Assembly (NCBI RefSeq): GCF_900143005.1
Contig: NZ_FRCS01000010.1
Coordinates: forward strand, 62,001 to 126,000
Length of the DNA stretch: 64,000 bases
Source: Cryptosporangium aurantiacum
GTDB taxonomy: Bacteria; Actinomycetota; Actinomycetes; Mycobacteriales; Cryptosporangiaceae
Direction: 5' to 3'
The notes beneath the pieces were generated by a model. That model saw only the letters and a list, made by a program, of their open reading frames with translations, had not been told where the DNA came from and searched no databases. This document shows, one piece after another, positions 1-64,000 of the stretch (positions are counted from its first letter, which is position 1; the number at the start of each line of letters is the position of its first letter). The translations under genes were made by a program, and so were the position numbers.

Positions 1-25
1 TACGAGAGCCGTGGCGGCTCTCGTA
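1..25 (-). terminator. Hairpin downstream of the SDR gene
   Basis: TACGAGAGCC, a 5-base loop, then GGCTCTCGTA form a perfect 10-bp stem that fills the first 25 bases. It sits 6 bases past the stop of the minus-strand SDR gene, so it is a likely terminator for that gene. It may also serve a convergent gene lying outside the window. There is no long T run, which is usual in high-GC actinobacteria. Confidence 0.7.
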
Positions 26-31
26 CCTGCT

Positions 32-772
32 TCACCAGGGAATAACCTCCCGGTCCTGCCAGAGCAGGCCGGTCGGTGCGGGGGAGCCGTCGGGCTGGGC
101 TGCCGGGCGGGTGCACAGCCAGAGCACGGTGTCGGCACCCTCGGCCGCTGAGCGTGGTGCGTTCGGTCCGCCGAGGTCGGTCCGGCAGCGTCCCGGCGCG
201 ACCGCATCGACGAACAACCCACGCCGTCCGAGGCCAGTTTCGTAGGCGAAGTTGCGCGTCAGTGCGTTCAGGCCCGCCTTGGCGACCCGGTACGGTGCGA
301 CGCCGCCGGTGGTGCCCGGCCCGGTCATCCGCCCCTCGTCGGCGGAGATGTTGACGACCCGGCCGGAGCGGCGGGCCATCATCGCCGGCGCGAACGCCTG
401 GATCAGCAGGAACGGCGCGTCCAGGTTGACCGCGGAGACCGAACGCCACTCGCTGTACGTCGCCTTCAGCGTTTTCGACGTGCGGTTGCCGACGATCCCG
501 GCGCCGTTGACGAGGATTTCGACCTCGCCCAGCGCGTCGATCTTCTCGGGCAGACGGGTCACCAGGCCGGGCTGGCTCAGGTCGCACGGCGCTGCGACGG
601 CGTCCGTTCCGTCCGCGCGTAGTTTGTAAACCGCCTCGTCGAGGCGTTCCGGATTACGGGCGACGCAGACGACGGTCGCGCCGGCCTTACCCAGCCCCGC
701 GGCGACTTCGTACCCGATACCCCGGCTCGCGCCGGTGACCAGCGCGATCTTCCCGTCAAGAGTCCGCTCCAC
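32..772 (-). CDS. SDR family oxidoreductase
   Basis: This is a 246-residue classical short-chain dehydrogenase/reductase, a cytosolic NAD(P)-dependent oxidoreductase of unknown substrate. The cofactor motif TGASRGIG lies near residue 13, the NNAG-type motif reads NGAG, and the catalytic YxxxK is seen in APYRVAKAG with the usual helix after it. I chose the GTG at 772 over an ATG at 808 because GGAAGG lies 8 bases upstream of the GTG, and the SDR fold begins right after it (VERTLDGKIALVTG). The extra 12 residues from the ATG have no counterpart in the fold. The gene stands alone, divergent from the next gene. The family call is firm; the substrate is unknown. Confidence 0.88.
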   Translation of the reverse strand: MERTLDGKIALVTGASRGIGYEVAAGLGKAGATVVCVARNPERLDEAVYKLRADGTDAVAAPCDLSQPGLVTRLPEKIDALGEVEILVNGAGIVGNRTSKTLKATYSEWRSVSAVNLDAPFLLIQAFAPAMMARRSGRVVNISADEGRMTGPGTTGGVAPYRVAKAGLNALTRNFAYETGLGRRGLFVDAVAPGRCRTDLGGPNAPRSAAEGADTVLWLCTRPAAQPDGSPAPTGLLWQDREVIPW

Positions 773-882
773 GCGTCCAGCCTTCCGAATGAGCGGCCGG
801 GGCGCCAAGTCCGACCCGCGTCCGGCAAGTGAATGCCCGTCGTCGAAATGCAGAAACAGACAAAACGCGGAACGATCGCTGT

Positions 883-2397
883 ATGCGCATACTCGTGACG
901 GGCGCGACCGGCTACATCGGCGGACGGCTGGTGCCGAGGTTGCTCGAGCAGGGGCACCACGTCCGCTGCCTGGCCCGGACGCCCGCGAAGCTCCGGGACG
1001 TGCCCTGGGCGTCCGGGATCGAGATCGCCGAGGGCGACGTCACCGACCCGGACGCCGTTCGCGCGGCGGTCGACGGCGTCGACGTCGTGTATTACCTGGT
1101 GCACAGCCTCGGGACCCGCGGGTTCGACGACCTCGACCGACGCGCAGCGGAGACCGTCGCGCAGGCGGCCGCGGACGCGGGCGTCCGACGCATCGTGTAC
1201 CTCGGCGGGCTCTACCCGGCGGTGCCGCGGGCAGAGTTGTCGCCGCACCTGCGGTCCCGCGCCGAGGTGGGGCAGATCCTGCTGGACTCCCCGGTGCCGA
1301 CCGTGGTGCTGCAGGCGGCGGTGATCATCGGATCGGGCTCGGCGTCGTTCGAGATGCTGCGGTACCTCACCGAACGGTTGCCGGCGATGGTGACGCCGCG
1401 CTGGGTGCGTAACCGGATCCAGCCGATCGCGGTTCGGGACGTGTTGCGTTACCTGGTGGCCTGCGCCGATCTGCCGGGCGACGTCAACCGTGCCTTTGAC
1501 ATCGGCGGGCCGGACGTCCTGACGTACGCGGACATGATGCAGCGCTACGCGCGCGTCGCCGGGCTGCCGCGGCGGGTGATCGTGCCGGTCGGCGTCCTGT
1601 CGCCGAAGCTGTCGGCGCAGTGGGTGAACGTCGTGACGCCGGTGCCGCGGGGGATCGCGATTCCGTTGGTGCAGTCTCTGGTGCACGAGGTGGTGTGCGC
1701 CGAGCACGACATCGCCGAGTACGTGCCGGACCCGCCGAGCGGCCTGACCCCGTATGACCACGCGGTCGAGCTGGCGTTGCGGCGGATCCGCGAGGGCGCC
1801 GTGGAGACGACGTGGGCCTGGGCGTCGACGCCGGGCGCACCGAGCGATCCGCTGCCCAGCGACCCGCAGTGGTCGGGCGGTACGGCGTATACGGACGTGC
1901 GGGAGCGGGTGGCCGCCGCGTCACCGTCGACGCTCTGGCAGGTCGTGGCCGGGATCGGCGGCGAGAACGGCTGGTACTCGTTCCCGCTGGCCTGGTCGGT
2001 GCGCGGCTGGCTGGATCGGCTGGTCGGGGGCGCGGGCCTGCGGCGGGGCCGACGTGATCGGGCCGCGATCTACGTCGGTGAGGCGCTCGACTGGTGGCGG
2101 GTCGAGGAGATCGAGCCTGGTCATCTGCTGCGGTTGCGGGCCGAGATGCGGGTGCCCGGCCGGGCCTGGCTGGAGCTGACCGTCGCGCCGGATCCGGCCG
2201 GTTCGCGGTATCGGCAGCGCGCGGTGTTCCTGCCCCGTGGCCTGGCGGGGCACGCGTACTGGCTGGGGATCTTGCCGTTCCACGGCGTTGTTTTCGGAGG
2301 AATGGTCCGGAATATTACGCGGGCGGCGGAACGGGCGGAGGCCGGGCGCCCGATGGTCACGCCGACCGGGCTTCCGTTGCAGACACCGCTTCGCTGA
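883..2397 (+). CDS. NAD(P)-binding SDR with DUF2867-like C-terminal domain
   Basis: This 504-residue protein has an atypical SDR Rossmann domain at its N-terminus (MRILVTGATGYIGGRL, a TGxxGxxG cofactor motif) of about 300 residues. A C-terminal domain of about 180 residues follows, resembling the DUF2867 (START-like) domain often fused to such Rossmann domains in actinobacteria. The substrate is unknown. The open frame extends 18 codons upstream, but the Rossmann strand begins exactly at the ATG at 883. No Shine-Dalgarno is visible there; AACGAT sits 6 bases before the ATG, so the mRNA may be leaderless. The domain call rests on overall sequence character, not on a search. Confidence 0.8.
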   Translation: MRILVTGATGYIGGRLVPRLLEQGHHVRCLARTPAKLRDVPWASGIEIAEGDVTDPDAVRAAVDGVDVVYYLVHSLGTRGFDDLDRRAAETVAQAAADAGVRRIVYLGGLYPAVPRAELSPHLRSRAEVGQILLDSPVPTVVLQAAVIIGSGSASFEMLRYLTERLPAMVTPRWVRNRIQPIAVRDVLRYLVACADLPGDVNRAFDIGGPDVLTYADMMQRYARVAGLPRRVIVPVGVLSPKLSAQWVNVVTPVPRGIAIPLVQSLVHEVVCAEHDIAEYVPDPPSGLTPYDHAVELALRRIREGAVETTWAWASTPGAPSDPLPSDPQWSGGTAYTDVRERVAAASPSTLWQVVAGIGGENGWYSFPLAWSVRGWLDRLVGGAGLRRGRRDRAAIYVGEALDWWRVEEIEPGHLLRLRAEMRVPGRAWLELTVAPDPAGSRYRQRAVFLPRGLAGHAYWLGILPFHGVVFGGMVRNITRAAERAEAGRPMVTPTGLPLQTPLR

Positions 2398-2438
2398 GTT
2401 CAACCCAAGAATCTGCTGAGCTGCGACGGCACAAAGTA

Positions 2439-2454
2439 GGTACGTGCAAGTACC
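2439..2454. promoter_or_regulatory. Candidate MarR autoregulatory dyad
   Basis: GGTAC-GTGCAA-GTACC is a 5-bp inverted repeat with a 6-base spacer. It lies in the 92-base gap before the MarR gene, about 35 bases upstream of its start. Position and symmetry fit an autoregulatory operator. The dyad is short, so this is tentative. Confidence 0.35.
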
Positions 2455-2489
2455 CTGCTCGGAATGGTGTGGCCGACGGAGGAGCGCCG

Positions 2490-2921
2490 GTGAGCGAGCA
2501 GGACCACGACCGAGTAGAACGTGAGCTGTCGCTGCTCATCCGACAGGCACGGACGCTGATGGTCACCAGCGCTTCGAAGGTCCACACCGGGCTGGAGCTC
2601 AGCGCTTACGCCACGCTGCGGCTGCTCGACACCGAGGGTCCCCTGCGGGCGTCGACGATCGGCGAGCGGTTCGCGCTCGACAAGTCGACGGTCAGCCGCC
2701 AGCTCAGCCGGCTCATCGACTGGGGCCTGGTCGAGCGGACGCCGGACCCGTCGGACGGTCGCGCGCACCTGGTCGCGATCACACCGACCGGCCACGAGCG
2801 GCTGATGGGCGTCAGCCAGGAGCGGAAGCAGGAAGTGCGCCGCATGCTCGAACGCTGGGACGAGAAGGACGTCGCCGAATTCGGCCGTTTGCTAGAACAA
2901 TTCAACCGCACCACCTCCTAG
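2490..2921 (+). CDS. MarR family transcriptional regulator
   Basis: This 143-residue winged-helix regulator has the MarR layout: an N-terminal dimerisation helix, the helix-turn-helix around GERFALDKSTVSRQLSRL (about residues 62-79), and a wing carrying the D-x-R signature in PDPSDGRAHLVAITPTG. MarR proteins are dimeric cytosolic repressors or activators often responsive to small aromatic ligands; the ligand here is unknown. The GTG start at 2490 is chosen because GGAGGAG lies 5 bases upstream. The frame is open much further upstream, but that part overlaps the preceding gene and is not protein-like. A dyad before the gene may be its own operator. Confidence 0.88.
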   Translation: MSEQDHDRVERELSLLIRQARTLMVTSASKVHTGLELSAYATLRLLDTEGPLRASTIGERFALDKSTVSRQLSRLIDWGLVERTPDPSDGRAHLVAITPTGHERLMGVSQERKQEVRRMLERWDEKDVAEFGRLLEQFNRTTS

Positions 2922-2925
2922 GGCG

Positions 2926-3025
2926 GCCCGCCCAGAACGACGCTGACGGCCGCGCGCAAGGCCTTGAGACCACAGCAAGGTCGAGGCGGCCTTGCGCGCG
3001 GACGCCAGCCCCGCTCTGGGCGGGC
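2926..3025. repeat. Long two-part inverted repeat (extended hairpin)
   Basis: Between the MarR gene and the next gene lies a large near-palindrome. The outer arms GCCCGCCCAGA (2926-2936) and TCTGGGCGGGC (3015-3025) match 11 of 11. The inner arms CCGCGCGCAAGGCC (2950-2963) and GGCCTTGCGCGCGG (2988-3001) match 14 of 14. The 13 bases between arms are partly complementary. A transcript would fold into a rod of about 38 bp with a loop of about 24 bases. It could end MarR transcription, but it is far larger than the other terminators here and has no T tract. A structured RNA or mobile repeat remnant is possible. Confidence 0.7.
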
Positions 3026-3062
3026 TCCACGTCAGAACTCTTCAACCTTGGGGAATAGTGAT

Positions 3063-3082
3063 GTCAGGTAAGTACGCCTGAC
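3063..3082. promoter_or_regulatory. Small dyad before the pRiA4b ORF-3-like gene
   Basis: GTCAGG, 8 bases, then CCTGAC form a 6-bp inverted repeat ending just before the Shine-Dalgarno GAGGAG (3083-3088) of the gene at 3094. It could be an operator or a short 5' leader hairpin. Confidence 0.3.
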
Positions 3083-3093
3083 GAGGAGAGACG

Positions 3094-3612
3094 GTGCGAC
3101 GCAGAAATTGGTTGGCGATCCAGGTTGAGCTGATCGCCGGCCACGGCCAGCCACTCTGGCCAAGACCGGGGCGGCTGTTCGCGGTGGCTCGCTCGCACAC
3201 GTTCGCGGAGTTCGGCGTGGCCGTCGACCAGGCGCTGGCGCGCTGGGACGTGCCGCAGCCGGCCGAGTTCATCCTGGCGGACGGCGTCCGGATCGGGCGG
3301 GACAAGGACACCGAGGACAGCACGCTGGCGAAGATCGGTGAGCTGAACCAGGGCGACCGATTCGCCTACGTGTTCGACCCGGAAGCGCGGTGGGAGCACC
3401 TCTGCACGGTCGTCGAGCGTCCGTTCGACCCGCGGAAGACGCGGCTCCGCGGTACCCCTGAGCTGCCGACGCCGTACTGGGGGTGGGGCTCGCTGCCCGA
3501 CCAGCACGGCATGCGGTGGCCGAAGGACGACGGTTCCAAAGCGGGACCGCGCCAGCCCGCCCAGCCCTACGACGACCTTCCTCCGCTCCTGCCGGGCTGG
3601 GGCTCCGCGTAG
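3094..3612 (+). CDS. Plasmid pRiA4b ORF-3-like family protein
   Basis: This 172-residue protein resembles the pRiA4b ORF-3/MM3350-like family, found on plasmids, next to transposons and on chromosomes, with no settled function. Suggestive parts are the N-terminal strand RNWLAIQVELI, the region around FAEFGVAVDQALARWD, and the block GELNQGDRFAYVFDPEARWEH that matches the family's conserved strand-turn region. The tail from about residue 130 is proline- and glycine-rich and probably disordered. The GTG start has GAGGAG 5 bases upstream. There is no signal peptide or membrane segment. It is convergent with the next gene with only 7 bases between stops. The family call is moderate; no function is proposed. 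Confidence 0.7.
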   Translation: MRRRNWLAIQVELIAGHGQPLWPRPGRLFAVARSHTFAEFGVAVDQALARWDVPQPAEFILADGVRIGRDKDTEDSTLAKIGELNQGDRFAYVFDPEARWEHLCTVVERPFDPRKTRLRGTPELPTPYWGWGSLPDQHGMRWPKDDGSKAGPRQPAQPYDDLPPLLPGWGSA

Positions 3613-3619
3613 TGCTGGA

Positions 3620-4180
3620 TCAGGCGTACGGGTTGGTCATCAGCCGCCGCTTGTGGGACGAGCGGCGCAGGCCCGTGACCAGCGCGATGATGCCGCCGAC
3701 GACGATGCCGAAGCAGGGCAGACCCACCAGGGCCGCGATGCCGCCACCGAGGCCACCCGCGAACTGGCCGATCTCCGGCTCCTCGCCGATCGCGAACGTC
3801 GTGGCGTCGGAGTCGATCGTGTAGGTCCCGCTGGTGTCGACGGTCAGGGTCCGAAGGTGCGTCCACTGCTGCCCGTCGCGGGTGAACGAGAACGTGGCCC
3901 CCGGATTCTTCACCTGGATGCGCTCGTCGAACTGGGTGTTCCACCCGCCGGCGCCTTCCGGGACGTAGAACGCGTACGAGCGGCCGGCGTCGAGCTGTAC
4001 CTGGTTCACCTGGTTGCCGGTGAACGTCTGCTCGAAATCGGGGATGGACTTGGTCGCCGTGACGATGCCGACGACAAAGCCGCCGATCCCGATCGCGGTG
4101 AACAGCACGGCGATGAACACCGCGACCCCGTACCAGCGGCGGCGCGGACGGAGCGTGCTGGAGTCGATCGGCTGTGCCAT
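3620..4180 (-). CDS. Two-TM membrane protein, paralogue A
   Basis: This 186-residue membrane protein has a basic N-terminus, a first membrane helix at about residues 18-40, an extracytoplasmic domain of roughly 90 residues, a second helix at about 140-168, and a basic tail (RRSSHKRR). The extracytoplasmic part is beta-rich (SYAFYVPEG, TYTIDSDATTFAIGE). Start is supported by AAGGAG about 7 bases upstream. It lies 24 bases downstream of a paralogue of the same length and topology with matching landmarks (RPRRRWY, IPDF, FAIGE), so the two arose by tandem duplication and are probably co-transcribed. I do not recognise a named family. Confidence 0.8.
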   Translation of the reverse strand: MAQPIDSSTLRPRRRWYGVAVFIAVLFTAIGIGGFVVGIVTATKSIPDFEQTFTGNQVNQVQLDAGRSYAFYVPEGAGGWNTQFDERIQVKNPGATFSFTRDGQQWTHLRTLTVDTSGTYTIDSDATTFAIGEEPEIGQFAGGLGGGIAALVGLPCFGIVVGGIIALVTGLRRSSHKRRLMTNPYA

Positions 4181-4204
4181 GGGAAGCTCCTTCAGCTCGG
4201 GAGG

Positions 4205-4762
4205 TCAGTAGCTCCTGCGCAGCAGCTGCGTCCGGTGGCTGGATCGGCGCGAAGCTACCACCGCCACGATGACGATCGCGGCCGGAATCCCGAGGCACGG
4301 TAGCGTTGCGACCACAAGGAACAGCCCGGCGAGCGGGCCGTGCCAACTGGAGGCCGGCGGGGTCTCGCCGATCGCGAAGCTCGCCGCGTCACAGGTGACC
4401 TGATAGAGCCCATCGGACGCCACGGAGAGCTCGAACGTCTCCTTCCACGTCTCGTCCTCGCGCAGGAACGTGTAGGTCTCGGCAGGCAGGGATGCCGTGA
4501 CGCCCGGCCCGAACGTGCATCGGGTCGGGGTGCCTTCGAGGACGTAGATGGCGTAACCCCGGTCGGCCGAGAACGGCACGTCGAGCTGCTTGCCGTTGCC
4601 GAACAGGACGTTGTCGAAGTCGGGGACCGTTTGATCGGTGGTGAGGCCGGCGGCGATGAATCCGCCGAACGCGCAGAACAACGAGAGTGCGGCGGTTGCG
4701 GCGGCGACGGCGTACCAGTGTCGCCGCGGTCGTAGGCGGCTCGGGTGGATCGGGTGGGCCAC
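4205..4762 (-). CDS. Two-TM membrane protein, paralogue B
   Basis: This 185-residue protein is the tandem paralogue of the downstream gene, with the same topology: basic RPRRHWY start, helix at about 17-40, extracytoplasmic beta-rich domain, helix at about 143-168, basic tail. It differs by a pair of extracytoplasmic cysteines (RCTFG and VTCDA) absent from its partner, which could form a disulfide. The conserved VPDF, GYAIYVLEG and FAIGE positions mark common ancestry. It is divergent from clpB, so its promoter shares the 160-base gap that carries the HAIR operator; heat or thiol-stress control of this pair is possible but only inferred. Function unknown. Confidence 0.8.
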   Translation of the reverse strand: MAHPIHPSRLRPRRHWYAVAAATAALSLFCAFGGFIAAGLTTDQTVPDFDNVLFGNGKQLDVPFSADRGYAIYVLEGTPTRCTFGPGVTASLPAETYTFLREDETWKETFELSVASDGLYQVTCDAASFAIGETPPASSWHGPLAGLFLVVATLPCLGIPAAIVIVAVVASRRSSHRTQLLRRSY

Positions 4763-4830
4763 GCTGTGAATGGTGGCGCGGCGTCGAGCGTCCCCGGAAT
4801 GCCTTCGGCAGGTACCCGACGGAGAGGGTT

Positions 4831-4859
4831 CAAACTTGAGTGGAATACACTCAAGTTTG
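4831..4859. promoter_or_regulatory. HAIR operator (HspR site) of clpB
   Basis: CTTGAGT (4835-4841), seven bases, then ACTCAAG (4849-4855) is an exact match to the HspR-associated inverted repeat CTTGAGT-N7-ACTCAAG. Symmetry continues outward, so the arms are 11 bp each (CAAACTTGAGT and ACTCAAGTTTG). It lies 63 bases upstream of the clpB start. HspR repressing clpB and dnaK operons through HAIR sites is established in Streptomyces and Mycobacterium; its action here is inferred from the exact site. Confidence 0.92.
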
Positions 4860-4867
4860 TTGAAGTT
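4842..4867 (+). promoter_or_regulatory. Possible SigH/SigR-type promoter inside the HAIR operator
   Basis: GGAAT (4842-4846), 18 bases, then GTT (4865-4867) fits the GGAAT-N18/20-GTT pattern of actinobacterial SigH/SigR promoters. The -35 element lies within the 7-base HAIR spacer, so HspR binding would block it. The -10 match is only three bases, so this is suggestive. Confidence 0.4.
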
Positions 4868-4921
4868 CTTCGAAGCGATAGTCCGTGTTGGGTTCGTCTG
4901 ACGGGAGCTCCGCAGCTAGCT

Positions 4922-7522
4922 ATGAACGCTGAGATCCTTACCACCAAGAGCCGCGAGGTCCTGGCTACTGCCCTGTCCGCGGCGTCCGATGCGGGCCACG
5001 CGACGATGGAGCCCGCCCACCTGCTGGTCGCGTTGCTCGACGTCGACGGGTCGACTGCGCCCGCTCTGCTGCGTGCCGTGGGCGCGAGCCCGGAACAGGT
5101 CCGGTCGCGTGCTACCGCCGCTCTCGGCCGGTTGCCGAGGGCTTCCGGCGCCAGCGTCGCGCAGCCGCAGATCGCGCGGGCGACGCTGAACGCGATCGAA
5201 GCCGCCGAGCGCATCGCCAAGCCGCTCGGCGACGAGTTCGTCTCCACCGAGCACCTGCTCGCCGGCCTCGCGAAGGCGGGCGGCGAGGTCAGCGACTGGC
5301 TCCGCAGCGTCGGGGCCGGTGAGGACGCGCTGGTCAACGCGTTCACGACGGTCCGCGGCGGCAATCGCCGGGTGACGTCGCCCGACCCCGAGGGCACCTA
5401 CAAGGCCCTGGAGAAGTACGGCATCGACCTCACCGACCGGGCCCGCGAGGGCAAGATCGACCCGGTCATCGGCCGGGACGCCGAGATCCGGCGAGTGGTC
5501 CAGGTGCTCTCCCGGCGCACGAAGAACAACCCGGTGCTGATCGGTGAGCCCGGCGTCGGCAAGACCGCGGTGGTCGAGGGCCTGGCGCAGCGCATCGTCG
5601 CCGGTGACGTGCCCGAGTCGCTGCGGAACAAGCGGCTGATCTCGCTCGACCTGGGCGCGATGGTCGCCGGCGCGAAGTACCGCGGCGAGTTCGAGGAGCG
5701 GCTGAAGAGCGTCCTCGAGGAGATCAAGAGCTCCGACGGGCAGATCGTCACGTTCATCGACGAGCTGCACACGGTCGTCGGCGCCGGTGCGTCCGGCGAC
5801 TCGTCGATGGACGCGGGCAACATGCTCAAGCCGATGCTGGCCCGCGGTGAGTTGCGCATGGTCGGCGCGACCACGCTGGATGAGTACCGCGAGCGGATCG
5901 AGAAGGACCCCGCGCTGGAGCGACGCTTCCAGCAGGTGCTGGTGGGCGAGCCGAGCGTCGAGGACACGATCGGCATCCTGCGTGGTCTGCGCGAGCGGTA
6001 CGAGGCGCACCACCGGGTGCGCATCACCGACGCCGCGCTGGTCGCCGCCGCGACCCTGTCCGACCGCTACATCACCTCCCGCTTCCTGCCGGACAAGGCG
6101 ATCGACCTGGTCGACGAGTCGGCGTCCCGGCTGCGGATGGAGATCGACTCCCGCCCGGTCGAGATCGACGAGAAGCAGCGCGCCGTCGACCGGCTCCGGA
6201 TGGAGGAGCTGGCGCTGGAGAAGGAGTCCGACGCGGCGTCGATCGAGCGGCTGCGGCGGATCCGCCAGGACCTGGCCGACCGGCAGGAGGAGCTCGCCGA
6301 GCTCAACGCCCGCTGGGAGCAGGAGAAGGCCGGGCTGAACCGGGTCGGTGAGCTGAAGCAGAAGCTGGACGACGTCCGCGGGCAGGCCGAGCGAGCCCAG
6401 CGCGAGGGTGACCTGGCGCAGGCGTCCCAGCTGCTCTACGGACAGATCCCGGCGCTGGAGAAGGAGCTCGCCGAGGCCTCCAGCACGGCCGAGGCCACCG
6501 CGCCGATGGTCAAGGAGGAGGTCGGCGCCGGCGACATCGCCGACGTCGTCGCGCAGTGGACGGGAATCCCCGCCGGGCGGCTGCTCGAGGGTGAGACTGC
6601 CAAGCTGCTTCGGATGGAGGACGAGCTCGGGCGACGTCTGATCGGGCAGAAGGAGGCCGTGTCCGCGGTGTCGGACGCGGTGCGCCGGGCCCGGTCCGGG
6701 GTGGCCGACCCCGACCGTCCGACCGGGTCGTTCCTGTTCCTGGGACCGACCGGTGTCGGTAAGACCGAGCTCGCGAAGGCGCTGGCCGAGTTCCTGTTCG
6801 ACGACGAGCGGGCGATGGTCCGCATCGACATGAGCGAGTACGCCGAGAAGCACTCGGTGGCTCGGCTGGTCGGTGCCCCGCCCGGTTACGTCGGGTACGA
6901 GGAGGGTGGTCAGCTCACCGAGGCGATCCGGCGACGTCCGTACACGGTCGTCCTGCTGGACGAGGTGGAGAAGGCGCACCCGGACGTTTTCGACATCCTG
7001 CTGCAGGTGTTGGACGACGGACGCCTCACCGACGGCCAGGGCCGCACCGTGGACTTCCGGAACACGATCCTGGTGCTGACCTCGAACCTGGGGTCGCAGC
7101 TGATCACCGACCCGTCGCTGGACGACAAGGGCCGCAAGGACGCGGTGATGGAGGTCGTGCGGTCGCGGTTCAAGCCCGAGTTCCTCAACCGGCTCGACGA
7201 CGTGGTCGTGTTCCACGCGCTGGGCACCGAGGAGCTGACCCGGATCGTCGACATCCAGCTCGACCGGCTGGGCGCGCGGCTGGCCGACCGGCGGCTCACG
7301 CTGCAGGTCAGCGACGCGGCCCGGGAGTGGCTCGCGATCGGTGGGTTCGACCCGGTGTACGGCGCGCGGCCGCTGCGGCGGCTGGTGCAGTCGGCGATCG
7401 GCGACCAGCTGGCCCGGGCGTTGCTGGCGGGCGAGGTCGTGGACGGCGACACGGTCTACGTCGACGTGGACGCCGAACGCGACGCGCTCGTCGTGAGCGC
7501 GGAGCCGATCATCCAACTCTGA
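4922..7522 (+). CDS. clpB: ATP-dependent chaperone ClpB
   Basis: This 866-residue Hsp100 disaggregase works as a cytosolic hexamer with DnaK/DnaJ/GrpE to rescue aggregated proteins. Domains run in order: Clp N-domain (about 1-140), AAA+ module 1 with Walker A GEPGVGKT near residue 210 and Walker B TFIDELH, the coiled-coil M-domain rich in E, R and L (about 405-520), and AAA+ module 2 with Walker A GPTGVGKT near 608 and the C-terminal D2-small domain. Length is normal for ClpB. The start [13 protein letters not shown] is chosen because it aligns with the conserved ClpB N-domain; the upstream open frame runs through the HAIR operator. A perfect HAIR site upstream implies HspR control. A strong hairpin terminator follows. 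Confidence 0.97.
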
Positions 7523-7526
7523 CGCC

Positions 7527-7555
7527 AAGGCCCCGCCCGAATAGGGCGGGGCCTT
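7527..7555 (+). terminator. clpB terminator
   Basis: AAGGCCCCGCCC, loop GAATA, GGGCGGGGCCTT form a perfect 12-bp stem starting five bases after the clpB stop. It probably also serves the convergent aldo/keto reductase gene. Confidence 0.9.
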
Positions 7556-7606
7556 CGCGTGCGGTTCGTTAGAGACCGGTTTCGTGTCGAACCGCGGCGG
7601 CGCGGG

Positions 7607-8428
7607 TCAGAACGTCGCGGTGTCCGGGTTGGCGCCGATGCGCCCACCCGGCAGCGTGCTGATCGCCGCCACCTGGTCGTCGTTCAGCTCGAAGTCGAAG
7701 ATCTCGAAGTTCTCGCGGATCCGGCTCGGCGTCACGGACTTCGGGAACACGATGTTCCCGAGCTGGATGTGCCACCGCAGCACGACCTGGGCCGGCGTCC
7801 GCCCCACCTCGTCGGCGATCGCGGCCAGCTGCGGCTCGTCGAGCAACCCCTGGCCCTGCCCGATCGGGCTCCACGCCTCGGTCAGGATCCCGTGCTGCGC
7901 GTTGTACGCACGCAGCGCGTCCTGGTTGAAGCCCGGGTGCAGCTCGATCTGGTTCACCGCGGGCACGATGTCGGTCTCGGCCAGCAGCCGGTCGAGGTGC
8001 GACTGGTGGAAGTTCGAGACGCCGATCGCCTTGGCACGGCCCTCGGCCAGCACCTTCTCCATCGCCTGGTACGCCTGGACGTAGAGGTCCTGGTCCGGGC
8101 GCGGCCAGTGGATCAGGTACAGGTCGACGTAGTCCAGGCCGAGCCGCTTCAGGCTGGCGTCGAACGCGTCGGCCGCCCGTCCGTGGTCGGCGTTCCACAG
8201 CTTGGTCGTGACGAAGATGTCCTCGCGCGGGACGCCGGACTCGCGGATGGCCTGCCCGACACCCTCCTCGTTGCCGTAGGCGGCGGCCGTGTCGATGTGC
8301 CGGTAACCGGTCTCGAGCGCGGTGCGCACCGGCCCGACGACCTCGTCCGCGGGCACCTGCCAAACACCGAAGCCCAGCTGCGGGATGCGGACACCGTTGT
8401 TCAGCGTCAGATAAGGCACGTCACCCAT
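7607..8428 (-). CDS. Aldo/keto reductase, 2,5-diketo-D-gluconate reductase-like
   Basis: This 273-residue TIM-barrel protein is a cytosolic NADPH-dependent carbonyl reductase. The AKR catalytic tetrad is complete: Asp46 and Tyr51 (in YRHIDTAAAYGNEEG), Lys76 (VTTKLWN) and His107 (LIHWP). The later cofactor-binding signature is seen in VFPKSVTPSRIRENFEIFDFEL. Length and sequence fit the DkgA/DkgB-like AKR5 group, but the physiological substrate cannot be read. AGGAAGGA lies about 7 bases before the ATG. A perfect 16-bp palindrome lies immediately upstream of the Shine-Dalgarno, so a repressor may control the gene. It is convergent with clpB. Confidence 0.93.
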   Translation of the reverse strand: MGDVPYLTLNNGVRIPQLGFGVWQVPADEVVGPVRTALETGYRHIDTAAAYGNEEGVGQAIRESGVPREDIFVTTKLWNADHGRAADAFDASLKRLGLDYVDLYLIHWPRPDQDLYVQAYQAMEKVLAEGRAKAIGVSNFHQSHLDRLLAETDIVPAVNQIELHPGFNQDALRAYNAQHGILTEAWSPIGQGQGLLDEPQLAAIADEVGRTPAQVVLRWHIQLGNIVFPKSVTPSRIRENFEIFDFELNDDQVAAISTLPGGRIGANPDTATF

Positions 8429-8443
8429 CGTGGTCCTTCCTGT

Positions 8444-8459
8444 GATCGGTACCGATCAA
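8444..8459. promoter_or_regulatory. Perfect 16-bp palindrome before the aldo/keto reductase
   Basis: TGATCGGTACCGATCA is self-complementary over 16 bases and lies 16 bases upstream of the reductase start, next to its Shine-Dalgarno. Position suggests a repressor operator at or just after the transcription start. No regulator gene is adjacent. Confidence 0.55.
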
Positions 8460-8563
8460 GCATCGCCCGATCGCTCCGCCGAGAAACACCGGGGGGACCC
8501 GCGTCTGAATTCGCGCACGGGAGTTCGCGCCCTGGTCGAGCGAATCATCAGCGGGTAGGCGGA

Positions 8564-9937
8564 TCAGCGGGCTGCGATTGCTGCGCGTAGGGCGTCGGCT
8601 TCGTCCTTGCTCGGGCCGTACGCGGCGACCAACTGCCCGTTCCCGCGATCGAACTGGGCGACGAACGGCCGCCCCTTCGACGTACCGAGGTAGGCGACGG
8701 TCGGCGTGCCCTCCGCCGACCACGGGACCCGGTCCTTCCCGCTCGCCGCGGTGCGGATCAGCTTCCGCCACTCGGGGAGGTCCCGATCGGTCGGCGCCCG
8801 CTCGTACCAGGCCGGGGCGCTGCGGTCGAACGTCGCGACGACCTCGGCGTCGGTCATCGTCGGCGTGTCGCAGCCGGTGGCGCCGGGCAGGCACGCCACC
8901 GCGTCCGGGGCCGGACCGACCACGCTCGCATTCGCGCTGACCTGGTACGACGTCGTCGAGGTTCCGCTCCCGGGCGCGGTCGCCGCGGCGTAGAACGATC
9001 GCCATGCCGCGGTCGTGATGCGGCAGCTCACGGCCGTGGCCGCGGCGGCGGCCACGGCCGCGCGTCCGGAGCGGCAGCGGCCGAGCACGTTCTTGTTGCC
9101 GATCACCTTGGCGTTGAGGACGGCGGTCACCGGGGTGTCGGTGGAGGCGTTCCGGATCCGGCCGGTGATCGTGCAGCCCTGCGCGTTGCAGGCGCTGCGC
9201 AGCGAGCCGTCGAACCGCAGGCTGCGGTAGGCGTCGTAGGTGCCGGTGCGCAACGTGGGCAGGGTCAGCGCGACGTCACGCGCGATCTGGGCGGTGGCGG
9301 CCGGCGGCGTGATCGTCACGGTCAGCGCGGCGGGCCGGCTGTCCTCGGTGAGCAGGCCACCTTCCAGCCGCACCACCTGGTACGGCTTCGCGACCGTGAT
9401 CCAGAGCGAGCCGCCGGCTGCCTCGACCCGCCGAGCCTTCACACCGTTGACCTCGCTCGTCGGCGGCATGCCCTCGAACTGCAGCGATCCGAAACCGTCG
9501 TCGATCAGCGCCCCGAGTTCTCGCGGGCGTAGCGTCCCGGCTAGGTCGAGGCCGATCGTGGTGTCGGCGATCGCGACCCAGACCTTGTCGTAGGTCTCCG
9601 CCCGGTTGTCGGTGCCCCACCAGGCGGCGGCGGCGCGGACGTAGGTTGCGGAGTCGATGACCAACACGTCACCGACGGTGCCGTGTCGTCGGATCTTTCC
9701 CGACCCGTCACCTGCGCCGTTGATCCGGACGTCGATCTCGATCTTTTCCTTCGCCGGTGTCTCCAGCGTGCCGTTGACCCGGACACCCTCCGCCGTCTGT
9801 AGCGCGGAGGCAGCAGTCCGGACGTGGTTGGCGACCGAGTCGTAGGTGACCATCTTCCCGTCGATCGGGCTGCAGCCGGTCAAAGCCAGTGCGAACACCG
9901 CAAGGCTCGCAAGAAGGGCCGACCCCCGGTACCGCAA
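8564..9937 (-). CDS. Secreted lipoprotein, family not recognised
   Basis: This 457-residue protein begins with a lipoprotein signal: basic MRYRGS, hydrophobic core ALLASLAVFALA, and lipobox LTGC, so Cys22 should be lipidated and the protein anchored outside the membrane. The mature part starts with about 200 residues that loosely recall LppX/LprG-type lipoproteins, then a region with several cysteines (ACNAQGC, CRSGRA, VSCRI), then a C-terminal block WYERAPTDRDLPEWRKL. I chose a TTG start at 9937 because GGGGAGGGG lies 7 bases upstream and it leaves a 21-residue signal. The frame is open to 10054, but that 39-residue extension is Arg/Ser-rich and would bury the signal. Function unknown. Confidence 0.78.
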   Translation of the reverse strand: MRYRGSALLASLAVFALALTGCSPIDGKMVTYDSVANHVRTAASALQTAEGVRVNGTLETPAKEKIEIDVRINGAGDGSGKIRRHGTVGDVLVIDSATYVRAAAAWWGTDNRAETYDKVWVAIADTTIGLDLAGTLRPRELGALIDDGFGSLQFEGMPPTSEVNGVKARRVEAAGGSLWITVAKPYQVVRLEGGLLTEDSRPAALTVTITPPAATAQIARDVALTLPTLRTGTYDAYRSLRFDGSLRSACNAQGCTITGRIRNASTDTPVTAVLNAKVIGNKNVLGRCRSGRAAVAAAAATAVSCRITTAAWRSFYAAATAPGSGTSTTSYQVSANASVVGPAPDAVACLPGATGCDTPTMTDAEVVATFDRSAPAWYERAPTDRDLPEWRKLIRTAASGKDRVPWSAEGTPTVAYLGTSKGRPFVAQFDRGNGQLVAAYGPSKDEADALRAAIAAR

Positions 9938-10147
9938 GCGGACACCCCTCCCCGTCTGCCGCCGGCCACTAGTCCGAAGCGTCAGTTTACGGACGCTGCT
10001 ACCCGGACTCACCGTAGCGGCCCCTCGCACCCGTTCTCGTAGTAGGCGGGACATTACGGGCTACCCTCCATCATCCCGTTCAGTCACCTTTTGCCCACGC
10101 GGGCCGGGCCGTGATGTCGTCCTCCCCTCTATGATCCGAACCGACAG

Positions 10148-10188
10148 GGGTTTCGGATTGGTCCGTCGGCTACACGACGCCGAAACCC
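10148..10188. repeat. Nested inverted repeat between divergent genes
   Basis: GGGTTTCGG (10148-10156) pairs with CCGAAACCC (10180-10188). Inside, CGTCG (10164-10168) pairs with CGACG (10175-10179), stacking directly on the right arm. It lies in the 393-base gap (9938-10330) between the divergent lipoprotein and DUF695-like genes. I see no gene in that gap and no clear consensus promoter. Confidence 0.5.
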
Positions 10189-10330
10189 ACCCGTAACGCA
10201 CGTAAGAAGACCGAGTAAATCCGCCCGATCGGGCCACGTTCTGCAAGCGTCCAGTCACGTGCAGTCATCGATCGGACCTCGGGGCCGGACCGCTGCGGCG
10301 GACGGTGGCGCGGGTTGGCAAACTGCCTTC

Positions 10331-11326
10331 ATGGCGCTGTTCGAACGTCGCACTCGCGACCCGCGGGACAGCATTGCCGCGTTCTGGAGCTGGTGGGCCC
10401 GCGCACGCGACCAAGTGGGCGCCGGCCTCGACCGCGACGACCTCGGCAAGCTGCATCGAGACCTCACCGGGCGAGTGCGCGCCATCCACCCGGAGCTGGC
10501 CTGGGAACTGACGTCCGGTCGGCAGGCCAAGCATGCACTGGTGGTCAGCCCGGAGGGGTCACCAGCGCTGCGCCCGGTGACCGAGCGGTGGCTTCGCGCC
10601 GGCCCCGGCCCGGACGCCGACTGGGAGTACTACGCCTCCCGGCAACCCGACCCGGCCGCGTACACCGGTTCGGTGCAGCTCGGTGGTCGGCCGTTCCACC
10701 CGGGCTCCGCCCGGTTCGGGTTCGAGATCGACCTCGACCGCGCACGGGTGCACGTCGCGGTGTGGCACCCCGATTTTCCCCGCTTGGACGAGGCGATCCG
10801 GCTCCAAGCGTCGTTCCTGCTCCTCGATTGGGCACTGGGTGAGGACGACGTCGAACGCTGGCTGGGCGAGGTCAAGGTCACCAGCGAAGACCAGCCGTAC
10901 GGCGTCGACGCGTTGCGCGCGGCCGTGGTCGAGTTGTCCACCCACTACCAGCACGGCGAGTGGGTCACCGTGGACGGCTTCGACGACCGCGATCGGCCGG
11001 TGGCGGTCCGGGTGCGGGTGCCGTTCGCGCGGCTCGACTATCCGCTCTACGACCTGCACGGCCGGGTACGGATGCCGTTCGAGCCGGGGTCGGCGGAGGA
11101 AGCGGCGCTGGACGGCATCCAGAACGGGTTGCTGGGGCGGCTCGGGGACTCCGCGGTCCTGGTTGCGGTGGTGACTGTTTCGGGCGTGCGTACGTTGCAC
11201 CTCTACGCGGACAGCAACGGGGTGGTTCCCGACCAGGTGGCGACCTGGGCGACACAGCAGTCGATCGCGATTACGCAGGAATGGCGTCCGGATCCGGGCT
11301 GGGAAGCGGTGCGCGGCCTGTATTGA
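10331..11326 (+). CDS. DUF695-like domain protein
   Basis: This 331-residue soluble protein resembles actinobacterial DUF695 proteins. Its N-terminal half has the pattern FWSWWARARDQV, AIHPELAWELTSG, HALVVSPEGSPALRPVTERWL and DADWEYYASRQPD. The middle contains LLLDWALGEDDVERWLGEV, and the C-terminus is a mixed alpha/beta region ending in ITQEWRPDPGWEAVRGLY. No catalytic motif, signal or membrane segment is seen. The ATG at 10331 is preferred over an in-frame start at 10259, whose extra 24 residues are low-complexity. There is no Shine-Dalgarno; CAAACT sits 6 bases before the ATG, so it may be leaderless. Function unknown. Confidence 0.75.
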   Translation: MALFERRTRDPRDSIAAFWSWWARARDQVGAGLDRDDLGKLHRDLTGRVRAIHPELAWELTSGRQAKHALVVSPEGSPALRPVTERWLRAGPGPDADWEYYASRQPDPAAYTGSVQLGGRPFHPGSARFGFEIDLDRARVHVAVWHPDFPRLDEAIRLQASFLLLDWALGEDDVERWLGEVKVTSEDQPYGVDALRAAVVELSTHYQHGEWVTVDGFDDRDRPVAVRVRVPFARLDYPLYDLHGRVRMPFEPGSAEEAALDGIQNGLLGRLGDSAVLVAVVTVSGVRTLHLYADSNGVVPDQVATWATQQSIAITQEWRPDPGWEAVRGLY

Positions 11327-11450
11327 CGTGGGTGGCGGTTCCGATCGGTGAACGATCTCAGTCAACTCACAACTGTCACTTAAGGAATCGACCGTTCTAC
11401 GGCAGGGTAAGGGCCCTGAACCCGGCTCGTAACCCGCAGGAAGGAACGGC

Positions 11451-11987
11451 ATGACCAACACCCCGCCTCCACCGAGCGCGGCACCGCCGCCGCTACCTGG
11501 TCAGGAGCCACGTCCGCCGCGGCCGACCACGGTCACGGCAGCGGCCGGCCTCCTGATCGTTGCAGCGGTCTTAAGCGTCATCGGCGTGATCGTTTCGCTG
11601 ATCACCCAGGACACCATCCAGCAGGCCGCCGACGAGTTCGCGGAAGCGAACAACACCACGTCGAGCAGCGGCGGGTCGGCCCAGCAAGTCGGCGGCATCA
11701 TCTTCAGCCTGGTGTTCGCTGCGGCGTTCGTCGCGCTCGCGCTCGGCTTGCTCCGTGCGGCGAACGTCGCCCGGATCATCACCTGGGTGCTCTGCGGGCT
11801 GGGGCTCTGCTGCACCGGCGTCATATCGGCCTTCTCGCTGATACTCGTCGAGTATCTGCCGGGTGGGTACGTCGCCTATATGTACACGGTCACCGCCGTC
11901 ACGCTGATCATCTACATCGCGATCATCGTGCTGTTGGCGCTGCCGGCGTCCAACGCGTACTTCCGTCGGCCGAAGGCCGGGTTCTGA
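11451..11987 (+). CDS. Four-TM membrane protein with proline-rich N-terminus
   Basis: This 178-residue protein has a cytoplasmic Pro/Ala-rich leader (about residues 1-25) and four predicted membrane helices (about 27-52, 80-102, 105-131, 140-165). Between helices 1 and 2 is a Ser/Gly/Asn-rich loop. Small proteins of this plan are common in actinobacteria and are often annotated only as membrane proteins. AGGAAGGA lies 5 bases before the ATG. The gene is flanked by its own terminator, so it is probably monocistronic. I do not recognise a function. Confidence 0.8.
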   Translation: MTNTPPPPSAAPPPLPGQEPRPPRPTTVTAAAGLLIVAAVLSVIGVIVSLITQDTIQQAADEFAEANNTTSSSGGSAQQVGGIIFSLVFAAAFVALALGLLRAANVARIITWVLCGLGLCCTGVISAFSLILVEYLPGGYVAYMYTVTAVTLIIYIAIIVLLALPASNAYFRRPKAGF

Positions 11988-11997
11988 GCTGACGTTC

Positions 11998-12029
11998 GCG
12001 GGGCCGGCGGTGCACACCGTCGGCCCCGC
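11998..12029 (+). terminator. Terminator after the four-TM protein gene
   Basis: GCGGGGCCGGCGGTG (11998-12012) pairs with 12015-12029 over 15 positions with one G-T wobble, giving a very tight hairpin 11 bases after the stop. Confidence 0.75.
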
Positions 12030-12064
12030 AGCGTCCGGTAGCGCCGATCCGGAAGGATGCACGC

Positions 12065-12856
12065 ATGACGACAGCACTGGTCACCGGGGCAACGGCCGGA
12101 CTCGGCGCAGCGTTCGCCCGAGCACTCGCCACCGAGCGACGCGATCTCGTCCTGGTGGCTCGCGACGGTGAGCGGCTCGCCGCGACCGCGAAGCAGCTGA
12201 CCGAGAAGTACCACGTCGAGGTCGAGGTCCTGCCGGCCGACCTGGTCAGCGACGAGGGCTGTGCGCTGGTGGAAGCGCGGCTGGCGGACGCTACCCGCCC
12301 GGTGGAGCTGCTGGTCAACAACGCCGGCATCGGGCTCCGCTCGGGTTTCGTCAGCAACACGATCGACGACGAGGAGCGAATGCTCCGGCTCAACGTCCGG
12401 GCGGTCATGCGCCTCACCCACGCTGCGCTGCCGGGCATGATCGAGCGCGGGCACGGCGACGTGCTCAACGTGTCGTCGGTCGCCGGGTTCGGACCGACCG
12501 CGCCGGGCTCGACGTACTCGGCCACCAAGGCCTGGGTGACGACGTTCAGCGAGTCGGTGCACCTGACGCTGAAGCACCAGGGCGTGCGCGTGATCGCGCT
12601 GTGCCCCGGTTTCGTCCGCACCGAGTTCCACCAGCGAGCGGAGATTCCGACCAGCGACATCCCGGATGCGCTGTGGCTCGACGCCGACGCGGTCGTCCGG
12701 GATGCGCTCGTCGATCTGCGCCGTGGCCGCCCCACCAGCGTGCCGAGCGTCCGATACAAGGTTCTGGGCGGAATCGTGCGCTACGCACCTCGTCCGGTGT
12801 ATTTGCGGTTGATCGGACGGGCCGCAAAGACCGTCGGGCGGACGACTTCCGACTAA
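12065..12856 (+). CDS. SDR family oxidoreductase
   Basis: This 263-residue classical SDR has TGATAGLGAAFA (cofactor loop) at residues 7-18, NNAGIG at about 89, a catalytic Ser in the VSSVAGFG strand, and the YxxxK motif in STYSATKAW. It resembles the DltE/YbbO-like subgroup of SDRs used in lipid or ketone reduction, but the substrate is unknown. GGAAGGA lies 7 bases upstream of the ATG. The C-terminus is basic (IVRYAPRPVYLRLIGRAAKT), possibly membrane-associated. The next gene starts 10 bases after its stop, so the two may be co-transcribed. Confidence 0.92.
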   Translation: MTTALVTGATAGLGAAFARALATERRDLVLVARDGERLAATAKQLTEKYHVEVEVLPADLVSDEGCALVEARLADATRPVELLVNNAGIGLRSGFVSNTIDDEERMLRLNVRAVMRLTHAALPGMIERGHGDVLNVSSVAGFGPTAPGSTYSATKAWVTTFSESVHLTLKHQGVRVIALCPGFVRTEFHQRAEIPTSDIPDALWLDADAVVRDALVDLRRGRPTSVPSVRYKVLGGIVRYAPRPVYLRLIGRAAKTVGRTTSD

Positions 12857-12866
12857 GAATGGGTGC

Positions 12867-13925
12867 GTGCAGACGCTGACGGTCGAGGCCGTCGACCCGC
12901 GCGACGACGCGGCGTTCCGGCGCTGGTTCTCGGTGCCGGCCGTCGCGCACCCGGTCGACCAGCCACACCTGCCCGCGCAGGTGCTGTCCGAGTCCCTGGC
13001 TGATGCGCCGCCGCCGGGCGATCCGTACGACCGGTGGCACCATCTGATCGCTCTGGTCGGGGACGAGGGTGTCGGAGCGGCCCGGATCGAGCTGACGTCC
13101 GACAGCCCGAACCTGGCGTACTTCACGCTGGTGGTTCGCCCCGACCAGCGCCGTCGGGGGATCGGATCGGCACTGCTCGCGGCCGTGGAGAGCTGGGCGC
13201 TCGGGGTCGGCTGCGCGGTGGCGCTCAGCGAGACGACGCGGCCGCTGCCGGTGGAGACCGTTCCGGGGGCGGCGTTCGCCGAACAGCACGGGTACCGCGC
13301 GGGCACGGTCTCGGTGCTCCGGACGCTGGACCTGCCAGCGCCGGATCAGCACCTGACGGCCGCCGATCCCGGGCCGGTTCCGGGCTACCGCGTGGTGACC
13401 TGGACCGACCGATGCCCGGAGGAACTGCTGGAGGGTCGCGCCGCGCTCAACGCGGAGCTGGGTGAAATTCCGATCAAGGGCGGGTGGGCGGGGGGTACAG
13501 GGCCGGAGTCGAGCGACGATCCGGCGGCCGGTCCGCATCGGCAGCCCGAAGTGTGGGACGGCGATCGCGTTCGGGCGTACGAGGATCGGTTGATCAGCCA
13601 CGGACGGCGTGCGCTGTGCGCCGGCGCCGTCCACGAGGGCACCGGAGAGCTGGTCGCCGTGACGGTGATCGCTCGTCACGGTGCTGGGCGGCCGCACGTC
13701 CACCAGTGGGGGACGACCGTGGCGCGAAAGCACCGCGGGCATCGGCTCGGGATGCTGGTGAAGGTCGCGAACCTGCGGCAACTGGCGTCGACGTGGCCGG
13801 ACGCGCGGCAGATCTCGTCCTGGAACGGGGCCACGAACGCGTCGATGATCGCGATCAACACGGCCCTCGGATACCGCGCCGTGGGGGATGGGACTGATTG
13901 GGGGAAAGTTCTCCGTTCGAGTTAA
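12867..13925 (+). CDS. Tandem-GNAT acetyltransferase
   Basis: This 352-residue protein carries two GCN5-related acetyltransferase folds. The N-terminal one (about 1-165) has the acetyl-CoA-binding stretch VVRPDQRRRGIGSALL, a good R/Q-x-x-G-x-G/A motif. The C-terminal one (about 175-350) has the weaker counterpart TTVARKHRGHRLGMLVK and ends with SSWNGATNASMIAINTALGYRAVG, the typical last strand-helix. The acceptor is unknown; tandem GNATs include mycothiol synthase, but sequence and length do not convince me of that role. The GTG start lacks a Shine-Dalgarno; AAGAAT is placed 6 bases before it, so an independent leaderless start is possible despite the 10-base gap to the SDR gene. Confidence 0.87.
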   Translation: MQTLTVEAVDPRDDAAFRRWFSVPAVAHPVDQPHLPAQVLSESLADAPPPGDPYDRWHHLIALVGDEGVGAARIELTSDSPNLAYFTLVVRPDQRRRGIGSALLAAVESWALGVGCAVALSETTRPLPVETVPGAAFAEQHGYRAGTVSVLRTLDLPAPDQHLTAADPGPVPGYRVVTWTDRCPEELLEGRAALNAELGEIPIKGGWAGGTGPESSDDPAAGPHRQPEVWDGDRVRAYEDRLISHGRRALCAGAVHEGTGELVAVTVIARHGAGRPHVHQWGTTVARKHRGHRLGMLVKVANLRQLASTWPDARQISSWNGATNASMIAINTALGYRAVGDGTDWGKVLRSS

Positions 13926-13993
13926 GGGCGGGCGGGGGGAGTAGGGCTGGAGGGAGAAGGTTCTCGTTCGCCGGTAGCCGAACCGTGCCGCTG

Positions 13994-14008
13994 CCCCGCG
14001 CTGCGGGG
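13994..14008. promoter_or_regulatory. Short hairpin over the leader of the epimerase-like gene
   Basis: CCCCGC-GCT-GCGGGG is a perfect 6-bp stem ending 12 bases before the ATG at 14021. It adjoins the G-rich ribosome-binding region and may affect translation, or be chance in GC-rich DNA. Confidence 0.3.
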
Positions 14009-14020
14009 TGAGGGTGGGGC

Positions 14021-15013
14021 ATGCGACTTCTCGTGCTCGGTGGAACGAAGCTGCTCGGGAGTGCGGTGGTGCGCACTGCCCTGGATGCCGGCTGGCACGT
14101 CACGACGCTGACGCGCGGGCTGCACGGTACGCCCCCACCCGAGGTCGACGCCCGGATCGGTGATCGAACCACCGCCGCCGGCCTGGCCGCGCTCGGCGAC
14201 GGCGAGTGGGACGCATGCGTCGACACGTCGGGGTACGTGCCGCGGGACGTCCGGCTCGGTGCACGGACGCTCGCGGGGCGGGTCGGACGCTACGTGTTCG
14301 TCTCGACGGTCAACGTGTACCCCGACTGGCCGGAGCGACCGGTGACCGCGTCGTCCCCGGTCAGCGACTGCCCGCTGGACGCCGGACCGGACGACGGCGA
14401 CTACGGCTACCTCAAGTCCGGGTGCGAGCGAGCGGTGCTCGAGTCGTTTCCCGACGCGACGATCAACCGGGCCGGGCTGATCTTCGGGCCGCGGGACAAC
14501 ATCGCCCGGGTGTCGTGGTGGGTGCAGCGCGTGGCGGCCGGCGGTGAGGTGTTGGCGCCCGGACGTCCGGACCAGCCGCTCGCGCTGATCGACGCGCGGG
14601 ACATGGCGGAGTGGATGCTGGCCGCGCCGCCCGGCGCGTTCGTCGTCAACTCGCGTGCGGGAACCCAGACGTTCGAGTCACTGCTCTCGACGGCCCGCGA
14701 CGTGACCGGTTCCGATGCGCGCTTCACCTGGGTGGACGACCAGGTCCTGCTGGACGCTGCGGTGGAGCCGTGGACGGAGATGCCGCTCTGGCTCCCGGCG
14801 TCGCTGGCGGGGCACGCGTGGGATCTGGACGTGTCCGCCGCGTACGCCACCGGGTTGCGGATCCGCCCGCTGGCGGAGTCGCTGGCCGACGTCTGGGAGT
14901 GGGTGCGGGAGCACGGGCTGCCGTCGCACACGGACGCCGAGCGTCCCTCGGAGCTCGAGCGGCGGCTGCCCCTCGCGCGCGAACGGAAGATCCTCGCGGG
15001 CCTCGCGCGCTGA
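14021..15013 (+). CDS. NAD-dependent epimerase/dehydratase family protein
   Basis: This 330-residue protein is an extended/atypical SDR with a Rossmann fold starting at MRLLVLGGTKLLGSAV (GGTxxLG cofactor motif). It has a DTSGYVP strand, VFVSTVNVYPDW at the usual Ser/Thr strand, YGYLKSGCER with the YxxxK-like active-site pair, and IIFGPRD-like INRAGLIFGPRDN typical of nucleotide-sugar epimerase relatives. The C-terminus holds a WxPxxLAGHAWDLDVS segment seen in actinobacterial relatives called reductases. The substrate cannot be named. A purine-rich leader (GGTGAGGGTGGGG) precedes the ATG. It is 55 bases upstream of pyrE, on the same strand. Confidence 0.85.
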   Translation: MRLLVLGGTKLLGSAVVRTALDAGWHVTTLTRGLHGTPPPEVDARIGDRTTAAGLAALGDGEWDACVDTSGYVPRDVRLGARTLAGRVGRYVFVSTVNVYPDWPERPVTASSPVSDCPLDAGPDDGDYGYLKSGCERAVLESFPDATINRAGLIFGPRDNIARVSWWVQRVAAGGEVLAPGRPDQPLALIDARDMAEWMLAAPPGAFVVNSRAGTQTFESLLSTARDVTGSDARFTWVDDQVLLDAAVEPWTEMPLWLPASLAGHAWDLDVSAAYATGLRIRPLAESLADVWEWVREHGLPSHTDAERPSELERRLPLARERKILAGLAR

Positions 15014-15056
15014 CGTGGTCGAGGGCGGCGCGCGCCGGGGAACCGGGGCGACGTCC

Positions 15057-15071
15057 TAGGCTGGCGGCGTG
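15057..15071 (+). promoter_or_regulatory. Leaderless promoter/start of pyrE
   Basis: TAGGCT (15057-15062), six bases, then the GTG start at 15069. No Shine-Dalgarno is present. TANNNT six or seven bases before a start codon is the signature of leaderless actinobacterial mRNAs, and purD in this window has the same TAGGCT-N6-GTG arrangement. Confidence 0.6.
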
Positions 15072-15605
15072 GCCGACCGTGATGAGCTTCTCGACCTGAT
15101 TCGTGACCTTGCCGTCGTGCACGGCAAAGTGACCCTCAGCAGCGGCCGCGAGGCCGACTACTACGTCGACCTGCGGCGGGTGACGCTGCACCACGCGGCG
15201 GCGCCGCTGATCGGCGGCGTTCTGCTCGACACCACCGCCGAGTGGTCATTCGACGCGGTCGGCGGGCTCACGCTCGGTGCCGACCCGGTGGCCACCGCGA
15301 TGCTGCACGCCGCCGCGGCACGCGGCCGCAAGCTCGACGCGTTCGTGGTCCGCAAGGGCGAGAAGGCGCACGGGCTGCAGCGCCGGATCGAGGGCCCGGA
15401 CGTCGCCGGGCGCCGGGTGCTCGCGGTGGAAGACACGTCCACGACCGGCGGCAGCGTGCTCACCGCGGTCGAGGCGCTGCGGGCGGCCGGCGCGGAGGTC
15501 GTCGGCGTGGCGGTCGTCGTCGATCGTGGGGCCGGACCGGCGATCGAAGCGGCTGGGCTGCCCTATCGCGCGGCGTACTCGCTCGCCGACCTCGGCCTCG
15601 ACTGA
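15069..15605 (+). CDS. pyrE: Orotate phosphoribosyltransferase
   Basis: This 178-residue cytosolic enzyme converts orotate and PRPP to orotidine 5'-phosphate in pyrimidine synthesis. The PRPP-binding motif is clear: VLAVEDTSTTGGSVL (about residues 117-131). The orotate/PRPP loop VVRKGEKAHGLQRRIEG and the N-terminal VTLSSGREADYYVDLRR are typical. Length matches the short actinobacterial PyrE. It appears leaderless (TAGGCT, 6 bases, GTG). A strong hairpin follows and separates it from the convergent membrane-protein gene. It belongs to the clpB-pyrE-dedA-fba-purA order also known in mycobacteria. Confidence 0.96.
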   Translation: MADRDELLDLIRDLAVVHGKVTLSSGREADYYVDLRRVTLHHAAAPLIGGVLLDTTAEWSFDAVGGLTLGADPVATAMLHAAAARGRKLDAFVVRKGEKAHGLQRRIEGPDVAGRRVLAVEDTSTTGGSVLTAVEALRAAGAEVVGVAVVVDRGAGPAIEAAGLPYRAAYSLADLGLD

Positions 15606-15610
15606 GGCTG

Positions 15611-15655
15611 CAACAGAATGGTGGTGTGGGCCGCTGCCCACACCACCATCTGTTG
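15611..15655. terminator. Bidirectional terminator between pyrE and the convergent gene
   Basis: CAACAGAATGGTGGTGTGGGC (15611-15631, one bulged A) pairs with 15636-15655 over 20 bp around a 4-base loop. It lies exactly between the pyrE stop (15605) and the opposing stop (15658), so it should serve both strands. Confidence 0.9.
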
Positions 15656-15657
15656 TC

Positions 15658-17448
15658 TCAGCTCGTCTGCGGCGCCTGGGTGCGGACGTCGTTGAGCGAC
15701 TTCTGCATCTCTTCCTTGTACTTGTCCGGCGACTGGAACCACACGCCGACCTGGTAGGTCAGTTTGCCGCCCGGCTTGTCGGCGAAGAAGTGGCTGAAGT
15801 CCACCGCGTAGAACCCGTCTTCGTTCTTCGGGATCTCGACGTAGGTCGTGGTGGCGTCGAACTTCTTGAGCTTCGGCTCTTCCTCGTCGTCGAACCACGC
15901 CTCGTTCATCGTCTGCTGCTCGGGCGCCGTGCAGCCGGTCGGGCAGCGACGGAGCATGATGTTCAGCCGCTGCTGGTGACTGGTGCCGTCGGTCTTGACG
16001 CAGCCCCAGGCGTTGGCGTCCGGCAGTTCCTCGATCTCGCCGCGCAGGCAGCTCCAGCCCTCCGGCAGACGGAACGCGAACGGCCAGCCGGTCAGGTCGA
16101 GCAGCTGGGTCTTGTCCTCGTCCTGCCAGGTCGGGCCGATGACGCTGACGGTCTCGACGTCGGTGCGGATCGTCGGCGTCGTGCTCGGGAGCGGCGACCG
16201 GGACGGCGACGGGCTCGGGCCAGCCGTGTCCGCCGGGAGCGGGCTCGCCGAGGGGGACGGCGGCGGCTTGGCCACCTGCCTGTCTTCCTCGTCGCCGCTG
16301 TTGATGAACACGACAGCGAACCCGGCGGCAACGATCACCAGTGCCGTGACCGCGGTGATCAGGCCGATCAGCATGCCGGCGCCGCGCTTGGAGCTGTCCG
16401 GCGGCGGGGGCGCGTAGGGCGAGTCGGGGCCGCTGGGCACTGCCGGGTCGGCGTAGGCGGGTGTGCCCTGGCCGGGGTAACCACCGGACTCGGAGTAGGC
16501 GGGCTGCTCGGAGTATCCGGACTGGTCAGGGCTGACGTACCCGCCGGCCGCGAACGGCGCGGCGGGCGGCCCGGACTGCGGGGGCCCGGACTGCGGCGCT
16601 CCCGAGTGCGGTGGTGCGGACTGGGGCGCTGCGGACTGGCCGATCGGGGAGGAGTACGGGTCGCTCGACGGCGGGCCGGAATGGGGTGAAACCGGCTGGC
16701 CGATCGGCGAGGAGTACGGGTCTGGCGCGGGCGGCCCGGACATCGGGGGTCCGGACATCGGCGGTCCGGACATCGGGGCCGACTGGGGCGCGCCGGACTG
16801 GGGTGGGCCGGACTGGGGCGCCGCAGAGACGGGCGCGGAGTACGGGGTCGGCGACACCGGGGCTGAGTACGGCGCGGACGAGGCCGCCGAGTACTGCTCG
16901 GCGGCGGGCGGACCGGCCTGCGTCGGCGGCACGGCCTGGGGCTGCCCCGGGTACGGCTGGCCGGGGTAGGGGCCCTGTGGCTGGCCGGGGTAAGGGCCCT
17001 GCGGCTGGCCGGGCGTCGTCCACTGCTGCGTTTGCGGGCCGGGCGCCGGTGCACCGGCTACTCCGCCAGCCGCGGCCAGCGCCGCGCCGATCAGCGCGGT
17101 GGGGTCGGCCCCCGGCGGGAGCGCCTGCGGGATCACGCTCAGGATCCGCTCGATCCCGCGGCGACCCGGCTCGTACCGGCTGGCTACCCAGGGCCGCGGC
17201 CCCTGCAACTCACCGGCGTGCGCCGCCACGAACTGCGGGTTGGTGGGGTTGACCGATGCGCGGTCACGGTTGACCAGATCAGCGAACGCACTCCGCCAGG
17301 CCTGGTCGGCGCCGGCCTCCGGTGTCAGCGCGACCATCACGACCGGGCGCCCGGTCTGGTCGACGCCGCTGAACAAGTCGGCCACCGCTGCGTGGTGGAC
17401 CAGGCGGACCTGGGTGAACGCGCCTAACTCGTCGCCGGGTTGGGTCAT
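15658..17448 (-). CDS. Single-pass membrane protein with kinase-N-lobe-like head and Pro-rich linker, paralogue 1
   Basis: This 596-residue protein has three parts. Residues about 1-110 resemble the start of an actinobacterial Ser/Thr kinase N-lobe (GRPVVMVALTPEAGADQAW, PWVASRYEPG), but the catalytic Lys of the VAxK strand is missing and no C-lobe follows. Residues about 125-350 are a low-complexity Pro/Gln/Ser/Tyr linker with repeated SGPP and PYSSPIGQ units. A membrane helix (about 360-382) leads to an extracytoplasmic C-terminus with a short Pro/Ser stretch and a globular domain (GWPFAFRLPEGWSC and three more Cys). A paralogue lies upstream on the same strand. Function unknown; a membrane scaffold or sensor is only a guess. 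Confidence 0.8.
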   Translation of the reverse strand: MTQPGDELGAFTQVRLVHHAAVADLFSGVDQTGRPVVMVALTPEAGADQAWRSAFADLVNRDRASVNPTNPQFVAAHAGELQGPRPWVASRYEPGRRGIERILSVIPQALPPGADPTALIGAALAAAGGVAGAPAPGPQTQQWTTPGQPQGPYPGQPQGPYPGQPYPGQPQAVPPTQAGPPAAEQYSAASSAPYSAPVSPTPYSAPVSAAPQSGPPQSGAPQSAPMSGPPMSGPPMSGPPAPDPYSSPIGQPVSPHSGPPSSDPYSSPIGQSAAPQSAPPHSGAPQSGPPQSGPPAAPFAAGGYVSPDQSGYSEQPAYSESGGYPGQGTPAYADPAVPSGPDSPYAPPPPDSSKRGAGMLIGLITAVTALVIVAAGFAVVFINSGDEEDRQVAKPPPSPSASPLPADTAGPSPSPSRSPLPSTTPTIRTDVETVSVIGPTWQDEDKTQLLDLTGWPFAFRLPEGWSCLRGEIEELPDANAWGCVKTDGTSHQQRLNIMLRRCPTGCTAPEQQTMNEAWFDDEEEPKLKKFDATTTYVEIPKNEDGFYAVDFSHFFADKPGGKLTYQVGVWFQSPDKYKEEMQKSLNDVRTQAPQTS

Positions 17449-17621
17449 CGGGGTTCTCGCTCCGCTCGCTTCCGTGCGTGGCCCGCACCCCGGACCGGCC
17501 GTCTTCGGCCCTGAGTAACAGGTCAGCCCGGACGAGGCTACACGGCCCGGCCACCCCCGGAGCCACTTGAGTCACCCTGAGCGGTCCGGTAACAACCCCG
17601 AAATCACGATCAAGGAAAACG

Positions 17622-19652
17622 TTAAGGCGTCTGGGTTCGGATGTCGTTGGCGACCTTCTGCACAGCGGCCCGATCGGTGTGCGGGCTCGTTCCGCGGACG
17701 ACGACCTGCCAGCGCGGCTGCTGGCCCGGGCCGGGGCCGAAGAAGTGGCTGACGACGAGCCCGTAGGCGTTACCCCTTGGGTCCGCGCGCTCGGAGAAGC
17801 TCGTCGTCTCGTCGCCCTCGATGAGCGGGTCGGGCGAGACGTCGCGGTTCATCAGATCCTGGGTCGTGCTGTCGCACGGCGCGTCGCAGTCGCGGATGCC
17901 GACCCGCACGACGACGTTCCCGCCGCCGGGTGGGTGGCAGTTCAGCCCGTCGCGCTGACCGTCGATGACCGCGTCCCCGTCGCAGAACCAGCCGACCGGG
18001 ACGCGGAACGCGAACGGCCAGCCCTCGCGCTGGACGATGTCCGTCTGCTCACCCTCGTCGAAGACCGAGCCGACGACGATGACCGGCAGCGCTTTCTTGT
18101 ACTCGGGGAGGTCTTCCGAGGGCTGCTGGGCGTTGCGGCTCGGCACCGGAGCCGCGGAGCCGCTGGGCGCCGGTGCGGACGCGTCGCCCGTCTCGTCGTC
18201 GCCGGACACGACGAAGAGCGTCGTCATGGCGCAGAACGCGAGGACGACGATGGTGAACGTCCCGACCAGAACGAGGAGCGCGGTGCGGAAACCGCGGCGC
18301 TTCGGCGGGGGCGGCGGAGGCAGCTGCGGGCGCGGGAACGACCCGGTGTTGCCGCCGATCGGTCCGCCGGGGACACCCGGGCTACCGGGGCCGCCTGGAC
18401 CGGGGCCGCCCGGGCCGGGGCCGTTCGGACCTGGGCCGCCAGGGCCTGGGCCTGGACCGTTCGGACCGGGTGCGCCGCGGACCGGGCTGCCGGGGCCGGG
18501 CGCTCCTTGGACGGCGGGGCCCGGAGGGCGCGGAGCCGCCGGGGCGGACGTCGGCGGACCGGGGTGCGGGATCGGGACGGTCGGGTTGTGCGCGCCGGGC
18601 GGGAGCGGACCGTGCTTCGGCGCACCGTCGGCGCGCGCTGCGGCGTCGCCGGTCCGCCCGGTCGGCGTGCCGGCCGGAACCGGGGAGCCAGGCGGAATGG
18701 GGGAGCCGAGCGGAACGGGAGAGCCGGGCGACGCCGGAGAGCCCGCCGAGCCCTCGGGCGGCGCGGGGGAGGCCGGGGGGCCGGTGGGCTCGACGGCCGG
18801 GATCGGCTCGGTCGGCTGCGAGCCGCTGGTCGGTGCGGTGGCGCCGGTGGCGATCGGCCCGGACACCGGAGCGGGCGCCGGCTGCCCCGAGACGGGTTGG
18901 CCGGACGCGGCCTGTGCTGCCGGCAGGCCGGACGCCGGGCGTGCGGCTCCGGGGTGGGGCGGTGCGGAGGTCTGGCCACTGGCTGCCGGTGGTCGGGGCT
19001 GCTGCGCGCCCGCGTTCCCCGGCTGCCCGGCAAACGCCGGCTGCGCCTGCGCGGCCTGCGGCGGCTGCGGTGTGCCCGGCGCGGTCTGGGGCGGTTGAGG
19101 CGTGGCCTGGGGCGGCTGGTGCGGCTGCGGGCCCTGTGGGCTCTGGGGCGCGCCCTGCGGTGTTGGCTGGACGTGCGGTGGCTGCTGGCCCTGCTGCCCC
19201 GGGTGTGGTGCGCTGACGTGCGGACCCTGCTGGCCCGGACCCTGCTGGCCCGGACCGGGCTGCCCCGGTGCACCCGGGTGCGGCGGACGCGGAGCGTGCA
19301 GCAGCGCGCTCGGGTCGGTGCCCTCGGGTACCGCGCCGGGCAGCGCCGCCAGGATCCGCTCAGCACCGCGCCGACCCGGCACGATGCGGCTGGCCGCCCA
19401 CGGACGGCGTCCGTATAAATCACTGACGTGCACGGGGACGTCGAGGGGACCGAGCGTCGTGGCGTCCTTCGCCACCGCATCGGTGAACTCGGCCGACCAG
19501 TTCGGGTCGCGACCGGCCTGCTCCGTGAGCGCGATCAGCACGACCGGCCGCCGACCGTTGCGCTCGAACCCGGTGAACAGCTCGACGGTCGGCGTGTGGT
19601 GGATCAGGCGCAGGCCGGTGAACGGTCCGAGATCGCTCGCCGACGTCGTCAT
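17622..19652 (-). CDS. Single-pass membrane protein with kinase-N-lobe-like head and Pro-rich linker, paralogue 2
   Basis: This 676-residue paralogue has the same plan: a head (about 1-115) with RPVVLIALTEQAG and RPWAASRIVPGRRGAERILAALP, a very long Pro/Gly/Gln linker (about 118-435, with PGPG and GQQGP repeats), a membrane helix (about 445-470), and an extracytoplasmic domain beginning GWPFAFRVPVGWFC and holding four or more cysteines (NCHPPG, RDCDAPC). The VAxK lysine is again absent. GGAG lies 8 bases before the ATG. It is separated from its paralogue by 173 bases in which I see no gene. Conserved ends with a diverged linker suggest selection on both globular parts. Confidence 0.8.
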   Translation of the reverse strand: MTTSASDLGPFTGLRLIHHTPTVELFTGFERNGRRPVVLIALTEQAGRDPNWSAEFTDAVAKDATTLGPLDVPVHVSDLYGRRPWAASRIVPGRRGAERILAALPGAVPEGTDPSALLHAPRPPHPGAPGQPGPGQQGPGQQGPHVSAPHPGQQGQQPPHVQPTPQGAPQSPQGPQPHQPPQATPQPPQTAPGTPQPPQAAQAQPAFAGQPGNAGAQQPRPPAASGQTSAPPHPGAARPASGLPAAQAASGQPVSGQPAPAPVSGPIATGATAPTSGSQPTEPIPAVEPTGPPASPAPPEGSAGSPASPGSPVPLGSPIPPGSPVPAGTPTGRTGDAAARADGAPKHGPLPPGAHNPTVPIPHPGPPTSAPAAPRPPGPAVQGAPGPGSPVRGAPGPNGPGPGPGGPGPNGPGPGGPGPGGPGSPGVPGGPIGGNTGSFPRPQLPPPPPPKRRGFRTALLVLVGTFTIVVLAFCAMTTLFVVSGDDETGDASAPAPSGSAAPVPSRNAQQPSEDLPEYKKALPVIVVGSVFDEGEQTDIVQREGWPFAFRVPVGWFCDGDAVIDGQRDGLNCHPPGGGNVVVRVGIRDCDAPCDSTTQDLMNRDVSPDPLIEGDETTSFSERADPRGNAYGLVVSHFFGPGPGQQPRWQVVVRGTSPHTDRAAVQKVANDIRTQTP

Positions 19653-19810
19653 GTGCCTTCTCCGCCCGGGTCGACCGCTGTCAGTGAACCGATGCGGCCA
19701 GTTCTCGCTGTTCCGAGGCCGATGCCACGGCTGAGCTGGCCTGGAGACTAGCAGCGTGGAGCCAGCCCGGTCGGGTGTCCTCGCGTGCCCGGTCGACTAT
19801 CCGACAGCGG

Positions 19811-20548
19811 TCAGAACGTCGGCGGAGTACCGGATCCGAGCGAAGCTTCGCCGTGGGCGTCCTCGGGCTCGTTCTTCTTGTGCCGACGGGTGCGGATCCA
19901 CTCGATCAGGACCGGCAGGATCGACAGGAAGATGATGAACGCGATACCCGGCACCAGGTACTTGTCGATCGGGAAGTTCTCGTCCACGACATCGCCGAGG
20001 AAGTACCCGAGCAGGACGATTCCGTCGACCCAGAGAATGGCGCCGACGACGTTCCAGAGGAAGAACTGCCTCGTGGGCATGCCGAGCATTCCGGCGACCG
20101 GGTTGAGGAACGTCCGGACGATCGGGATGAACCGAGCGAACACCACGGCCTTGGCCGGGCCGAACTTCACGAACGCCTGCTCGGCCTTCTCGACGTAGAT
20201 GCCCTTGAACAGGCGAGAGTTCGGCCGGTCGAACAGTTTCCGGCCGTACCGGGCGCCCAGGAAATGGCCGAACTGGGCACCGGCGATCGCGCAGATCGGG
20301 CCGCCGATCAGCATCCCGGGCAGGCTCAGAGTCGCGCCGACGATCGTGCCGCCGGTCGCCGACGTGGCGATGCCTGCGAGGAACAGCAGCGAGTCGCCAG
20401 GTAGGAAGAAGCCCAACAGCAGACCGGTCTCGGCGAAGAGGATCGCCCAGATGCCGAACAGGCCGAAGGTCGTCACCAGATACTTCGGGTCGATCGGGTT
20501 CGCGGCGAGCAGCTCGTTGGCGGCGTGGACGGTCTCGGATACCTGCAC
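19811..20548 (-). CDS. DedA family membrane protein
   Basis: This 245-residue integral membrane protein belongs to the DedA (SNARE-associated/VTT) family, implicated in membrane lipid flipping and envelope homeostasis. Landmarks are FAETGLLLGFFLPGDSLLFLAG, the re-entrant region FGHFLGARYGRKLF, the conserved FARFIPIVRTFLNPVAGMLGM block with its essential Arg and Pro, and a closing helix IAFIIFLSILPVLIEWI. The tail is charged. The GTG start has no Shine-Dalgarno, but TAGCCT lies 6 bases before it, so it is probably leaderless. A DedA gene lies in the comparable mycobacterial region near fba. Confidence 0.94.
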   Translation of the reverse strand: MQVSETVHAANELLAANPIDPKYLVTTFGLFGIWAILFAETGLLLGFFLPGDSLLFLAGIATSATGGTIVGATLSLPGMLIGGPICAIAGAQFGHFLGARYGRKLFDRPNSRLFKGIYVEKAEQAFVKFGPAKAVVFARFIPIVRTFLNPVAGMLGMPTRQFFLWNVVGAILWVDGIVLLGYFLGDVVDENFPIDKYLVPGIAFIIFLSILPVLIEWIRTRRHKKNEPEDAHGEASLGSGTPPTF

Positions 20549-20560
20549 GCGCCGAGGCTA
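20548..20560 (-). promoter_or_regulatory. Leaderless promoter/start of the DedA gene
   Basis: On the minus strand TAGCCT (20560-20555), six bases, then the GTG start. There is no Shine-Dalgarno. The geometry equals that of pyrE and purD. Confidence 0.5.
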
Positions 20561-20664
20561 CCGTGGCTTTCCTAGGAGTCGACTGAGCCTGTACCCGGCC
20601 TCTGCTGTGTGCATACGGAGCGTTACCACCCGTTGAGACCCGAATCACGCGTTAGCGTGGGGGG

Positions 20665-22029
20665 ATGGCAGAGCGGCTGATCGTGGTGGGCGCCGACGCG
20701 GCCGGAATGAGCGCGGCCAGTCAGGCGCGACGTCGGCGCGATCATCGGGACCTGGAGATTCTCGCGTTCGAGCGGGGCACACACACGTCGTACTCGGCGT
20801 GCGGCATCCCATATTGGATCGCCGGACTGGTCGAGGAACGTGACGACCTGATCGCCCGCACCCCAGAGCAGCACCGCGAGCGGAACATCGATGTCCGAAT
20901 CGGGCACACGGTGGTCGGCGTCGATCTCGATCGCCGGGCGGTTACCGTGCGCGAACCGCGCGGTGGAGAGACCACCCACGAATTCGATCAGTTGATGGTG
21001 GCAACCGGCGGCGAACCGGTCCGGCCGGACTGGCCGGGCATCGACGGCCGGGGCGTGCACGGCGTCCAGACGCTGGACGACGGTGAGGCGGTCAGCGCCT
21101 CGCTGCGGTCGCGAGACGCCAAACGGGCGGTCGTGATCGGCGGTGGGTACATCGGCGTCGAGATGGCCGAGGCGCTGATCCGGCAGGGCCTCGAGGTGAC
21201 GCTCGTCGAGCGTGCCGAGCAGCCGATGAACACTCTCGACCCGGACATGGGGGAACGGGTCGGTGAGGCGCTGAAGGCGTTCGAGGTGGACGTCCGGATG
21301 GGCGTGACCGTAGAGGGCATCGAGCTGGACGGCGAGGGCTGGGCGCGGGCGGTGACCACCGATGCGGGCGAGTTCCCGGCTGACGTCGTCGTGCTCGGGC
21401 TCGGGACGCAGCCCGGCGTGACACTGGCCGAGGAGGCAGGTCTGCCGATCGGGCCGAGCGGTGGCATCGTCACCGACCGCCGGATGCGGGTTCCCGGGCA
21501 CGACGGGATCTGGGCCGCGGGTGACTGTGTCGAGGTCGTGCACCGGGTGACCGGGCGCCCGGTGGCGATTCCGCTCGGGACGCACGCGAACAAGCAGGGG
21601 CGGGTCGCCGGGATCAACCTCGGCGGCGGCTACGCGACGTTCCCCGGCGTGCTCGGCACCGCCGTGACCAAGGTGTGCGACCTGGAGATCGCCCGCACCG
21701 GCCTCCGCGAGGCCGAGGCGGAGGAGGCGGGGTTCGCGGTGGTCAGCGCGGTGATCGAGTCGCACACGGTGGCCGGCTACTACCCCGGTGCCGACACGGT
21801 GACGGTGAAGCTGGTCGCCGAACGGGGCACCGGACGCTTGCTCGGCGGGCAGATCGTCGGCGGGAACGGTGCCGCGAAGCGCATCGACGTGGTGGCGGTC
21901 GCGCTCTGGAACCACATGACGGTCGACGAGATGACCGGCCTCGACCTCGGTTACGCGCCGCCGTTCTCCCCGGTCTGGGACCCCGTGCTGGTCGCCGCGC
22001 GGGCAGCCTCAGACGCTGTGCACGGCTGA
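20665..22029 (+). CDS. CoA-disulfide reductase/NADH oxidase-like flavoprotein
   Basis: This 454-residue cytosolic FAD-dependent pyridine nucleotide-disulfide oxidoreductase belongs to the CoA-disulfide reductase/Nox/persulfide reductase group. It has the FAD motif IVVGADAAGMSAA, a single redox Cys46 in SACGIPYW (the cysteine that forms a mixed disulfide or sulfenic acid in this group), the NADH motif VVIGGGYIGVEMAEAL, the second FAD motif GIWAAGDCVE, and the C-terminal dimerisation domain (about 325-454). Substrate may be a low-molecular-weight disulfide, O2 or a persulfide; which one cannot be read. Its 3' end overlaps the convergent TetR gene by 21 bases. Confidence 0.93.
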   Translation: MAERLIVVGADAAGMSAASQARRRRDHRDLEILAFERGTHTSYSACGIPYWIAGLVEERDDLIARTPEQHRERNIDVRIGHTVVGVDLDRRAVTVREPRGGETTHEFDQLMVATGGEPVRPDWPGIDGRGVHGVQTLDDGEAVSASLRSRDAKRAVVIGGGYIGVEMAEALIRQGLEVTLVERAEQPMNTLDPDMGERVGEALKAFEVDVRMGVTVEGIELDGEGWARAVTTDAGEFPADVVVLGLGTQPGVTLAEEAGLPIGPSGGIVTDRRMRVPGHDGIWAAGDCVEVVHRVTGRPVAIPLGTHANKQGRVAGINLGGGYATFPGVLGTAVTKVCDLEIARTGLREAEAEEAGFAVVSAVIESHTVAGYYPGADTVTVKLVAERGTGRLLGGQIVGGNGAAKRIDVVAVALWNHMTVDEMTGLDLGYAPPFSPVWDPVLVAARAASDAVHG

Positions 22030-22629
22030 GTCGACCAACCGGGTCACCAGATCGTCGACCTGCAGGTGGAGGTCGGGCCACGGGAAGTTCGGCCGGGCCT
22101 GCCGGAGCGTCACGATGCCGTGCAGCGCGCACCAGAACTGCATCGTGAACAGGCTCGCGTCCACGTGGTCCGGCAGTGCCTGCCGGACGATCTGCAGCAC
22201 CGCCTCGAAGGTTCCCCCGCCCAGATATTGGACGCCGTCGGGCAGTGGTAGGAGCTCCGAGGTGAACAGCACCCGGTAACGCGCGGGGTCGCGCATGCCG
22301 GCGTCCACGTAGGCGTGGGAGATCGCCAGGATGCGTTCCCGCGGATCGTCGCCGGCTTCGGACGCCGCGGCCTCGACCTCCGCGGTGAGCATGTCGAGCC
22401 AGCGGTCCTTCACCGCTCGCTGTAGCGCCCCGAGGTTGTCGAAGTGCAGGTAGATCGACGTGGTGGCGACGCCGACCTTCCGGGCGACGGCTCGCAGCGA
22501 GAGCGAACTCATCTCCCCGGTCTCGGCGAGCAACCCACAGGCCGCGAGGACGATCTCGTCCCGCAGCCGGTCCCCCTCGCCGCGCTTGGCCGGGCGGCGC
22601 CGGGGGCTCGTCGTCGATTCGGCAGACAT
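22009..22629 (-). CDS. TetR family regulator of the divergent MFS exporter
   Basis: This 206-residue TetR repressor has an N-terminal HTH with the recognition segment LRAVARKVGVATTSIYLHFDN (about residues 45-65) and a C-terminal ligand domain typical of the TetR_C_33-like group (VLFTSELLPLP, MQFWCALHGIVTLRQ). The ATG at 22629 is preferred because GGGAG lies close upstream and it begins just before the basic RRRPAKRGEG arm; the frame stays open to 22668. It is divergent from a drug-exporter gene with palindromes in the shared promoter, the classic arrangement for a repressor controlling its neighbour and itself. The inducer is unknown. Confidence 0.92.
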   Translation of the reverse strand: MSAESTTSPRRRPAKRGEGDRLRDEIVLAACGLLAETGEMSSLSLRAVARKVGVATTSIYLHFDNLGALQRAVKDRWLDMLTAEVEAAASEAGDDPRERILAISHAYVDAGMRDPARYRVLFTSELLPLPDGVQYLGGGTFEAVLQIVRQALPDHVDASLFTMQFWCALHGIVTLRQARPNFPWPDLHLQVDDLVTRLVDSAVHSV

Positions 22630-22661
22630 GCACTCCCTCTCTCCGGCGCCCATCTTAACGG

Positions 22662-22715
22662 TTGACACCTGTAAGGCTACAGGCGTACATCTACAGCCGT
22701 TGGGCTACGGCCGTA
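22662..22715 (+). promoter_or_regulatory. MFS promoter with palindromic operators
   Basis: TTGACA (22662-22667) is a consensus -35. The palindrome CTGTA-AGGC-TACAG (22669-22682) lies in the spacer, and GTACAT (22685-22690) at 17-base spacing is a fair -10. A second palindrome, TACGGCCGTA (22706-22715), lies further downstream. A TetR dimer on the first site would block RNA polymerase directly. Confidence 0.6.
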
Positions 22716-22727
22716 CAGGGAGACGCG

Positions 22728-24290
22728 ATGAAAGAGAACAAACAACACCCCGGCTGGACGCTGGCCGTGGTGTGCGCGGCGATATTCATGCTGTTGCTCG
22801 ACCTCACGGTGGTGGCGGTCGCGCTCGGCGAACTCCAGCGCGACTTCGACGCCGACCTCGCCGACCTGCAGTGGGTCGTCGACGCCTACACGCTCCCGCT
22901 GGCCGGCCTGCTGCTCACCGCCGCGACGCTCGGCGATCGGATCGGGCGGCGCCGGATCTTCGCGGCCGGTCTGGCGCTCTTCACGCTCGGTTCACTGGCC
23001 TGCGCGCTGGCCTGGTCGGCGCTGTCGCTGGACGTGTTCCGGGTGGTACAGGGCACCGGCGCCGCCCTGCTCTTCGGCACCGGGCTACCGCTGATCGGGG
23101 CGGCGTTCCCCGACCCGCGGCGGCGCGCCGGGGCGATCGGGGTGTTCGGTGCGACGCTGACCGGCGCGACCGCGGTCGGCCCCCTCGTCGGTGGTGCGTT
23201 GGTGGACGGACCGGGGTGGCGCTGGATCTTCCTGATCAACGTCCCGATCGGTCTCGCTGCGCTGGCGGTGACCCGGTGGCGGCTGACCGAGTCGCGGCCG
23301 GAGAACCCGCGCCGAGCGGACTGGACGGGCACCGCGCTGCTCACCGGTGGGCTGTTCGCGCTACTGCTGGGGCTGATCCGGGGCCACGCGGACGGCTGGG
23401 GCTCGCCGCTGATCGTCGGACTGTTCGTCGTCGCAGGCGTCCTGACCGTGGGTTTTGTCGTGCGGCAGGCTACGGCGGCGCAGCCGATGGTCGACCTGAG
23501 CCTGTTCCGGTCGCCGACGTTCACCGGTGCTGCGCTCTCGGTGTTCACGGTCTCGGCGGTGCTGGTCGGGGCGACCACCTACCTCTCGCTGTACTTCCTC
23601 AACACGCTCGGCTACACGCCGTTCGAGGCCGGACTGCGATTCCTGCCGTGGACGCTCGCCTCGTTCGTCGCGGCTCCGCTGGCCGCGCAGATCGCGCACC
23701 GGGTCTCACCGCGGCTGACCGTGGGCGGCAGCGTGCTGCTGGCCGCGATCGGTGCGGCGATGATGACCGGCCTGGACGGCGACTCGGCATGGACCGTCTT
23801 GATCCCCGGGTTCATCGTCGCCGGGATCGGCATGGGAGTGCAGGGCGCGGTGGTGTCTCAGGTGTCGCTCGCCGCGGTGGAGCCCGCGCGGGCCGGGATG
23901 GCGACCGGTGTGGTCAACACGCTGCGGCAGCTCGGGATTGCGGCGGGCGTCGCGGTGTGGGGCGTGGTCTACCAGGCCCGGGTCGCTGACGAAGTGACGA
24001 CGCGGCTGTCCGGGTCGGCGCTGCCCGACGACTCGGTGCGGTCGCTGGCCGACGCCGCCGGGGCCGGCGCGGGTACGCGGATCGTCGCGGCGGTGCCGGA
24101 GGCGCTGCGGGACCTGGTGAGCGCCGCGGCCCGCGCCGCCGGTGCGGCCGGAATCGGCCGGATGATGCTGTTGGGGGCAATCGTGCTGGCAGTGGCCGGG
24201 GTGGCTGCGGTGATCCTGGTGCGCTCGCCGAAGCCCGCAGCCCCGGTGCCGTCGGAGGAAGTGGCTCCCGCCGCAGTCTCGGCGGTCTGA
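22728..24290 (+). CDS. MFS drug exporter, DHA2 (14-TM) family
   Basis: This 520-residue integral membrane protein is an EmrB/QacA-type proton-driven exporter. Motif D1 is seen in LLLDLTVVAVALGELQRDF, motif A in LGDRIGRRRIF after TM2, and motif C, typical of antiporters, in GATLTGATAVGPLVGGALVD (TM5). About 14 membrane helices are present. GGGAG lies 6 bases before the ATG. The frame is open 22 codons further upstream but that would cover the operator region. The divergent TetR gene and palindromes in the promoter indicate ligand-inducible export. Substrate unknown. Confidence 0.94.
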   Translation: MKENKQHPGWTLAVVCAAIFMLLLDLTVVAVALGELQRDFDADLADLQWVVDAYTLPLAGLLLTAATLGDRIGRRRIFAAGLALFTLGSLACALAWSALSLDVFRVVQGTGAALLFGTGLPLIGAAFPDPRRRAGAIGVFGATLTGATAVGPLVGGALVDGPGWRWIFLINVPIGLAALAVTRWRLTESRPENPRRADWTGTALLTGGLFALLLGLIRGHADGWGSPLIVGLFVVAGVLTVGFVVRQATAAQPMVDLSLFRSPTFTGAALSVFTVSAVLVGATTYLSLYFLNTLGYTPFEAGLRFLPWTLASFVAAPLAAQIAHRVSPRLTVGGSVLLAAIGAAMMTGLDGDSAWTVLIPGFIVAGIGMGVQGAVVSQVSLAAVEPARAGMATGVVNTLRQLGIAAGVAVWGVVYQARVADEVTTRLSGSALPDDSVRSLADAAGAGAGTRIVAAVPEALRDLVSAAARAAGAAGIGRMMLLGAIVLAVAGVAAVILVRSPKPAAPVPSEEVAPAAVSAV

Positions 24291-24430
24291 CCGGGTTCCG
24301 GTGATCGGGCGCGCGCGATCTACCCCGATTGGCGTGATCATTCCCGCTTTGCGGGTCCGGGCGGCTGCGACGTGCCCCGACGGCAAGGAATACTGCGGTG
24401 CGAGAGAGCACGCGACCGAGGAGCGCCCAG

Positions 24431-25462
24431 ATGCCTATCGCCACCCCCGAGGTGTACGCCGAGATGATCGACAAGGCGAAGGCAGGTTCCTTCGCCTACC
24501 CGGCCATCAACGTGTCTTCGTCCCAGACCCTGAACGCGGCCATCCGCGGCTTCGCGGAGGCGGAGAGCGACGGCATCATCCAGGTGTCGACGGGTGGTGC
24601 CGAGTACCTCTCCGGCCCGACCGTGAAGGACATGGTGACCGGCTCGGTCGCGCTCGCCGCGTTCGCGCACGAGGTCGCCAAGAAGTACGGCGTCAACATC
24701 GCGCTGCACACCGACCACTGCCCGAAGGACAAGCTCGACGGGTTCGTCCGGCCGCTGCTCAAGATCAGCCAGGACCGGGTCGCGGCCGGTGAGAACCCGC
24801 TGTTCCAGTCGCACATGTGGGACGGCTCCGCGATCGACCTGGACGAGAACCTGAAGATCGCCCAGGAGCTGCTCGCCGAGGCCGCCAAGGCGAAGATCAT
24901 CCTGGAAATCGAGATCGGCGTCGTCGGTGGCGAGGAGGACGGCGTCGCGCACGACATCAACGAGAAGCTGTACACCGCCGAAGGCGACTTCCTGCACACG
25001 ATCGACGCGCTCGGTGCCGGCGAGAAGGGCCGCTACCTGCTCGCCGCGACGTTCGGCAACGTGCACGGCGTCTACAAGCCGGGCAACGTCGTGCTGAAGC
25101 CCGAGGTGCTCAAGCGCGGCCAGGAGGTCGCGGCCGAGAAGCTCGGGCTCGGCGCCGACGCGAAGCCGTTCGACCTGGTCTTCCACGGTGGCTCGGGCTC
25201 GCTGCTGGAGGAGATCCACGAGTCACTCGACTACGGCGTCGTGAAGATGAACGTCGACACCGACACGCAGTACGCGTACACGCGGCCGGTCGCCGACCAC
25301 ATGTTCAAGAACTACGACGGCGTCCTGAAGATCGACGGCGAGGTCGGCAACAAGAAGACCTACGACCCGCGGGCCTGGGGCAAGGCCGCTGAGGCGGGCA
25401 TGGCCGCCCGCGTGGTCGAGGCGTGCCAGGCGCTGCGTTCGGCAGGCACCGCGAAGAAGTAG
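24431..25462 (+). CDS. fba: Class II fructose-bisphosphate aldolase
   Basis: This 343-residue zinc-dependent aldolase cleaves fructose 1,6-bisphosphate to glyceraldehyde 3-phosphate and dihydroxyacetone phosphate in glycolysis and the reverse in gluconeogenesis. Metal and catalytic positions are recognisable: ALHTDHCPKD (Asp95 and the zinc ligand His96), EIEIGVVGGEEDG, NVHGVYKPG and FHGGSGS. Length matches the long class II enzymes of actinobacteria. GAGGAG lies 6 bases before the ATG at 24431. A hairpin terminator follows. It is part of the conserved fba-DUF3151-purA neighbourhood, here split by the DUF262/HipA insertion. Confidence 0.97.
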   Translation: MPIATPEVYAEMIDKAKAGSFAYPAINVSSSQTLNAAIRGFAEAESDGIIQVSTGGAEYLSGPTVKDMVTGSVALAAFAHEVAKKYGVNIALHTDHCPKDKLDGFVRPLLKISQDRVAAGENPLFQSHMWDGSAIDLDENLKIAQELLAEAAKAKIILEIEIGVVGGEEDGVAHDINEKLYTAEGDFLHTIDALGAGEKGRYLLAATFGNVHGVYKPGNVVLKPEVLKRGQEVAAEKLGLGADAKPFDLVFHGGSGSLLEEIHESLDYGVVKMNVDTDTQYAYTRPVADHMFKNYDGVLKIDGEVGNKKTYDPRAWGKAAEAGMAARVVEACQALRSAGTAKK

Positions 25463-25469
25463 ACGCCAT

Positions 25470-25506
25470 CCTCGGCGACCCGGCAGACGCGTCCGGGTCG
25501 CTGAGG
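25470..25506. terminator. Terminator between fba and the HipA-like gene
   Basis: CCTCGGCGACCCGG (25470-25483) pairs with 25493-25506 over 14 positions with one G-T wobble and a 9-base loop. It lies between the fba stop and the opposing HipA-like stop, so it probably works in both directions. Confidence 0.8.
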
Positions 25507-25512
25507 AAGTCG

Positions 25513-26757
25513 TTATTCGACGGGCTTCCCAGTACTGAGGGGTAGCGTCCGGAAACGACGATCGATGTGGTCGCGGATGGCGGGGAATCGGTCGGTTTCC
25601 ACCCGGGTCTCCGACCAGGCGCGACGCAACGTGTCGACGGTCGTAGCGGCGGTGTCCCGAGCGGCACCGTCGTCTATCCCGACACGTTCGGCGAGCGCCG
25701 ACACATGGTCGAGGCTGATGCGTTCGAAGATGGTCTCGCCGAGCCATGGAAGGGCGAACGGCGAGTACGGCCGCAGATAGACGGTGGTCGACAGAAAATC
25801 GTAAACCGGGCTCAGTTCCGGCGTTCGACCATCACGATAGATCAGCGACCAGTTCTTCAGATGAGCATCGTTGTTGCCGGTAAGGATCATTGCAACGAGG
25901 CGTCGGATATATTCCATGAATGCGGATTCGCCTGTCAGAGCTGCGATGATCGATCCGAGCCCCTCGACCGTATGAGGACCCACGCCCGGCATGTCGTATT
26001 TGAATCGTGGTTCGACCTCGAGCACCTGTGCGAAGTCTTCGATGTGTACGGGTCCATCGGGGCTCCGGTCGAACCGGGGAATGAGATAGACGAGGTCATC
26101 CGGCGTGGCCATCCCTTCCGGGAGGCCCTCGATCACCCGCGCGGGCGCTAGCTCAGGGACCGGCACCTCAAAACCCGCTCGTGCCAACCAGGTCATGACG
26201 ATGTACTCATTGGCTGGTACGTTCGGGTTCGCGCGGTCCGGCAATTTCGCGATCCACCAGGTGCCCCGGTCGCGAACGGGAATGCTCAAACGGTCAGCAG
26301 GCACCGACAGCTTTCCCTGCATTCCGGAGAGCGAGGACCAGCGTACGTGATCGTCGGGGTCGGGCTCAGGACCGAAATCCTCCACGGTTTCGGAGCGAAG
26401 GACCTGGTCGGCGATCTCTGGATCCTCCACGACCCTCAGCGTTACCGCGCCTGGTAGGTCGGTGCGGAGTTGCAGCAGCAAGCGAGGATCGTCCAATTGG
26501 CCCCGGCCCAGCGTCTGTTCAATGTAGCGGCGTAGCGCACCGCCGCTCTCTGGGAGGAGGTTGGCGAACCAGGCCGGAACTCCGGTTCGTTCCTGCCGTA
26601 CTGCTCCCGGACTCTCCTCAAAAGCCTGACCGAGCACCAGGTGGTCAGAAACATCGACACGATCAGTGTAATAGAAGCGCGATCCTCCGCGCGTCAACAC
26701 CATGTGGCCGACGTGATGATCGTGCAACTGAACGATGGCGACCACTTGCTTTTTCAC
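25513..26757 (-). CDS. HipA-like Ser/Thr kinase
   Basis: This 414-residue protein has the HipA kinase layout. The N-terminal subdomain contains PAWFANLLPESGG (about 61-73). SGMQGKLSV (144-152) matches the HipA SGxQxK loop, Lys171 (WIAKLPD) is the likely ATP-binding lysine, NNDAHLKNW (295-303) is the catalytic loop with Asp297 and Asn302, and PVYDFLST supplies the metal-binding Asp320. HipA toxins phosphorylate translation factors such as glutamyl-tRNA synthetase; the target here is unknown. No HipB-type HTH antitoxin is adjacent. It starts with GTG overlapping the stop of the DUF262 gene (GTGA), so the two are translationally coupled. The DNA is less GC-rich than flanking genes, suggesting transfer. 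Confidence 0.9.
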   Translation of the reverse strand: MKKQVVAIVQLHDHHVGHMVLTRGGSRFYYTDRVDVSDHLVLGQAFEESPGAVRQERTGVPAWFANLLPESGGALRRYIEQTLGRGQLDDPRLLLQLRTDLPGAVTLRVVEDPEIADQVLRSETVEDFGPEPDPDDHVRWSSLSGMQGKLSVPADRLSIPVRDRGTWWIAKLPDRANPNVPANEYIVMTWLARAGFEVPVPELAPARVIEGLPEGMATPDDLVYLIPRFDRSPDGPVHIEDFAQVLEVEPRFKYDMPGVGPHTVEGLGSIIAALTGESAFMEYIRRLVAMILTGNNDAHLKNWSLIYRDGRTPELSPVYDFLSTTVYLRPYSPFALPWLGETIFERISLDHVSALAERVGIDDGAARDTAATTVDTLRRAWSETRVETDRFPAIRDHIDRRFRTLPLSTGKPVE

Positions 26758-28349
26758 TTGAGAGTCCCGGAACGCATCAGATCTCTAATCGTCCGTCCAT
26801 CGCGCGCCCCCCACTCGGCCATCCGATCGATGTGGTTGTTGATAGCTGCCTCAACCAATAGCTGTCGATGTTCGAAAAATTCGTCTGTCCGACCTTGGTG
26901 GAGAAGCTCGACGGCTGCCTCGTCGAGGAGGTGGCTGTCGGCAATTCCTTGATCGACCTTCGTCAGCGCGGCGGCAACGTTGGTCCCACCAAGAGCCCCA
27001 TGGACGATGCGATTCGCGGCGCTCTTGCTGAGTGGGCTGGAACTTTGCGTGACGACTTGCCGCCATGGGTTCTTCGGGCCTGCATCCAGGAGTTGGGTGG
27101 GCTCAAGAATTGCACCCGTCCGGAGATCGCGGGGTTCCTGTGCGAGGAATCCGAGGAGAATTAGCTTGCCGACCGTCAGTCCGATACTGATGCTGGATAG
27201 CGGGATAGGCCTGGAAGGCCGCTTGTGCGGCACGGTCTGCAACAATCGCTCCGCCGAAGCCAGCGGATCCTGGTCGATAGTGGCTACGGCCCGGCGAATC
27301 GTAGTCACGCTCACACTCTGGTGGCCGAGTCCCGAGACAGCCTCTCGCCAGATCCATCGGCGCAATAGCTCTGCAGCACGGCCCTCCGGATGCCCGTGCA
27401 ATCCGCAGAACCGAGTGAGAACGTAGAGCGTATGAGTGTGGGGAAGGATCCGAATGTGCGGTATGCCAGCTCCGGCCCGTAGGAACTCCACCGCACGAGT
27501 CACGGCGCTGAGCGTGTGATCCAGTGCCTCGCTGAACTCAGTCGGGTTGTCGAACTCGCCGTGTGGGTCGCGGAAGACATCGCTGCCGCGATAGGCGCGG
27601 ACACACCGCAGCGCCGCGTCCTCCTCCAGCTTGCCGAAGCCCAGATCGGCCACTCGTGCAGTTAGCGTGTTCAGCGTGTCCGGCGCCGTTCCCGCAGCGT
27701 TGAGGGCATGAAAAACCTCGGAGAGTGTCATGGGCCGACCGCTGTTGTTCATTCGATCGAAGATCAGGCGAAGATCGCGCTCGTCATCACCGCTGACCGT
27801 GTACGTCGGTATCTGATACTCGCGCACTGTCGCGGATACTTCTTCGATCATGTCGATCTGCTCGTCGGTGATCCACTCGCTGTTCAAACGCAACCAGGCG
27901 AGCAATCGCTTGGTGTCGAGGAGGCGAGACACCGGGAGCCAGACCGGATTAGCCTCGAACGGCTCGATGACCGAGCGAAACTCCTCATTGGATACATCCA
28001 AGACGATGCGCAATCGTGGATCAGCTACGTCGTCCGGGGCCGTCAGGGCCCCGACGATGCTGATGATGCGCTGTTGACCGTCGACCACCCAATTCGCGTC
28101 CGGAACGGCTGGAACACGCATTTGTATCGGGCCAAGACTGAGTTCGCCCTCCGCGGCCGGGCGTCGCCAGAACAGAAGGCTCCCGATCGGAAACCCCCGC
28201 CGGAGACTGTCGAAGAGGGTAACGACGTCAGTCGGCTGCCACTTGTATGGTCGCTGGAAGGGGGGAATTCGGACTTTCCCGGCCCGGACCTCTGTCACGA
28301 GGTCGACCGTCGTCAGGTAGCCGGTGCGCGGCCGACCCAGCGTCGTCAT
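26754..28349 (-). CDS. DUF262 (GmrSD N-terminal-like) protein coupled to HipA-like kinase
   Basis: This 531-residue protein carries the ParB/Srx-like DUF262 fold: IPPFQRPYKW (28-37), the signature DGQQR (90-94), and IFDRMNNSGRPMT (196-208). In GmrS-like proteins DUF262 binds or hydrolyses nucleotides and is joined to a DUF1524 HNH nuclease domain. Here the C-terminal third (about 385-531) keeps a DUF1524-like pattern (SKSAANRIVHGALGGTN, then FFEHRQLLVE), but I find no DHIxP histidine motif; the matching place reads GAILEP. So it may be a non-cleaving regulator or a degenerate nuclease. A strong AAGGAGG Shine-Dalgarno precedes the ATG. It overlaps the HipA-like gene by 4 bases. Confidence 0.87.
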   Translation of the reverse strand: MTTLGRPRTGYLTTVDLVTEVRAGKVRIPPFQRPYKWQPTDVVTLFDSLRRGFPIGSLLFWRRPAAEGELSLGPIQMRVPAVPDANWVVDGQQRIISIVGALTAPDDVADPRLRIVLDVSNEEFRSVIEPFEANPVWLPVSRLLDTKRLLAWLRLNSEWITDEQIDMIEEVSATVREYQIPTYTVSGDDERDLRLIFDRMNNSGRPMTLSEVFHALNAAGTAPDTLNTLTARVADLGFGKLEEDAALRCVRAYRGSDVFRDPHGEFDNPTEFSEALDHTLSAVTRAVEFLRAGAGIPHIRILPHTHTLYVLTRFCGLHGHPEGRAAELLRRWIWREAVSGLGHQSVSVTTIRRAVATIDQDPLASAERLLQTVPHKRPSRPIPLSSISIGLTVGKLILLGFLAQEPRDLRTGAILEPTQLLDAGPKNPWRQVVTQSSSPLSKSAANRIVHGALGGTNVAAALTKVDQGIADSHLLDEAAVELLHQGRTDEFFEHRQLLVEAAINNHIDRMAEWGARDGRTIRDLMRSGTLK

Positions 28350-28399
28350 GGCACCTCCTTCCTCGCTAAAAGGCTATCGGAGGTACCGACGAGTTGAGT

Positions 28400-29518
28400 T
28401 CACGCCGGTCGATGCGTCGTCAGGAGTTCGACCGCTTCGTCGACGTCGTCGGTGAGGTGAACGACCGCGGGCACCTCGGGGGCCTGAGTGAACAGCGGCC
28501 GCAGCAGCGCCTCCACCGGCAGCACGTCCGTCCAGTACCGACGGTCCAGGAAGATCATCGGCCCGGACGCTCCGTCGCTGCGGTAGAACGCCTTGGTCGC
28601 CGCCTGGAACACCTCCTGCACGGTGCCCGCCTTGCCCGGCGCGAACACGATGCCGCCGCGGGCCGCGCGCAGGATCGTGTCCTCCCGGATCGCGTTCGAG
28701 AAGTATTTTGCGATCCGGGCAGCGAACAAATTGGCCGGTTCGTGTCCGTAGAGCCAGGTCGGGATCGACAGCCCGCCGGCCCATGGCTCGGCCGACGGGT
28801 ATCGCGCCCGGACCGCCAGCGCCGCTGCGGTGTACGGCTCGTGGTCGACGAAGTACGGCGCCGCGGACAACTCCTTGAGAGCGGCGTCCAGCGCTTCGGC
28901 CGACGGCACGTAGGCCCCGAGGTTGGCCGCTTCCATCACGCCCGGCCCGCCGCCGGTCAGCACCAGCGCACCGGCGTCGGCCAGCGCCCGGCCCAGCGTC
29001 GCGGCCTCCCGGTACGCCACCGAACCGCGGGGCTCGGCGTGTCCGCCCATGACACCGACCACCGGTCCGGTCGACGCGGACGCCCAGGCGGCCAGCGCGT
29101 CCGACAGTGCGTTGTCGATGCCGTGGTCGTGCAGTCGCTGCGAGAGCGCCTCGCGGATCGGCGGCAGCGGGCCGCCGTGCTCGACGAAGTGCCGGTAGAC
29201 GACCGAGTCGTACATGCCTGCGAAGCCGCTCGCCTCGAACCCGACGGTCAGGTCGGCCGCGGTGTAGAGCGTCGACGGGTGAGTCGGGTAGGGCGCGTGG
29301 GCGAGCTCCGGCACCACGGACGCGCCACGCGCTACGAGGTCGGCGGCCTCCGGTGCGTTCAGCCGGCAGCCGAGGAACAGCGTGTCCTCGACCGTGACGT
29401 CGGCCAGCGAGATCCCGGTGAGGTCCAAACCTTGAACCGCGAGCCCGCTCAACGTCCGTTTGTCCAGCCAGATCCTGAGTTCGGCCAGGGTCTCTACTTC
29501 GTCCGGGGTGGCGTCCAC
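28400..29518 (-). CDS. LOG-like Rossmann nucleotide-binding protein
   Basis: This 372-residue cytosolic protein has a LOG (lysine decarboxylase-like) Rossmann domain at about 145-330: VVGVMGGHAEPRG, ALVLTGGGPGVMEAANLGAYV, and the motif APGKAGTVQEVFQ, corresponding to the PGGxGTxxE of nucleoside 5'-monophosphate phosphoribohydrolases. The third residue of that motif is Lys rather than Gly. The N-terminal 140 residues are an extension not seen in the small LOG enzymes. Likely role is nucleotide or cytokinin-type ribotide hydrolysis, or nucleotide sensing; that is inference. It lies 50 bases upstream of the DUF262 gene on the same strand, but base composition differs, so I read it as host backbone. 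Confidence 0.82.
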   Translation of the reverse strand: MDATPDEVETLAELRIWLDKRTLSGLAVQGLDLTGISLADVTVEDTLFLGCRLNAPEAADLVARGASVVPELAHAPYPTHPSTLYTAADLTVGFEASGFAGMYDSVVYRHFVEHGGPLPPIREALSQRLHDHGIDNALSDALAAWASASTGPVVGVMGGHAEPRGSVAYREAATLGRALADAGALVLTGGGPGVMEAANLGAYVPSAEALDAALKELSAAPYFVDHEPYTAAALAVRARYPSAEPWAGGLSIPTWLYGHEPANLFAARIAKYFSNAIREDTILRAARGGIVFAPGKAGTVQEVFQAATKAFYRSDGASGPMIFLDRRYWTDVLPVEALLRPLFTQAPEVPAVVHLTDDVDEAVELLTTHRPA

Positions 29519-29729
29519 CGTCCCATATTGCCGGTCGGCGCAAAGTCGGTGGAATGTACGTCAGATCGCGGACGCCACGAGTTTCCGCCAAGTTTCCTTG
29601 GATCGCGCGGCATGGTTTCGCAGCGATGATTTGTTATGGCTGGCTAGCGGCTTCACTGCGTCGCGTAATACTGCCCACACCTGGAGGCACGGTGGTTCGC
29701 TGTGTCCTCCCGCCCGTCAGGATGAACCC

Positions 29730-30152
29730 ATGAGCCTTCCTCGAGACCTCCTCCCGCAGCCGCCCGCCACGCTCCTGCCGGAGGACCCGGAGGAACTGGC
29801 GGCGGTCCGGGCCGCAGCGGCCGGCGAGGAGGACCCCTCCGCCGTCGCGGCTCGCTACCCGACGAGCAGCGGTGCCTGGGCCGTACTCGCCGACCAGGCG
29901 TTCGCGAAGGGCGACGCGATCGCCTCGTACGCGTACGCGCGCACTGGTTACCACCGGGGCCTCGACGCGCTGCGCCGCAACGGCTGGAAGGGCCACGGTC
30001 CGGTTCCGTTCTCGCACGAGGGCAACCAGGGCTTCCTCCGGGCGCTGAACGCGCTGGCCCGCGCTGCGCTCGAGATCGGCGAGTCCGACGAGGCCGCGCG
30101 CTGCGCCCAGTTCCTCCGCGACTCGGATCCGTCAGCGGCCGACCGCATGTGA
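29730..30152 (+). CDS. DUF3151 family protein
   Basis: This 140-residue soluble protein matches the actinobacterial DUF3151 family. Landmarks are MSLPRDLLPQPPATLLPEDPE, YPTSSGAWAVLADQAF, AYARTGYHRGLDALRRNGWKG and HEGNQGFLRALNALARAA. It is mostly helical with a TPR-like feel. Function is unknown, but it is typically found near fba and purA, as here. The ATG at 29730 is the family start and has AGGA about 8 bases upstream; the frame is open 90 codons upstream without protein character. The gap 29519-29729 before it holds no gene that I can see. A strong terminator follows. Confidence 0.9.
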   Translation: MSLPRDLLPQPPATLLPEDPEELAAVRAAAAGEEDPSAVAARYPTSSGAWAVLADQAFAKGDAIASYAYARTGYHRGLDALRRNGWKGHGPVPFSHEGNQGFLRALNALARAALEIGESDEAARCAQFLRDSDPSAADRM

Positions 30153-30156
30153 ACGT

Positions 30157-30189
30157 GACAACGGCGGGCAACCCCTGCCCGCCGTTGTC
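30157..30189. terminator. Bidirectional terminator
   Basis: GACAACGGCGGGCA, loop ACCCC, TGCCCGCCGTTGTC form a perfect 14-bp stem between the convergent DUF3151 and MFS genes. Confidence 0.9.
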
Positions 30190-30194
30190 GCGTT

Positions 30195-31880
30195 TCATCC
30201 GGCTTCTTCCGGGCGAGCCTTCTTCGGCAGCAGGAACGACAGCCCGGCCAGCACCACCATCAGCGCGGCGTCGATCAGCAGCAGTTTTTGCGCGGCGTCG
30301 GTGAAGATCTCCTTGCTCGCGGCGGCGCCCTCGTCCGCCAGCACCGCGCCGACCTCCGGGGTTACCGACGCCCGGCAACTCTCCGGCGTCGCGGCCGGAT
30401 CGTCCGCGGTGGCCCGGTCCCGCACGCAGTCGCGGAAGTCCGCGACGATCTCCTCCTGGGCGGCGGCGGGTACTCCGGCGGCGGACAGCTCGGCGCGGAG
30501 GGACGGCGTCACGGACCCGACCCCACTGATCACCGCGCTCCCGAGCAGGCCCACGAACACCGAGGTCAGTACCGCGACCCCGACCGTGGCGCCGAGCTGC
30601 TGGATCGCGTTGAGCAGCCCGCTCGCCGAGCCGACCTCGGTGTCGTCCACGTCGCCGAGCGCGATGTCGAAGAACGGCGCCACCACGCCGCCCATGCCGA
30701 TGCCTGCGACCAGCAACCCCGGCGCGAACGCGACGCTGCTGACCGACGAGCCCGCGATCTCCAGCGTGAGCCACACCCCGGCGATGCCCGCGGCCATCAC
30801 CAGCGCGGAACCGACCACGACGTACCGGCCGAAGCGCGGCACCAGCACGCCCATTGCGAGTCCGGCGCCCACCGCGACGCCGAACGGCCACGGGCCCATC
30901 GTCAGACCGGCGCGCAGCGGGGTGTAACCCAGGCCGATCTGCAGGTAGAGGGTCATGACCAGCATCAGACCGCTCATCCCGGCGAAGAACAGCAAGCCGA
31001 CGACGAGCGAGCTGCTGAAACTGCGCTTGCCGAACAGGCTGGGCATCACCAGCGGTGCACGTCCGTGTCGTGAACGCCGCACCAGGTGGACGCCGAGCAG
31101 CACGAACAGCACAACACCGAGGGCGAGACACCCGAAGATCCACCGTGGCCAGTCCAGTTCGTTGCCCTGCACCAGCGGATAGACCACCAGGAACGCCGCG
31201 GCGGTCGCGAGCCCGGCGCCGAGCGGGTCGAGCCCGCCTGCCGACGGCGTCCGGTCCTCCCGTAAGACGGTCACCGCACCGATCAGCGCGACGAGGCCGA
31301 GCGGCACGTTGATCAGGAAGATCATGCGCCAGCCGGTACCGAACAGGTCGGCATCCACGAGCGCGCCACCGACGATCGGCCCGGCCACCGCGGAGAGCCC
31401 CATCACCGGGCCGAAGAACGCGAACGCCTTGCCGAGTTGGTCGGGCGGGAACGCGGCCCGGATCAGCCCGAAGCCCTGCGGGATGAGGAGTGCGGCGAAC
31501 AGTCCCTGGAGGAGTCGGGAGCCGATCAGCATGCCTGGCGAGACGGCGAGCGCGCAGGCGGCGGAGCTGAGCGTGAAGCCGGCGACACCGATCACGAATA
31601 GGCGTTTCCGGCCGTAGAGGTCGCCGAGGCGACCGGCGGTGAGCAGTCCGACCGCGAACGCCAGCGTGTAGCCGGCCGAGATCCACTGGATCGACGCGTA
31701 GGTGCCGCCGAGATCGTCGCGGATCGCGGGTGAGGCGACGCCGACGATCGTGGTGTCGAGCAGGTCCATCACCTCGGCGACGAGGACGACGGCCAGGGCG
31801 AGCCAGGCGAGCCGCCCGCCGGCCCGATAGCCGTCGGGCGGGCGGGCAGGCGCGGTGGGGGTTTCTATCTGGGAAGTCAC
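30195..31880 (-). CDS. MFS drug exporter, DHA2 family
   Basis: This 561-residue integral membrane exporter has about 14 helices. Motif D1 is MDLLDTTIVGVASPAIRDDL, motif A is AGRLGDLYGRKRLF, and antiporter motif C is GPVMGLSAVAGPIVGGALVD. Near the C-terminus a soluble-looking loop (about 475-535) with two Cys (DFRDCVRDR, PESCRAS) sits before the last helix, as in other actinobacterial DHA2 exporters. The GTG at 31880 is chosen because AAAGGAGCC lies about 8 bases upstream; the frame is open to 31916 but that would run into the operators. It is divergent from a TetR gene; four GAAC-N3-GTTC-type sites lie between them. Confidence 0.94.
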   Translation of the reverse strand: MTSQIETPTAPARPPDGYRAGGRLAWLALAVVLVAEVMDLLDTTIVGVASPAIRDDLGGTYASIQWISAGYTLAFAVGLLTAGRLGDLYGRKRLFVIGVAGFTLSSAACALAVSPGMLIGSRLLQGLFAALLIPQGFGLIRAAFPPDQLGKAFAFFGPVMGLSAVAGPIVGGALVDADLFGTGWRMIFLINVPLGLVALIGAVTVLREDRTPSAGGLDPLGAGLATAAAFLVVYPLVQGNELDWPRWIFGCLALGVVLFVLLGVHLVRRSRHGRAPLVMPSLFGKRSFSSSLVVGLLFFAGMSGLMLVMTLYLQIGLGYTPLRAGLTMGPWPFGVAVGAGLAMGVLVPRFGRYVVVGSALVMAAGIAGVWLTLEIAGSSVSSVAFAPGLLVAGIGMGGVVAPFFDIALGDVDDTEVGSASGLLNAIQQLGATVGVAVLTSVFVGLLGSAVISGVGSVTPSLRAELSAAGVPAAAQEEIVADFRDCVRDRATADDPAATPESCRASVTPEVGAVLADEGAAASKEIFTDAAQKLLLIDAALMVVLAGLSFLLPKKARPEEAG

Positions 31881-31897
31881 GAGGATGGCTCCTTTAC

Positions 31898-31964
31898 GAA
31901 CAGTGTTCCGTTGCAACGAACACCGTTCTATGATCGAACGGCGTTCGTGTCAAGTACAGTGTTC
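31898..31964. promoter_or_regulatory. Four-copy operator array between MFS and TetR genes
   Basis: GAAC-AGT-GTTC (31898-31908), GAAC-ACC-GTTC (31918-31928) and GAAC-GGC-GTTC (31936-31946) are three perfect copies of one 11-bp dyad. GTAC-AGT-GTTC (31954-31964) is a one-mismatch fourth copy. Centres are 20, 18 and 18 bases apart. They occupy nearly the whole intergenic region, as expected for a TetR regulator binding cooperatively. Confidence 0.8.
31925..31953 (-). promoter_or_regulatory. Promoter of the MFS gene
   Basis: On the minus strand TTGACA (31953-31948), a 17-base spacer, and TAGAAC (31930-31925). One operator fills the spacer and another covers the -10, so repression by occlusion is expected. 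Confidence 0.6.
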
Positions 31965-31988
31965 GGAGGATCGGCGAGGGGAGCAGCG

Positions 31989-32720
31989 TTGGACGACATG
32001 CCGGTACCGCCCTGGCGCGAGCGCAAGAAGACCGCTTCGGTCCGGCGTCCGCTCAGCTACGAGCAGATCGTCGACGCGGCGATGACCGTCCTCGACTCCG
32101 AGGGCGTCGACGCGATGAGCATGCGGCGCGTCGCACAGGAACTCGGCACCGGCGCCGCGTCGCTGTACGCGCACGTCCAGAACAAAGAAGAGCTGGTCGA
32201 CGCGGTGGTCGACCGTGTGCTCGCCACCGTGGAGTTCCCCGAACTGACCGGCGACTGGCGCCAGGACTTCACCCGGTTCGCCTACGCCACCCGCGAGGCG
32301 CTCATCGCTCACCGGGACGTCGCCAAAGCACTGTGGGGCCGCGTCCCGACCGGCCCGAACGCGATGCGGCTGAGCAACGAGGTATTCGGGATCCTGCGCC
32401 GGATCGGCCTACCCGACCAGCTCGCAGCCTGGGCCGGCCCGCTGCTGTTCGACTACATCACCGCGGACGCCCACGAGGGCAGCCTCTACGCTGCGGCGTT
32501 CGGCGATGCGGACAACGGCCAGCAGTACTTCAAGGGGCTCGGGGCGTACTTCGCCAGCCTGCCCGCCGACCGGTTCCCGCACGTCGTCGAGCTCTCCGAG
32601 GCCCTCACCACCGGTGGCGGCGAGGAACGGTTCGCGTTCGGCCTCGACGTCCTGCTCACCGGCCTCGCGGCCAAAGCAGCCGCGTCAGAGGCCCTCGGCG
32701 ATAGCGGCGGCGATACGTAG
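31989..32720 (+). CDS. TetR family regulator with TetR_C tetracycline-repressor-like domain
   Basis: This 243-residue regulator has an N-terminal HTH (MRRVAQELGTGAASLYAHVQNKEEL) and a C-terminal domain like the TetR_C_1 group (EFPELTGDWRQDFTRFAYATREALIAHRD). I give a TTG start at 31989 because GGGGAG lies 5 bases upstream; the ATG three codons later (31998) is the alternative. A start at 31911 would overlap the operators. It is divergent from the DHA2 exporter and is its presumed repressor through four GAAC-N3-GTTC sites. The 3' end overlaps the convergent ParA-like gene by 36 bases. Confidence 0.9.
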   Translation: MDDMPVPPWRERKKTASVRRPLSYEQIVDAAMTVLDSEGVDAMSMRRVAQELGTGAASLYAHVQNKEELVDAVVDRVLATVEFPELTGDWRQDFTRFAYATREALIAHRDVAKALWGRVPTGPNAMRLSNEVFGILRRIGLPDQLAAWAGPLLFDYITADAHEGSLYAAAFGDADNGQQYFKGLGAYFASLPADRFPHVVELSEALTTGGGEERFAFGLDVLLTGLAAKAAASEALGDSGGDT

Positions 32721-35540
32721 CCAGGCGTTGCGAGTACGAGCCGACAGCTCGCCGTACCGGATCGGCTCACCCGAGTCGAGCAGCTTCTCGTACGGCGCCA
32801 GCAGCACCGCGCGCGTCCGGGCCGCGAAGTGCCGCTGGATCGCAGGCAGGTCGACGTCCTTCCGGCTGGCCGCCATCGCGACCACGGTGACCGCCCGGCG
32901 CACGAGCTCGTGCCGCCCGGTCTGGTCGAGGTGGTCGAGCATCCGCGCCGCGGTCTCCGCCGAGTCGCCGCGCGCCGACATCGTGACGACGAGCTGGTCG
33001 GTCGCGTCGATCGCGGCCTGCCAGTTCTCCGCCCGGACGTTGTTCCCGGTGTCGACGACGATCAGCTTGTAGAACCGGCTGACGACCTCGCGGATGTTGA
33101 CGAACGCCTGCGCGGTGAGCATCTCACCGGCGGTCGCCGACTCGTCCGACGCCAGGACGTCGAACATCGCCTCACCCTGCGACCGGACGTACGGCGTCAG
33201 GTCGCCGACCTTGCCGCTGTTCTGGAAGCTCGGCAGCGCGCGCAGGACGTCCCGGACCGTGTGGACGTGGTAGTCCTGCTGGGAGCGCATGCCCAGCGTC
33301 CCCTGGGTCTCGTTGTTGTCCCAGGCCAGGACGTAACCACCGCGGTTCTGGCCGAACGTCATCGCGGTCATCAGCACCGCGACGGTCTTGCCCGCGCCGC
33401 CCTTCGGGTTGACGACCGTGACCTGGCGCAGCCCGCCGAAGTTCCGCCGGACCTTCGCGACCGCGTCCCGGTACTCGATCTCCCGCTTCGACAGCTGCGG
33501 GCTCACGGTGCCGAACGTGACCCGCCGAATCAGCGCGGGTACGCCCATCGTCGGTTCTGGCGGCCGGGGCCGGTGCGCCCTGCGGGCGGCGAATTCCTCC
33601 GCGGTCGGTGGTACGGCCGGTTGGTCGAAGCTGGGCTGGCCCGGGCCGGTCCGCCACTCCGGCTGCGGCGTCTGCCGTGGTGGCTGTTCCTGCAACGGTT
33701 GTGGACGCTCGGCGGCAGTGTCCGGCGCGGGCCGGTAGGCGTAGTGGTCTGCGGGCCGATGTAGGTCGTGTGCGGCTGGTGGTGGTACCGGAGGCGGACC
33801 GGCCGGAGGCTGTTCGGTGGGCCACGCCGCCGCAGCCGGTGGCGCCGCCCATTCCTGGGCCGGTTGGTCCGGCGCGGGCTCCGGTGCGGGCTCTGGCTCC
33901 GGGGGCGGCGCCGGCCACTGCGGTGCGGTCAACGGGTCGGGCTCAGCGTGCTGCCCCGAGACGGGCTGCCCCGAGACGGGCTGCCCGTAGGTCGGCTGCC
34001 CGGATACCGGGTGGTTGTACACCGGCTGCCCGGAGATGGGCTGCCCGGAGATGGGCTGCCCGGAGATGGGCTGCCCGGAGATGGGCTGCCCGGAGATGGG
34101 CTGCCCGGATACCGGGTGGTCGTACACGGGCTGGCCGGAGATCGGCTGTCCCGACGTCGGCGGGGTGGCCGAGGGGTCGCCGGAGACCGGGAACCCGCCC
34201 TGCTCGGAGGTCGGCTGCCCGGAGACCGGGTGGTTCGGATCCGCGGGTGCGGGCCACTGCTGCTCCGGCGCCTGCCATTGCTGGGGCTGGTGGGGCTGCT
34301 GGGGCTGGGGCGGCTGGTGGGGCGGCGGCGCGGGCTGCTGCTGGGCGGGCCACTGTGGCTGCTGCGCAGGCCATTGCTGCTGCTCCTGCGGGGGCCACTG
34401 GTTCTCCTGCCCCGGCCACTGCTGCTGCGCGGGCCACTCCTGCTGGGCAGGCCACTGGTTCTCCTGGCCGGGCCACTGCTGTTGCGCGGGCCACTGCGGT
34501 TCCGGCGCCGGCCAGCCGGGCTGCTGCTGCGGCCACTGCGCCGGTTGCTGCTGCGCCTGCCACTGCTGCTGGTCGTGCGGTGCCTGCGCCGGCCACTGCT
34601 GCTGGCCCGGCGGCTGCTGGGCGGGCCATTGCTGTTGTTCGTGCGGTTGCTGCGGCGGCCACTGCTGCTGGCCCGGTGGCTGCTGCGCCGGCCACTGCTG
34701 GCCCTGCGGCTGCGCGGGCCACTGGTGCTGCCCCGGCGACTGGTGCTGCCCCGGCGACTGGTGCTGCCCCGGCGACTGGTGCTGCCCCGGCCACTGCTGC
34801 TCCGCGCCCGGCGTCTGGTGCTGCTCCGCGCCCGGCCACGGCGGCTGGCCACCGGGCGACTGCTCCGCGCCCGGCCACTGCGGTTGGCTGCCGGGCGGCT
34901 GCTCTGTGCCTGGCCACTGCGGTTGGCTGCCGGGCGACTGCTCCGTGCCCGGCCACGGTGGTTCGCCACCGGACTGCGGCTGCGGCGTCGGCTGTTGCTG
35001 GGGCTGGGCACCGGCCTCTGGCGACGCCGGCCGGTCCGCGGCCTCCTGATCGCGGAGCTGGCCGAGCCACTGCTGGTCCGCCGAGTCAAGGTCACCGGAA
35101 CCCACCTGACCCGGCCAACCCTGCGCCGACGGCGGCTGCCACTGCTCGTCCGGTGCCACGCCGGGCACGGTCTGGGCGTGCGGCCCGGGGTCCTGCGGTG
35201 GCGCCGACTGGGGGCCGTCGGGCCTCGGCCACTGCGGCAGCGTCGGCTGCTCGCTCGGCGACGGCGGCCCGGAGGTCGTGGCGTCCGGGCCCGGCTGCGC
35301 GGGCACCTCGGGCGTCTCGGCGATCCGGACGACCCCGTTCGTGCCGGTGGTGCTCTCCGCCCATCCGGAACCGGACTGCAGGTGCTGGGCCGCCTGCACA
35401 CCGTTGGACGACGCCTCCGAGGACCCGGGTGTCGTCGGCTCTGGCCATCCGATCGCGGACGGCTCGCCGGACACCTCGGAGTGCGCCCCGGAACCGGGAC
35501 GACCGTTGGCCTCACCGTTGCTCTGGCCGGTGCCTTGCAC
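32685..35540 (-). CDS. Pro/Gln/Trp-rich protein with C-terminal ParA/MinD-like ATPase (EspI-like architecture)
   Basis: This protein of about 950 residues has a huge low-complexity N-terminus (about 1-640) rich in Q, P, W, G and S with repeats of QQWPAQ, QHQSPG and QPISG type, and a C-terminal P-loop ATPase. The deviant Walker A is PKGGAGKT (about 245 residues from the end), the switch region holds WDNNETQGTLGMR, and Walker B is KLIVVDTGNN. Short ParA-like ATPases after long Pro-rich regions recall EspI of the ESX-1 secretion locus and related MinD-like proteins, but no ESX genes are here. Partner and cargo are unknown. Start is uncertain: GTG 35540 has GGGGGG upstream; the frame is open to 35573. 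Confidence 0.85.
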   Translation of the reverse strand: MQGTGQSNGEANGRPGSGAHSEVSGEPSAIGWPEPTTPGSSEASSNGVQAAQHLQSGSGWAESTTGTNGVVRIAETPEVPAQPGPDATTSGPPSPSEQPTLPQWPRPDGPQSAPPQDPGPHAQTVPGVAPDEQWQPPSAQGWPGQVGSGDLDSADQQWLGQLRDQEAADRPASPEAGAQPQQQPTPQPQSGGEPPWPGTEQSPGSQPQWPGTEQPPGSQPQWPGAEQSPGGQPPWPGAEQHQTPGAEQQWPGQHQSPGQHQSPGQHQSPGQHQWPAQPQGQQWPAQQPPGQQQWPPQQPHEQQQWPAQQPPGQQQWPAQAPHDQQQWQAQQQPAQWPQQQPGWPAPEPQWPAQQQWPGQENQWPAQQEWPAQQQWPGQENQWPPQEQQQWPAQQPQWPAQQQPAPPPHQPPQPQQPHQPQQWQAPEQQWPAPADPNHPVSGQPTSEQGGFPVSGDPSATPPTSGQPISGQPVYDHPVSGQPISGQPISGQPISGQPISGQPISGQPVYNHPVSGQPTYGQPVSGQPVSGQHAEPDPLTAPQWPAPPPEPEPAPEPAPDQPAQEWAAPPAAAAWPTEQPPAGPPPVPPPAAHDLHRPADHYAYRPAPDTAAERPQPLQEQPPRQTPQPEWRTGPGQPSFDQPAVPPTAEEFAARRAHRPRPPEPTMGVPALIRRVTFGTVSPQLSKREIEYRDAVAKVRRNFGGLRQVTVVNPKGGAGKTVAVLMTAMTFGQNRGGYVLAWDNNETQGTLGMRSQQDYHVHTVRDVLRALPSFQNSGKVGDLTPYVRSQGEAMFDVLASDESATAGEMLTAQAFVNIREVVSRFYKLIVVDTGNNVRAENWQAAIDATDQLVVTMSARGDSAETAARMLDHLDQTGRHELVRRAVTVVAMAASRKDVDLPAIQRHFAARTRAVLLAPYEKLLDSGEPIRYGELSARTRNAWLRIAAAIAEGL
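34031..34105. repeat. Five perfect 15-bp tandem repeats (encode QPISG)
   Basis: CGGAGATGGGCTGCC is repeated five times without change. On the coding (minus) strand each unit encodes one QPISG pentapeptide. Diverged copies flank the array. Identity at the DNA level points to recent expansion. Confidence 0.95.
34722..34793. repeat. 18-bp tandem repeats (encode QHQSPG)
   Basis: CTGGTGCTGCCCCGGCGA occurs three times in perfect tandem, followed by a fourth copy with one change (34776-34793). They encode QHQSPG hexapeptides in the low-complexity region of the ParA-like protein. Confidence 0.9.
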
Positions 35541-35633
35541 GGATTGGAACCCCCCAACATTTGGCCGGAGCACTGCAGTGGAGTATGCCCAATATCCATA
35601 CTGCCGGTACCTACCAATGGCCGATAACGCCGG

Positions 35634-36506
35634 TTACCGGGTGTAGACGCCCCAGGCCCCGCGCTCCATCCACCAGGTTCGCTTCCTGGTCACGGTGCCG
35701 CTCACGCCGTCGTCGATCAGCGGGACGGCGTCCTCAGCGGTATTCGTCACGATGTTGAGCGACACCGCGCGGCCGCGTGCCCGCCGTACCTCGATCTCAC
35801 CGTGCGCGCGCCTGCGGCCGAACAGGCCGCGCGTCGGCGCTGCCGGCAGCGCCAGCCCCACCTCCAGGACGCCGTCCGCCGGATCGGCGCTGACCACCAG
35901 CGGCAGCCCGCTGAGGTCGGTGTACCCGTCGGCGTTGGCGATCGCGCAGGCCAGCAGCGGTTCGGTGCCGTCGGTGAGCAGTGTGTCGTCGACGTCGATC
36001 CGGGCGTGCCAGGCAACCGGACGGCCACTCGTATCCGCGCCGCCGAGCAGCGCGCCGTGCAACGTCACCGAGCCGCCGTCGTGGCGCAGCAGGTCGACCC
36101 GCCGCTCGGCACCCTCGAGCACTGCGGCGGCCACGTCCGCGGGCGTGCGTGGAAGCCCCAACTTCGCCGCGAGGTCGGCGTCCCCATGCGCTTCGAGAGG
36201 CAGGACCCCGATGGCGGGAAGGTCGGGCACCGTGCGGTCGCTGGGCAGGTCGGCGGGGCGCTCGCCGCCCCGCGGCAGCGACCGGCGAACCATCCGGCGC
36301 AGCACCGCCCGCAGCTGACCGTCGCCGCCGGCGACCACCAGGCGGGCACCGTCCACGGACGCTCGCTTCACAGCGGCGTCGACCTCGGAATCCGAATCCA
36401 GCTCGAGCACCTCTACGTCCGCGCCCTTCCGGAGCGCGTCGCGACAGGCCAGCACGGGTACCCGGGTAGCGACGCCCGGACCCGGCGCGAGAAGCAGCAC
36501 GTCCAC
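35634..36506 (-). CDS. Diacylglycerol kinase-like (DAGK catalytic fold) protein
   Basis: This 290-residue cytosolic protein resembles the diacylglycerol/lipid kinase family. VVAGGDGQLRAV (about 58-69) corresponds to the GGDGT nucleotide-binding motif and IGVLPLEAHGDADLAAKLGLPR (about 97-118) to the second conserved block (usually PxGTxNDxA). The C-terminal half is the beta-rich domain of the family. In both key motifs expected residues differ (T to Q in GGDGT; GTxND to AHGDA), so activity may be altered. A GTG start has AAGG about 9 bases upstream. It is divergent from purA with 48 bases between starts. Confidence 0.75.
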   Translation of the reverse strand: MDVLLLAPGPGVATRVPVLACRDALRKGADVEVLELDSDSEVDAAVKRASVDGARLVVAGGDGQLRAVLRRMVRRSLPRGGERPADLPSDRTVPDLPAIGVLPLEAHGDADLAAKLGLPRTPADVAAAVLEGAERRVDLLRHDGGSVTLHGALLGGADTSGRPVAWHARIDVDDTLLTDGTEPLLACAIANADGYTDLSGLPLVVSADPADGVLEVGLALPAAPTRGLFGRRRAHGEIEVRRARGRAVSLNIVTNTAEDAVPLIDDGVSGTVTRKRTWWMERGAWGVYTR

Positions 36507-36515
36507 GTTCGTTAG

Positions 36516-37841
<1,326 letters not shown>

Positions 37842-37931
37842 GTCGCTCGTCGGGTCGGCGGCCCGTGCGCGCCCCAGCTATAACGGCGGTACGAGACGGC
37901 GCTGGTGGGGCGGAGCGGGAGGCAGGTGACG

Positions 37932-39071
37932 ATGGCGGACGACGATTCCGAGCGCAGGGTTTCCGAGCGCGGGGTTTCCGAGCGCGGGGCTTCCGAGCGC
38001 GGGGACTCCGAGCGCGGGACCGAGGAGCTTCAGTCGGCGCCGGCGGACACCGGGTTCGCCTCGCAATCGCGGCCCGGCCTTCCGCCGCGGTGGGTCGCGG
38101 GCGGCCGGACGTTATCCAAGCTCGACGGTCTGGGGCTCGCGGCTCGCCTGGCCCGGCTCGCGGTCGTCGTGGTGCTGCTGGTTGGCGCCGTCGTCGTCGC
38201 CGCGGTCACGGTGAGCGGGGTCGGGCCACCGTCGCAGGACGACCTTCGGCGGCAGGCCGGTCTGTTCGACAAGCGTCAGCTGCTGATCGGCGTCAAGGAC
38301 GACCAGCCGGGGATGTCGCTGCTGGACAACGGCGTCTACCGCGGCTTCGACGTCGAGATCGCGTACCTGGTCGCTGCCAGCCTGGGGTTCGCCCCGGACG
38401 ATGTGCGGTTGCTGACGATCGAGAGTGAGGACCGCGCCCGGCGTCAGGCCCTCGACGTGAAGACGAAGAAGATCGTCACGGTCGACCTGGTCGTGGCCAC
38501 GTTCAGCATCACGCCGGCACGCGAGGCCGACCCGGACGTCTCGTTCTCGGCGCCGTATCTGCGTACCGAGCAGTCGGTTCTGACCCGGAAGACGTCCGCT
38601 CGGTACGAGGCGTTGTCCGACCTCGCCGACCGGAAGGTGTGCACGCTCAACACCACGACCTCGAAGCAGAACCTCGAGGCGGCCGGTGTGCTTCCGTTCG
38701 GCAAGAACAAGATCAGCGAGTGCGTCCGCGGGCTGGAGTCCGGCGCGTACGACGCGGTCTCCACCGACGCGGCGATCCTGGCCGGGTTCGTCTTCGAGAA
38801 CCCCGGCAAGTTCACGATCCACGACATCGGGTCGGAGGGCAGCGAGCTCTACGGCATCAACGTCGGCACGAACGAGGCGCTGAAGACGCTCGTCGACCTC
38901 GCGCTCTACCGCTCGTACACCGAGCCGACCGACCGCCGCTGGGAGACCGCGTACGACACCTACCTGCGCCGGGAGCAGCCGAGCGCGATGCCGCAGCAGG
39001 TCGCGGTCGCCAAGCAGCCCGACGTCGAGAAGCCGCGGGTGCGGATCTGGCCGTGGGAGGACGAACAGTGA
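37932..39071 (+). CDS. Membrane-anchored solute-binding protein family 3-like
   Basis: This 379-residue protein has a cytoplasmic N-terminus with five SERG-type pentapeptide repeats, a membrane helix (about 74-96), and an extracytoplasmic domain like the periplasmic amino-acid-binding proteins (SBP family 3; GlnH-like). Key blocks are LLIGVKDDQPGMSLLDNGVYRGFDVEIAYLVA, VDLVVATFSITPAREADPDVSFSAPYL, and the closing SEGSELYGINVGTNEALKTLVDLAL. No ABC permease or ATPase is adjacent, and the protein is anchored by a helix, not a lipobox. So it may be a sensor or a component of an unusual signalling unit. GGGAGG lies 9 bases before the ATG. It overlaps the next gene by GTGA. Confidence 0.85.
   Translation: MADDDSERRVSERGVSERGASERGDSERGTEELQSAPADTGFASQSRPGLPPRWVAGGRTLSKLDGLGLAARLARLAVVVVLLVGAVVVAAVTVSGVGPPSQDDLRRQAGLFDKRQLLIGVKDDQPGMSLLDNGVYRGFDVEIAYLVAASLGFAPDDVRLLTIESEDRARRQALDVKTKKIVTVDLVVATFSITPAREADPDVSFSAPYLRTEQSVLTRKTSARYEALSDLADRKVCTLNTTTSKQNLEAAGVLPFGKNKISECVRGLESGAYDAVSTDAAILAGFVFENPGKFTIHDIGSEGSELYGINVGTNEALKTLVDLALYRSYTEPTDRRWETAYDTYLRREQPSAMPQQVAVAKQPDVEKPRVRIWPWEDEQ
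37947..38021. repeat. Five 15-bp tandem repeats (encode SERGx)
   Basis: TCCGAGCGC(A/G)GGGnn is repeated five times in tandem, encoding SERRV-SERGV-SERGA-SERGD-SERGT in the cytoplasmic tail of the solute-binding-like protein. Confidence 0.9.
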
Positions 39072-40132
39072 CCCGGCCGCAGCCGGTCATGCTGCCCGCG
39101 CGCCGGCGCCGGGGCCGTGACCAGCAGTGGATGCTCACCGCGCTCCCGGCGTTCCCGCTGCTGTTGCTGGTGCTGCGGCTCTGGTACCTGAGTCGGCAGG
39201 ACCTGCAGACGATGCTGCTGCTGGTCCAGAACGTGAGCCCGCTCGGTCTGATCGGCTCCCTGCTGATCACGCTGATCTGGGTGCCGCCGGTGTTCATCCT
39301 GGTCGGGCGGGCGTTGGGCGCGCTGCTGCTGGTCAGCTCGATCGACGCCGGGCGGTCGTGGCTGGCGCGTGCCGCGGGCCGGACGCCGGGCTGGGTGGTG
39401 CTGTCGGCGTTCGCGGTCGCCGCGGTCACCTGGCAACTGCGGTTCCTGCCGACGCTCGGCATGCTGCTGCTCGTCATCTTCGCGCTGGACGTCCGGCTGC
39501 GGTACGAGGATCACCCGCAGCTGATCCGGATGGCGTGCATCGTGGTGCCGGTGGTCTGTTCGGTGCTCGGCCTCCTGCTGTTCGGCCCGGCCACGCTGGA
39601 CGCCGTCCGGGCGGGCGAGCCGGAGACCGCGTTCCTGCTGATCGCGCCGGTGGTGGCGCTGCCGTTCCTGACCGGTCCGGTGCCTGCGCCGTCCGCGCGG
39701 CTGGTGACGCACTGGGTTGCGATGGCCGGTCTGGTGATCGGGCCGATCCTGGTGGCCGCGATCTTCGTCCAGGCGCCGGTGTTGCCTGCGGTTGCGGTGG
39801 AGCTCAAGCCGGACGCGCTGGCCGACTCCTCGGCGGAGGAATCGGTCGGCGATCGGAGCGAGGTCACCGTGGTGCGGGGTCAGGTGATCACCGTGGACGA
39901 CCGGGCGACGACGCTGCTGGAGTCCGGCGGCAAGGTCGAGTTCGTGGCGAACGACGCGGTGATCTCCCAGGTGCTCTGCCCGGACCCGATCGAGCCGCCG
40001 TACAGCGCGGTCGAGGTGCACGGGTGGCAGGTGGAGCGAGCGATGTTGTCCTGGCTGGCCCCGTCCCGTTCGTTATCCGACGACCCCGACCCCCGCTGCC
40101 TGGGCCGTCCCGCTCGACCAGGCGGTGGCTAG
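39068..40132 (+). CDS. Polytopic membrane protein coupled to the solute-binding-like protein
   Basis: This 354-residue protein has about six to seven membrane helices in the first 235 residues (for example WMLTALPAFPLLLLVLRLW, WVVLSAFAVAAVTW, IACIVV-type helices) and an extracytoplasmic C-terminal segment of about 110 residues that includes a VTVVRGQVITVDDRATTLLES stretch and two Cys. The GTG start overlaps the upstream stop as GTGA, so it is translated with the solute-binding-like protein and probably forms a unit with it. I recognise no family. The last 60 bases overlap the convergent MocR gene. Confidence 0.78.
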   Translation: MTRPQPVMLPARRRRGRDQQWMLTALPAFPLLLLVLRLWYLSRQDLQTMLLLVQNVSPLGLIGSLLITLIWVPPVFILVGRALGALLLVSSIDAGRSWLARAAGRTPGWVVLSAFAVAAVTWQLRFLPTLGMLLLVIFALDVRLRYEDHPQLIRMACIVVPVVCSVLGLLLFGPATLDAVRAGEPETAFLLIAPVVALPFLTGPVPAPSARLVTHWVAMAGLVIGPILVAAIFVQAPVLPAVAVELKPDALADSSAEESVGDRSEVTVVRGQVITVDDRATTLLESGGKVEFVANDAVISQVLCPDPIEPPYSAVEVHGWQVERAMLSWLAPSRSLSDDPDPRCLGRPARPGGG

Positions 40133-41554
40133 TTCGGCGATGCCGGCGTCGATGCGGTCGGTGGGCACGCTCGCGAAGCCGATCTTGACCGCGTTGAGCG
40201 CGCGTGGCTCGCGCAGGTGGTACGACTCGCTCGGCTCGACCAGGACGCTACGGGCGCGCGCCGCCGCAGCCAGCGCGCGGCTGTTCAGCTCGGGTGGCCC
40301 CACCACCCACAGCGCCGTACCACCGGCGGGGAACGTGTCCCCGAACGCCGGCCGCCACCCCAGGTGCGTATCCACCGCCGCGACGGTTCGCCGCCACCGG
40401 TCGCGCAGGATCGTGCGGGCCCGGCGGAGTGCCCTGGCGTAGTCGCCGGACGTGATCAGCAACGCCAGCGCCCGCTGCTGCTGTCCCGGCGCATGCCGCA
40501 CCTGGAAGCGGCGCCGTTCGCGTAGCGCGGCGACCAGCCTGGCGTCCGCTACCAGGAAGCCCAGCCGCAGCCCCGGTGCCAGGAACTTCGAGAAACTGCC
40601 CAGGTAGACGACCTGCCCTCGGCGGTCGAGGGCCTTCAACGCCGGTGTCGGGCTGCCGGAGTACCGGAACTCCGCGTCGTAGTCGTCCTCGACGATCACC
40701 AGGTCGGGCGAGGCGTCCAGCAGCTGGTTCCGCCGCCCGACGGTGAGTGTCACGTTGGTCGGGTACTGGTGGCTCGGTGTCACGGCCACCGCGTCGCAGG
40801 AGGCCAGCGCGTCGGTCGGCACCAAACCGCCGCCGTCCACGTCCATCGGCACCAGCGACGCTCCGGCGCGCACCGCGATGTGCCAGAGGTCCGGGTAGCC
40901 GGGGTCCTCGACAGCCAGCCGCTTGCCCGGCCCGAGCAGCTCACCCGCGATCAGCGCCTGGCCCTGCTGCGAGCCGAGCGTCACCAGGACCTGCGACGGC
41001 TCGGCGTCGATGCCGCGGGCGGGGAGGATGTGCCGGCAGAGCGCCTCGACCAGCATCGGGTCGTCCGCGTCGCCGCTGTCGGAGAGGCTCGGCCAGAAGT
41101 TCGACCCCTCCATCGCGGCCCGCAGGGAACGCTGCCAGGCCCGGCGGGGGAACAGGTCGGCGGACGGCTGTCCGCTCAGGAACGGGTAGCGGTAGCGCTG
41201 CCAGTCGCGTGGCCGGTGCGAGATCGGGAGGTCGGCGTCGGGCGCCGGCGCGATCCGTGCGTCCCAGTCGAAGCGGCGTCCGGTGGGAGGGGGAGGAGGT
41301 TCGGCGTGCAGTTCGGCGTTGACCGCGAGCCCCGACCGCGGCATCGGCGTCACGTAACCCTCGGCGATGAGCTCCTGGTAGGCGGTGACCACGGTGTTGC
41401 GCGAGACCCCCAGTGCGGTGGCGAGTTCGCGGGACGACGGCAACCGGCCTTCGGTGCCCAATCGCCCGGCCAGGATCTCCCGCTCCAGCGCGGCCCGCAG
41501 TTGCCGGTACAGCGGCACGCTGCTGTTCCGGTCCAGCTCAGCCAGGAGGGTCAC
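40073..41554 (-). CDS. MocR/PdxR family regulator (GntR HTH plus aminotransferase domain)
   Basis: This 493-residue regulator joins an N-terminal GntR-type winged helix (VPLYRQLRAALEREILAG, LPSSRELATALGVSRNTVVTAYQEL; about 10-75) to a fold-type I aminotransferase-like domain (about 110-480) with the PLP lysine in YLGSFSKFLAPGLRLGF and the Asp in VIVEDDYDAEFRYSG. MocR/GabR proteins use PLP to sense amino acids or vitamin B6. It is divergent from an aldehyde dehydrogenase/aminotransferase operon, so it probably regulates that operon. The start is GTG at 41554; a TTG at 41572 is the alternative and neither has a good Shine-Dalgarno. Confidence 0.92.
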   Translation of the reverse strand: MTLLAELDRNSSVPLYRQLRAALEREILAGRLGTEGRLPSSRELATALGVSRNTVVTAYQELIAEGYVTPMPRSGLAVNAELHAEPPPPPTGRRFDWDARIAPAPDADLPISHRPRDWQRYRYPFLSGQPSADLFPRRAWQRSLRAAMEGSNFWPSLSDSGDADDPMLVEALCRHILPARGIDAEPSQVLVTLGSQQGQALIAGELLGPGKRLAVEDPGYPDLWHIAVRAGASLVPMDVDGGGLVPTDALASCDAVAVTPSHQYPTNVTLTVGRRNQLLDASPDLVIVEDDYDAEFRYSGSPTPALKALDRRGQVVYLGSFSKFLAPGLRLGFLVADARLVAALRERRRFQVRHAPGQQQRALALLITSGDYARALRRARTILRDRWRRTVAAVDTHLGWRPAFGDTFPAGGTALWVVGPPELNSRALAAAARARSVLVEPSESYHLREPRALNAVKIGFASVPTDRIDAGIAELATAWSSGTAQAAGVGVVG

Positions 41555-41570
41555 GGTTCCAGCGTCGCAC

Positions 41571-41618
41571 AACTGGACTCATTACCAGCACATCAACTGG
41601 ATCTTGTGACTGGTCCAG
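41571..41618. promoter_or_regulatory. Candidate MocR binding sites
   Basis: AACTGGA occurs at 41571-41577 and 41595-41601 as a direct repeat 24 bases apart, followed by CTGG-T-CCAG at 41610-41618. Direct repeats in the shared promoter are typical of GabR/MocR control. Confidence 0.5.
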
Positions 41619-41669
41619 ATCCGGGTGACGGTAGCGGTGGACCCCCGCAGCGACCAGAAGGAGAAGCCG

Positions 41670-43175
<1,506 letters not shown>

Positions 43176-43184
43176 GGAGCACGG

Positions 43185-44513
43185 ATGTCTCGCGCCTATG
43201 AACTCGACCGGGCTCACGTCTTCCACTCTTGGTCGGCCCAGTCGCTGATCAAGCCGATGGTGATCGAGGGCGCTCAGGGCTCCTACATCTGGGACCCGGA
43301 CGGCAACCGGTACCTCGACTTCACCTCGCAGCTAGTGTTCACGAACATCGGGCACCAGCACCCGAAGGTGGTCGCCGCGATCCAGGAGCAGGCCGCGAAG
43401 CTCTGCACGGTGGCACCGGCGTTCGCGAACGACGTCCGGAGCGAAGCAGCGCGATTGATCGTCGAACGCGCGCCGGAAGGCCTGAACAAGGTCTTCTTCA
43501 CCAACGGCGGTGCGGACGCCAACGAGAACGCGGTCCGGATGGCCCGGCTGCACACCGGTCGCCGCAAGGTGCTGACGACCTACCGCAGCTACCACGGCAA
43601 CACCGCCACCGCGATGCAGATGACCGGCGACCCGCGTCGCTGGCCGAACGACGGCGCCGCGACCGACGTCCACCACTTCTTCGGGCCGTACCTGTACCGG
43701 TCGCCGTTCTGGGCGACCACCGAGGAGGAGGAGAACGACAGGGCCCTGGCGCACCTGGAGGCGACGATCCAGCTCGAGGGGCCGGCGACGATCGCGGCGA
43801 TCGTGCTGGAGTCGATCCCGGGGACGGCCGGCATCCTGGTTCCGCCGGGCGGTTACCTGGCCGGCGTCCGGGAGCTGTGCAACCGGTACGGCATCGTGTT
43901 CATCGCCGACGAGGTGATGGCGGGGTTCGGCCGCGCCGGTGAGTGGTTCGCGGTCGACCACTGGGGTGTCACCCCGGACCTGATCACGTTCGCCAAGGGT
44001 GTGAACTCCGGATACGTGCCGCTGGGCGGCGTCATCATCTCGGATGAGATCGCCGCGACGTTCGCCGAGCGTCCGTTCCCGGGCGGCCTGACCTACTCCG
44101 GGCACCCGCTGGCGGCCGCCGCAGCGGTGGCGACGATCAACGCGATGGCCGACGAGGGCATCGTGGAGAACGCCGCCCGGCTCGGTGAGGACGTGTTCGG
44201 TCCGGGCCTGCGCGAGTTGGCCGCCCGGCACCCGGTGATCGGCGAGGTCCGTGGCCTGGGCGTCTTCTGGGCCCTCGACCTGGTGAAGAACCGGGAGACC
44301 CGGGAACCGCTGGTGCCCTACAACGCGGCGGGCGCCGACAACGCGCCGATGGCCGAGTTGCTGGCCGAGGCGAAGCTCCGCGGGCTGATCCCGTTCGTCA
44401 ACATGAACCGGATGCACGTCGTGCCGCCGTGCACGATCAGCGATGGTGAGGCCAAGGAGGGCCTGGCGATCCTGGACGAGGTGTTCGGTCTGCTGGACCG
44501 CCACCACGTGTAG
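43185..44513 (+). CDS. Class III aminotransferase (omega-amino acid:pyruvate type)
   Basis: This 442-residue PLP enzyme is a class III aminotransferase. The PLP-lysine stretch is DLITFAKGVNSGYVPLGGVIIS, the cofactor Asp lies in IVFIADEVMAGFGRAGEWF, and FFTNGGADANENAVRMAR is the phosphate-binding turn. Its partner MmsA would take malonate semialdehyde to acetyl-CoA, so beta-alanine is the likeliest donor; taurine, 3-aminoisobutyrate or GABA are alternatives. AAGGAG overlaps the upstream stop. A terminator follows. Confidence 0.93.
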   Translation: MSRAYELDRAHVFHSWSAQSLIKPMVIEGAQGSYIWDPDGNRYLDFTSQLVFTNIGHQHPKVVAAIQEQAAKLCTVAPAFANDVRSEAARLIVERAPEGLNKVFFTNGGADANENAVRMARLHTGRRKVLTTYRSYHGNTATAMQMTGDPRRWPNDGAATDVHHFFGPYLYRSPFWATTEEEENDRALAHLEATIQLEGPATIAAIVLESIPGTAGILVPPGGYLAGVRELCNRYGIVFIADEVMAGFGRAGEWFAVDHWGVTPDLITFAKGVNSGYVPLGGVIISDEIAATFAERPFPGGLTYSGHPLAAAAAVATINAMADEGIVENAARLGEDVFGPGLRELAARHPVIGEVRGLGVFWALDLVKNRETREPLVPYNAAGADNAPMAELLAEAKLRGLIPFVNMNRMHVVPPCTISDGEAKEGLAILDEVFGLLDRHHV

Positions 44514-44529
44514 ATCCACGCCACCCGAT

Positions 44530-44573
44530 CGATGGGGGATCGGGCCCGCTGACCGCGGGCCTGGTCCCCATCG
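44530..44573 (+). terminator. Terminator of the mmsA-aminotransferase operon
   Basis: CGATGGGGGATCGGGCCCGC (44530-44549) pairs with 44555-44573, with a short mismatch, around loop TGACC. It begins 16 bases after the aminotransferase stop. Confidence 0.85.
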
Positions 44574-44635
44574 TGGTAACGGCGAGTTAATGAACCGGTA
44601 CAGCTTATCTGCAATAGGCATGATCTACTCAAAAG

Positions 44636-45241
44636 GTGTCTCTGCCGCTGTGTGTGCTTGCACTCTCTCTCGGAACAGCGGTCGGCGCGGTACGCGGTAG
44701 CTGCCGATGTGCCTCGGCGCTCGCCGTTCTCGCCCCGGTATGGATCCTCGCCAACGGCCCGGTGGAGGGCCTCGTCCTTTGGACGCTCGACAGCGAGCAC
44801 GGGCTCACCACGGCCGACCTGCTGACGATCCCGATGCTCGGGCTGGCGACCTGGCGCCTCGGCCGGAGTACCGAGGTCCGGCGATGGCTGGCCGCTCGGT
44901 CCCGCCCGGCGCAGCGTCCGCGGGTCGCGCCGCACCGGGTGGCACTGATCAGGCTCGGCGGCCGCCGCGTGCCGGTCGGCCCTCGGTCCGCGGCGCGCCT
45001 GGCCGACAGCGGCGTGGCCACAGCCTCAGTGGGACGGTCGGTCCGTGGCGTTGCCCGATCCCGTCGGGTCGCCGGACGCCTCCGCCGCTTATCGGTGAGC
45101 GGCTCGTTTCGGGTCGTCATCCACAGGGGGACCGGCCGGGGCACCGAGCGACTGACCGCGCTACTAGGCTCTTCGCGTGCGCGTCCTCGTTATCGGATCC
45201 GGTGCCCGCGAACATGCCTTGTGTACGGCGCTGGCAGCTGA
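44636..45241 (+). CDS. Small membrane protein upstream of purD
   Basis: This 201-residue frame encodes a hydrophobic N-terminal half (about residues 3-75) with APVWILANGPVEGLVLWTLDSEHGLTTADLLTIPMLGLATW, and an Arg-rich, probably cytoplasmic C-terminal half. The NGPVEG...LTTADLL pattern resembles hypothetical membrane proteins found before purD in some actinobacteria; that is from memory, not a search. The GTG start lacks a clear Shine-Dalgarno. The last 65 bases overlap purD in another frame and include its presumed leaderless promoter, so the real end could differ if the Arg-rich tail is not genuine. Function unknown. Confidence 0.6.
   Translation: MSLPLCVLALSLGTAVGAVRGSCRCASALAVLAPVWILANGPVEGLVLWTLDSEHGLTTADLLTIPMLGLATWRLGRSTEVRRWLAARSRPAQRPRVAPHRVALIRLGGRRVPVGPRSAARLADSGVATASVGRSVRGVARSRRVAGRLRRLSVSGSFRVVIHRGTGRGTERLTALLGSSRARPRYRIRCPRTCLVYGAGS
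45165..45179 (+). promoter_or_regulatory. Leaderless promoter/start of purD
   Basis: TAGGCT (45165-45170), six bases, then GTG (45177). The hexamer and spacing are identical to those of pyrE. No Shine-Dalgarno is present. Confidence 0.6.
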
Positions 45242-46421
45242 CCCCGCCGTCGAGCGTCTGGTGTGTGCTCCCGGCAACGCCGGCATCGCGGCGGTGGCCC
45301 AGATCGAGCCGGTGAAGCCGACCGATCCCTACGCCGTCGCGGCGCTCGCGCGCCAGGTCGAGGCCGACCTGGTCGTGATCGGCCCGGAAGCGCCGTTGAT
45401 GGCGGGCGTTGCCGACATGGTGCGCGAGGAGGGTGTTCCCGTCTTCGGTCCGGACGCCGCGGCCGCGCGCATCGAGGGCTCGAAGTCGTTCGCGAAGGCC
45501 GTGATGAGCGCGGCCCGCGTCCCCACCGCGGAGTCCCGCACCTGCGACGACCCCCAGCAGGTGGAGGCGGCGCTCGACCTGTTCGGCGCTCCCTACGTGG
45601 TCAAGGCCGACGGGCTCGCTGCGGGCAAGGGCGTCGTGGTCACCGACGACCGTGCGGTGGCGCTCGCCCACGCGGAAGACTGCGGGCGCGTCGTGATCGA
45701 GGAGTACCTCGACGGCCCCGAGGTGTCACTGTTCGTCATCACCGACGGCAGTGCCGCGGTTCCGCTGCTGCCCGCGCAGGACTTCAAGCGCATCGGCGAC
45801 GACGACACCGGCCCGAACACCGGCGGTATGGGTGCCTACACGCCGCTGGCCTGGCTGCCTGGCGGCACGATCGACCAGGTCATGAAGGACGTCGTCACGC
45901 CGACGCTCAACGACCTGGCCAGCCGGGGCACGCCGTTCGTCGGCGTCCTCTACGTCGGGCTCGCGATCACGACGCGCGGGCCGCGCGTGATCGAGTTCAA
46001 CGCACGCTTCGGCGACCCGGAGACGCAGGTCGTCCTCGCGATGCTCGAGACGCCGCTGGCCGGTCTGCTCAACGCGGCCGCCACCGGGACGCTGGCCGCG
46101 CACCCGCCGCTGCGGTGGCGCGACGGCGCCGCTGTCACCGTGGTCATGGCCTCGGCGGGGTACCCCGGAACGCCGCGCACCGGTGACGTGATCACCGGCG
46201 CCGACCAGCCCGGCGTCCTGCACGCCGCGACCGTGCGGAACGACGCGGGTGACTTGGCGACCAGCGGCGGCCGGGTGCTCTCGGTGACCGCGACCGGCGA
46301 CGACCTCGCCGCCGCCCGTGCCGGCGCGTACGCGAAGGTCGAGCAGATCACGTTCGAGGGCGCTCAGTACCGCTCCGACATCGCGGCCAAGGCCGAGGCC
46401 GGGGAGATTACGCTCGGCTGA
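45177..46421 (+). CDS. purD: Phosphoribosylamine-glycine ligase (GAR synthetase)
   Basis: This 414-residue ATP-grasp enzyme joins phosphoribosylamine and glycine in step two of purine synthesis. It begins [19 protein letters not shown] (the signature GSGxREHA), then [12 protein letters not shown], the ATP-grasp core [17 protein letters not shown], the PurD block [17 protein letters not shown], and the metal-binding [15 protein letters not shown]. Length is normal. It appears leaderless (TAGGCT, 6 bases, GTG). Its 3' end is 7 bases from the convergent WD40 gene; I see no hairpin there. Confidence 0.96.
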
Positions 46422-46428
46422 CCGGGGC

Positions 46429-47826
46429 TCAGATGCTCCAGATGCGGACCCCTCGATCCGCCTCGGCAGCCGCCAGGTACTTGCCGGACGGGCTGAACGC
46501 CATCGCGTCGACGAAGCGGAACCCACCGGGCGGCGGGTTGCCCACCGGACGGAGCGTCGTGGGGTCGTAGAGCTTGACCGGCCCCTCGATGCTCGCGCAG
46601 GCGAGCATCTTGCCGTCCGGGCGGAACGCGAACGCACCGATCGAATCGGTCTTCGGTACCGGGATCGAGCGTCCGGTCCGTGCGTCCCACAGGTGTACGC
46701 CGGACGCGCTGACGCTGGCGACGACTCGGCCGTCCGGCCGGTAGACCAACTCGTCACCGGCGGTGCCCACGGTGCTGGACGGCGAATCCGTCTGGCGGAG
46801 CCGCTCCCGCGTCGCGACGTTCCAGAACGACACCGAACCGTCGTCCGACAGCGTCGCCAGCATCTTGCCGTTCGGGCTGAACTTCACGGCGTTCACCGCG
46901 ACCCGGTACGCCGCCCCCTCCGGGGTGGCATCGATCGGGTCACCGAGCTGCTGACCGTTGTTCGCGTTCCACAGCCGGACGGTGCCATCCGCGCTGGCGC
47001 TGGCCACCGTCTGCCGGTCCGGGGAGAGCGTCACGCTGTTCACGACGCCCATCCGTCCAGCGCCGAACGGCCTGGTCGCCAGCCGGCCGGTGTCGAGGTT
47101 CCAGACCTCGATCGATCCCCGCATTCCGGCGGCGACCAGTCGACGCCCGTCCCGGCTGAACTCGAGCGAACGCATCTCCGCGGGACCGCTGGCCGGCATG
47201 CCGTTGGTCGAATCGAACCGTGCCAGCCGGGCCTTTCGGCCCACCTTCCACAGCGTGATCGTGCCGTCGACGTTCGCGGTCGCGAACAAGTCGCCGTACC
47301 GGCTGTGGAACTCGACGTCGTTCGCCCGGACGCCGACGTCGCCAATCACCTTCCAGGTCGGTCCGAACGGCGCCGGGGACGGCGAGGTCGCGACGTTCGG
47401 CGTGCTGCTGTTCGTGACGCGCGGGTAGGCGAGCGCTGCGGCGGCGGCCAACCCGATGACCAGCAGCGCCGCCGAACCGCCGAGAATCCAAGCCCATTTT
47501 GAACGCCGTGATGGGGGCGCGACCACTATTTCCGGATCTTCTTCCCCGGCGAGCAGGGCTTGAATTCGAGCGGCGAAAACGTGATCGCGTTCCAGTTCGA
47601 ATTGCAATGTTCGAATTGCGGCGTCTTTCGCTTCATCGTCCGTAGGGTGCTCCGTGATTCGCTGGTAGGCTCCGCGTCCGTCGTCGCTCAGAAGTAAACG
47701 GTCGGCAACGGCCCTGAACAGCGATTCGGACGTCACGTCCCCTTCGGTTTCCGTCGGGTTCGCGTCCGCTTGCGCCAATCGACTGGTTATCGCCTCGATG
47801 GCCTGGGAAGCGGGTGCTGCGTCCAC
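46429..47826 (-). CDS. Membrane-anchored WD40-repeat protein
   Basis: This 465-residue protein has a soluble helical N-terminus (about 1-105), a membrane helix (WILGGSAALLVIGLAAAAALAY, about 113-135), and an extracytoplasmic WD40 beta-propeller of about seven repeats (for example SASADGTVRLWNANNGQQLG and TLSDDGSVSFWNVATRERL) ending in GVRIWSI. Such propellers serve as protein-interaction platforms; a ligand is not visible. I chose GTG 47826 because GGGAG lies 8 bases upstream; the frame is open to a TTG at 47847 with nothing before it. It is convergent with purD. Confidence 0.87.
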   Translation of the reverse strand: MDAAPASQAIEAITSRLAQADANPTETEGDVTSESLFRAVADRLLLSDDGRGAYQRITEHPTDDEAKDAAIRTLQFELERDHVFAARIQALLAGEEDPEIVVAPPSRRSKWAWILGGSAALLVIGLAAAAALAYPRVTNSSTPNVATSPSPAPFGPTWKVIGDVGVRANDVEFHSRYGDLFATANVDGTITLWKVGRKARLARFDSTNGMPASGPAEMRSLEFSRDGRRLVAAGMRGSIEVWNLDTGRLATRPFGAGRMGVVNSVTLSPDRQTVASASADGTVRLWNANNGQQLGDPIDATPEGAAYRVAVNAVKFSPNGKMLATLSDDGSVSFWNVATRERLRQTDSPSSTVGTAGDELVYRPDGRVVASVSASGVHLWDARTGRSIPVPKTDSIGAFAFRPDGKMLACASIEGPVKLYDPTTLRPVGNPPPGGFRFVDAMAFSPSGKYLAAAEADRGVRIWSI

Positions 47827-47969
47827 GGGCAGTTCTCCCTGTGCCAAGTAGCGCTCGGCGGCCGTGGCACGGCCGGGCGGAACAGGGGCAGAATAACGCG
47901 GACGCCGGGGTCCCCGGATGCGCTCACGTCATTTCCGTGGCTGGCGGGGAAACCGGTGCGAATTGTTCG

Positions 47970-48674
47970 TCAATCAGCTGCGGATGTCGCCCAGGTCCCG
48001 TCGTCGCTGACCGTGATGCGGTACGGCAAGCTGTCGCCGTCGGTGAACGTGATCAGGCACTGGTAGGTGCCGGTGCCTGAGGTGTCGACGGCCTCCTCCA
48101 CGCAGGCGGCGTCGGTGACGGCGAGCCCGGGGGAGCTGCTCGACTTCAGCTGTTGCTCGAGCCGGCTGGTCGTCATCACGGTGGCCGACTCCAGGTACAC
48201 CGGGACCAGCACCGCGATCACCAGGCCGAGGACGAGCGTCCACATCGCGAAGCTGCCGACCAGCGCTCCGGCGAACACACCCCAGTAGCGGCCGACGGGC
48301 AGGCCGAGAGCGCGAGCGTCGCTGGAGCGACGGGCGGCCGAGATCGCGCCGAAGATCCCGAAGAACACGGTGAAGACCGCTACCGGCCAGGCTTTCGGGC
48401 CCTCGAACGCGGAGTGCCAGGTCGGCGGCGTGGCGTATCCGTAGCCGTACCCGGGTGAGTCGAAGCTCGGCAGGCGACCGACCGGCTGGAAGTCACCCGG
48501 GAACGGGCCGGTCGGCGCGTACGCGGGCGGGAACGCAGCGGCGCCACGGGTCCAGGGTGCGGCCCCGACGGCAGCGGGCTCGCCCTGCGCGGGCGCTTGG
48601 TCGGGCTCCGCGACGTCCGTGGGTGCTGCGGCCTCGGAGGGCGGGGGTGGCTCGTTGGCAGCAGGGCTCGTCAT
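47970..48674 (-). CDS. Two-TM membrane protein with DUF4333-like C-terminus
   Basis: This 234-residue protein has a Pro/Ala-rich N-terminus (about 1-75), two membrane helices (about 95-113 and 130-158) joined by a basic loop (AARRSSDARALG), and an extracytoplasmic tail. The tail, ACVEEAVDTSGTGTYQCLITFTDGDSLPYRITVSDDGTW, has the two cysteines and the TDG turn typical of the DUF4333 family of secreted actinobacterial proteins. GGAGAG lies about 6 bases before the ATG. Function unknown. It is divergent from the GH6 gene. Confidence 0.82.
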   Translation of the reverse strand: MTSPAANEPPPPSEAAAPTDVAEPDQAPAQGEPAAVGAAPWTRGAAAFPPAYAPTGPFPGDFQPVGRLPSFDSPGYGYGYATPPTWHSAFEGPKAWPVAVFTVFFGIFGAISAARRSSDARALGLPVGRYWGVFAGALVGSFAMWTLVLGLVIAVLVPVYLESATVMTTSRLEQQLKSSSSPGLAVTDAACVEEAVDTSGTGTYQCLITFTDGDSLPYRITVSDDGTWATSAAD

Positions 48675-48819
48675 CGGACTCTCCAGGGAAGGAAGCGTGG
48701 TCGCGCTTTCCCGATGTCGACGTCCGTGCGGCGGAACGCTGCTAATTCGGGCATCCGCACCCGCCTCGCAACCACGCCGAAAGCATCAGGTGCGGCCCGC
48801 TCCGGCCGATGAACCGTTC

Positions 48820-49878
48820 ATGCCCACGCTCGGCGGACGGCATCGTGGCCTGCGAGTCCTCGTCGCTACCGCGATCAGCATCTCCACCCTCGCCGCAGCC
48901 GAGCCGACCTCGGTCACGCTCGGCTACGCGTTCGCCCGGCCGGGCGCTGCGCCGGTGACGGCGGCCGCCACCACCCCGGATGCCCAGCGGAACATCGTCC
49001 GCAGCCGCGCTCTTCACACCGCACCCGGCAGCGCCGCAGCCGTCGCACTGGCCAAGACGCCGCGCTCGGAGACCCGCACCCGAACGCTGCTCGGGAAGAT
49101 CGCGGGTCAGCCGCAGGCGGTCTGGTTCGGCGACTGGCTCAGCCCGGCGAAGGCACGGACGCAGGCCGCGTCGCTGGTGGCCGCCGCCAAGAAGGCGAAC
49201 AAGCTGCTCCCGGTGGTGCTCTACAACATCCCGTTCCGCGACTGCCACGGTTACTCCGCCGGTGGCGCGAAGAGCGACGCCGCGTACCGCACGTGGGTGG
49301 ACCAGGTCGCTGCCGGTCTGGCCGGCGGCAAGGTCGTCGCGGTACTGGAACCGGATGCCCTGCCGCACCTGGACTGCCTCACCGGCCCGCGGCAGTCGTC
49401 CCGGCTGGCCCTACTGCGGTACGCGGTGGCGAAGCTGACCAAGACGTCCGGCATCGCGGTTTACCTGGACGCCGGACACAACGCGTTCAAGCCGGCCGCC
49501 ACGATGGCCGCCCGGCTCGAGCAGGCCGGTATCGACCAGGCCGCCGGGTTCGCGTTGAACGTGGCGAACTTCCAGACCACCGCGGACGAGGTGGCGTACG
49601 GACGTCAGGTCTCGGCGGCCTCCGGTGGTGCGCACTTCGTGATCGACGTCAGCCGGAACGGCAACGGGCCCTGGACCGGCACCCAGTCCTGGTGCAACCC
49701 GCCCGGGCGGGCGCTCGGGGCGCGACCCACCACGTCGACCGGTGATCCGCTGCTGGACGCGTCGCTCTGGGTGAAGACGATCGGGTTGTCCGACGGCACC
49801 TGCCGCGTCGGTGCGCCGAAGGCCGGCGTGTGGTGGCAGGCGTACGCGATCGGGTTGGCGTCTCGAGCGCGCTGGTGA
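48820..49878 (+). CDS. Secreted glycoside hydrolase family 6 (cellulase-type)
   Basis: This 352-residue protein is a GH6 beta-1,4-glucanase with an N-terminal signal segment (MPTLGGRHRGLRVLVATAIS, then ISTLAAAE). Catalytic-site motifs are LPVVLYNIPFRDCHGYSAGG (Asp141, proton donor), AVLEPDALPHL (Asp179), YLDAGHNAF, FVIDVSRNGNGPW and WCNPPGRALG. Four cysteines sit where GH6 disulfides are expected. Likely role is extracellular attack on cellulose or related glucans; there is no carbohydrate-binding module. The ATG at 48820 is chosen because it begins the signal peptide; the frame is open 67 codons upstream. No Shine-Dalgarno is obvious. Confidence 0.92.
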   Translation: MPTLGGRHRGLRVLVATAISISTLAAAEPTSVTLGYAFARPGAAPVTAAATTPDAQRNIVRSRALHTAPGSAAAVALAKTPRSETRTRTLLGKIAGQPQAVWFGDWLSPAKARTQAASLVAAAKKANKLLPVVLYNIPFRDCHGYSAGGAKSDAAYRTWVDQVAAGLAGGKVVAVLEPDALPHLDCLTGPRQSSRLALLRYAVAKLTKTSGIAVYLDAGHNAFKPAATMAARLEQAGIDQAAGFALNVANFQTTADEVAYGRQVSAASGGAHFVIDVSRNGNGPWTGTQSWCNPPGRALGARPTTSTGDPLLDASLWVKTIGLSDGTCRVGAPKAGVWWQAYAIGLASRARW

Positions 49879-49883
49879 TCCGG

Positions 49884-51122
49884 TCAGCGTTCGGCCGTCG
49901 CGCGCCGGAGAAAAGCCTGTTCGGACGCATTGTCGGTGCGGGCGAGCGCGGCCTCGTAGGCGGCTCTGGCCTCGGTGTCGCGCCCGAGGCGGCGCAGCAG
50001 GTCGGCGCGGACCGCGTGGAACAGGTGATAGGAGTCCAGAGACAGGCCGTCGACCAGCGTGAGCGCCGCGGCGGGGCCTTCGACCTCGGCGACCGCGACG
50101 GCCCGGTTGAGCGCCACCACCGGTGTCGGGGTCAGCACCAGCAACTGGTCGTAGAGCTCCTTGATCCGCGTCCAGTCCGGGTTCGGTCCGTCGGTGTGCA
50201 CCGCGCTGATCGCCGCCTGCACCTGGTAGGGGCCCGGCTGTCCGCGCCGTAGGCACTGCCGGACGAGCGCGCGGCCCTCCGCGACGAGCGTCGCGTCCCA
50301 CGTCGAGCGGTCCTGGTCGGCCAGCGGCACCAGCGTCCCGTCGTCGCCGACCCTCGCGTTCCGGCGGGCTTCGGCCAGCAGCATCAGTGCCAGCAAGCCG
50401 CGGGCCTCGGGTTCGTCCGGCATCAACTCGACGAGCAGCCGCCCCAGCCGGATCGCCTCCGCGCACAGGTCGGCCCGGACCAGCCGGTCGCCGGTGCTGG
50501 CCGCGTACCCCTCGTTGAAGACGAGGTAGAGGACGGCCAGCACGGCGCGCAGGCGGTCGGGGAGGTCAGCCTCCCTGGGCACCCGGTACGGGATGCGGGC
50601 CGCGGAGATCTTCTTCTTCGCGCGGGTGAGCCGGGCCGCCATCGTGGGCTCCGGCACCAGGAAGGCTCGCGCGATCTCGGCGGTGGTGAGGCCGCCGAGG
50701 AGGCGGAGCGTGAGAGCCACCCGGGCCGTCGGGGCCAGCGCGGGGTGGCAGCAGGTGAAGATCAGCCGAAGTCGGTCGTCCGGCACGGCGCCCACCTCCT
50801 GCGGCGGCTCGTCGTCGAGCAGGGCGGCTGCTCGGGCGTGGCGTGCGTCCCTGGTGCTCTCGCGCCGGACCCGGTCGATGGCGCGGTTGCGGGCAGTGGT
50901 GATCAGCCATCCGGCGGGGCTGGGCGGGACGCCTTCGGTCGGCCAGCGGCTCAGCGCGGCTTCGAACGCGTCCTGGACGCATTCCTCGGCCAGGTCGATG
51001 TCACCGCAGACGCGGACCAGCACGGCGACGGTGCGCCCGTACTCCGCCCGGAAGACGGCTTCGATCTCCGCCGCCGACGCCGGGCGCCGGCCCGGCGTCG
51101 GCGGCGTCGCGGACGAGGTCAG
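49884..51122 (-). CDS. ECF42-type RNA polymerase sigma factor with TPR-like extension
   Basis: This 412-residue sigma factor has sigma region 2 (AEECVQDAFEAALSRW, GWLITTARNRAIDRVRR), region 4 (ALTLRLLGGLTTAEIARAFLVPEPTMAARLTRAKKKI), and a C-terminal helical extension of about 200 residues with TPR-like repeats (the DUF6596-type domain), as in ECF42. No ATG, GTG or TTG lies before the truncated start at 51023, yet 33 conserved-looking codons continue upstream (AEIEAVFRAEYGRTVAV). They lead to a CTG overlapping the stop of the DGPF gene as CTGA. I take that CTG (51122) as start: it restores region 2.1 and full ECF42 length. The upstream YciI/DGPF gene is the expected ECF42 partner. Confidence 0.88.
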   Translation of the reverse strand: MTSSATPPTPGRRPASAAEIEAVFRAEYGRTVAVLVRVCGDIDLAEECVQDAFEAALSRWPTEGVPPSPAGWLITTARNRAIDRVRRESTRDARHARAAALLDDEPPQEVGAVPDDRLRLIFTCCHPALAPTARVALTLRLLGGLTTAEIARAFLVPEPTMAARLTRAKKKISAARIPYRVPREADLPDRLRAVLAVLYLVFNEGYAASTGDRLVRADLCAEAIRLGRLLVELMPDEPEARGLLALMLLAEARRNARVGDDGTLVPLADQDRSTWDATLVAEGRALVRQCLRRGQPGPYQVQAAISAVHTDGPNPDWTRIKELYDQLLVLTPTPVVALNRAVAVAEVEGPAAALTLVDGLSLDSYHLFHAVRADLLRRLGRDTEARAAYEAALARTDNASEQAFLRRATAER

Positions 51123-51499
51123 GAGTCCACCCGGTGGAACGGGCGGACCTCGATCGGGAGCCCGATCGTCGCCGCGGTGCGCCGGCCCCAGCGCAGCGCC
51201 TCGTCCAGATCCGCGGCCTCCAGGATCGTGAACCCGCCGAGGTACTCCTTGGCCTCGATGAACGGGCCGTCGGTGAGCAGCACGTCGTCGCTGGAGAGCG
51301 TCCCGCTCGGAAGCAGCTCACCGGTCGCGCGCAGCACGGTCGCGGTGTCCGGGGCCTCCAGCCCTCCGGAGAACACCCAGGCTCCGGCGTCCTTCATCTC
51401 CTGCTGGAGCTTGCCGAGGTTCTCGAAAACCCCGGCCAACGCCTCCGGCTCCGGCGCCGGACCCTCGGGCTGGTACACGCTGAGCAGGTACTGAGCCAT
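51119..51499 (-). CDS. YciI-like DGPF-domain protein, ECF42 partner
   Basis: This 126-residue protein is a YCII-related DGPF protein: MAQYLLSVYQPEG at the N-terminus and LLTDGPFIEAKEYLGGF carrying the DGPF signature, followed by LDEALRWGRRTAATIGLPIEVRPF. DGPF proteins are genetically tied to ECF42 sigma factors; their biochemical role is not settled. GGAG lies about 9 bases before the ATG. Its stop overlaps the sigma factor start (CTGA), so the two are coupled. A sequence like the reported ECF42 promoter lies upstream, suggesting that the sigma factor drives its own operon. Confidence 0.93.
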   Translation of the reverse strand: MAQYLLSVYQPEGPAPEPEALAGVFENLGKLQQEMKDAGAWVFSGGLEAPDTATVLRATGELLPSGTLSSDDVLLTDGPFIEAKEYLGGFTILEAADLDEALRWGRRTAATIGLPIEVRPFHRVDS

Positions 51500-51539
51500 C
51501 GTGGAACTCCGTTCGATCGGTTCGAGTCGTCAGCCCTTA

Positions 51540-51566
51540 CACGAACGGCCCCGCGCCGAATCGACA
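51540..51566 (-). promoter_or_regulatory. Candidate ECF42-dependent promoter
   Basis: On the minus strand TGTCGA (51566-51561), 17 bases, then CGTG (51543-51540). Published ECF42 promoters have TGTCGA at -35 and CGA/TC-type -10. The -35 is exact; the -10 differs in its last base. It would place the transcript start about 34 bases before the DGPF gene. Confidence 0.5.
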
Positions 51567-51619
51567 ACTCGTCCGAGAAATTCCGACGGCCTTGCGGCGT
51601 CCGCGCGCTTACCCCTTAT

Positions 51620-52402
51620 ATGACCACCATGAGCGCTCCGGATGTCGAGACGCCGATCAGTGTCCTCGCGCGGATCGACCACGCGGAGGCGATGGATCTC
51701 ACGGTGGTCGAGCACGATCGCTTCCACGCCCTGCTCGACGGCCTGGGCCCGGACGACTGGGAGCGCCCGACCGAGTGCGAGGGCTGGGACGTCCGGGCGG
51801 TCGCCGTGCACGTGCTCGGGTCGGCGTGCGCGCAGGCGTCCGTCCGGGAACTGGTGCGACAGGTCCGCGCGGGGCGCCGGAGCGGACAGCGACGCTGGCG
51901 TGATCGCGCGAACGCCGCGCAGCTGGCGGAGGGCGCACGGCTGGACCCGAGCGAACTGCCGGACCTCTGGGCTGCGGCGTCGTACCGGGCGTTGCACGCG
52001 CGGCAGCGTGTCCCGGCGCTGATTCGCGCGCTGCCGGTGCTGCCGCTGGGCCGCATCGACGGCGTCCGGTTCGGTTGGAAGCCGATCGGCTACCTCTACG
52101 GCATCGGCTTCACACGCAGCGTGTGGATGCACCGGCTCGACATCGCCGGTGCGACCGGACGCGAACCGTGGACGAGCCCCGAGCACGACGGGCGCATCAT
52201 CGCCGATCTGGTGGCCGAGTGGGCCACGACCCACTCGGAGCCGTTCACGTTACGGCTGACCGGTCCGGCGGGCGGAAAGTTCGTGCGGGACCCCGCCGAC
52301 CCGGGGACGACGGTCGAGATCGACGCGGTGGAGTTCGCCCGGATCCTGGCCGGCCGGGCGAAGGGCACCGGAGTGCTCCGGCACCCGCTTCCACTGGTCT
52401 GA
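51620..52402 (+). CDS. Maleylpyruvate isomerase-family (MDMPI) protein, probably mycothiol-dependent
   Basis: This 260-residue protein matches the actinobacterial TIGR03083/MDMPI family of DinB-like four-helix proteins. The N-terminal domain has VVEHDRFHALLDGLGPDDWERPTECEGWDVRAVAVHVLG, with the Asp/Trp/His positions that bind a metal in DinB-like folds (the VHVL histidine and a later FTRSVWMHRLDIAGA). The C-terminal 90 residues form the SCP2-like MDMPI_C domain. Such enzymes use mycothiol, fitting an actinobacterium; the substrate is unknown. No Shine-Dalgarno precedes either ATG (51620 or 51629), so the exact start is open. It is divergent from the ECF42 operon. Confidence 0.87.
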   Translation: MTTMSAPDVETPISVLARIDHAEAMDLTVVEHDRFHALLDGLGPDDWERPTECEGWDVRAVAVHVLGSACAQASVRELVRQVRAGRRSGQRRWRDRANAAQLAEGARLDPSELPDLWAAASYRALHARQRVPALIRALPVLPLGRIDGVRFGWKPIGYLYGIGFTRSVWMHRLDIAGATGREPWTSPEHDGRIIADLVAEWATTHSEPFTLRLTGPAGGKFVRDPADPGTTVEIDAVEFARILAGRAKGTGVLRHPLPLV

Positions 52403-52406
52403 GCGC

Positions 52407-53269
52407 TCAGGCTGCGCGAACCCGGCGGTGGGCGGCGTACGCACGGGAGATCAGCCGGATCCGCGGCGGCATCCGCGACCACACCGCGCCCATCGTCCGC
52501 ATCACCCGGCGGAACCGGCGTTCGTCGCGGTCCGTCCAGGTGATGCCCAGCTTCTCCCGGACGACCGGCGGGAACACGCCGTAGTTCAGCCAGCGCAGCG
52601 GCGGGGAGATCAACGGCGCGACACCCCGCCACAGCAGCCGCGGCACGCCCGGGTACGGCGCCGCGCCGAAGTCGTCGAAGAGGCGTAACAGCCGGAGCGC
52701 GGCCGGCGTCGGCTCGAGGACGTCGGCGCACATCCGGTCCCAGTACGCGCAGAAGGCGGCGTAGTCGGCGGGCACCGGCGCATGCTCAACCCGTACATCG
52801 CGTACCAGTCGACCGACTCCCGGTACAGCTGCTCCTTCTGCGCGGCGGTGAGCTCGATGCCGCCGATCTCGATGCCGTAGAAGATCGCGCGGACGAACGT
52901 GGCATGTGCCCAGTAGTACGTCTCGGGGTCGAGCGCGTGGTAACGGCGGCCCTGCTCGTCGATGCCGGTGATCGGCTCGTGGTAGCGGCGGATCTGCTCG
53001 GCGGTCGCCAGCGCTTCCGGCCCGTCGTAGACGACGCCGAGGATCTGGGGGAGCGAGCGGATCAGCCGGTCCCACGGGTCGTCGTAGACGTCGGAGTGCT
53101 GGGTGACGCCGGCGCCGAGCGCCGGATACATGTTCTGGAGGATGCCGTAGGCGGCGCCGTGCAGGTATCCGAGCCGGGAGCCGAAGTGTTGCCACACCAT
53201 CGAGTCCGGCCCGAACGGCTCGGGTGCCGGACGTGCTGCCCGTGACGTCGCAGCTGAGGGACGGTCCAT
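52407..53269 (-). pseudogene. Oxygenase MpaB/DUF2236 family gene with a frameshift
   Basis: The gene reads as a DUF2236 (MpaB/latex-clearing-like, haem-binding) protein but is split over two frames. From the ATG at 53269 (GGAGG 5 bases upstream) the frame gives FGSRLGYLHGAAYGILQNMYP, PQILGVVYDGPEA, and YYWAHATFVRAIFYGIEIGG up to VDWYAMYGLSM. It then becomes nonsense, while the next frame continues correctly with PVPADYAAFCAYWDRMCADVLE and LRLLRLFDDFG. One base missing near 52775-52782 explains it: one extra G on the plus strand there would restore SMRPVPAD and a 287-residue protein. Either a recent pseudogene or a sequencing error. A divergent TetR gene and a palindrome suggest regulated expression. 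Confidence 0.85.
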
Positions 53270-53291
53270 GGATCCTCCCCGGGGAGTAATC

Positions 53292-53309
53292 TGGTGGCAC
53301 CTGCCACCA
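53292..53309. promoter_or_regulatory. TetR operator palindrome
   Basis: TGGTGGCA-CC-TGCCACCA has perfect 8-bp arms. It lies between the divergent MpaB-like gene (start 53269) and TetR gene (start about 53349), so it is the likely site for that regulator. Confidence 0.7.
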
Positions 53310-53348
53310 ATTAGACCTAGCCGCCCCCGTTCCGTCAACATCGCTGGT

Positions 53349-53987
53349 GTGGCAAGCGCCCGGCGTCCGTATAAGGGAGCCTCGGCCGACGAACGTCGGT
53401 CCGAGCGCCGCAGACGCTTGCTCACGGCCGGCCGGGAGCTGTGGGGTGACCACGGCTGGGCGGCGGTCACGATGCGCGGTGTCTGCGCGCGGGCGAACCT
53501 CAACGACCGGTACTTCTACGAGAGCTTTCCGGACGTCGAGGCGTTGCTGCTCGCGGTCTACGACGAAGCGCTGCAGGAACTGGTCGCGCGTACCGAACGG
53601 GCGATGACGGAAGCGCCCGCCACTCCCGAGGCGCAACTGCGCGCGGTGATCGGGGCGTTCGTCCACACGCTGGCCGACGATCCGCGCGGTGCCCGGATCG
53701 GACTCGTCGACCCGGCGGGCAGCGCCGCGCTGGAGCAGCGACGCCGCGCTACCTACCACGTGTGCGCGGAACTCAGCCTGGCCGCGGTGAAGCCCTACCT
53801 GCGGCCGGGTGCGGACGAGCGGAAACTGCGCTGGGACGCGTTGTTCTCGCTCGGCGGATTGGGTGAGCTCGTCCTCACCTGGCTGACCGGATCGCTGGAA
53901 GCGACCGCCGAGGAAATCGTGGAACATTTGGTGACTGTTGTTCTCCGAGTGGGAATCCCGCACCTTCGGGAATTGCGGGAAACCTGA
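53349..53987 (+). CDS. TetR family regulator next to the MpaB-like gene
   Basis: This 212-residue regulator has an N-terminal HTH, GWAAVTMRGVCARANLNDRYFYESFPDVEAL (about residues 38-68), preceded by a basic ERRSERRRRLL helix, and a helical ligand domain ending GIPHLRELRET. The GTG at 53349 is a choice of convenience: it begins a plausible basic arm, has no Shine-Dalgarno, and the frame is open to 53268, which would overlap the operator and the neighbour. TetR regulators commonly sit beside MpaB/DUF2236 genes. The ligand is unknown. Confidence 0.85.
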   Translation: MASARRPYKGASADERRSERRRRLLTAGRELWGDHGWAAVTMRGVCARANLNDRYFYESFPDVEALLLAVYDEALQELVARTERAMTEAPATPEAQLRAVIGAFVHTLADDPRGARIGLVDPAGSAALEQRRRATYHVCAELSLAAVKPYLRPGADERKLRWDALFSLGGLGELVLTWLTGSLEATAEEIVEHLVTVVLRVGIPHLRELRET

Positions 53988-54177
53988 TCCGCGCTTCGGT
54001 TGATCGGCGCCTCGGCCGAACGGACGATCATCCTGGTCACGGTATCGGCGCTTCTGTCGTCTCTATTAAGCGAACCTAGTTGGAAGATGAAGATGATGCA
54101 TTTGGTTTGGACTCGCATCGGAAGTTGCCTAACGTACTTATTATTAGAGCGGATGCTGGCATAGGTGGGGGAAACCG

Positions 54178-55029
54178 ATGCGGCTGATCGCGGGCCGATA
54201 TGAATTGCATCGAGAGCTGGGCGCCGGGGGAATGGGGGCCGTCTGGCTCGGGACGGATCAAGTGCTGCGGAGATCCGTGGCGATCAAGGAAGTCCGGCTG
54301 GCGCCACTGGACGCCGTCGGCACGACGAGGCTCACGGCGGCGGCCTTCCAGGAGGCGCGGGCCGCGGCGGCGCTCAGCCACACGCACATCGTTCCGGTGT
54401 ACGACGTGGTGGAGCACCGCAGCCGGCCGTGGATAGTGATGCTGGCGATCGAGGGGCCGACGCTCCAGCAGCAGGTGCAGGAGAGCGGTCCGCTGCCGGT
54501 CGACACCGTCGCGCGGATCGGGCGGAGTCTCGCGTCCGCGCTGGACGCCGCCCACGAGCAGGGCATCGTCCACCGGGACGTGAAGCCGGCGAACGTGCTG
54601 CTCGCCGCCCACGACCACCCGTGGCTCACGGATTTTGGCATCGCGCAGTCGCTCGCCGTCGCGTCGTCGTCCTCGTGCCGGGCCGCCAAGGGGAGCCCCG
54701 GCTACGCGGCGCCGGAGCAGGTGCGCGGCGAGCCGCCCGGCCCCGCCGTGGACGTGTTCGGGCTCGGCGCGACGCTGTATTACGCGGTGGAGGGTGACCA
54801 CGCGTTCCACGGCGAGGACGGCTGGGCGACGCTGATGGCGCCCGAGTACGGGACGCCGCGCAAGCCGGAGCGGGCGGCGTGGCTGGAGCCGATCCTGCTG
54901 CGGATGATGGCGCGGCGCCCGGCCGAGCGGCCGACGCTGACCGCGGTGCAGGAGGCGCTCCGGGTGCGGCGGCTCGCTCCGCGCCGCCGCCCGGGCCGCT
55001 GCTGCTTCACCCGCCTGCGCCGCCGCTGA
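54178..55029 (+). CDS. Soluble Ser/Thr protein kinase
   Basis: This 283-residue protein is essentially a bare Hanks-type kinase domain. The glycine loop is LGAGGMGAVW, Lys37 lies in VAIKEV, the catalytic loop is HRDVKPANVLL (Asp134), the metal motif is TDFGIA (152-154), and the P+1/APE region is GSPGYAAPEQV. Unlike many actinobacterial kinases it has no linker, membrane helix or sensor domain; after the kinase core come only about 20 basic residues. The activation loop (AVASSSSCRAAKG) has several Ser for autophosphorylation. GGTGGGGG precedes the ATG. The 190-base gap upstream (53988-54177) is comparatively AT-rich and probably carries its promoter. Confidence 0.93.
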   Translation: MRLIAGRYELHRELGAGGMGAVWLGTDQVLRRSVAIKEVRLAPLDAVGTTRLTAAAFQEARAAAALSHTHIVPVYDVVEHRSRPWIVMLAIEGPTLQQQVQESGPLPVDTVARIGRSLASALDAAHEQGIVHRDVKPANVLLAAHDHPWLTDFGIAQSLAVASSSSCRAAKGSPGYAAPEQVRGEPPGPAVDVFGLGATLYYAVEGDHAFHGEDGWATLMAPEYGTPRKPERAAWLEPILLRMMARRPAERPTLTAVQEALRVRRLAPRRRPGRCCFTRLRRR

Positions 55030-55082
55030 GCCGCGGGGCCGCGGGGGCCGCTCCGCCGCTGAGCCGCGGGGCCGCGGGGGCC
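55021..55082. repeat. 29-bp direct repeat at the 3' end of the kinase gene
   Basis: The 29 bases 55021-55049, beginning CGCCGCTGAGCCGCGGGGCC, recur exactly at 55054-55082. The first copy includes the kinase stop codon. A small recent tandem duplication is the simplest cause. Confidence 0.9.
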
Positions 55083-55140
55083 CCGCTGCGCAGCGGAACC
55101 GGCCTGCGGGCCGGCCCCCGCGGCCTGAGGGTCCCGCGGG
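55083..55140. terminator. GC-rich hairpin region between convergent genes
   Basis: After the direct repeat come CCGCTGCGCAGCGG, a 14-bp palindrome, and CCGGCC-TGCG-GGCCGG, a 6-bp stem. They separate the convergent kinase and EEP genes and may act as terminators in both directions. Confidence 0.55.
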
Positions 55141-55141
55141 C

Positions 55142-55846
55142 TCACTCCGTCGGCGAGTGAACCGGCGTGACGGTCGCGACGAGTGCCCGGTGGTCACCGA
55201 CCGGCAGGATCCGGGTGTGCAGTGACTCCACCGTGAGCCCCTGGGTGATCACGTAGTCGATCGTCCGGTCGGGATGGCGCAGCGGAAACGTCTCCAGCCC
55301 GGCCGTCGCGGTCCAACCGGCGGCCTCGACGGCGGGCACCACCACCGACGGTGGCAAGTTCAGATCGCCCATCAGTAGGTGCGGACCCGGCCGACGGCGG
55401 AGCACGTCGATCACGGCCGCGAGCTGGATCTCCGCCAGCGCGGGCCGGAAGTCGAGGTGGGTGACGCCGACCGAGAGCGTCTCGCCTGCGGTGTGCACGT
55501 GGGCAAGGATGGCGACCCGCTGCTCGGCCCCTTCGTACCGGGACGTCTGCGGCAGGATCACCACCTCGCGGTCGCCCAGGTCACCGTCGACCAGCAGCGC
55601 GTTGCCGTACTCGCCGCCCTCCATCTCCATCGCGGCGCCGAAGCACGACTGCATGCCGGTCTCCTCCGCGGCCAGCGCGGTGAGATCGGTGCCGCCGGAG
55701 CGCGTAGTACATCGGTCGACCTCCTGGAGCGCGATCACCGAAGCGCCCAGCTCCGCGCAGGCCTTCCCGAGCAGACCGGGTTCGACCGCACCCGCCTCCG
55801 TCCTCCCGTGCTGGATGTTGAACGTCGCGACGACCACGGACCCCAC
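55142..55846 (-). CDS. Endonuclease/exonuclease/phosphatase (EEP) family protein
   Basis: This 234-residue protein has the EEP (DNase I-like) fold. Motifs in order are VVVATFNIQHG (Asn), VIALQEVD (catalytic Glu), HLLMGDLNLPP (Asp and Asn), TIDYVIT (Asp) and the closing GDHRALVATV (Asp-His pair). Members cleave phosphodiester or phosphomonoester bonds in nucleic acids, lipids or inositol phosphates; the substrate is not evident. The GTG at 55846 is chosen because GAGGGG lies 6 bases upstream and the fold starts there; the frame is open to 56011. There is no signal peptide, so it is probably cytosolic. Confidence 0.9.
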   Translation of the reverse strand: MGSVVVATFNIQHGRTEAGAVEPGLLGKACAELGASVIALQEVDRCTTRSGGTDLTALAAEETGMQSCFGAAMEMEGGEYGNALLVDGDLGDREVVILPQTSRYEGAEQRVAILAHVHTAGETLSVGVTHLDFRPALAEIQLAAVIDVLRRRPGPHLLMGDLNLPPSVVVPAVEAAGWTATAGLETFPLRHPDRTIDYVITQGLTVESLHTRILPVGDHRALVATVTPVHSPTE

Positions 55847-55958
55847 CGGCTGCCCCTCTCTTTCCGCCCTACTGCCGCTTACCCCGCAGATGGTCCAGAC
55901 ATGTTTGGCACCCGGAACGGGTAGCGAACGCTCATCCCCTTTGAAGTGAGAGGACGCG

Positions 55959-57458
55959 ATGGCCCTGCTACATCCCACGCTCCCCGGTGACGTCGACCGC
56001 GCGGTCGTCAACGACCACGCCGCCGTGCTGCGCTTGCTCGAGCACCTCGAGACGGGGTCCGGCGATCGCCGGACCCTCGCCGATCAGGTGGTCCACCGAT
56101 TCTCGGTGCTGTCCGCGGGGATGGAACAGGTCGTGCTCCCCGCGGTCGCCAAATTCGAGGGGGACGCCGGGCGGCGGCCGGTCTCTGCGATCGTCGACGA
56201 GGCGGTGAGCGGCCAGCACGCTGCGAAGGAGCGGCTGGCCGTGCTGGAGGCTGCGGAGCCGGGCGAGCCGGAGTTCGCGCAGGCGCTGCTCCGGCTGATC
56301 GAGGGCACCCGCGTGCACTTCACCCAGGTGGCCGATGAGCTGCTGCCGGTACTTCGCCGGTCCGGCGCCGACCTGCATGCGCTCGGCGCGGACTACCTGG
56401 CGGCGCGGCGCCGTTCGTCCGGCCACGTGCACCCCGACGCGCCGGTGTCCCCGGCCGCGTCCCGGATCGTCCATGCGGTGACGTCGGTGATCGACGGGCT
56501 CCGCGACCGGTCGTCCGGGCGTACCGATCGCCTGACCACCGACGCGTCCGGGCTGCTCGACCACGACGCCCAGCGGGTGATCGACGCGTTCGCGCAGCTG
56601 GAGCCGGACCCGCTGGACTCGCTCGACGTGGCCGACGCACGGCAGCGCGGATCGATCGGAGCCGTGCTCTCGGCACCGGAGCCGGCGCCGGTGGGGAAGC
56701 GGACGATCGACGGCGTGCCGGTGGTGCTGTTCCGGCCGGCCGGCGCGGAGGAGACGCTGCCGGTCGTCGTGTACGCGCACGGCGGGGGCGGCGTGCTCGG
56801 AGCCGCGGTCGACCTGACCGCGCAGGCGCTCTCCGATCAACTCGACAGCGTGGTCGTCAGCGTGGACTACCGGCTGGCGCCCGAGCACCCGTTCCCGGCC
56901 GGTCACGAGGACTACCGGGTGGTCCTGGAGTGGGTCCTGGCCAACGCCCGGGAACTCGGGGCGGATCCGGCGCTGGTAGTCGCGGCCGGAGAGTCGATGG
57001 GCGCGAACATCGCCGCGTCGGCCTGCCTGAGCCTGACCGGCGGGTCGCGCCCGGTGGCGCTGCTGATGATCGTGCCGGTGACGACGGCGGCGCAGGACAC
57101 ACCGTCCATGCTGGACTCCGCCGAAGCGGCGACGCTCGACCGGCCGTCGCTGGACTGGTTCCTGACGCACCTGTTCGGACAGCCGACCGATGCGACGGAT
57201 CCGCGGTTCGCACTGCTGGAGGCGCCGGCGGAAGCGCTCGCCACGCTACCGCCGACGCACGTCGTCACCGCTGACCGCGACCCGCTGCGGGACCAGGGTG
57301 AGCTGTTCGCGGCGCGGCTGTCCGAGGCAGGCGTGGCGACGACGCTCAACCGCTACTCCGGCGTGCCGCACAACTTCTTCGCGCTCGGCGCCGACCTCCA
57401 GGCGTCCGTGCAGGCCCAGCTCGACGCCGCCACCGCCCTGCGTCCGTACCTCGCCTAA
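55959..57458 (+). CDS. Hemerythrin-like domain fused to HSL-type alpha/beta hydrolase
   Basis: This 499-residue protein is an unusual fusion. Residues about 10-150 form a four-helix bundle like HHE/hemerythrin domains, with His20, His87 and His120 in place, but the expected HxxxE of helix 2 reads SxxxE (Ser52-Glu56), so iron binding may be lost. Residues about 240-499 are an alpha/beta hydrolase of the hormone-sensitive-lipase class: oxyanion motif HGGGG (274-278), nucleophile Ser346 in GESMG, Asp441 in ADRDPLRD and His471 in GVPHNFF. The likely activity is esterase or lipase. GAGAGGA precedes the ATG. Its 3' end overlaps the convergent sugar transferase gene by 4 bases. Confidence 0.87.
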   Translation: MALLHPTLPGDVDRAVVNDHAAVLRLLEHLETGSGDRRTLADQVVHRFSVLSAGMEQVVLPAVAKFEGDAGRRPVSAIVDEAVSGQHAAKERLAVLEAAEPGEPEFAQALLRLIEGTRVHFTQVADELLPVLRRSGADLHALGADYLAARRRSSGHVHPDAPVSPAASRIVHAVTSVIDGLRDRSSGRTDRLTTDASGLLDHDAQRVIDAFAQLEPDPLDSLDVADARQRGSIGAVLSAPEPAPVGKRTIDGVPVVLFRPAGAEETLPVVVYAHGGGGVLGAAVDLTAQALSDQLDSVVVSVDYRLAPEHPFPAGHEDYRVVLEWVLANARELGADPALVVAAGESMGANIAASACLSLTGGSRPVALLMIVPVTTAAQDTPSMLDSAEAATLDRPSLDWFLTHLFGQPTDATDPRFALLEAPAEALATLPPTHVVTADRDPLRDQGELFAARLSEAGVATTLNRYSGVPHNFFALGADLQASVQAQLDAATALRPYLA

Positions 57459-58957
57459 CGTCCTCCCGCCCGGAGGACCTCGATGAAGGTTCGGATGAAC
57501 ACCTTCACGTCGAGCCAGAGGGACCAGTTCTCGATGTAGTAGTTGTCGAACCGGGCACGGTCGGAGATCGGTGTGTCCCCGCGCAAGCCACTGACCTGCG
57601 CGAGCCCGGTGAGTCCCGCCGGTACGCGGTGGCGGTACGCGTACCGGCGGTGTTCCGCCGAGAACCGCTCCACGAAGAACGGACGCTCCGGGCGCGGCCC
57701 GACGATCGTCATGTCGCCGCGCAGGATGTTCCACAGCTGCGGCAGCTCGTCCATCGACGTCCGGCGCAGCACCCTGCCGACCGGCCCGACCCGGTTGTCG
57801 TGCGCGATCGACCAGTTGGTGGCCGACTCCGCCTCGTTCACCGGACGCATCGACCGGAACTTGTACAGGTCGAACGGCTGCCCGTCGCGCCCGATCCGCT
57901 GCTGCGTGAACAGGACGCCCGGCCCGCCCTCCAGCCGCACGGCTATCGCGATCACGGCCATCAGCGGGCTGAGCAGGATCAGGCCGACCGTCGCGACGAC
58001 GAGGTCGACCGCCCGCTTCGCCAGCCACATCGGACCGTCCAACCGAGGCTGCCGGATACGCATGATCGGGATCGCACCGATGTGGTCGGGCAGTCCGGTC
58101 TGGGTGTGGAACTCGCGCATCCGCGGCACGACCAGCAGGTCGCAGCGCGCCGCGCGCGGGCGGCGCACCAGCTCGACCAGGCGGGCGTCGTCCGGGGTGT
58201 CGGCGACCAGGAGCACGTCGGAGCCGGTGGCGCTGATGACGTTCTCGATCTCGTCGAGGCCACCGCGCCACGGCACGTCGATACCTCCCGCCGGCCCCGC
58301 GTCGCTGACGTGCGCGACGACCCGCAGGCCGTACTGGGGATAACGCCGCAGCAGGTCGGTGAGCTCCATCGCGGCTTCCCCCGAGCCCACCAGGACCGTT
58401 CCGTGTGCCACCAGCCGCGCCCGGCGTCCATAGAGGATCACCTGGCCGGTGAGAAAGCGACCGACGATGACCAGCGCCATCGCGGCCGCGGCAGCGCGGA
58501 GGAAGTTGCCGAGGATGACCGTGTCCTCGTGCCGGATCGAGGTGATCACGGCGACCACTGCGGCGGCGGTCAGCAGCCGGCCCAGCAGCAGCGGTAATTC
58601 GTCGAGGATGCTCAGGTGCAGCCGGGCGCGGTAGCGGCCACCGGTCGCGAACAGCGCCACGGTCAGCAGGGCCATCGAGAGGACGGCCTTGAGGTTGCCC
58701 AGCGTCCAGATGGCCGGGATCGACAGCATGACCAGGTCGACCGGCAGGACGATGTAGTACGCCTTCATGTGCGGCACCCACCTGCGCAGGCGCCGCTTGA
58801 TGAAACCGTCGTGCGGAGCTTTCGGTGCTGGCGGATCGGTCAGCGGCTGCGGCTTCCGTCCGGCCGGGCTGAGTGCGGCGCCGGGTTCGGCGTCCTGCAC
58901 CGGAGCAGCCGGATCGAGATCGACCACCGGGTGTTCACCAGTTACCTGCGACACCAT
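57455..58957 (-). CDS. Exopolysaccharide polyprenyl-phosphate sugar-phosphate transferase
   Basis: This 500-residue membrane enzyme starts exopolysaccharide synthesis by moving a sugar phosphate onto undecaprenyl phosphate. It has a Pro-rich cytoplasmic start, four membrane helices (about 60-165), a Rossmann-like CoA-binding-type domain (GTVLVGSGEAAMELTDLL, about 185-290), a fifth helix (LVVATVGLILLSPLMAVIAIA), and the C-terminal sugar-transferase domain: FTQQRIGRDGQPFDLYKFRSM, LRRTSMDELPQLWNILRGDMTIVGPRPERP and GLTGLAQVSGLRGDT. This is the WcaJ/WbaP layout. Start is ATG 58957 (AGGGG upstream); GTG 58963 or 58954 are alternatives. Confidence 0.93.
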   Translation of the reverse strand: MVSQVTGEHPVVDLDPAAPVQDAEPGAALSPAGRKPQPLTDPPAPKAPHDGFIKRRLRRWVPHMKAYYIVLPVDLVMLSIPAIWTLGNLKAVLSMALLTVALFATGGRYRARLHLSILDELPLLLGRLLTAAAVVAVITSIRHEDTVILGNFLRAAAAAMALVIVGRFLTGQVILYGRRARLVAHGTVLVGSGEAAMELTDLLRRYPQYGLRVVAHVSDAGPAGGIDVPWRGGLDEIENVISATGSDVLLVADTPDDARLVELVRRPRAARCDLLVVPRMREFHTQTGLPDHIGAIPIMRIRQPRLDGPMWLAKRAVDLVVATVGLILLSPLMAVIAIAVRLEGGPGVLFTQQRIGRDGQPFDLYKFRSMRPVNEAESATNWSIAHDNRVGPVGRVLRRTSMDELPQLWNILRGDMTIVGPRPERPFFVERFSAEHRRYAYRHRVPAGLTGLAQVSGLRGDTPISDRARFDNYYIENWSLWLDVKVFIRTFIEVLRAGGR

Positions 58958-59355
58958 TCCCACCCCTGGAAAACGGGCTGCGCGGCCCGTGGTCGGTTGA
59001 CGGCAGTTGGGCTGTCGGGATCACTCGCATCAAGGACGTAATGCTCCGGTCACATAAAGACGCGTAATGGCGGCGTCACATCATGATCGCTCCTTCCGCA
59101 TCCGCTGTCGCCCCCGAGCGGGAAAAGATCGCCATGTTTTACGAGCGATTAACCCCATTGCGGGGACGCTGACCTGGTCAAATTGCTGCTCTGCAGGTGG
59201 ACGGTCGGCTATCGGACTGATGGTGTGCCTGAATGGTTGACAACGATGGCCTGGTCGGTTGATTTTATTTCCGGCGTGTGACGGGACGTCGTTGGTGTGG
59301 CCCGGTGTCGTTCGCGCGACCGGATTATGGCGGAAATTCCGGTTGCCTCTCCGGG
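58958..59355. other. Intergenic region upstream of the sugar transferase gene
   Basis: These 398 bases lie between the end of a glycosyltransferase gene and the start of the sugar transferase, both on the minus strand. Composition is less GC-rich than coding DNA. I see no gene. A small CCCC-N5-GGGG hairpin is near 59154. The region probably carries a separate promoter for the sugar transferase, but I cannot assign -35/-10 boxes with confidence. Confidence 0.5.
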
Positions 59356-60585
59356 TTACTCTGGTCTTTCGTCGGTCGTGCGAGCACTGCGGTAGCCCTC
59401 GACAGCGCGTTCCGCAGCGCTCTCCCAGGACAATTCGCGCTTCATGAACTCGTATCCGGCGATCCCCATGCGCTCGGCGTCGGCGGGTGACTGGAGCAGT
59501 ACCAGAAGAGCCTCCGCGAATCCGTCCGGAGTGGGTTCTGCGAGCAATCCGGTCTCACCCGCGATGACGACGTCCCGCATCGAACCGACGTCGGTAGCGA
59601 CGACCGGCCGGGCGAACGTATACGCCATATGTACGACGCCGCTGATATTGACGATCTCGTAGGGAAGCGCGACGACCCGGGCTCCGGCGAACAGACCAGG
59701 CACATCCTCCATCGCGACATATCCCGGTTTCAACTGGACGCCGGGGATATCGGCGGCATGTTTCGTGACCGCATCCAGATCCATGTCGCCCATCACCGGA
59801 CCGGCGACCACGAGCTCCGCGCTCGGCAACTCCGCGCGGACTTTCGCGAACGCGTTGAGCAGCATCGGGATGTTCTTGTAGCGCGTCCAGGTGCCGAAGA
59901 AGACCACCCGTGGCGGAGCGGAGGCCGCACCGGGTGTCTCCGCGGCGTCCCCGGCGAACGCGGAGTACTCGCCGTGGCCGATCACCGCGGTGCGCCGCAC
60001 CTCGGGATAAGCCTTCACCAGGTCGTCGCGCGGGCCGGGGCCGAGTGTCAGGACCAGGTCGAACGACTTGTACGCCGCGCGGAGCGCCCGCATCGTCACC
60101 GGGTCGGACTTCTCGACCGAGTCGTGGTCGCCGCTGACGTCGTACGGCGTCGGGTTGTGGGCGACCTCGGCGATGACCGTGCCGGGCCGGCGCGCCTTCG
60201 CGAGCCGGACGGCGAAGAAGCTGTCGAGCGCGAACCGCATCTCGCCCAGCTGGACGACGTCCGGCCGGGCGCTGCGGACGTACCGCACCAGCTTCGTCCA
60301 CGAGTACGTCAGCCGCGCCGCCCGCCACACTCGGCGGACCTTGCGGAACCAGGTGGCCTCGCCGGTGTCCGCGCCGGGATGCCAGGTGGGGAAGTAGGAC
60401 CGGACGGTGAAGCCGGGCACCTGGGTCGACAACTCCGGCTCGGGGCCGGTCAGCAGCGTGACGCGGTGGCCCAGCCCGGCGAGCGCCTCGCCCAGCATGA
60501 AGTTGAATTGGAACATCCCGCCGCTGGGGAGGAACTCCACCAGGACGATCGTCAGCGGACCATCGGAGACGGTGCGATCAGTCAC
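59356..60585 (-). CDS. GT4 glycosyltransferase of the exopolysaccharide locus
   Basis: This 409-residue protein has the GT-B fold of family 4 glycosyltransferases, retaining enzymes that add sugars from NDP donors to a lipid-linked acceptor at the cytoplasmic face. The N-lobe shows FLPSGGMFQFNFMLGEALAGLGHRV. The C-lobe starts PPRVVFFGTWTRYKNIPMLLNAFA and holds the donor-binding stretch GARVVALPYEIVNISGVVHMAYTFARPVVATDVGSMRDVV. The usual E-x7-E is modified: the first Glu is in LPYEIVN and Ala replaces part of the second element. The GTG start overlaps the upstream stop (GTGA). Confidence 0.9.
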   Translation of the reverse strand: MTDRTVSDGPLTIVLVEFLPSGGMFQFNFMLGEALAGLGHRVTLLTGPEPELSTQVPGFTVRSYFPTWHPGADTGEATWFRKVRRVWRAARLTYSWTKLVRYVRSARPDVVQLGEMRFALDSFFAVRLAKARRPGTVIAEVAHNPTPYDVSGDHDSVEKSDPVTMRALRAAYKSFDLVLTLGPGPRDDLVKAYPEVRRTAVIGHGEYSAFAGDAAETPGAASAPPRVVFFGTWTRYKNIPMLLNAFAKVRAELPSAELVVAGPVMGDMDLDAVTKHAADIPGVQLKPGYVAMEDVPGLFAGARVVALPYEIVNISGVVHMAYTFARPVVATDVGSMRDVVIAGETGLLAEPTPDGFAEALLVLLQSPADAERMGIAGYEFMKRELSWESAAERAVEGYRSARTTDERPE

Positions 60586-61445
60586 GAAAACAGAACCCGT
60601 TCGTTCGTCGAGTCGGACTCGGTCGTGGATGGGTCCGTCGTCGTCGACGTCTTGTCACCCGCGCCGGCCTGAGCCGGAGCAGCGGCGGGGGCAGCCGGCG
60701 CGGGCGGCCCAGCCGGAGCGGGCGTGGGCGCGGGCGGGGCGGCCGGAGCCGTGGTGGCCGGAGCCGGGGTCGCCGGAGCCGGGGTCGCCGCGGCGGCGGG
60801 GCTCGGGTCCGCGGCCGAGAACGGCGGGCGCCGCAGCGGCCGGCGCGACCGGCGGCGGGGCTGCAGGACCTGGTACGCGGCCTGCTGGACGGCCAGTGCC
60901 ACCGCCAGGGCCGCGATCACCGTGCCGGCGATGACGATCCACGGTGCGGTGCCCGCCGAGTACGCGGTGTTCGCGGCCGGCCGCACCTGGGTCGCGGCGT
61001 ACGGCTTGATCATCGACTGCAGGTAGGTCGCGCTCAGCGCCGCGGTCCGGTCGGCCAGCTGTTCCGCGATCCGCGCGGTGCTCGCCTCGGCCTCGACGAG
61101 CAGCACCGACGTGGACGGCACGACGGTGACCGTCACGGTCGTGTCGGCGGCTTCGGCGGTCGAGAGCCCCAGCGCCTTCTCCGCCTCGGTCTCGAACCGG
61201 CCGCTCTGGGCCACCTCGGCCATCGTGGCGACGACCTGGCCGCGGCTGAGCGTCTCCAGGAAGCTGGCCTGGTCCTGGGCGGCCAGCGTGCTGGCAGGCA
61301 GGACGATCAGCGTGGTTTCCGCCTTGTAGCGGCCCTGCTGCGTCAGCGCGAAGACCACGCCGGCGGCCAACACGAGTAACGCCGCGACAGCCGCGATCAG
61401 CAGGCTGCGTCGCAACGGCTGGAAATCACTCACTGGACGTCCCAT
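60582..61445 (-). CDS. Wzz/YveK-like polysaccharide chain-length or co-polymerase protein
   Basis: This 287-residue protein has two membrane helices (about 15-35 and 168-187) bracketing an extracytoplasmic region with helical and beta parts (RYKAETTLIVLPAS, VTVTVVPSTSVLLVEAEASTARIAEQLADRTAALS), the plan of Wzz/YveK-type chain-length regulators and capsule kinase adaptors. A long cytoplasmic Ala/Pro tail (about 210-287) follows, where a tyrosine-kinase domain would be in full-length relatives; here there is none. It overlaps its neighbours at both ends (20 bases upstream, GTGA downstream). GTG 61433 is an alternative start. Confidence 0.85.
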   Translation of the reverse strand: MGRPVSDFQPLRRSLLIAAVAALLVLAAGVVFALTQQGRYKAETTLIVLPASTLAAQDQASFLETLSRGQVVATMAEVAQSGRFETEAEKALGLSTAEAADTTVTVTVVPSTSVLLVEAEASTARIAEQLADRTAALSATYLQSMIKPYAATQVRPAANTAYSAGTAPWIVIAGTVIAALAVALAVQQAAYQVLQPRRRSRRPLRRPPFSAADPSPAAAATPAPATPAPATTAPAAPPAPTPAPAGPPAPAAPAAAPAQAGAGDKTSTTTDPSTTESDSTNERVLFS

Positions 61446-62598
61446 CTTCGGTGCTCGGCTGCGTCCTGCGGCCCCGGCGTCGCGGCCCGGCGAGTACGGA
61501 CCGGTACGCGTCGGCGAGGCGGGCGCTCAGTATCGGCAGATCATGCCGCTCCTCGGCGCGTTTCCGTGCTGCTGCGCCGATCGTCTGACGCCGTTGCTTC
61601 GACGCGAGTACGTCCGCCAGAGCCTCGGTGAGGGCCGGTACGTCCCCGGGCTCGATCACCCGACCTTCGACACCGTCCCGGATCAGCGTCGGTACCGCGC
61701 CGATCGCGGTGGCCACGACCGGCAGGCCGCCGGCCATCGCCTCCAGGATGGCCATCGGCTGGCCCTCAAGATAGGACGGAAGCACAAACACGTCGCTCTG
61801 CCGCAGCCGCGCGCGGACCTGCTCGCCGTACTCCGGCCCGACACACGCGCCCGACAGCCCGGCGGCGTCGAGGGCGGCGGTGACCCGCCCGTACTCCTCG
61901 TCCGGCGTCGGGCCCTGGCCACCGACGATCACCAGGTCGAACGACACGCCCCGCGTGCGGAGCTCGGCGCAGGCCGCAGCCAGTTCCGGTACGCCCTTGC
62001 GGGCGCAGACGACCCCGACGAACAGCACGGTCGGGACGTCGGCGTCGAGCCCGGCGGGTTCGAAGCTACCGACGTCCACCGCGTTGTCGACGGTCTCGAC
62101 CGGCGTCTTCGGCAGGATCCCGGCGAACGTCCGAGTGCCGGCCTCGGAGACCGTGAGCACCAGCGCGCTGACCCCTACCGCGCGGAGGATCCGCCGGTCG
62201 CGGGCGCTGTAGTCGGCGACCTCGGGACGCCCGGCGTTACCGGTGGCCGAGTGGACGTGCGCGATCACACCGCGGGTACCCGCCCGCGCCGCCAGGCAGA
62301 GCGCCGCGGCCCGGATCGTGGGCAGGCCGGGGTCGGCCACCAGCTGGACGTGCATGATGTCGGCGCGGCGGGCGGCCCGGAACGTCTTCCAGGCGTCGCT
62401 GAGCGCGTGTGTGATGTTGGAGAACACCAGCTTGCCGCCCTGACGGGTGGCGGTCCGTGCGGTGTTCAGCAGCTCGACGTCGAACTCGGCGGCCAGCCGT
62501 GGGTCGCCGGTGATCGTCTCGGCGAACGTCGCGATGCCACCCCGCATCGGTGCGGCTTCGGCGACCACGACGACGCGTGGGCGAACAGGAACCGTCAC
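61426..62598 (-). CDS. GT4 glycosyltransferase of the exopolysaccharide locus
   Basis: This 390-residue GT-B enzyme has the N-lobe start RVVVVAEAAPMRGGIATFAETI with its acceptor-side GGI loop, and a C-lobe with PTVLFVGVVCARKGVPELAAACA and the canonical donor site VFVLPSYLEGQPMAILEAMAGGLPVVAT, a good E-x7-E motif. It probably adds one sugar to the growing exopolysaccharide repeat. The GTG start overlaps the upstream gene's stop by 4 bases (GTGA), so the glycosyltransferases are made as one coupled set. The C-terminus is basic (GPRRRGRRT) and could touch the membrane. Confidence 0.93.
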   Translation of the reverse strand: MTVPVRPRVVVVAEAAPMRGGIATFAETITGDPRLAAEFDVELLNTARTATRQGGKLVFSNITHALSDAWKTFRAARRADIMHVQLVADPGLPTIRAAALCLAARAGTRGVIAHVHSATGNAGRPEVADYSARDRRILRAVGVSALVLTVSEAGTRTFAGILPKTPVETVDNAVDVGSFEPAGLDADVPTVLFVGVVCARKGVPELAAACAELRTRGVSFDLVIVGGQGPTPDEEYGRVTAALDAAGLSGACVGPEYGEQVRARLRQSDVFVLPSYLEGQPMAILEAMAGGLPVVATAIGAVPTLIRDGVEGRVIEPGDVPALTEALADVLASKQRRQTIGAAARKRAEERHDLPILSARLADAYRSVLAGPRRRGRRTQPSTEDGTSSE

Positions 62599-63752
62599 GC
62601 GACGGTCCCCGCTCTGTGACTGTCACTTCCTGCCGCGGCTTCCTCGTACAGCGCTCGCAGCTGTCGAGCCCAGTTCACGGCGTCGAAATGTTGTTCAACG
62701 TGGGCGCGGGCCGTGACGCCCATCGCGGCCCGGCGGGACGGATCGTCGAGCAGGGAGATCAGCGCGTCGGCGATCGCGTTCGGGTCGCCGGGTGGCGTCA
62801 ACACGCCGGTGACGCCGTCCTCGACGATGTCGGGGATGCCGCCGATCCGGCTCGCGACGACCGGACGAGCACACCCGGCGGCCTCGATCAGCACGGTCGG
62901 CAGGTTCTCGCCGTACGTGGAGGGCAGCAGGACGACGTCCGAGGCGCGCAGGATCTCGGCCACATCGGAGCGGGCGCCGGCGAAGATCACGTCCTCGGTC
63001 AGCTCCGCCTCGGCGACCTGGCGCCGTAGGTTTTCGGTCTCGTTGCCGGCGCCGACCAGCAGTAACCGTGCGTCCGGGCGAGCCGCGCGCACCTTCGGCC
63101 AGGCGCGCACCGCGTGCGTGATGCCCTTGAAGTCGCGGTGAGCGGCCAGCACCGTGACGACCGGCCGTCCGGTGACGCCGAACTCGGGCGGCATCAGCGA
63201 CGGTCCGGGCGAGAAGTGGGCCAGATCGACGCCATTGTGGACGACGATCCAGTTCTTCGGGACCCGACCGGATCGGCGGTACTTCTCCGCGAACGACGTC
63301 CGGGACGCCTCCGACACGAAGATCGTGCGGTGCGAGCGGCCGGCCACCTCGACCGCGAGCTTCTCCCGCCAGGCGGCCCTACCCGGCAACGGCCGGTGGA
63401 CGTGGTGGAACGTGCAGAGCGCCTTCCGTCCGGCGAGCTTCGCGGCCGGCACTCCGAGCGTCATCGCCATCTCGAGGTGGGCGTGGACGACGTCCGCGCC
63501 GGACTCCTTGATCGCGGCGGCCAGCAGGCGCGGCGCACGGGGGTCGAGCGTGCGGCGAACGCCCAGATAGCGGGGCTCCAGCCCGGATTCGCGCAACAGG
63601 GGTTCGAGCTTCGAGTGCTCGTCGGAAGGAGGCAGGAGGCTGAGCACGTCCATCTCGAACCCGGCCGCGCCCGCGACACGACCGAGTTGCGCGATCAGTG
63701 TTTCGGCTCCCCCTAACCGAAACGCGTCGACGAGCGTCAGTACTCGAACCAT
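62595..63752 (-). CDS. GT4 glycosyltransferase, first gene of the coupled set
   Basis: This 385-residue GT-B enzyme has the N-lobe VRVLTLVDAFRLGGAETLIAQLG with the GGAE loop, DVVHAHLEMA, and a C-lobe with RPVVTVLAAHRDFKGITHAVRAW and donor site VVLLPSTYGENLPTVLIEAAGCARPVVASRIGGIPDIVEDG (E-x7-E). The ATG at 63752 is preferred because it begins the first Rossmann strand and GGGAG lies 4 bases upstream; a start at 63794 adds 14 residues of no clear use. It is the promoter-proximal gene of the 59356-63752 set. The divergent gap to the next gene holds a 14-bp palindrome. Confidence 0.93.
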   Translation of the reverse strand: MVRVLTLVDAFRLGGAETLIAQLGRVAGAAGFEMDVLSLLPPSDEHSKLEPLLRESGLEPRYLGVRRTLDPRAPRLLAAAIKESGADVVHAHLEMAMTLGVPAAKLAGRKALCTFHHVHRPLPGRAAWREKLAVEVAGRSHRTIFVSEASRTSFAEKYRRSGRVPKNWIVVHNGVDLAHFSPGPSLMPPEFGVTGRPVVTVLAAHRDFKGITHAVRAWPKVRAARPDARLLLVGAGNETENLRRQVAEAELTEDVIFAGARSDVAEILRASDVVLLPSTYGENLPTVLIEAAGCARPVVASRIGGIPDIVEDGVTGVLTPPGDPNAIADALISLLDDPSRRAAMGVTARAHVEQHFDAVNWARQLRALYEEAAAGSDSHRAGTVA

Positions 63753-63940
63753 ATGACTCCCACCCGTGGACACGTCAGGTAGCGAGGCCGACATATGTTC
63801 ACATCGACAATGTCTGGTTGCAGAACATTACGCAGCGTGCCCATCGGCAACGACGGGACGAATAGGCCTGGGTGTTGGTTTCGGCGCCCACGTTAGCATG
63901 CGTTCGGATCGCGGTTCCGGGCCGTCAGATCGCCCGATGC

Positions 63941-63954
63941 CCACCAATTGGTGG
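63941..63954. promoter_or_regulatory. Perfect 14-bp palindrome in the divergent exopolysaccharide promoter region
   Basis: CCACCAATTGGTGG is fully self-complementary. It lies between the glycosyltransferase operon (start 63752) and a gene starting at the right edge, the expected place for a regulator of both. Confidence 0.5.
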
Positions 63955-63993
63955 TGCGCGAATGGGACATTCAACCGTCTGGGGGGAGGAAAG

Positions 63994-64000
63994 GTGTCAC
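63994..64000 (+). CDS. Start of a gene running off the window (partial)
   Basis: The last seven bases read GTG TCA C and are preceded by GGGGGGAGGA (63981-63990), a strong Shine-Dalgarno three bases upstream. Only two codons are visible, so no product can be named. It would be divergent from the exopolysaccharide operon. Confidence 0.5.

Follow-up and report, generated by a model that had tools for sequence, protein, structure and literature searches.

Amino-acid sensing in Actinobacteria has been described for the GlnH-GlnX-PknG operon, on which we draw from three reports (PMC6069109, PMC9769921, PMC8546545). In the M. tuberculosis GlnH, Trp232 and Lys161 touch the side chain of the ligand, and Arg147 is the side-chain arginine (PMC6069109). 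The same report also names other receptors coupled to solute-binding proteins (SBPs), namely the maltose-binding protein with Tar and the TMAO-binding protein with TorS (PMC6069109). Here we report a pair of overlapping genes from Cryptosporangium aurantiacum, located in a stretch of 64,000 nucleotides (positions 62,001 to 126,000 of contig NZ_FRCS01000010.1, hereafter the window). Like GlnH-GlnX-PknG, the pair joins an SBP_3 protein at the membrane (P0001) to a dedicated membrane protein (P0002) without an ABC transporter.

The SBP gene and its product

Translation of both frames bore out the coordinates 37932-40132 and the overlap of the two genes (Table 1). The first protein had been described in an earlier note on this DNA as a tail of SERG repeats joined to one membrane helix and an SBP-3-like domain, and all three elements were recovered here, from the tandem repeat, hydropathy and Pfam. 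GTG codons at 37926 and 37905 are also possible starts for P0001. Its match to SBP_bac_3 (PF00497) scored 46.9 bits against a curated cut-off of 26.4, and in the AlphaFold model of the protein (mean pLDDT 83.3), whose anchor helix extends from residue 68 to 95, the top solved fold match was M. tuberculosis GlnH, with Z values of 26.5 (6h2t) and 26.2 (6h1u), the next match being at 25.3. The N-terminal tail is of low complexity, and the repeat within it counts 4.9 copies with 93% matches. No tandem SERG was found in any frame of three congener stretches (L032, L036, L037), where only scattered single SERG words occur; because it is not conserved in the congeners the repeat looks incidental, and we rejected it as a functional element. 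A lipobox-like motif was seen in none of the 11 called SBPs of the window's own type versus 55 of the 59 called SBPs of a second type (see below), and two (L092, L115) of the four second-type SBPs negative for this motif carry a similar AGC motif.

Table 1. Positions in the window of the gene pair, of its parts and of the gene upstream
Feature	Positions	Strand	Remarks
purA-like gene	36555..37841	+	Upstream of the pair; presumably adenylosuccinate synthetase, judging by its sequence
SBP gene P0001	37932..39071	+	379 aa; N-terminal tail in the cytoplasm, then a single membrane helix and the SBP_bac_3 domain
15-base tandem repeat coding for SERG repeats	37946..38018	+	Not kept in congeners
Membrane anchor, residues 76-94 of P0001	38157..38213	+	Hydropathy and model; window-type SBPs lack a lipobox
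SBP_bac_3 match, residues 118-309 of P0001	38283..38858	+	Pfam and comparison with GlnH; pocket R168, T190, S192, R197, D279; C237, C264
GTGA shared by both genes	39068..39071	+	End of P0001, start of P0002
Membrane partner gene P0002	39068..40132	+	354 aa; matched no known family
Membrane domain, residues 22-235 of P0002	39131..39772	+	Probably seven helices, N-in (hydropathy, model, loop charge)
Small beta-barrel, residues 238-305 of P0002	39779..39982	+	C-terminal, probably external; holds invariant Cys304; the tail behind it has invariant Cys344

The membrane partner

Neither P0002 nor its family gave a reliable match to Pfam, NCBIfam or the sequences of the PDB; DUF6897 reached an E value of 0.0069 in three of 39 family sequences, under its cut-off. 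In the AlphaFold model built from 39 sequences (mean pLDDT 84.7, pTM 0.75), helices run from residue 10 to 235 and are followed by strands from 241 to 304. A simple hydropathy scan gave six hydrophobic peaks. With seven helices, the loops follow the positive-inside rule, the mean number of Lys and Arg residues being 3.7 at the N-terminus and 4.2 in loop 2 versus 0.4 and 1.1 in external loops 1 and 5, respectively. Because of the modelled helices and the loop charge, seven transmembrane (TM) segments with an external C-terminus fit best, and P0002 is probably a 7-TM protein with its N-terminus inside and its C-terminus outside. That the second protein is polytopic was therefore confirmed, and the external C-terminus also proposed for it is supported by model and loop charge, short of proof. 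Such a topology would place the C-terminal barrel and the tail outside, which accords with the invariant Cys304 and Cys344, two residues that might form a disulfide.

The barrel superposed on Hfq (3hfo_B) at 1.0 A over 51 residues with a Z of 7.7, below the caution line of 8 given by the tool, and Foldseek paired it to 3hfo_A with a probability of 1.00 but an E value of 0.13, while the top row of the structural search was a different barrel (Z 8.0). Because other small barrels score alike, we name it Sm/SH3-like only. Among the rows listed, which cover residues 237-310 only, there was no solved match for the membrane helices. The cytoplasmic parts of P0002 are short, and no output domain is apparent in them.

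Distribution and inheritance of the pair

Relatives of P0002 occur in 12 of 101 related genomes, in 2 of 396 genomes sampled across the phylum, and, within the family to which G076 belongs, in 237 of 354 genomes. A contig scan with the P0002 sequence alone found no relative and a profile scan did; in the named genomes, the profile scan gave 90 matching loci, 80 of which were kept (L041-L120), from Micromonospora, Verrucosispora, Catellatospora, Plantactinospora, Actinoplanes, Rugosimonospora, Spirilliplanes, Pilimelia, Actinosynnema and further isolates. Two subfamilies can be told apart, the window type (A) and a second type (B) about 30-36% identical to P0002, whose SBPs are for the most part lipoproteins, and the window's own genome (9.58 Mb) carries one pair of each. 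Its second pair (L023, contig C13, 7369-9350, minus strand) is diverged, and faces a NitT/TauT-type ABC cluster encoded on the other strand.

An SBP gene adjoins the membrane gene in all 155 stretches that hold the latter (144 distinct by membrane-gene DNA; 80 are the named loci), which is more than chance and upholds the conservation of the pair. In 80/80 named loci the SBP gene immediately precedes the membrane gene in the same orientation; a first criterion gave 77/80, and missed L054, L102 and L118 solely because the second gene's open frame starts before the first gene. As far as these stretches go, the two genes have always been inherited together. Both parts are fused as a single 679-aa protein in one finished genome (L031, 8205-10244, minus strand), with an SBP_bac_3 score of 69.4 bits; if the topology above holds, this fusion would need an additional membrane crossing in its linker, and we regard it as weak support. 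All four genomes of the genus keep the purA-like gene close to the pair; most other relatives do not.

Ligand pocket

The ligand contacts of M. tuberculosis GlnH, taken from its description (PMC6069109), were mapped onto an alignment of 81 pair SBPs. Among rows with a residue at the position, R168 (Arg147 in GlnH) and R197 (Arg169) are kept in 80 of 80 each and S192 (Ser164) in 78 of 80, a Ser or Thr stands at the position of Thr162 in 79 of 80, and D279 (Asp250) is found in 80 of 81. Cys237 and Cys264 of P0001, present in all 81 SBPs, fall in the same columns as the GlnH cysteines, and the alpha-amino-acid triad of GlnH is retained. Poor conservation of the pocket, which would speak against sensing, is thus not what the 81 SBPs display. 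Trp232 and Lys161 of GlnH are replaced in all rows, by Ile/Val and Ala/Ser respectively. AncQR, an ancestral Gln/Arg binder, and AncCDT-1 have Ile in the Arg147 column. From these residues we infer, with doubt because Trp232 is missing, that the likeliest ligand would be an acidic amino acid (Asp/Glu-like).

Transporter genes and other features around the pair

Between positions 29001 and 49000 of the window, queries drawn from this organism's genome and from one relative turned up no ABC ATPase and no permease, as the earlier note had maintained. An MFS-like gene with 11 helices lies at 30195-31880, and no Rfam family was found in 24000-48000. Nine permease queries detected a polar-amino-acid ABC permease near the pair in 0/155 stretches and were positive in 16 of 30 control stretches, namely those labelled ABC, so that relatives beside such permeases, which would point to import, did not come to light. 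An importer that lost its ABC genes was rejected on the same count. NitT/TauT-type permeases are present in seven pair stretches (L023, L025, L028, L043, L048, L054 and L055, with L025 and L048 being one place), always on the opposite strand. An ABC-ATPase-like gene occurs somewhere in 19 pair stretches, none with an amino-acid permease; because six of these (L041 and its duplicate L230, L050, L218, L228 and L260) have it on the same strand, the surroundings of the pairs are not entirely free of ATPases.

Two other parts of the window are worth recording. At 25513-28349 (minus strand), in its lowest-GC stretch (0.612), a HipA-like gene (HipA_C, 130 bits) overlaps a gene with a GmrSD_N domain, and the two are a candidate toxin or defence pair. 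A 962-aa frame at 32685-35573 (minus strand), for which Pfam gave no match, has a long, repetitive N-terminal part rich in Gln, Pro and Trp and an ATPase-like C-terminus with a GGAGKT motif, which we take to be ParA/MinD-like.

Ser/Thr phosphorylation genes near relatives

In 30 of 74 distinct window-type places, which were picked by rank and by hand and not at random, the pair is followed on its own strand, after 65-240 bp, by a PP2C gene. These places belong to five genera: all 21 fetched from genus g279, 4/4 from g286, 3/3 from g299, one from g296, and Spirilliplanes. All five of the downstream genes tested scored above the Pfam cut-offs for PP2C. The remaining 44 places, among them the divergent Actinoplanes locus L054 and places from Micromonospora, Actinosynnema and the genus of the window, lack the gene. 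On the partner tree, the PP2C label is on two separate branches (three changes), and because Micromonospora rows nest in one of them, PP2C may be ancestral on that branch. In most PP2C-linked places a membrane GGDEF-EAL gene comes after the SBP, partner and PP2C genes (at 9950-12172, plus strand, in L042, and similarly elsewhere), which hints at a tie between the pair and cyclic-di-GMP.

Four Micromonospora genomes (L214-L217; 4/74 distinct window-type places) encode a PknG-family kinase downstream of the pair and in the same orientation; the gap measures about 190-310 bp in three of them, and in L217 a trypsin-like gene intervenes. This link comes from one clade with shared flanking genes, and the PknG operon of that clade already has its own 4-TM protein and SBP_1 lipoprotein. 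Trypsin-like and PknG genes also mark a second kind of Micromonospora PknG operon (L217, 2336-10777, minus strand; L219, 3352-11392, plus strand), to which L217 adds genes for a VWA protein, a protein with four TM segments, an SBP_1 lipoprotein and Trypco1; this seems to be a branch of PknG that is fed by other inputs.

Among second-type pairs, a Ser/Thr kinase gene (matched to Pkinase of Pfam) precedes the partner gene by 2.1-5.3 kb, in the same orientation, at 50 of 64 named loci. Because other genes lie between, and the link is confined to Micromonospora and close relatives, plain synteny within the genus could explain it, and we regard it as weak.

At the level of whole genomes, genus g279 has the partner in 67/67 and PknG in 63/67 genomes, and genus g39 has PknG in 22 genomes and the partner in none. 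In genus g16, 21 genomes hold both PknG and a window-type partner (E under 1e-50), 11 PknG alone, 22 the partner alone and 104 neither (Fisher p 2.8e-7 over about 158 genomes, of which up to 3 may be missing, and with relatedness ignored), a co-occurrence that is only suggestive because it is not corrected for relatedness. Next to the pair of the window itself there is neither a phosphatase nor a kinase gene. A gene with a protein-kinase domain, called from an internal start, lies about 14 kb downstream (54277-55029, plus strand), and no evidence ties it to the pair. Each of the links to PP2C, PknG and the second-type kinase is modest; taken together, they favour a receptor for Ser/Thr phosphorylation.

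Relation to known systems

In a tree of 60 rows, 16 GlnH sequences from beside GlnX or PknG lie on one side of a branch (support 100/100), and the pair SBPs of both types form another group (100/99) together with the fusion, which sits on a long branch; 19 ABC SBPs fall outside the pair group. The hypothesis that P0002 is a diverged GlnX was rejected, as hhalign of 39 partner sequences against four GlnX gave a probability of 0.1 of 100. That the pair might be the organism's own GlnH-GlnX was rejected as well, since a canonical locus exists on another contig of the same genome (L024), where a GlnX-like gene with four TM segments is accompanied by an SBP resembling GlnH, one more gene and PknG (PknG_TPR, E 2.4e-81).

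The likeness to GlnH-GlnX-PknG extends to the alpha-amino-acid pocket, the side-chain Arg (though not Trp232 and Lys161) and the two matching cysteines, and to the PknG-family kinase adjoining some relatives of the pair. Unlike GlnX, however, which has four TM segments and two external four-helix bundles, P0002 is modelled with about seven and a small barrel. The SBPs of the pair belong to a clade separate from GlnH, those of the window type are anchored by a membrane helix rather than a lipid, and the pair in the window adjoins a purA-like gene instead of glnX or pknG. The SBPs of polar-amino-acid ABC importers (TIGR01096, PEB1a, ArtJ, AncQR) have the same Venus-flytrap domain, but the pair has no permease or ATPase partner, and its clade stands apart from 19 such SBPs. 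In GluR0-type receptors, an SBP core is fused to an ion channel; the pair likewise would be a membrane receptor whose ligand is bound by an SBP_3 core (fold match to 1ii5, Z 22.6), although here the two parts are separate proteins in nearly all cases and the membrane domain is unrelated. The pair would share its logic, an SBP that docks onto a relay in the membrane, with the maltose-binding protein and Tar and with the TMAO-binding protein and TorS, whose relays, unlike P0002, have their own cytoplasmic signalling domain. On our best reading, the pair would be a counterpart of GlnH-GlnX in function that works through another membrane relay, and belongs to neither family. Among the titles and opening lines of abstracts listed in searches on GlnX, GlnH and PknG and on SBPs with PP2C, seven-TM or Sm-like receptors, in a literature that covered few subscription journals, none describes this pair.

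Discussion

Because its relatives often adjoin phosphorylation genes and not a nutrient pump, the pair probably senses rather than imports. We lean, if cautiously, towards a two-part amino-acid receptor that would work like GlnH-GlnX-PknG with another membrane relay. The external Venus-flytrap domain would bind an alpha-amino acid with an acidic, Asp/Glu-like side chain and close, and the closed domain would then touch the external loops of the partner or its external C-terminal barrel, so that the 7-TM protein could carry the change across the membrane to the cytoplasmic Ser/Thr phosphorylation machinery. The output might be the PP2C phosphatase in Actinoplanes-like lineages and the PknG-family kinase in some Micromonospora, and in the second subfamily possibly a receptor-type Ser/Thr kinase; in the organism of the window, the cytoplasmic partner would not be encoded next door. 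A bolder version, to which we give tentative and distinctly lesser credence, sees in the pair a new receptor class, where an SBP tethered to the membrane and a 7-TM relay bearing an external barrel would directly control a PP2C-type phosphatase (and, in some lineages, a PknG-type kinase), and amino acids outside the cell would set Ser/Thr phosphorylation with no classical receptor kinase involved.

The ligand of such a receptor might also be something other than a free acidic amino acid, such as a cell-wall fragment or another amino acid, in which case the same architecture would serve envelope sensing. This seems unlikely to us given that nearly every SBP aligned has retained the side-chain Arg and the triad, even though the two other side-chain contacts of GlnH are replaced throughout the family and amino-acid SBPs of several specificities score nearly like GlnH in sequence and fold. 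Alternatively, as SBPs mostly serve transport, and the partner is polytopic and always paired with one, P0002 could be a new kind of permease to which the SBP delivers substrate, making the pair an SBP-dependent secondary importer. We consider this rather improbable: the neighbours in several lineages are phosphatase or kinase genes, acidic residues are rare in the predicted membrane segments and none there is invariant or nearly so, known transporters in Pfam, NCBIfam and the PDB sequences gave no match, and invariant external cysteines with a terminal barrel are, in our judgement, unusual for a permease. The earlier suggestion of a ligand-sensing membrane pair rather than an importer is hence supported by the missing permeases, the kept pocket and the phosphorylation neighbours, with sensing itself inferred from them.

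The resemblance of the barrel to the ring former Hfq (3hfo_B, Z 7.7), together with weak Foldseek matches to MscS-type channels, could suggest a ring-shaped, ligand-gated channel with GluR0-like logic and an Sm-like ring domain. Those matches, however, have probabilities of 0.1-0.4 and TM of about 0.1-0.2, the Z of the barrel is under the caution line of 8, no pore residues were identified in P0002, and its barrel is probably external, unlike MscS-type barrels, which are cytoplasmic; we regard a channel as very improbable. That the pair is an ordinary misreading, degraded or unrelated genes kept together by chance, deserves the least credence of all, for adjacency, pocket and cysteines are conserved over strong sequence divergence, even if the SERG repeat is incidental and the partner is found in a minority of the phylum's genomes (2/396).

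Which outside signals reach bacterial Ser/Thr kinases and phosphatases is an outstanding question, as one report puts it (PMC6069109). GlnH-GlnX is a worked example of such an input, and a second, unrelated relay beside PP2C, fed by a like amino-acid-binding input, would mean that the coupling of SBPs to Ser/Thr phosphorylation arose more than once. The membrane relay would represent a receptor family for which no description was found, and the SBP-partner-PP2C arrangement offers a compact operon in which to test an external ligand and a phosphatase directly. Micromonospora, Actinoplanes and their relatives are antibiotic producers, and nutrient control in these hosts has practical interest for that reason.

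Follow-up and report, generated by a model that had tools for sequence, protein, structure and literature searches.

A predicted HSL-family esterase in Cryptosporangium fused to a hemerythrin-like bundle with an apparently lost di-iron site

Chimeric proteins that couple a hemerythrin to a chemotaxis, GGDEF or HD-GYP partner have been described (PMC4919030, PMC9388753). The iron site of Mka HLP, the Mycobacterium kansasii homologue of Rv2633c (PDB 6q09), consists of four His, two Glu and one Tyr (PMC8913304). Here we describe a protein in which a hemerythrin-like bundle is followed by a predicted HSL (family IV) esterase. The original prediction, read from the DNA letters alone, stated that no characterised enzyme was known to have this layout. 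We likewise found no paper on a hemerythrin-esterase architecture in the open-access literature, a scope that makes this weak evidence of absence. The layout is nevertheless not a lone oddity, as the protein belongs to what appears to be an iron-less branch of a small actinobacterial fusion family. Both domain kinds are well known, and the fusion family itself, of which we found no description, is apparently undescribed.

The window is the whole stretch of DNA that was analysed, 64,000 nucleotides from Cryptosporangium aurantiacum. The ORF at 55959-57458 on its + strand is real and encodes a product of 499 aa. Since both adjoining genes are on the - strand, the fusion gene is probably its own transcription unit. 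The upstream neighbour belongs to the endonuclease/exonuclease/phosphatase family and the downstream neighbour is a bacterial sugar transferase; the gene neighbourhood of the window copy gave no hint to the esterase substrate. Directly downstream and on the opposite strand to the fusion gene, a run of sugar-transferase/glycosyltransferase-like genes (57455-62598, - strand) apparently forms an exopolysaccharide cluster. Positions 54178-55029 on the + strand encode a short Ser/Thr protein kinase of 283 aa, made up of the kinase domain alone, with no sensor domain by Pfam. The features of the fusion gene are as follows.

55948..55954, + strand: probable ribosome-binding site GAGAGGA, read directly, 4 bases 5' of the ATG
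55959..57458, + strand: hemerythrin-like/HSL esterase fusion gene, 499 aa plus stop
55989..56360, + strand: hemerythrin-like four-helix bundle, residues 11-134 (helices 12-32, 37-64, 75-98 and 104-134)
56016..56018, + strand: His20, ligand column 1, kept (Phe in one congener); family alignment
56109..56123, + strand: Leu51...Met55 at the family helix-2 HxxxE ligands, both lost; family and stand-alone alignments
56214..56216, + strand: Gln86 at the family helix-3 His ligand, lost, with His87 one residue late; family alignment
56316..56330, + strand: His120...Val124 at the helix-4 HxxxE, His kept and Glu lost; family and stand-alone alignments
56361..56522, + strand: tail of the ancestral stand-alone hemerythrin, residues 135-188 (helix 139-154, HPDAP, ..LRDRSSGR); alignment with 13 stand-alone hemerythrins
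56523..56693, + strand: TDASGLLDHDAQ segment and N-terminal cap region of the HSL esterase, residues 189-245
56694..57455, + strand: alpha/beta hydrolase core of the HSL (family IV) esterase, residues 246-499
56778..56792, + strand: HGGGG oxyanion-hole motif, residues 274-278
56994..56996, + strand: catalytic Ser346 (GESMG); alignment and motif reading
57279..57281, + strand: catalytic Asp441; alignment and motif reading
57369..57371, + strand: catalytic His471; alignment and motif reading

Residues 270-474 of the window protein matched Pfam Abhydrolase_3 (PF07859) with an E-value of 9e-54 and 182.8 bits, against a cut-off of 25. In the family alignment HGGG and the catalytic Ser, Asp and His are intact in the window protein and its genus. 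The original prediction had read a complete HSL-class esterase from HGGGG, GESMG with Ser346, Asp441 and His471, and this reading is confirmed. By sequence, the relatives of the window protein in the PDB belong to the family IV/HSL esterases, led by Est8 (4ypv); assignment to the LipP1 equivalog (NF058653) was ruled out at 212.8 bits against a 350-bit cut-off. We infer that the window esterase is probably cytoplasmic and that its substrates are probably small esters. The full-length model had a pTM of 0.57, a low-confidence linker and no evident interdomain contact. A fold search with it returned only esterases among the best 50 matches listed, because the hydrolase dominates the model, and the bundle was therefore predicted alone.

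The AlphaFold model of the bundle, built from 33 family sequences, reached a pLDDT of 92.6 and a pTM of 0.85. Its best fold match was 6q09 by Foldseek (E 2.4e-3, TM 0.74), and the same structure came first by VIA (Z 16.3, rmsd 2.4, 141 residues aligned). The FBXL5 hemerythrin domain 3v5z was also among the fold matches. Since helical bundles without kinship can reach a Z of about 13, the rank of 6q09 and the sequence-profile match to it (E 2e-7) weigh more than Z alone. The model is that of a four-helix up-down bundle with hemerythrin topology. Pfam Hemerythrin (PF01814) aligned to residues 14-132 of the window protein with an E-value of 0.008 and 17.0 bits, below the curated cut-off of 25.3. 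The same model matched all ten family members scanned, and because intact relatives score above the cut-off, we reject a chance likeness of the N-terminus to hemerythrin. The HHE-type bundle proposed originally is thus borne out by the Pfam matches across the family and by a predicted structure that best resembles iron-bound 6q09. The NCBIfam model for the PA2171 "ribosome-binding persister" scored 49 bits against a cut-off of 190 and also matched an ordinary stand-alone hemerythrin, so the match reflects general homology only. Elsewhere in the host genome, nine further hemerythrin-family matches exceeded the Pfam cut-off (L086-L094, on contigs C2, C7, C8, C10, C11, C21 and C31). Given these matches, the genome is rich in probable di-iron hemerythrins.

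The register of the iron ligands was anchored on Pro61, Lys90 and 55 relatives outside the genus. As in these relatives, Pro61 lies ten residues past the helix-2 His column and Lys90 four residues past the helix-3 His column, free of gaps. A profile alignment matched the family ligand columns to those of 6q09. In the 66 aligned rows, which take in seven duplicates, the six columns held His in 63 (H1) and 61 (H2), Glu in 58 (E2), His in 58 (H3) and 63 (H4), and Glu in 60 (E4). Five of them could be scored in stand-alone hemerythrins, and the His and Glu at columns 20, 51, 55, 120 and 124 were kept in 13 of 13. The window protein has H20, L51, M55, Q86, H120 and V124 at these columns and so lacks the full H-HxxxE-H-HxxxE set of PF01814, with only His20 and His120 left. 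The family Tyr60 is lost as well. Across the four genus members the columns read H/F, L, M/L, Q/E, H and V/I, so that by alignment at least four of the six iron ligands are lost in all four genomes. As the three congeners share the losses, the iron site most likely disappeared before the genus diversified. The damage to the iron site was thus correctly predicted, but its extent was understated because the register in helices 2 and 3 was off by one residue. The proposed helix-2 "SxxxE" (Ser52/Glu56) sits one residue off the ligand pair Leu51/Met55, and the third of the supposedly remaining His, His87, sits one residue off the column occupied by Gln86.

Stand-alone actinobacterial hemerythrins align along their length to fusion residues 1-188, including the tail ..APTRPHPxAP..VDRLRDALSGR. 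Most of them stop at or just past ..RDALSGR, whereas the fusion, which has ..LRDRSSGR up to a joint near residue 188, runs on into ATDASGLLDPQAQ and then into the esterase. This whole-length alignment and continuation show the fusion to be a complete stand-alone hemerythrin followed, end to end, by an esterase. The common joint and the common fusion-specific residues favour a single fusion event, which we infer from a family tree that is midpoint-rooted only and in which the window genus forms a long branch.

We found ten full-length homologues among 100 relatives, three of them from the same genus. Each of the four genomes of the genus carries the fusion, with no stop in the matched frame. 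When named genomes were scanned with the N-terminal alignment, 60 loci were found. At 55 of these, one of which begins at a contig end, there is a single open frame of 507-544 aa with HGGG. The hosts are Micromonospora, Pseudonocardia, Spirilliplanes, Blastococcus, Modestobacter, Geodermatophilus, Kineococcus, Promicromonospora, Nocardioides, Streptomyces, Kocuria and several MAGs, including a Thermoleophilia. At L078, L081, L082, L084 and L085 the fusion N-terminus matched short open frames of 55-209 aa, which are possibly frameshifted, truncated or cut by a contig end. In 396 genomes sampled evenly across the phylum and searched at an E-value of 1e-30, the window's fusion was the only one; the remaining matches covered the hemerythrin part alone, nearly all in short frames. 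By these counts, the family is patchy in distribution. No plasmid copies covering 80% of the query were found.

No neighbour gene is common to most fusion loci. About a third of the fusion genes have an FdhA-like zinc dehydrogenase, which resembles glutathione-independent formaldehyde dehydrogenase, no more than 6 kb away and in some cases directly downstream (L028, L045, L049, L056, L058, L059, L065, L068, L083 and others). A functional claim from this neighbourhood was dropped, as no such gene lies near the window copy. In several Geodermatophilaceae (L035, L044, L045, L057, L063, L084), a major-royal-jelly/SMP-30-like gene starts directly 3' of the fusion gene.

Alterations of one half or the other were also found outside the genus. 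Iron ligands are lost in two Frankiales MAGs (L070, L074), which are nested with strong support among iron-intact sequences, and in the Thermoleophilia MAG (L079), and one Glu is lost in Micromonospora pattaloongensis (L075). They are also lost in Catenuloplanes (L067), a long branch that pairs with an intact Spirilliplanes sequence and has Phe at the catalytic Ser position. In fusion paralogues that form a Micromonospora clade (L034, L037, L040, L080; support 100/100), Gly takes the place of the catalytic Ser (GGEGVGA) and all iron ligands are intact. By alignment, this clade is the reverse of the window case, with its iron site intact and its nucleophile gone. Micromonospora sp. U21 has one copy of each kind (L027, and L080 with Ser to Gly).

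We next consider selection on the two halves, using simple NG86 estimates from few sequences. Within the genus, the bundle had a mean dN/dS of 0.36 and the hydrolase one of 0.27. The former value indicates that the bundle has been constrained after loss of the iron site, while comparison with the bundle in iron-intact clades (0.10-0.25) suggests some relaxation. Asp13, Arg25, His29 and Leu30 are identical in all four genus members and rare or absent in stand-alone hemerythrins; Gly35, Arg37, Arg38, Leu40, Asp42 and Gln43 are also identical in all four. In the genus, loss of the metal site thus appears separable from retention of this surface.

Our preferred reading, to which we assign a probability of about 0.62, is that the protein is a predicted HSL/family IV serine esterase whose N-terminal third is a former stand-alone hemerythrin that lost its di-iron site and was kept as a folded module. 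At the level of sequence, this reading draws on the end-to-end fusion, the intact triad, the ligand loss and the purifying selection on the bundle. The di-iron site of the ancestral fusion, a form that most relatives keep, was probably functional. In the window protein the bundle would no longer bind such a centre and would act as a metal-free module for folding, oligomerisation or docking. The fusion-specific helix 1-loop-helix 2 surface, which carries the residues listed above from Asp13 to Gln43, may serve to pack the bundle on the esterase or to dock the enzyme to a partner. If the bundle were instead an unused passenger in slow decay, the lost ligands, the dN/dS somewhat above that of the hydrolase, and the long insertion (L004) and 10-residue deletion (L003) between helices 2 and 3 in two congeners would all be in keeping. 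This is unlikely, however, considering that dN/dS is far below 1, that the helices are modelled well, that the fusion-specific residues are conserved and that four genomes lack a stop in the frame.

The original prediction left open whether the bundle senses oxygen or redox state or is only structural. The structural option fits the window protein better because four of the six ligands have been replaced, in three cases by hydrophobic residues (L51, M55, V124), and oxygen sensing by this protein is unlikely; in iron-intact relatives it is plausible. The window bundle could still bind metal in a rearranged site (His20 and His120 with His87, His46 and Glu56), sense redox state or oxygen and so control the esterase. 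Most of the genus keeps His20 and His120, and hemerythrin domains fused to GGDEF or HD-GYP are known redox/oxygen sensors (PMC9388753). Besides the changed columns, this arrangement has to contend with the missing Tyr60 and with replacement of His20 by Phe in one congener and of His87 by Asn in another, and we regard it as quite unlikely. It is highly improbable that the job of the protein is not catalysis and that its hydrolase is a binding module, as perhaps in the Micromonospora Ser to Gly clade. Its four loci lack the nucleophile yet keep the hydrolase domain open, but the window protein and its genus keep Ser, Asp, His and HGGG. As to the ancestor, we tentatively entertain the possibility of a di-iron-gated esterase, responding to O2, NO or peroxide at the hemerythrin site. 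Lineages would since have lost one half each, the window genus its iron site and the Micromonospora clade its catalytic serine, leaving a pseudo-domain as partner.

A family IV esterase is an apparently undescribed addition to the list of hemerythrin-fusion effectors. The natural variants without the iron site or without the catalytic serine make control of a hydrolase by a hemerythrin directly testable.

The window protein resembles Mka HLP in its four-helix bundle with a fifth helix, and 6q09 is the best match of the bundle by both sequence profile and fold. Mka HLP binds a di-iron centre; in the window protein, which continues into an esterase, four of the six His/Glu ligand columns are lost. 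With stand-alone actinobacterial hemerythrins (..APTRPHPxAP..RDALSGR) it shares homology over their whole length, C-terminal tail included, but these have no esterase and, at the five columns scored, intact iron ligands. Family IV/HSL esterases (Est8 4ypv, AacEst 9ju4, LipP1 NF058653) have HGGG, GxSxG, the Ser-Asp-His triad and the fold in common with the window protein, which carries about 190 additional N-terminal residues. Like the chimeric hemerythrin sensors DcrH-MCP, Bhr-DGC and Bhr-HD-GYP, it joins a hemerythrin-like domain to an effector. Those oxygen/redox sensors have other effectors and complete iron ligands (PMC9388753), whereas the window protein has an esterase and has lost most of its ligands, and most of its fusion relatives keep the HHE-type set.
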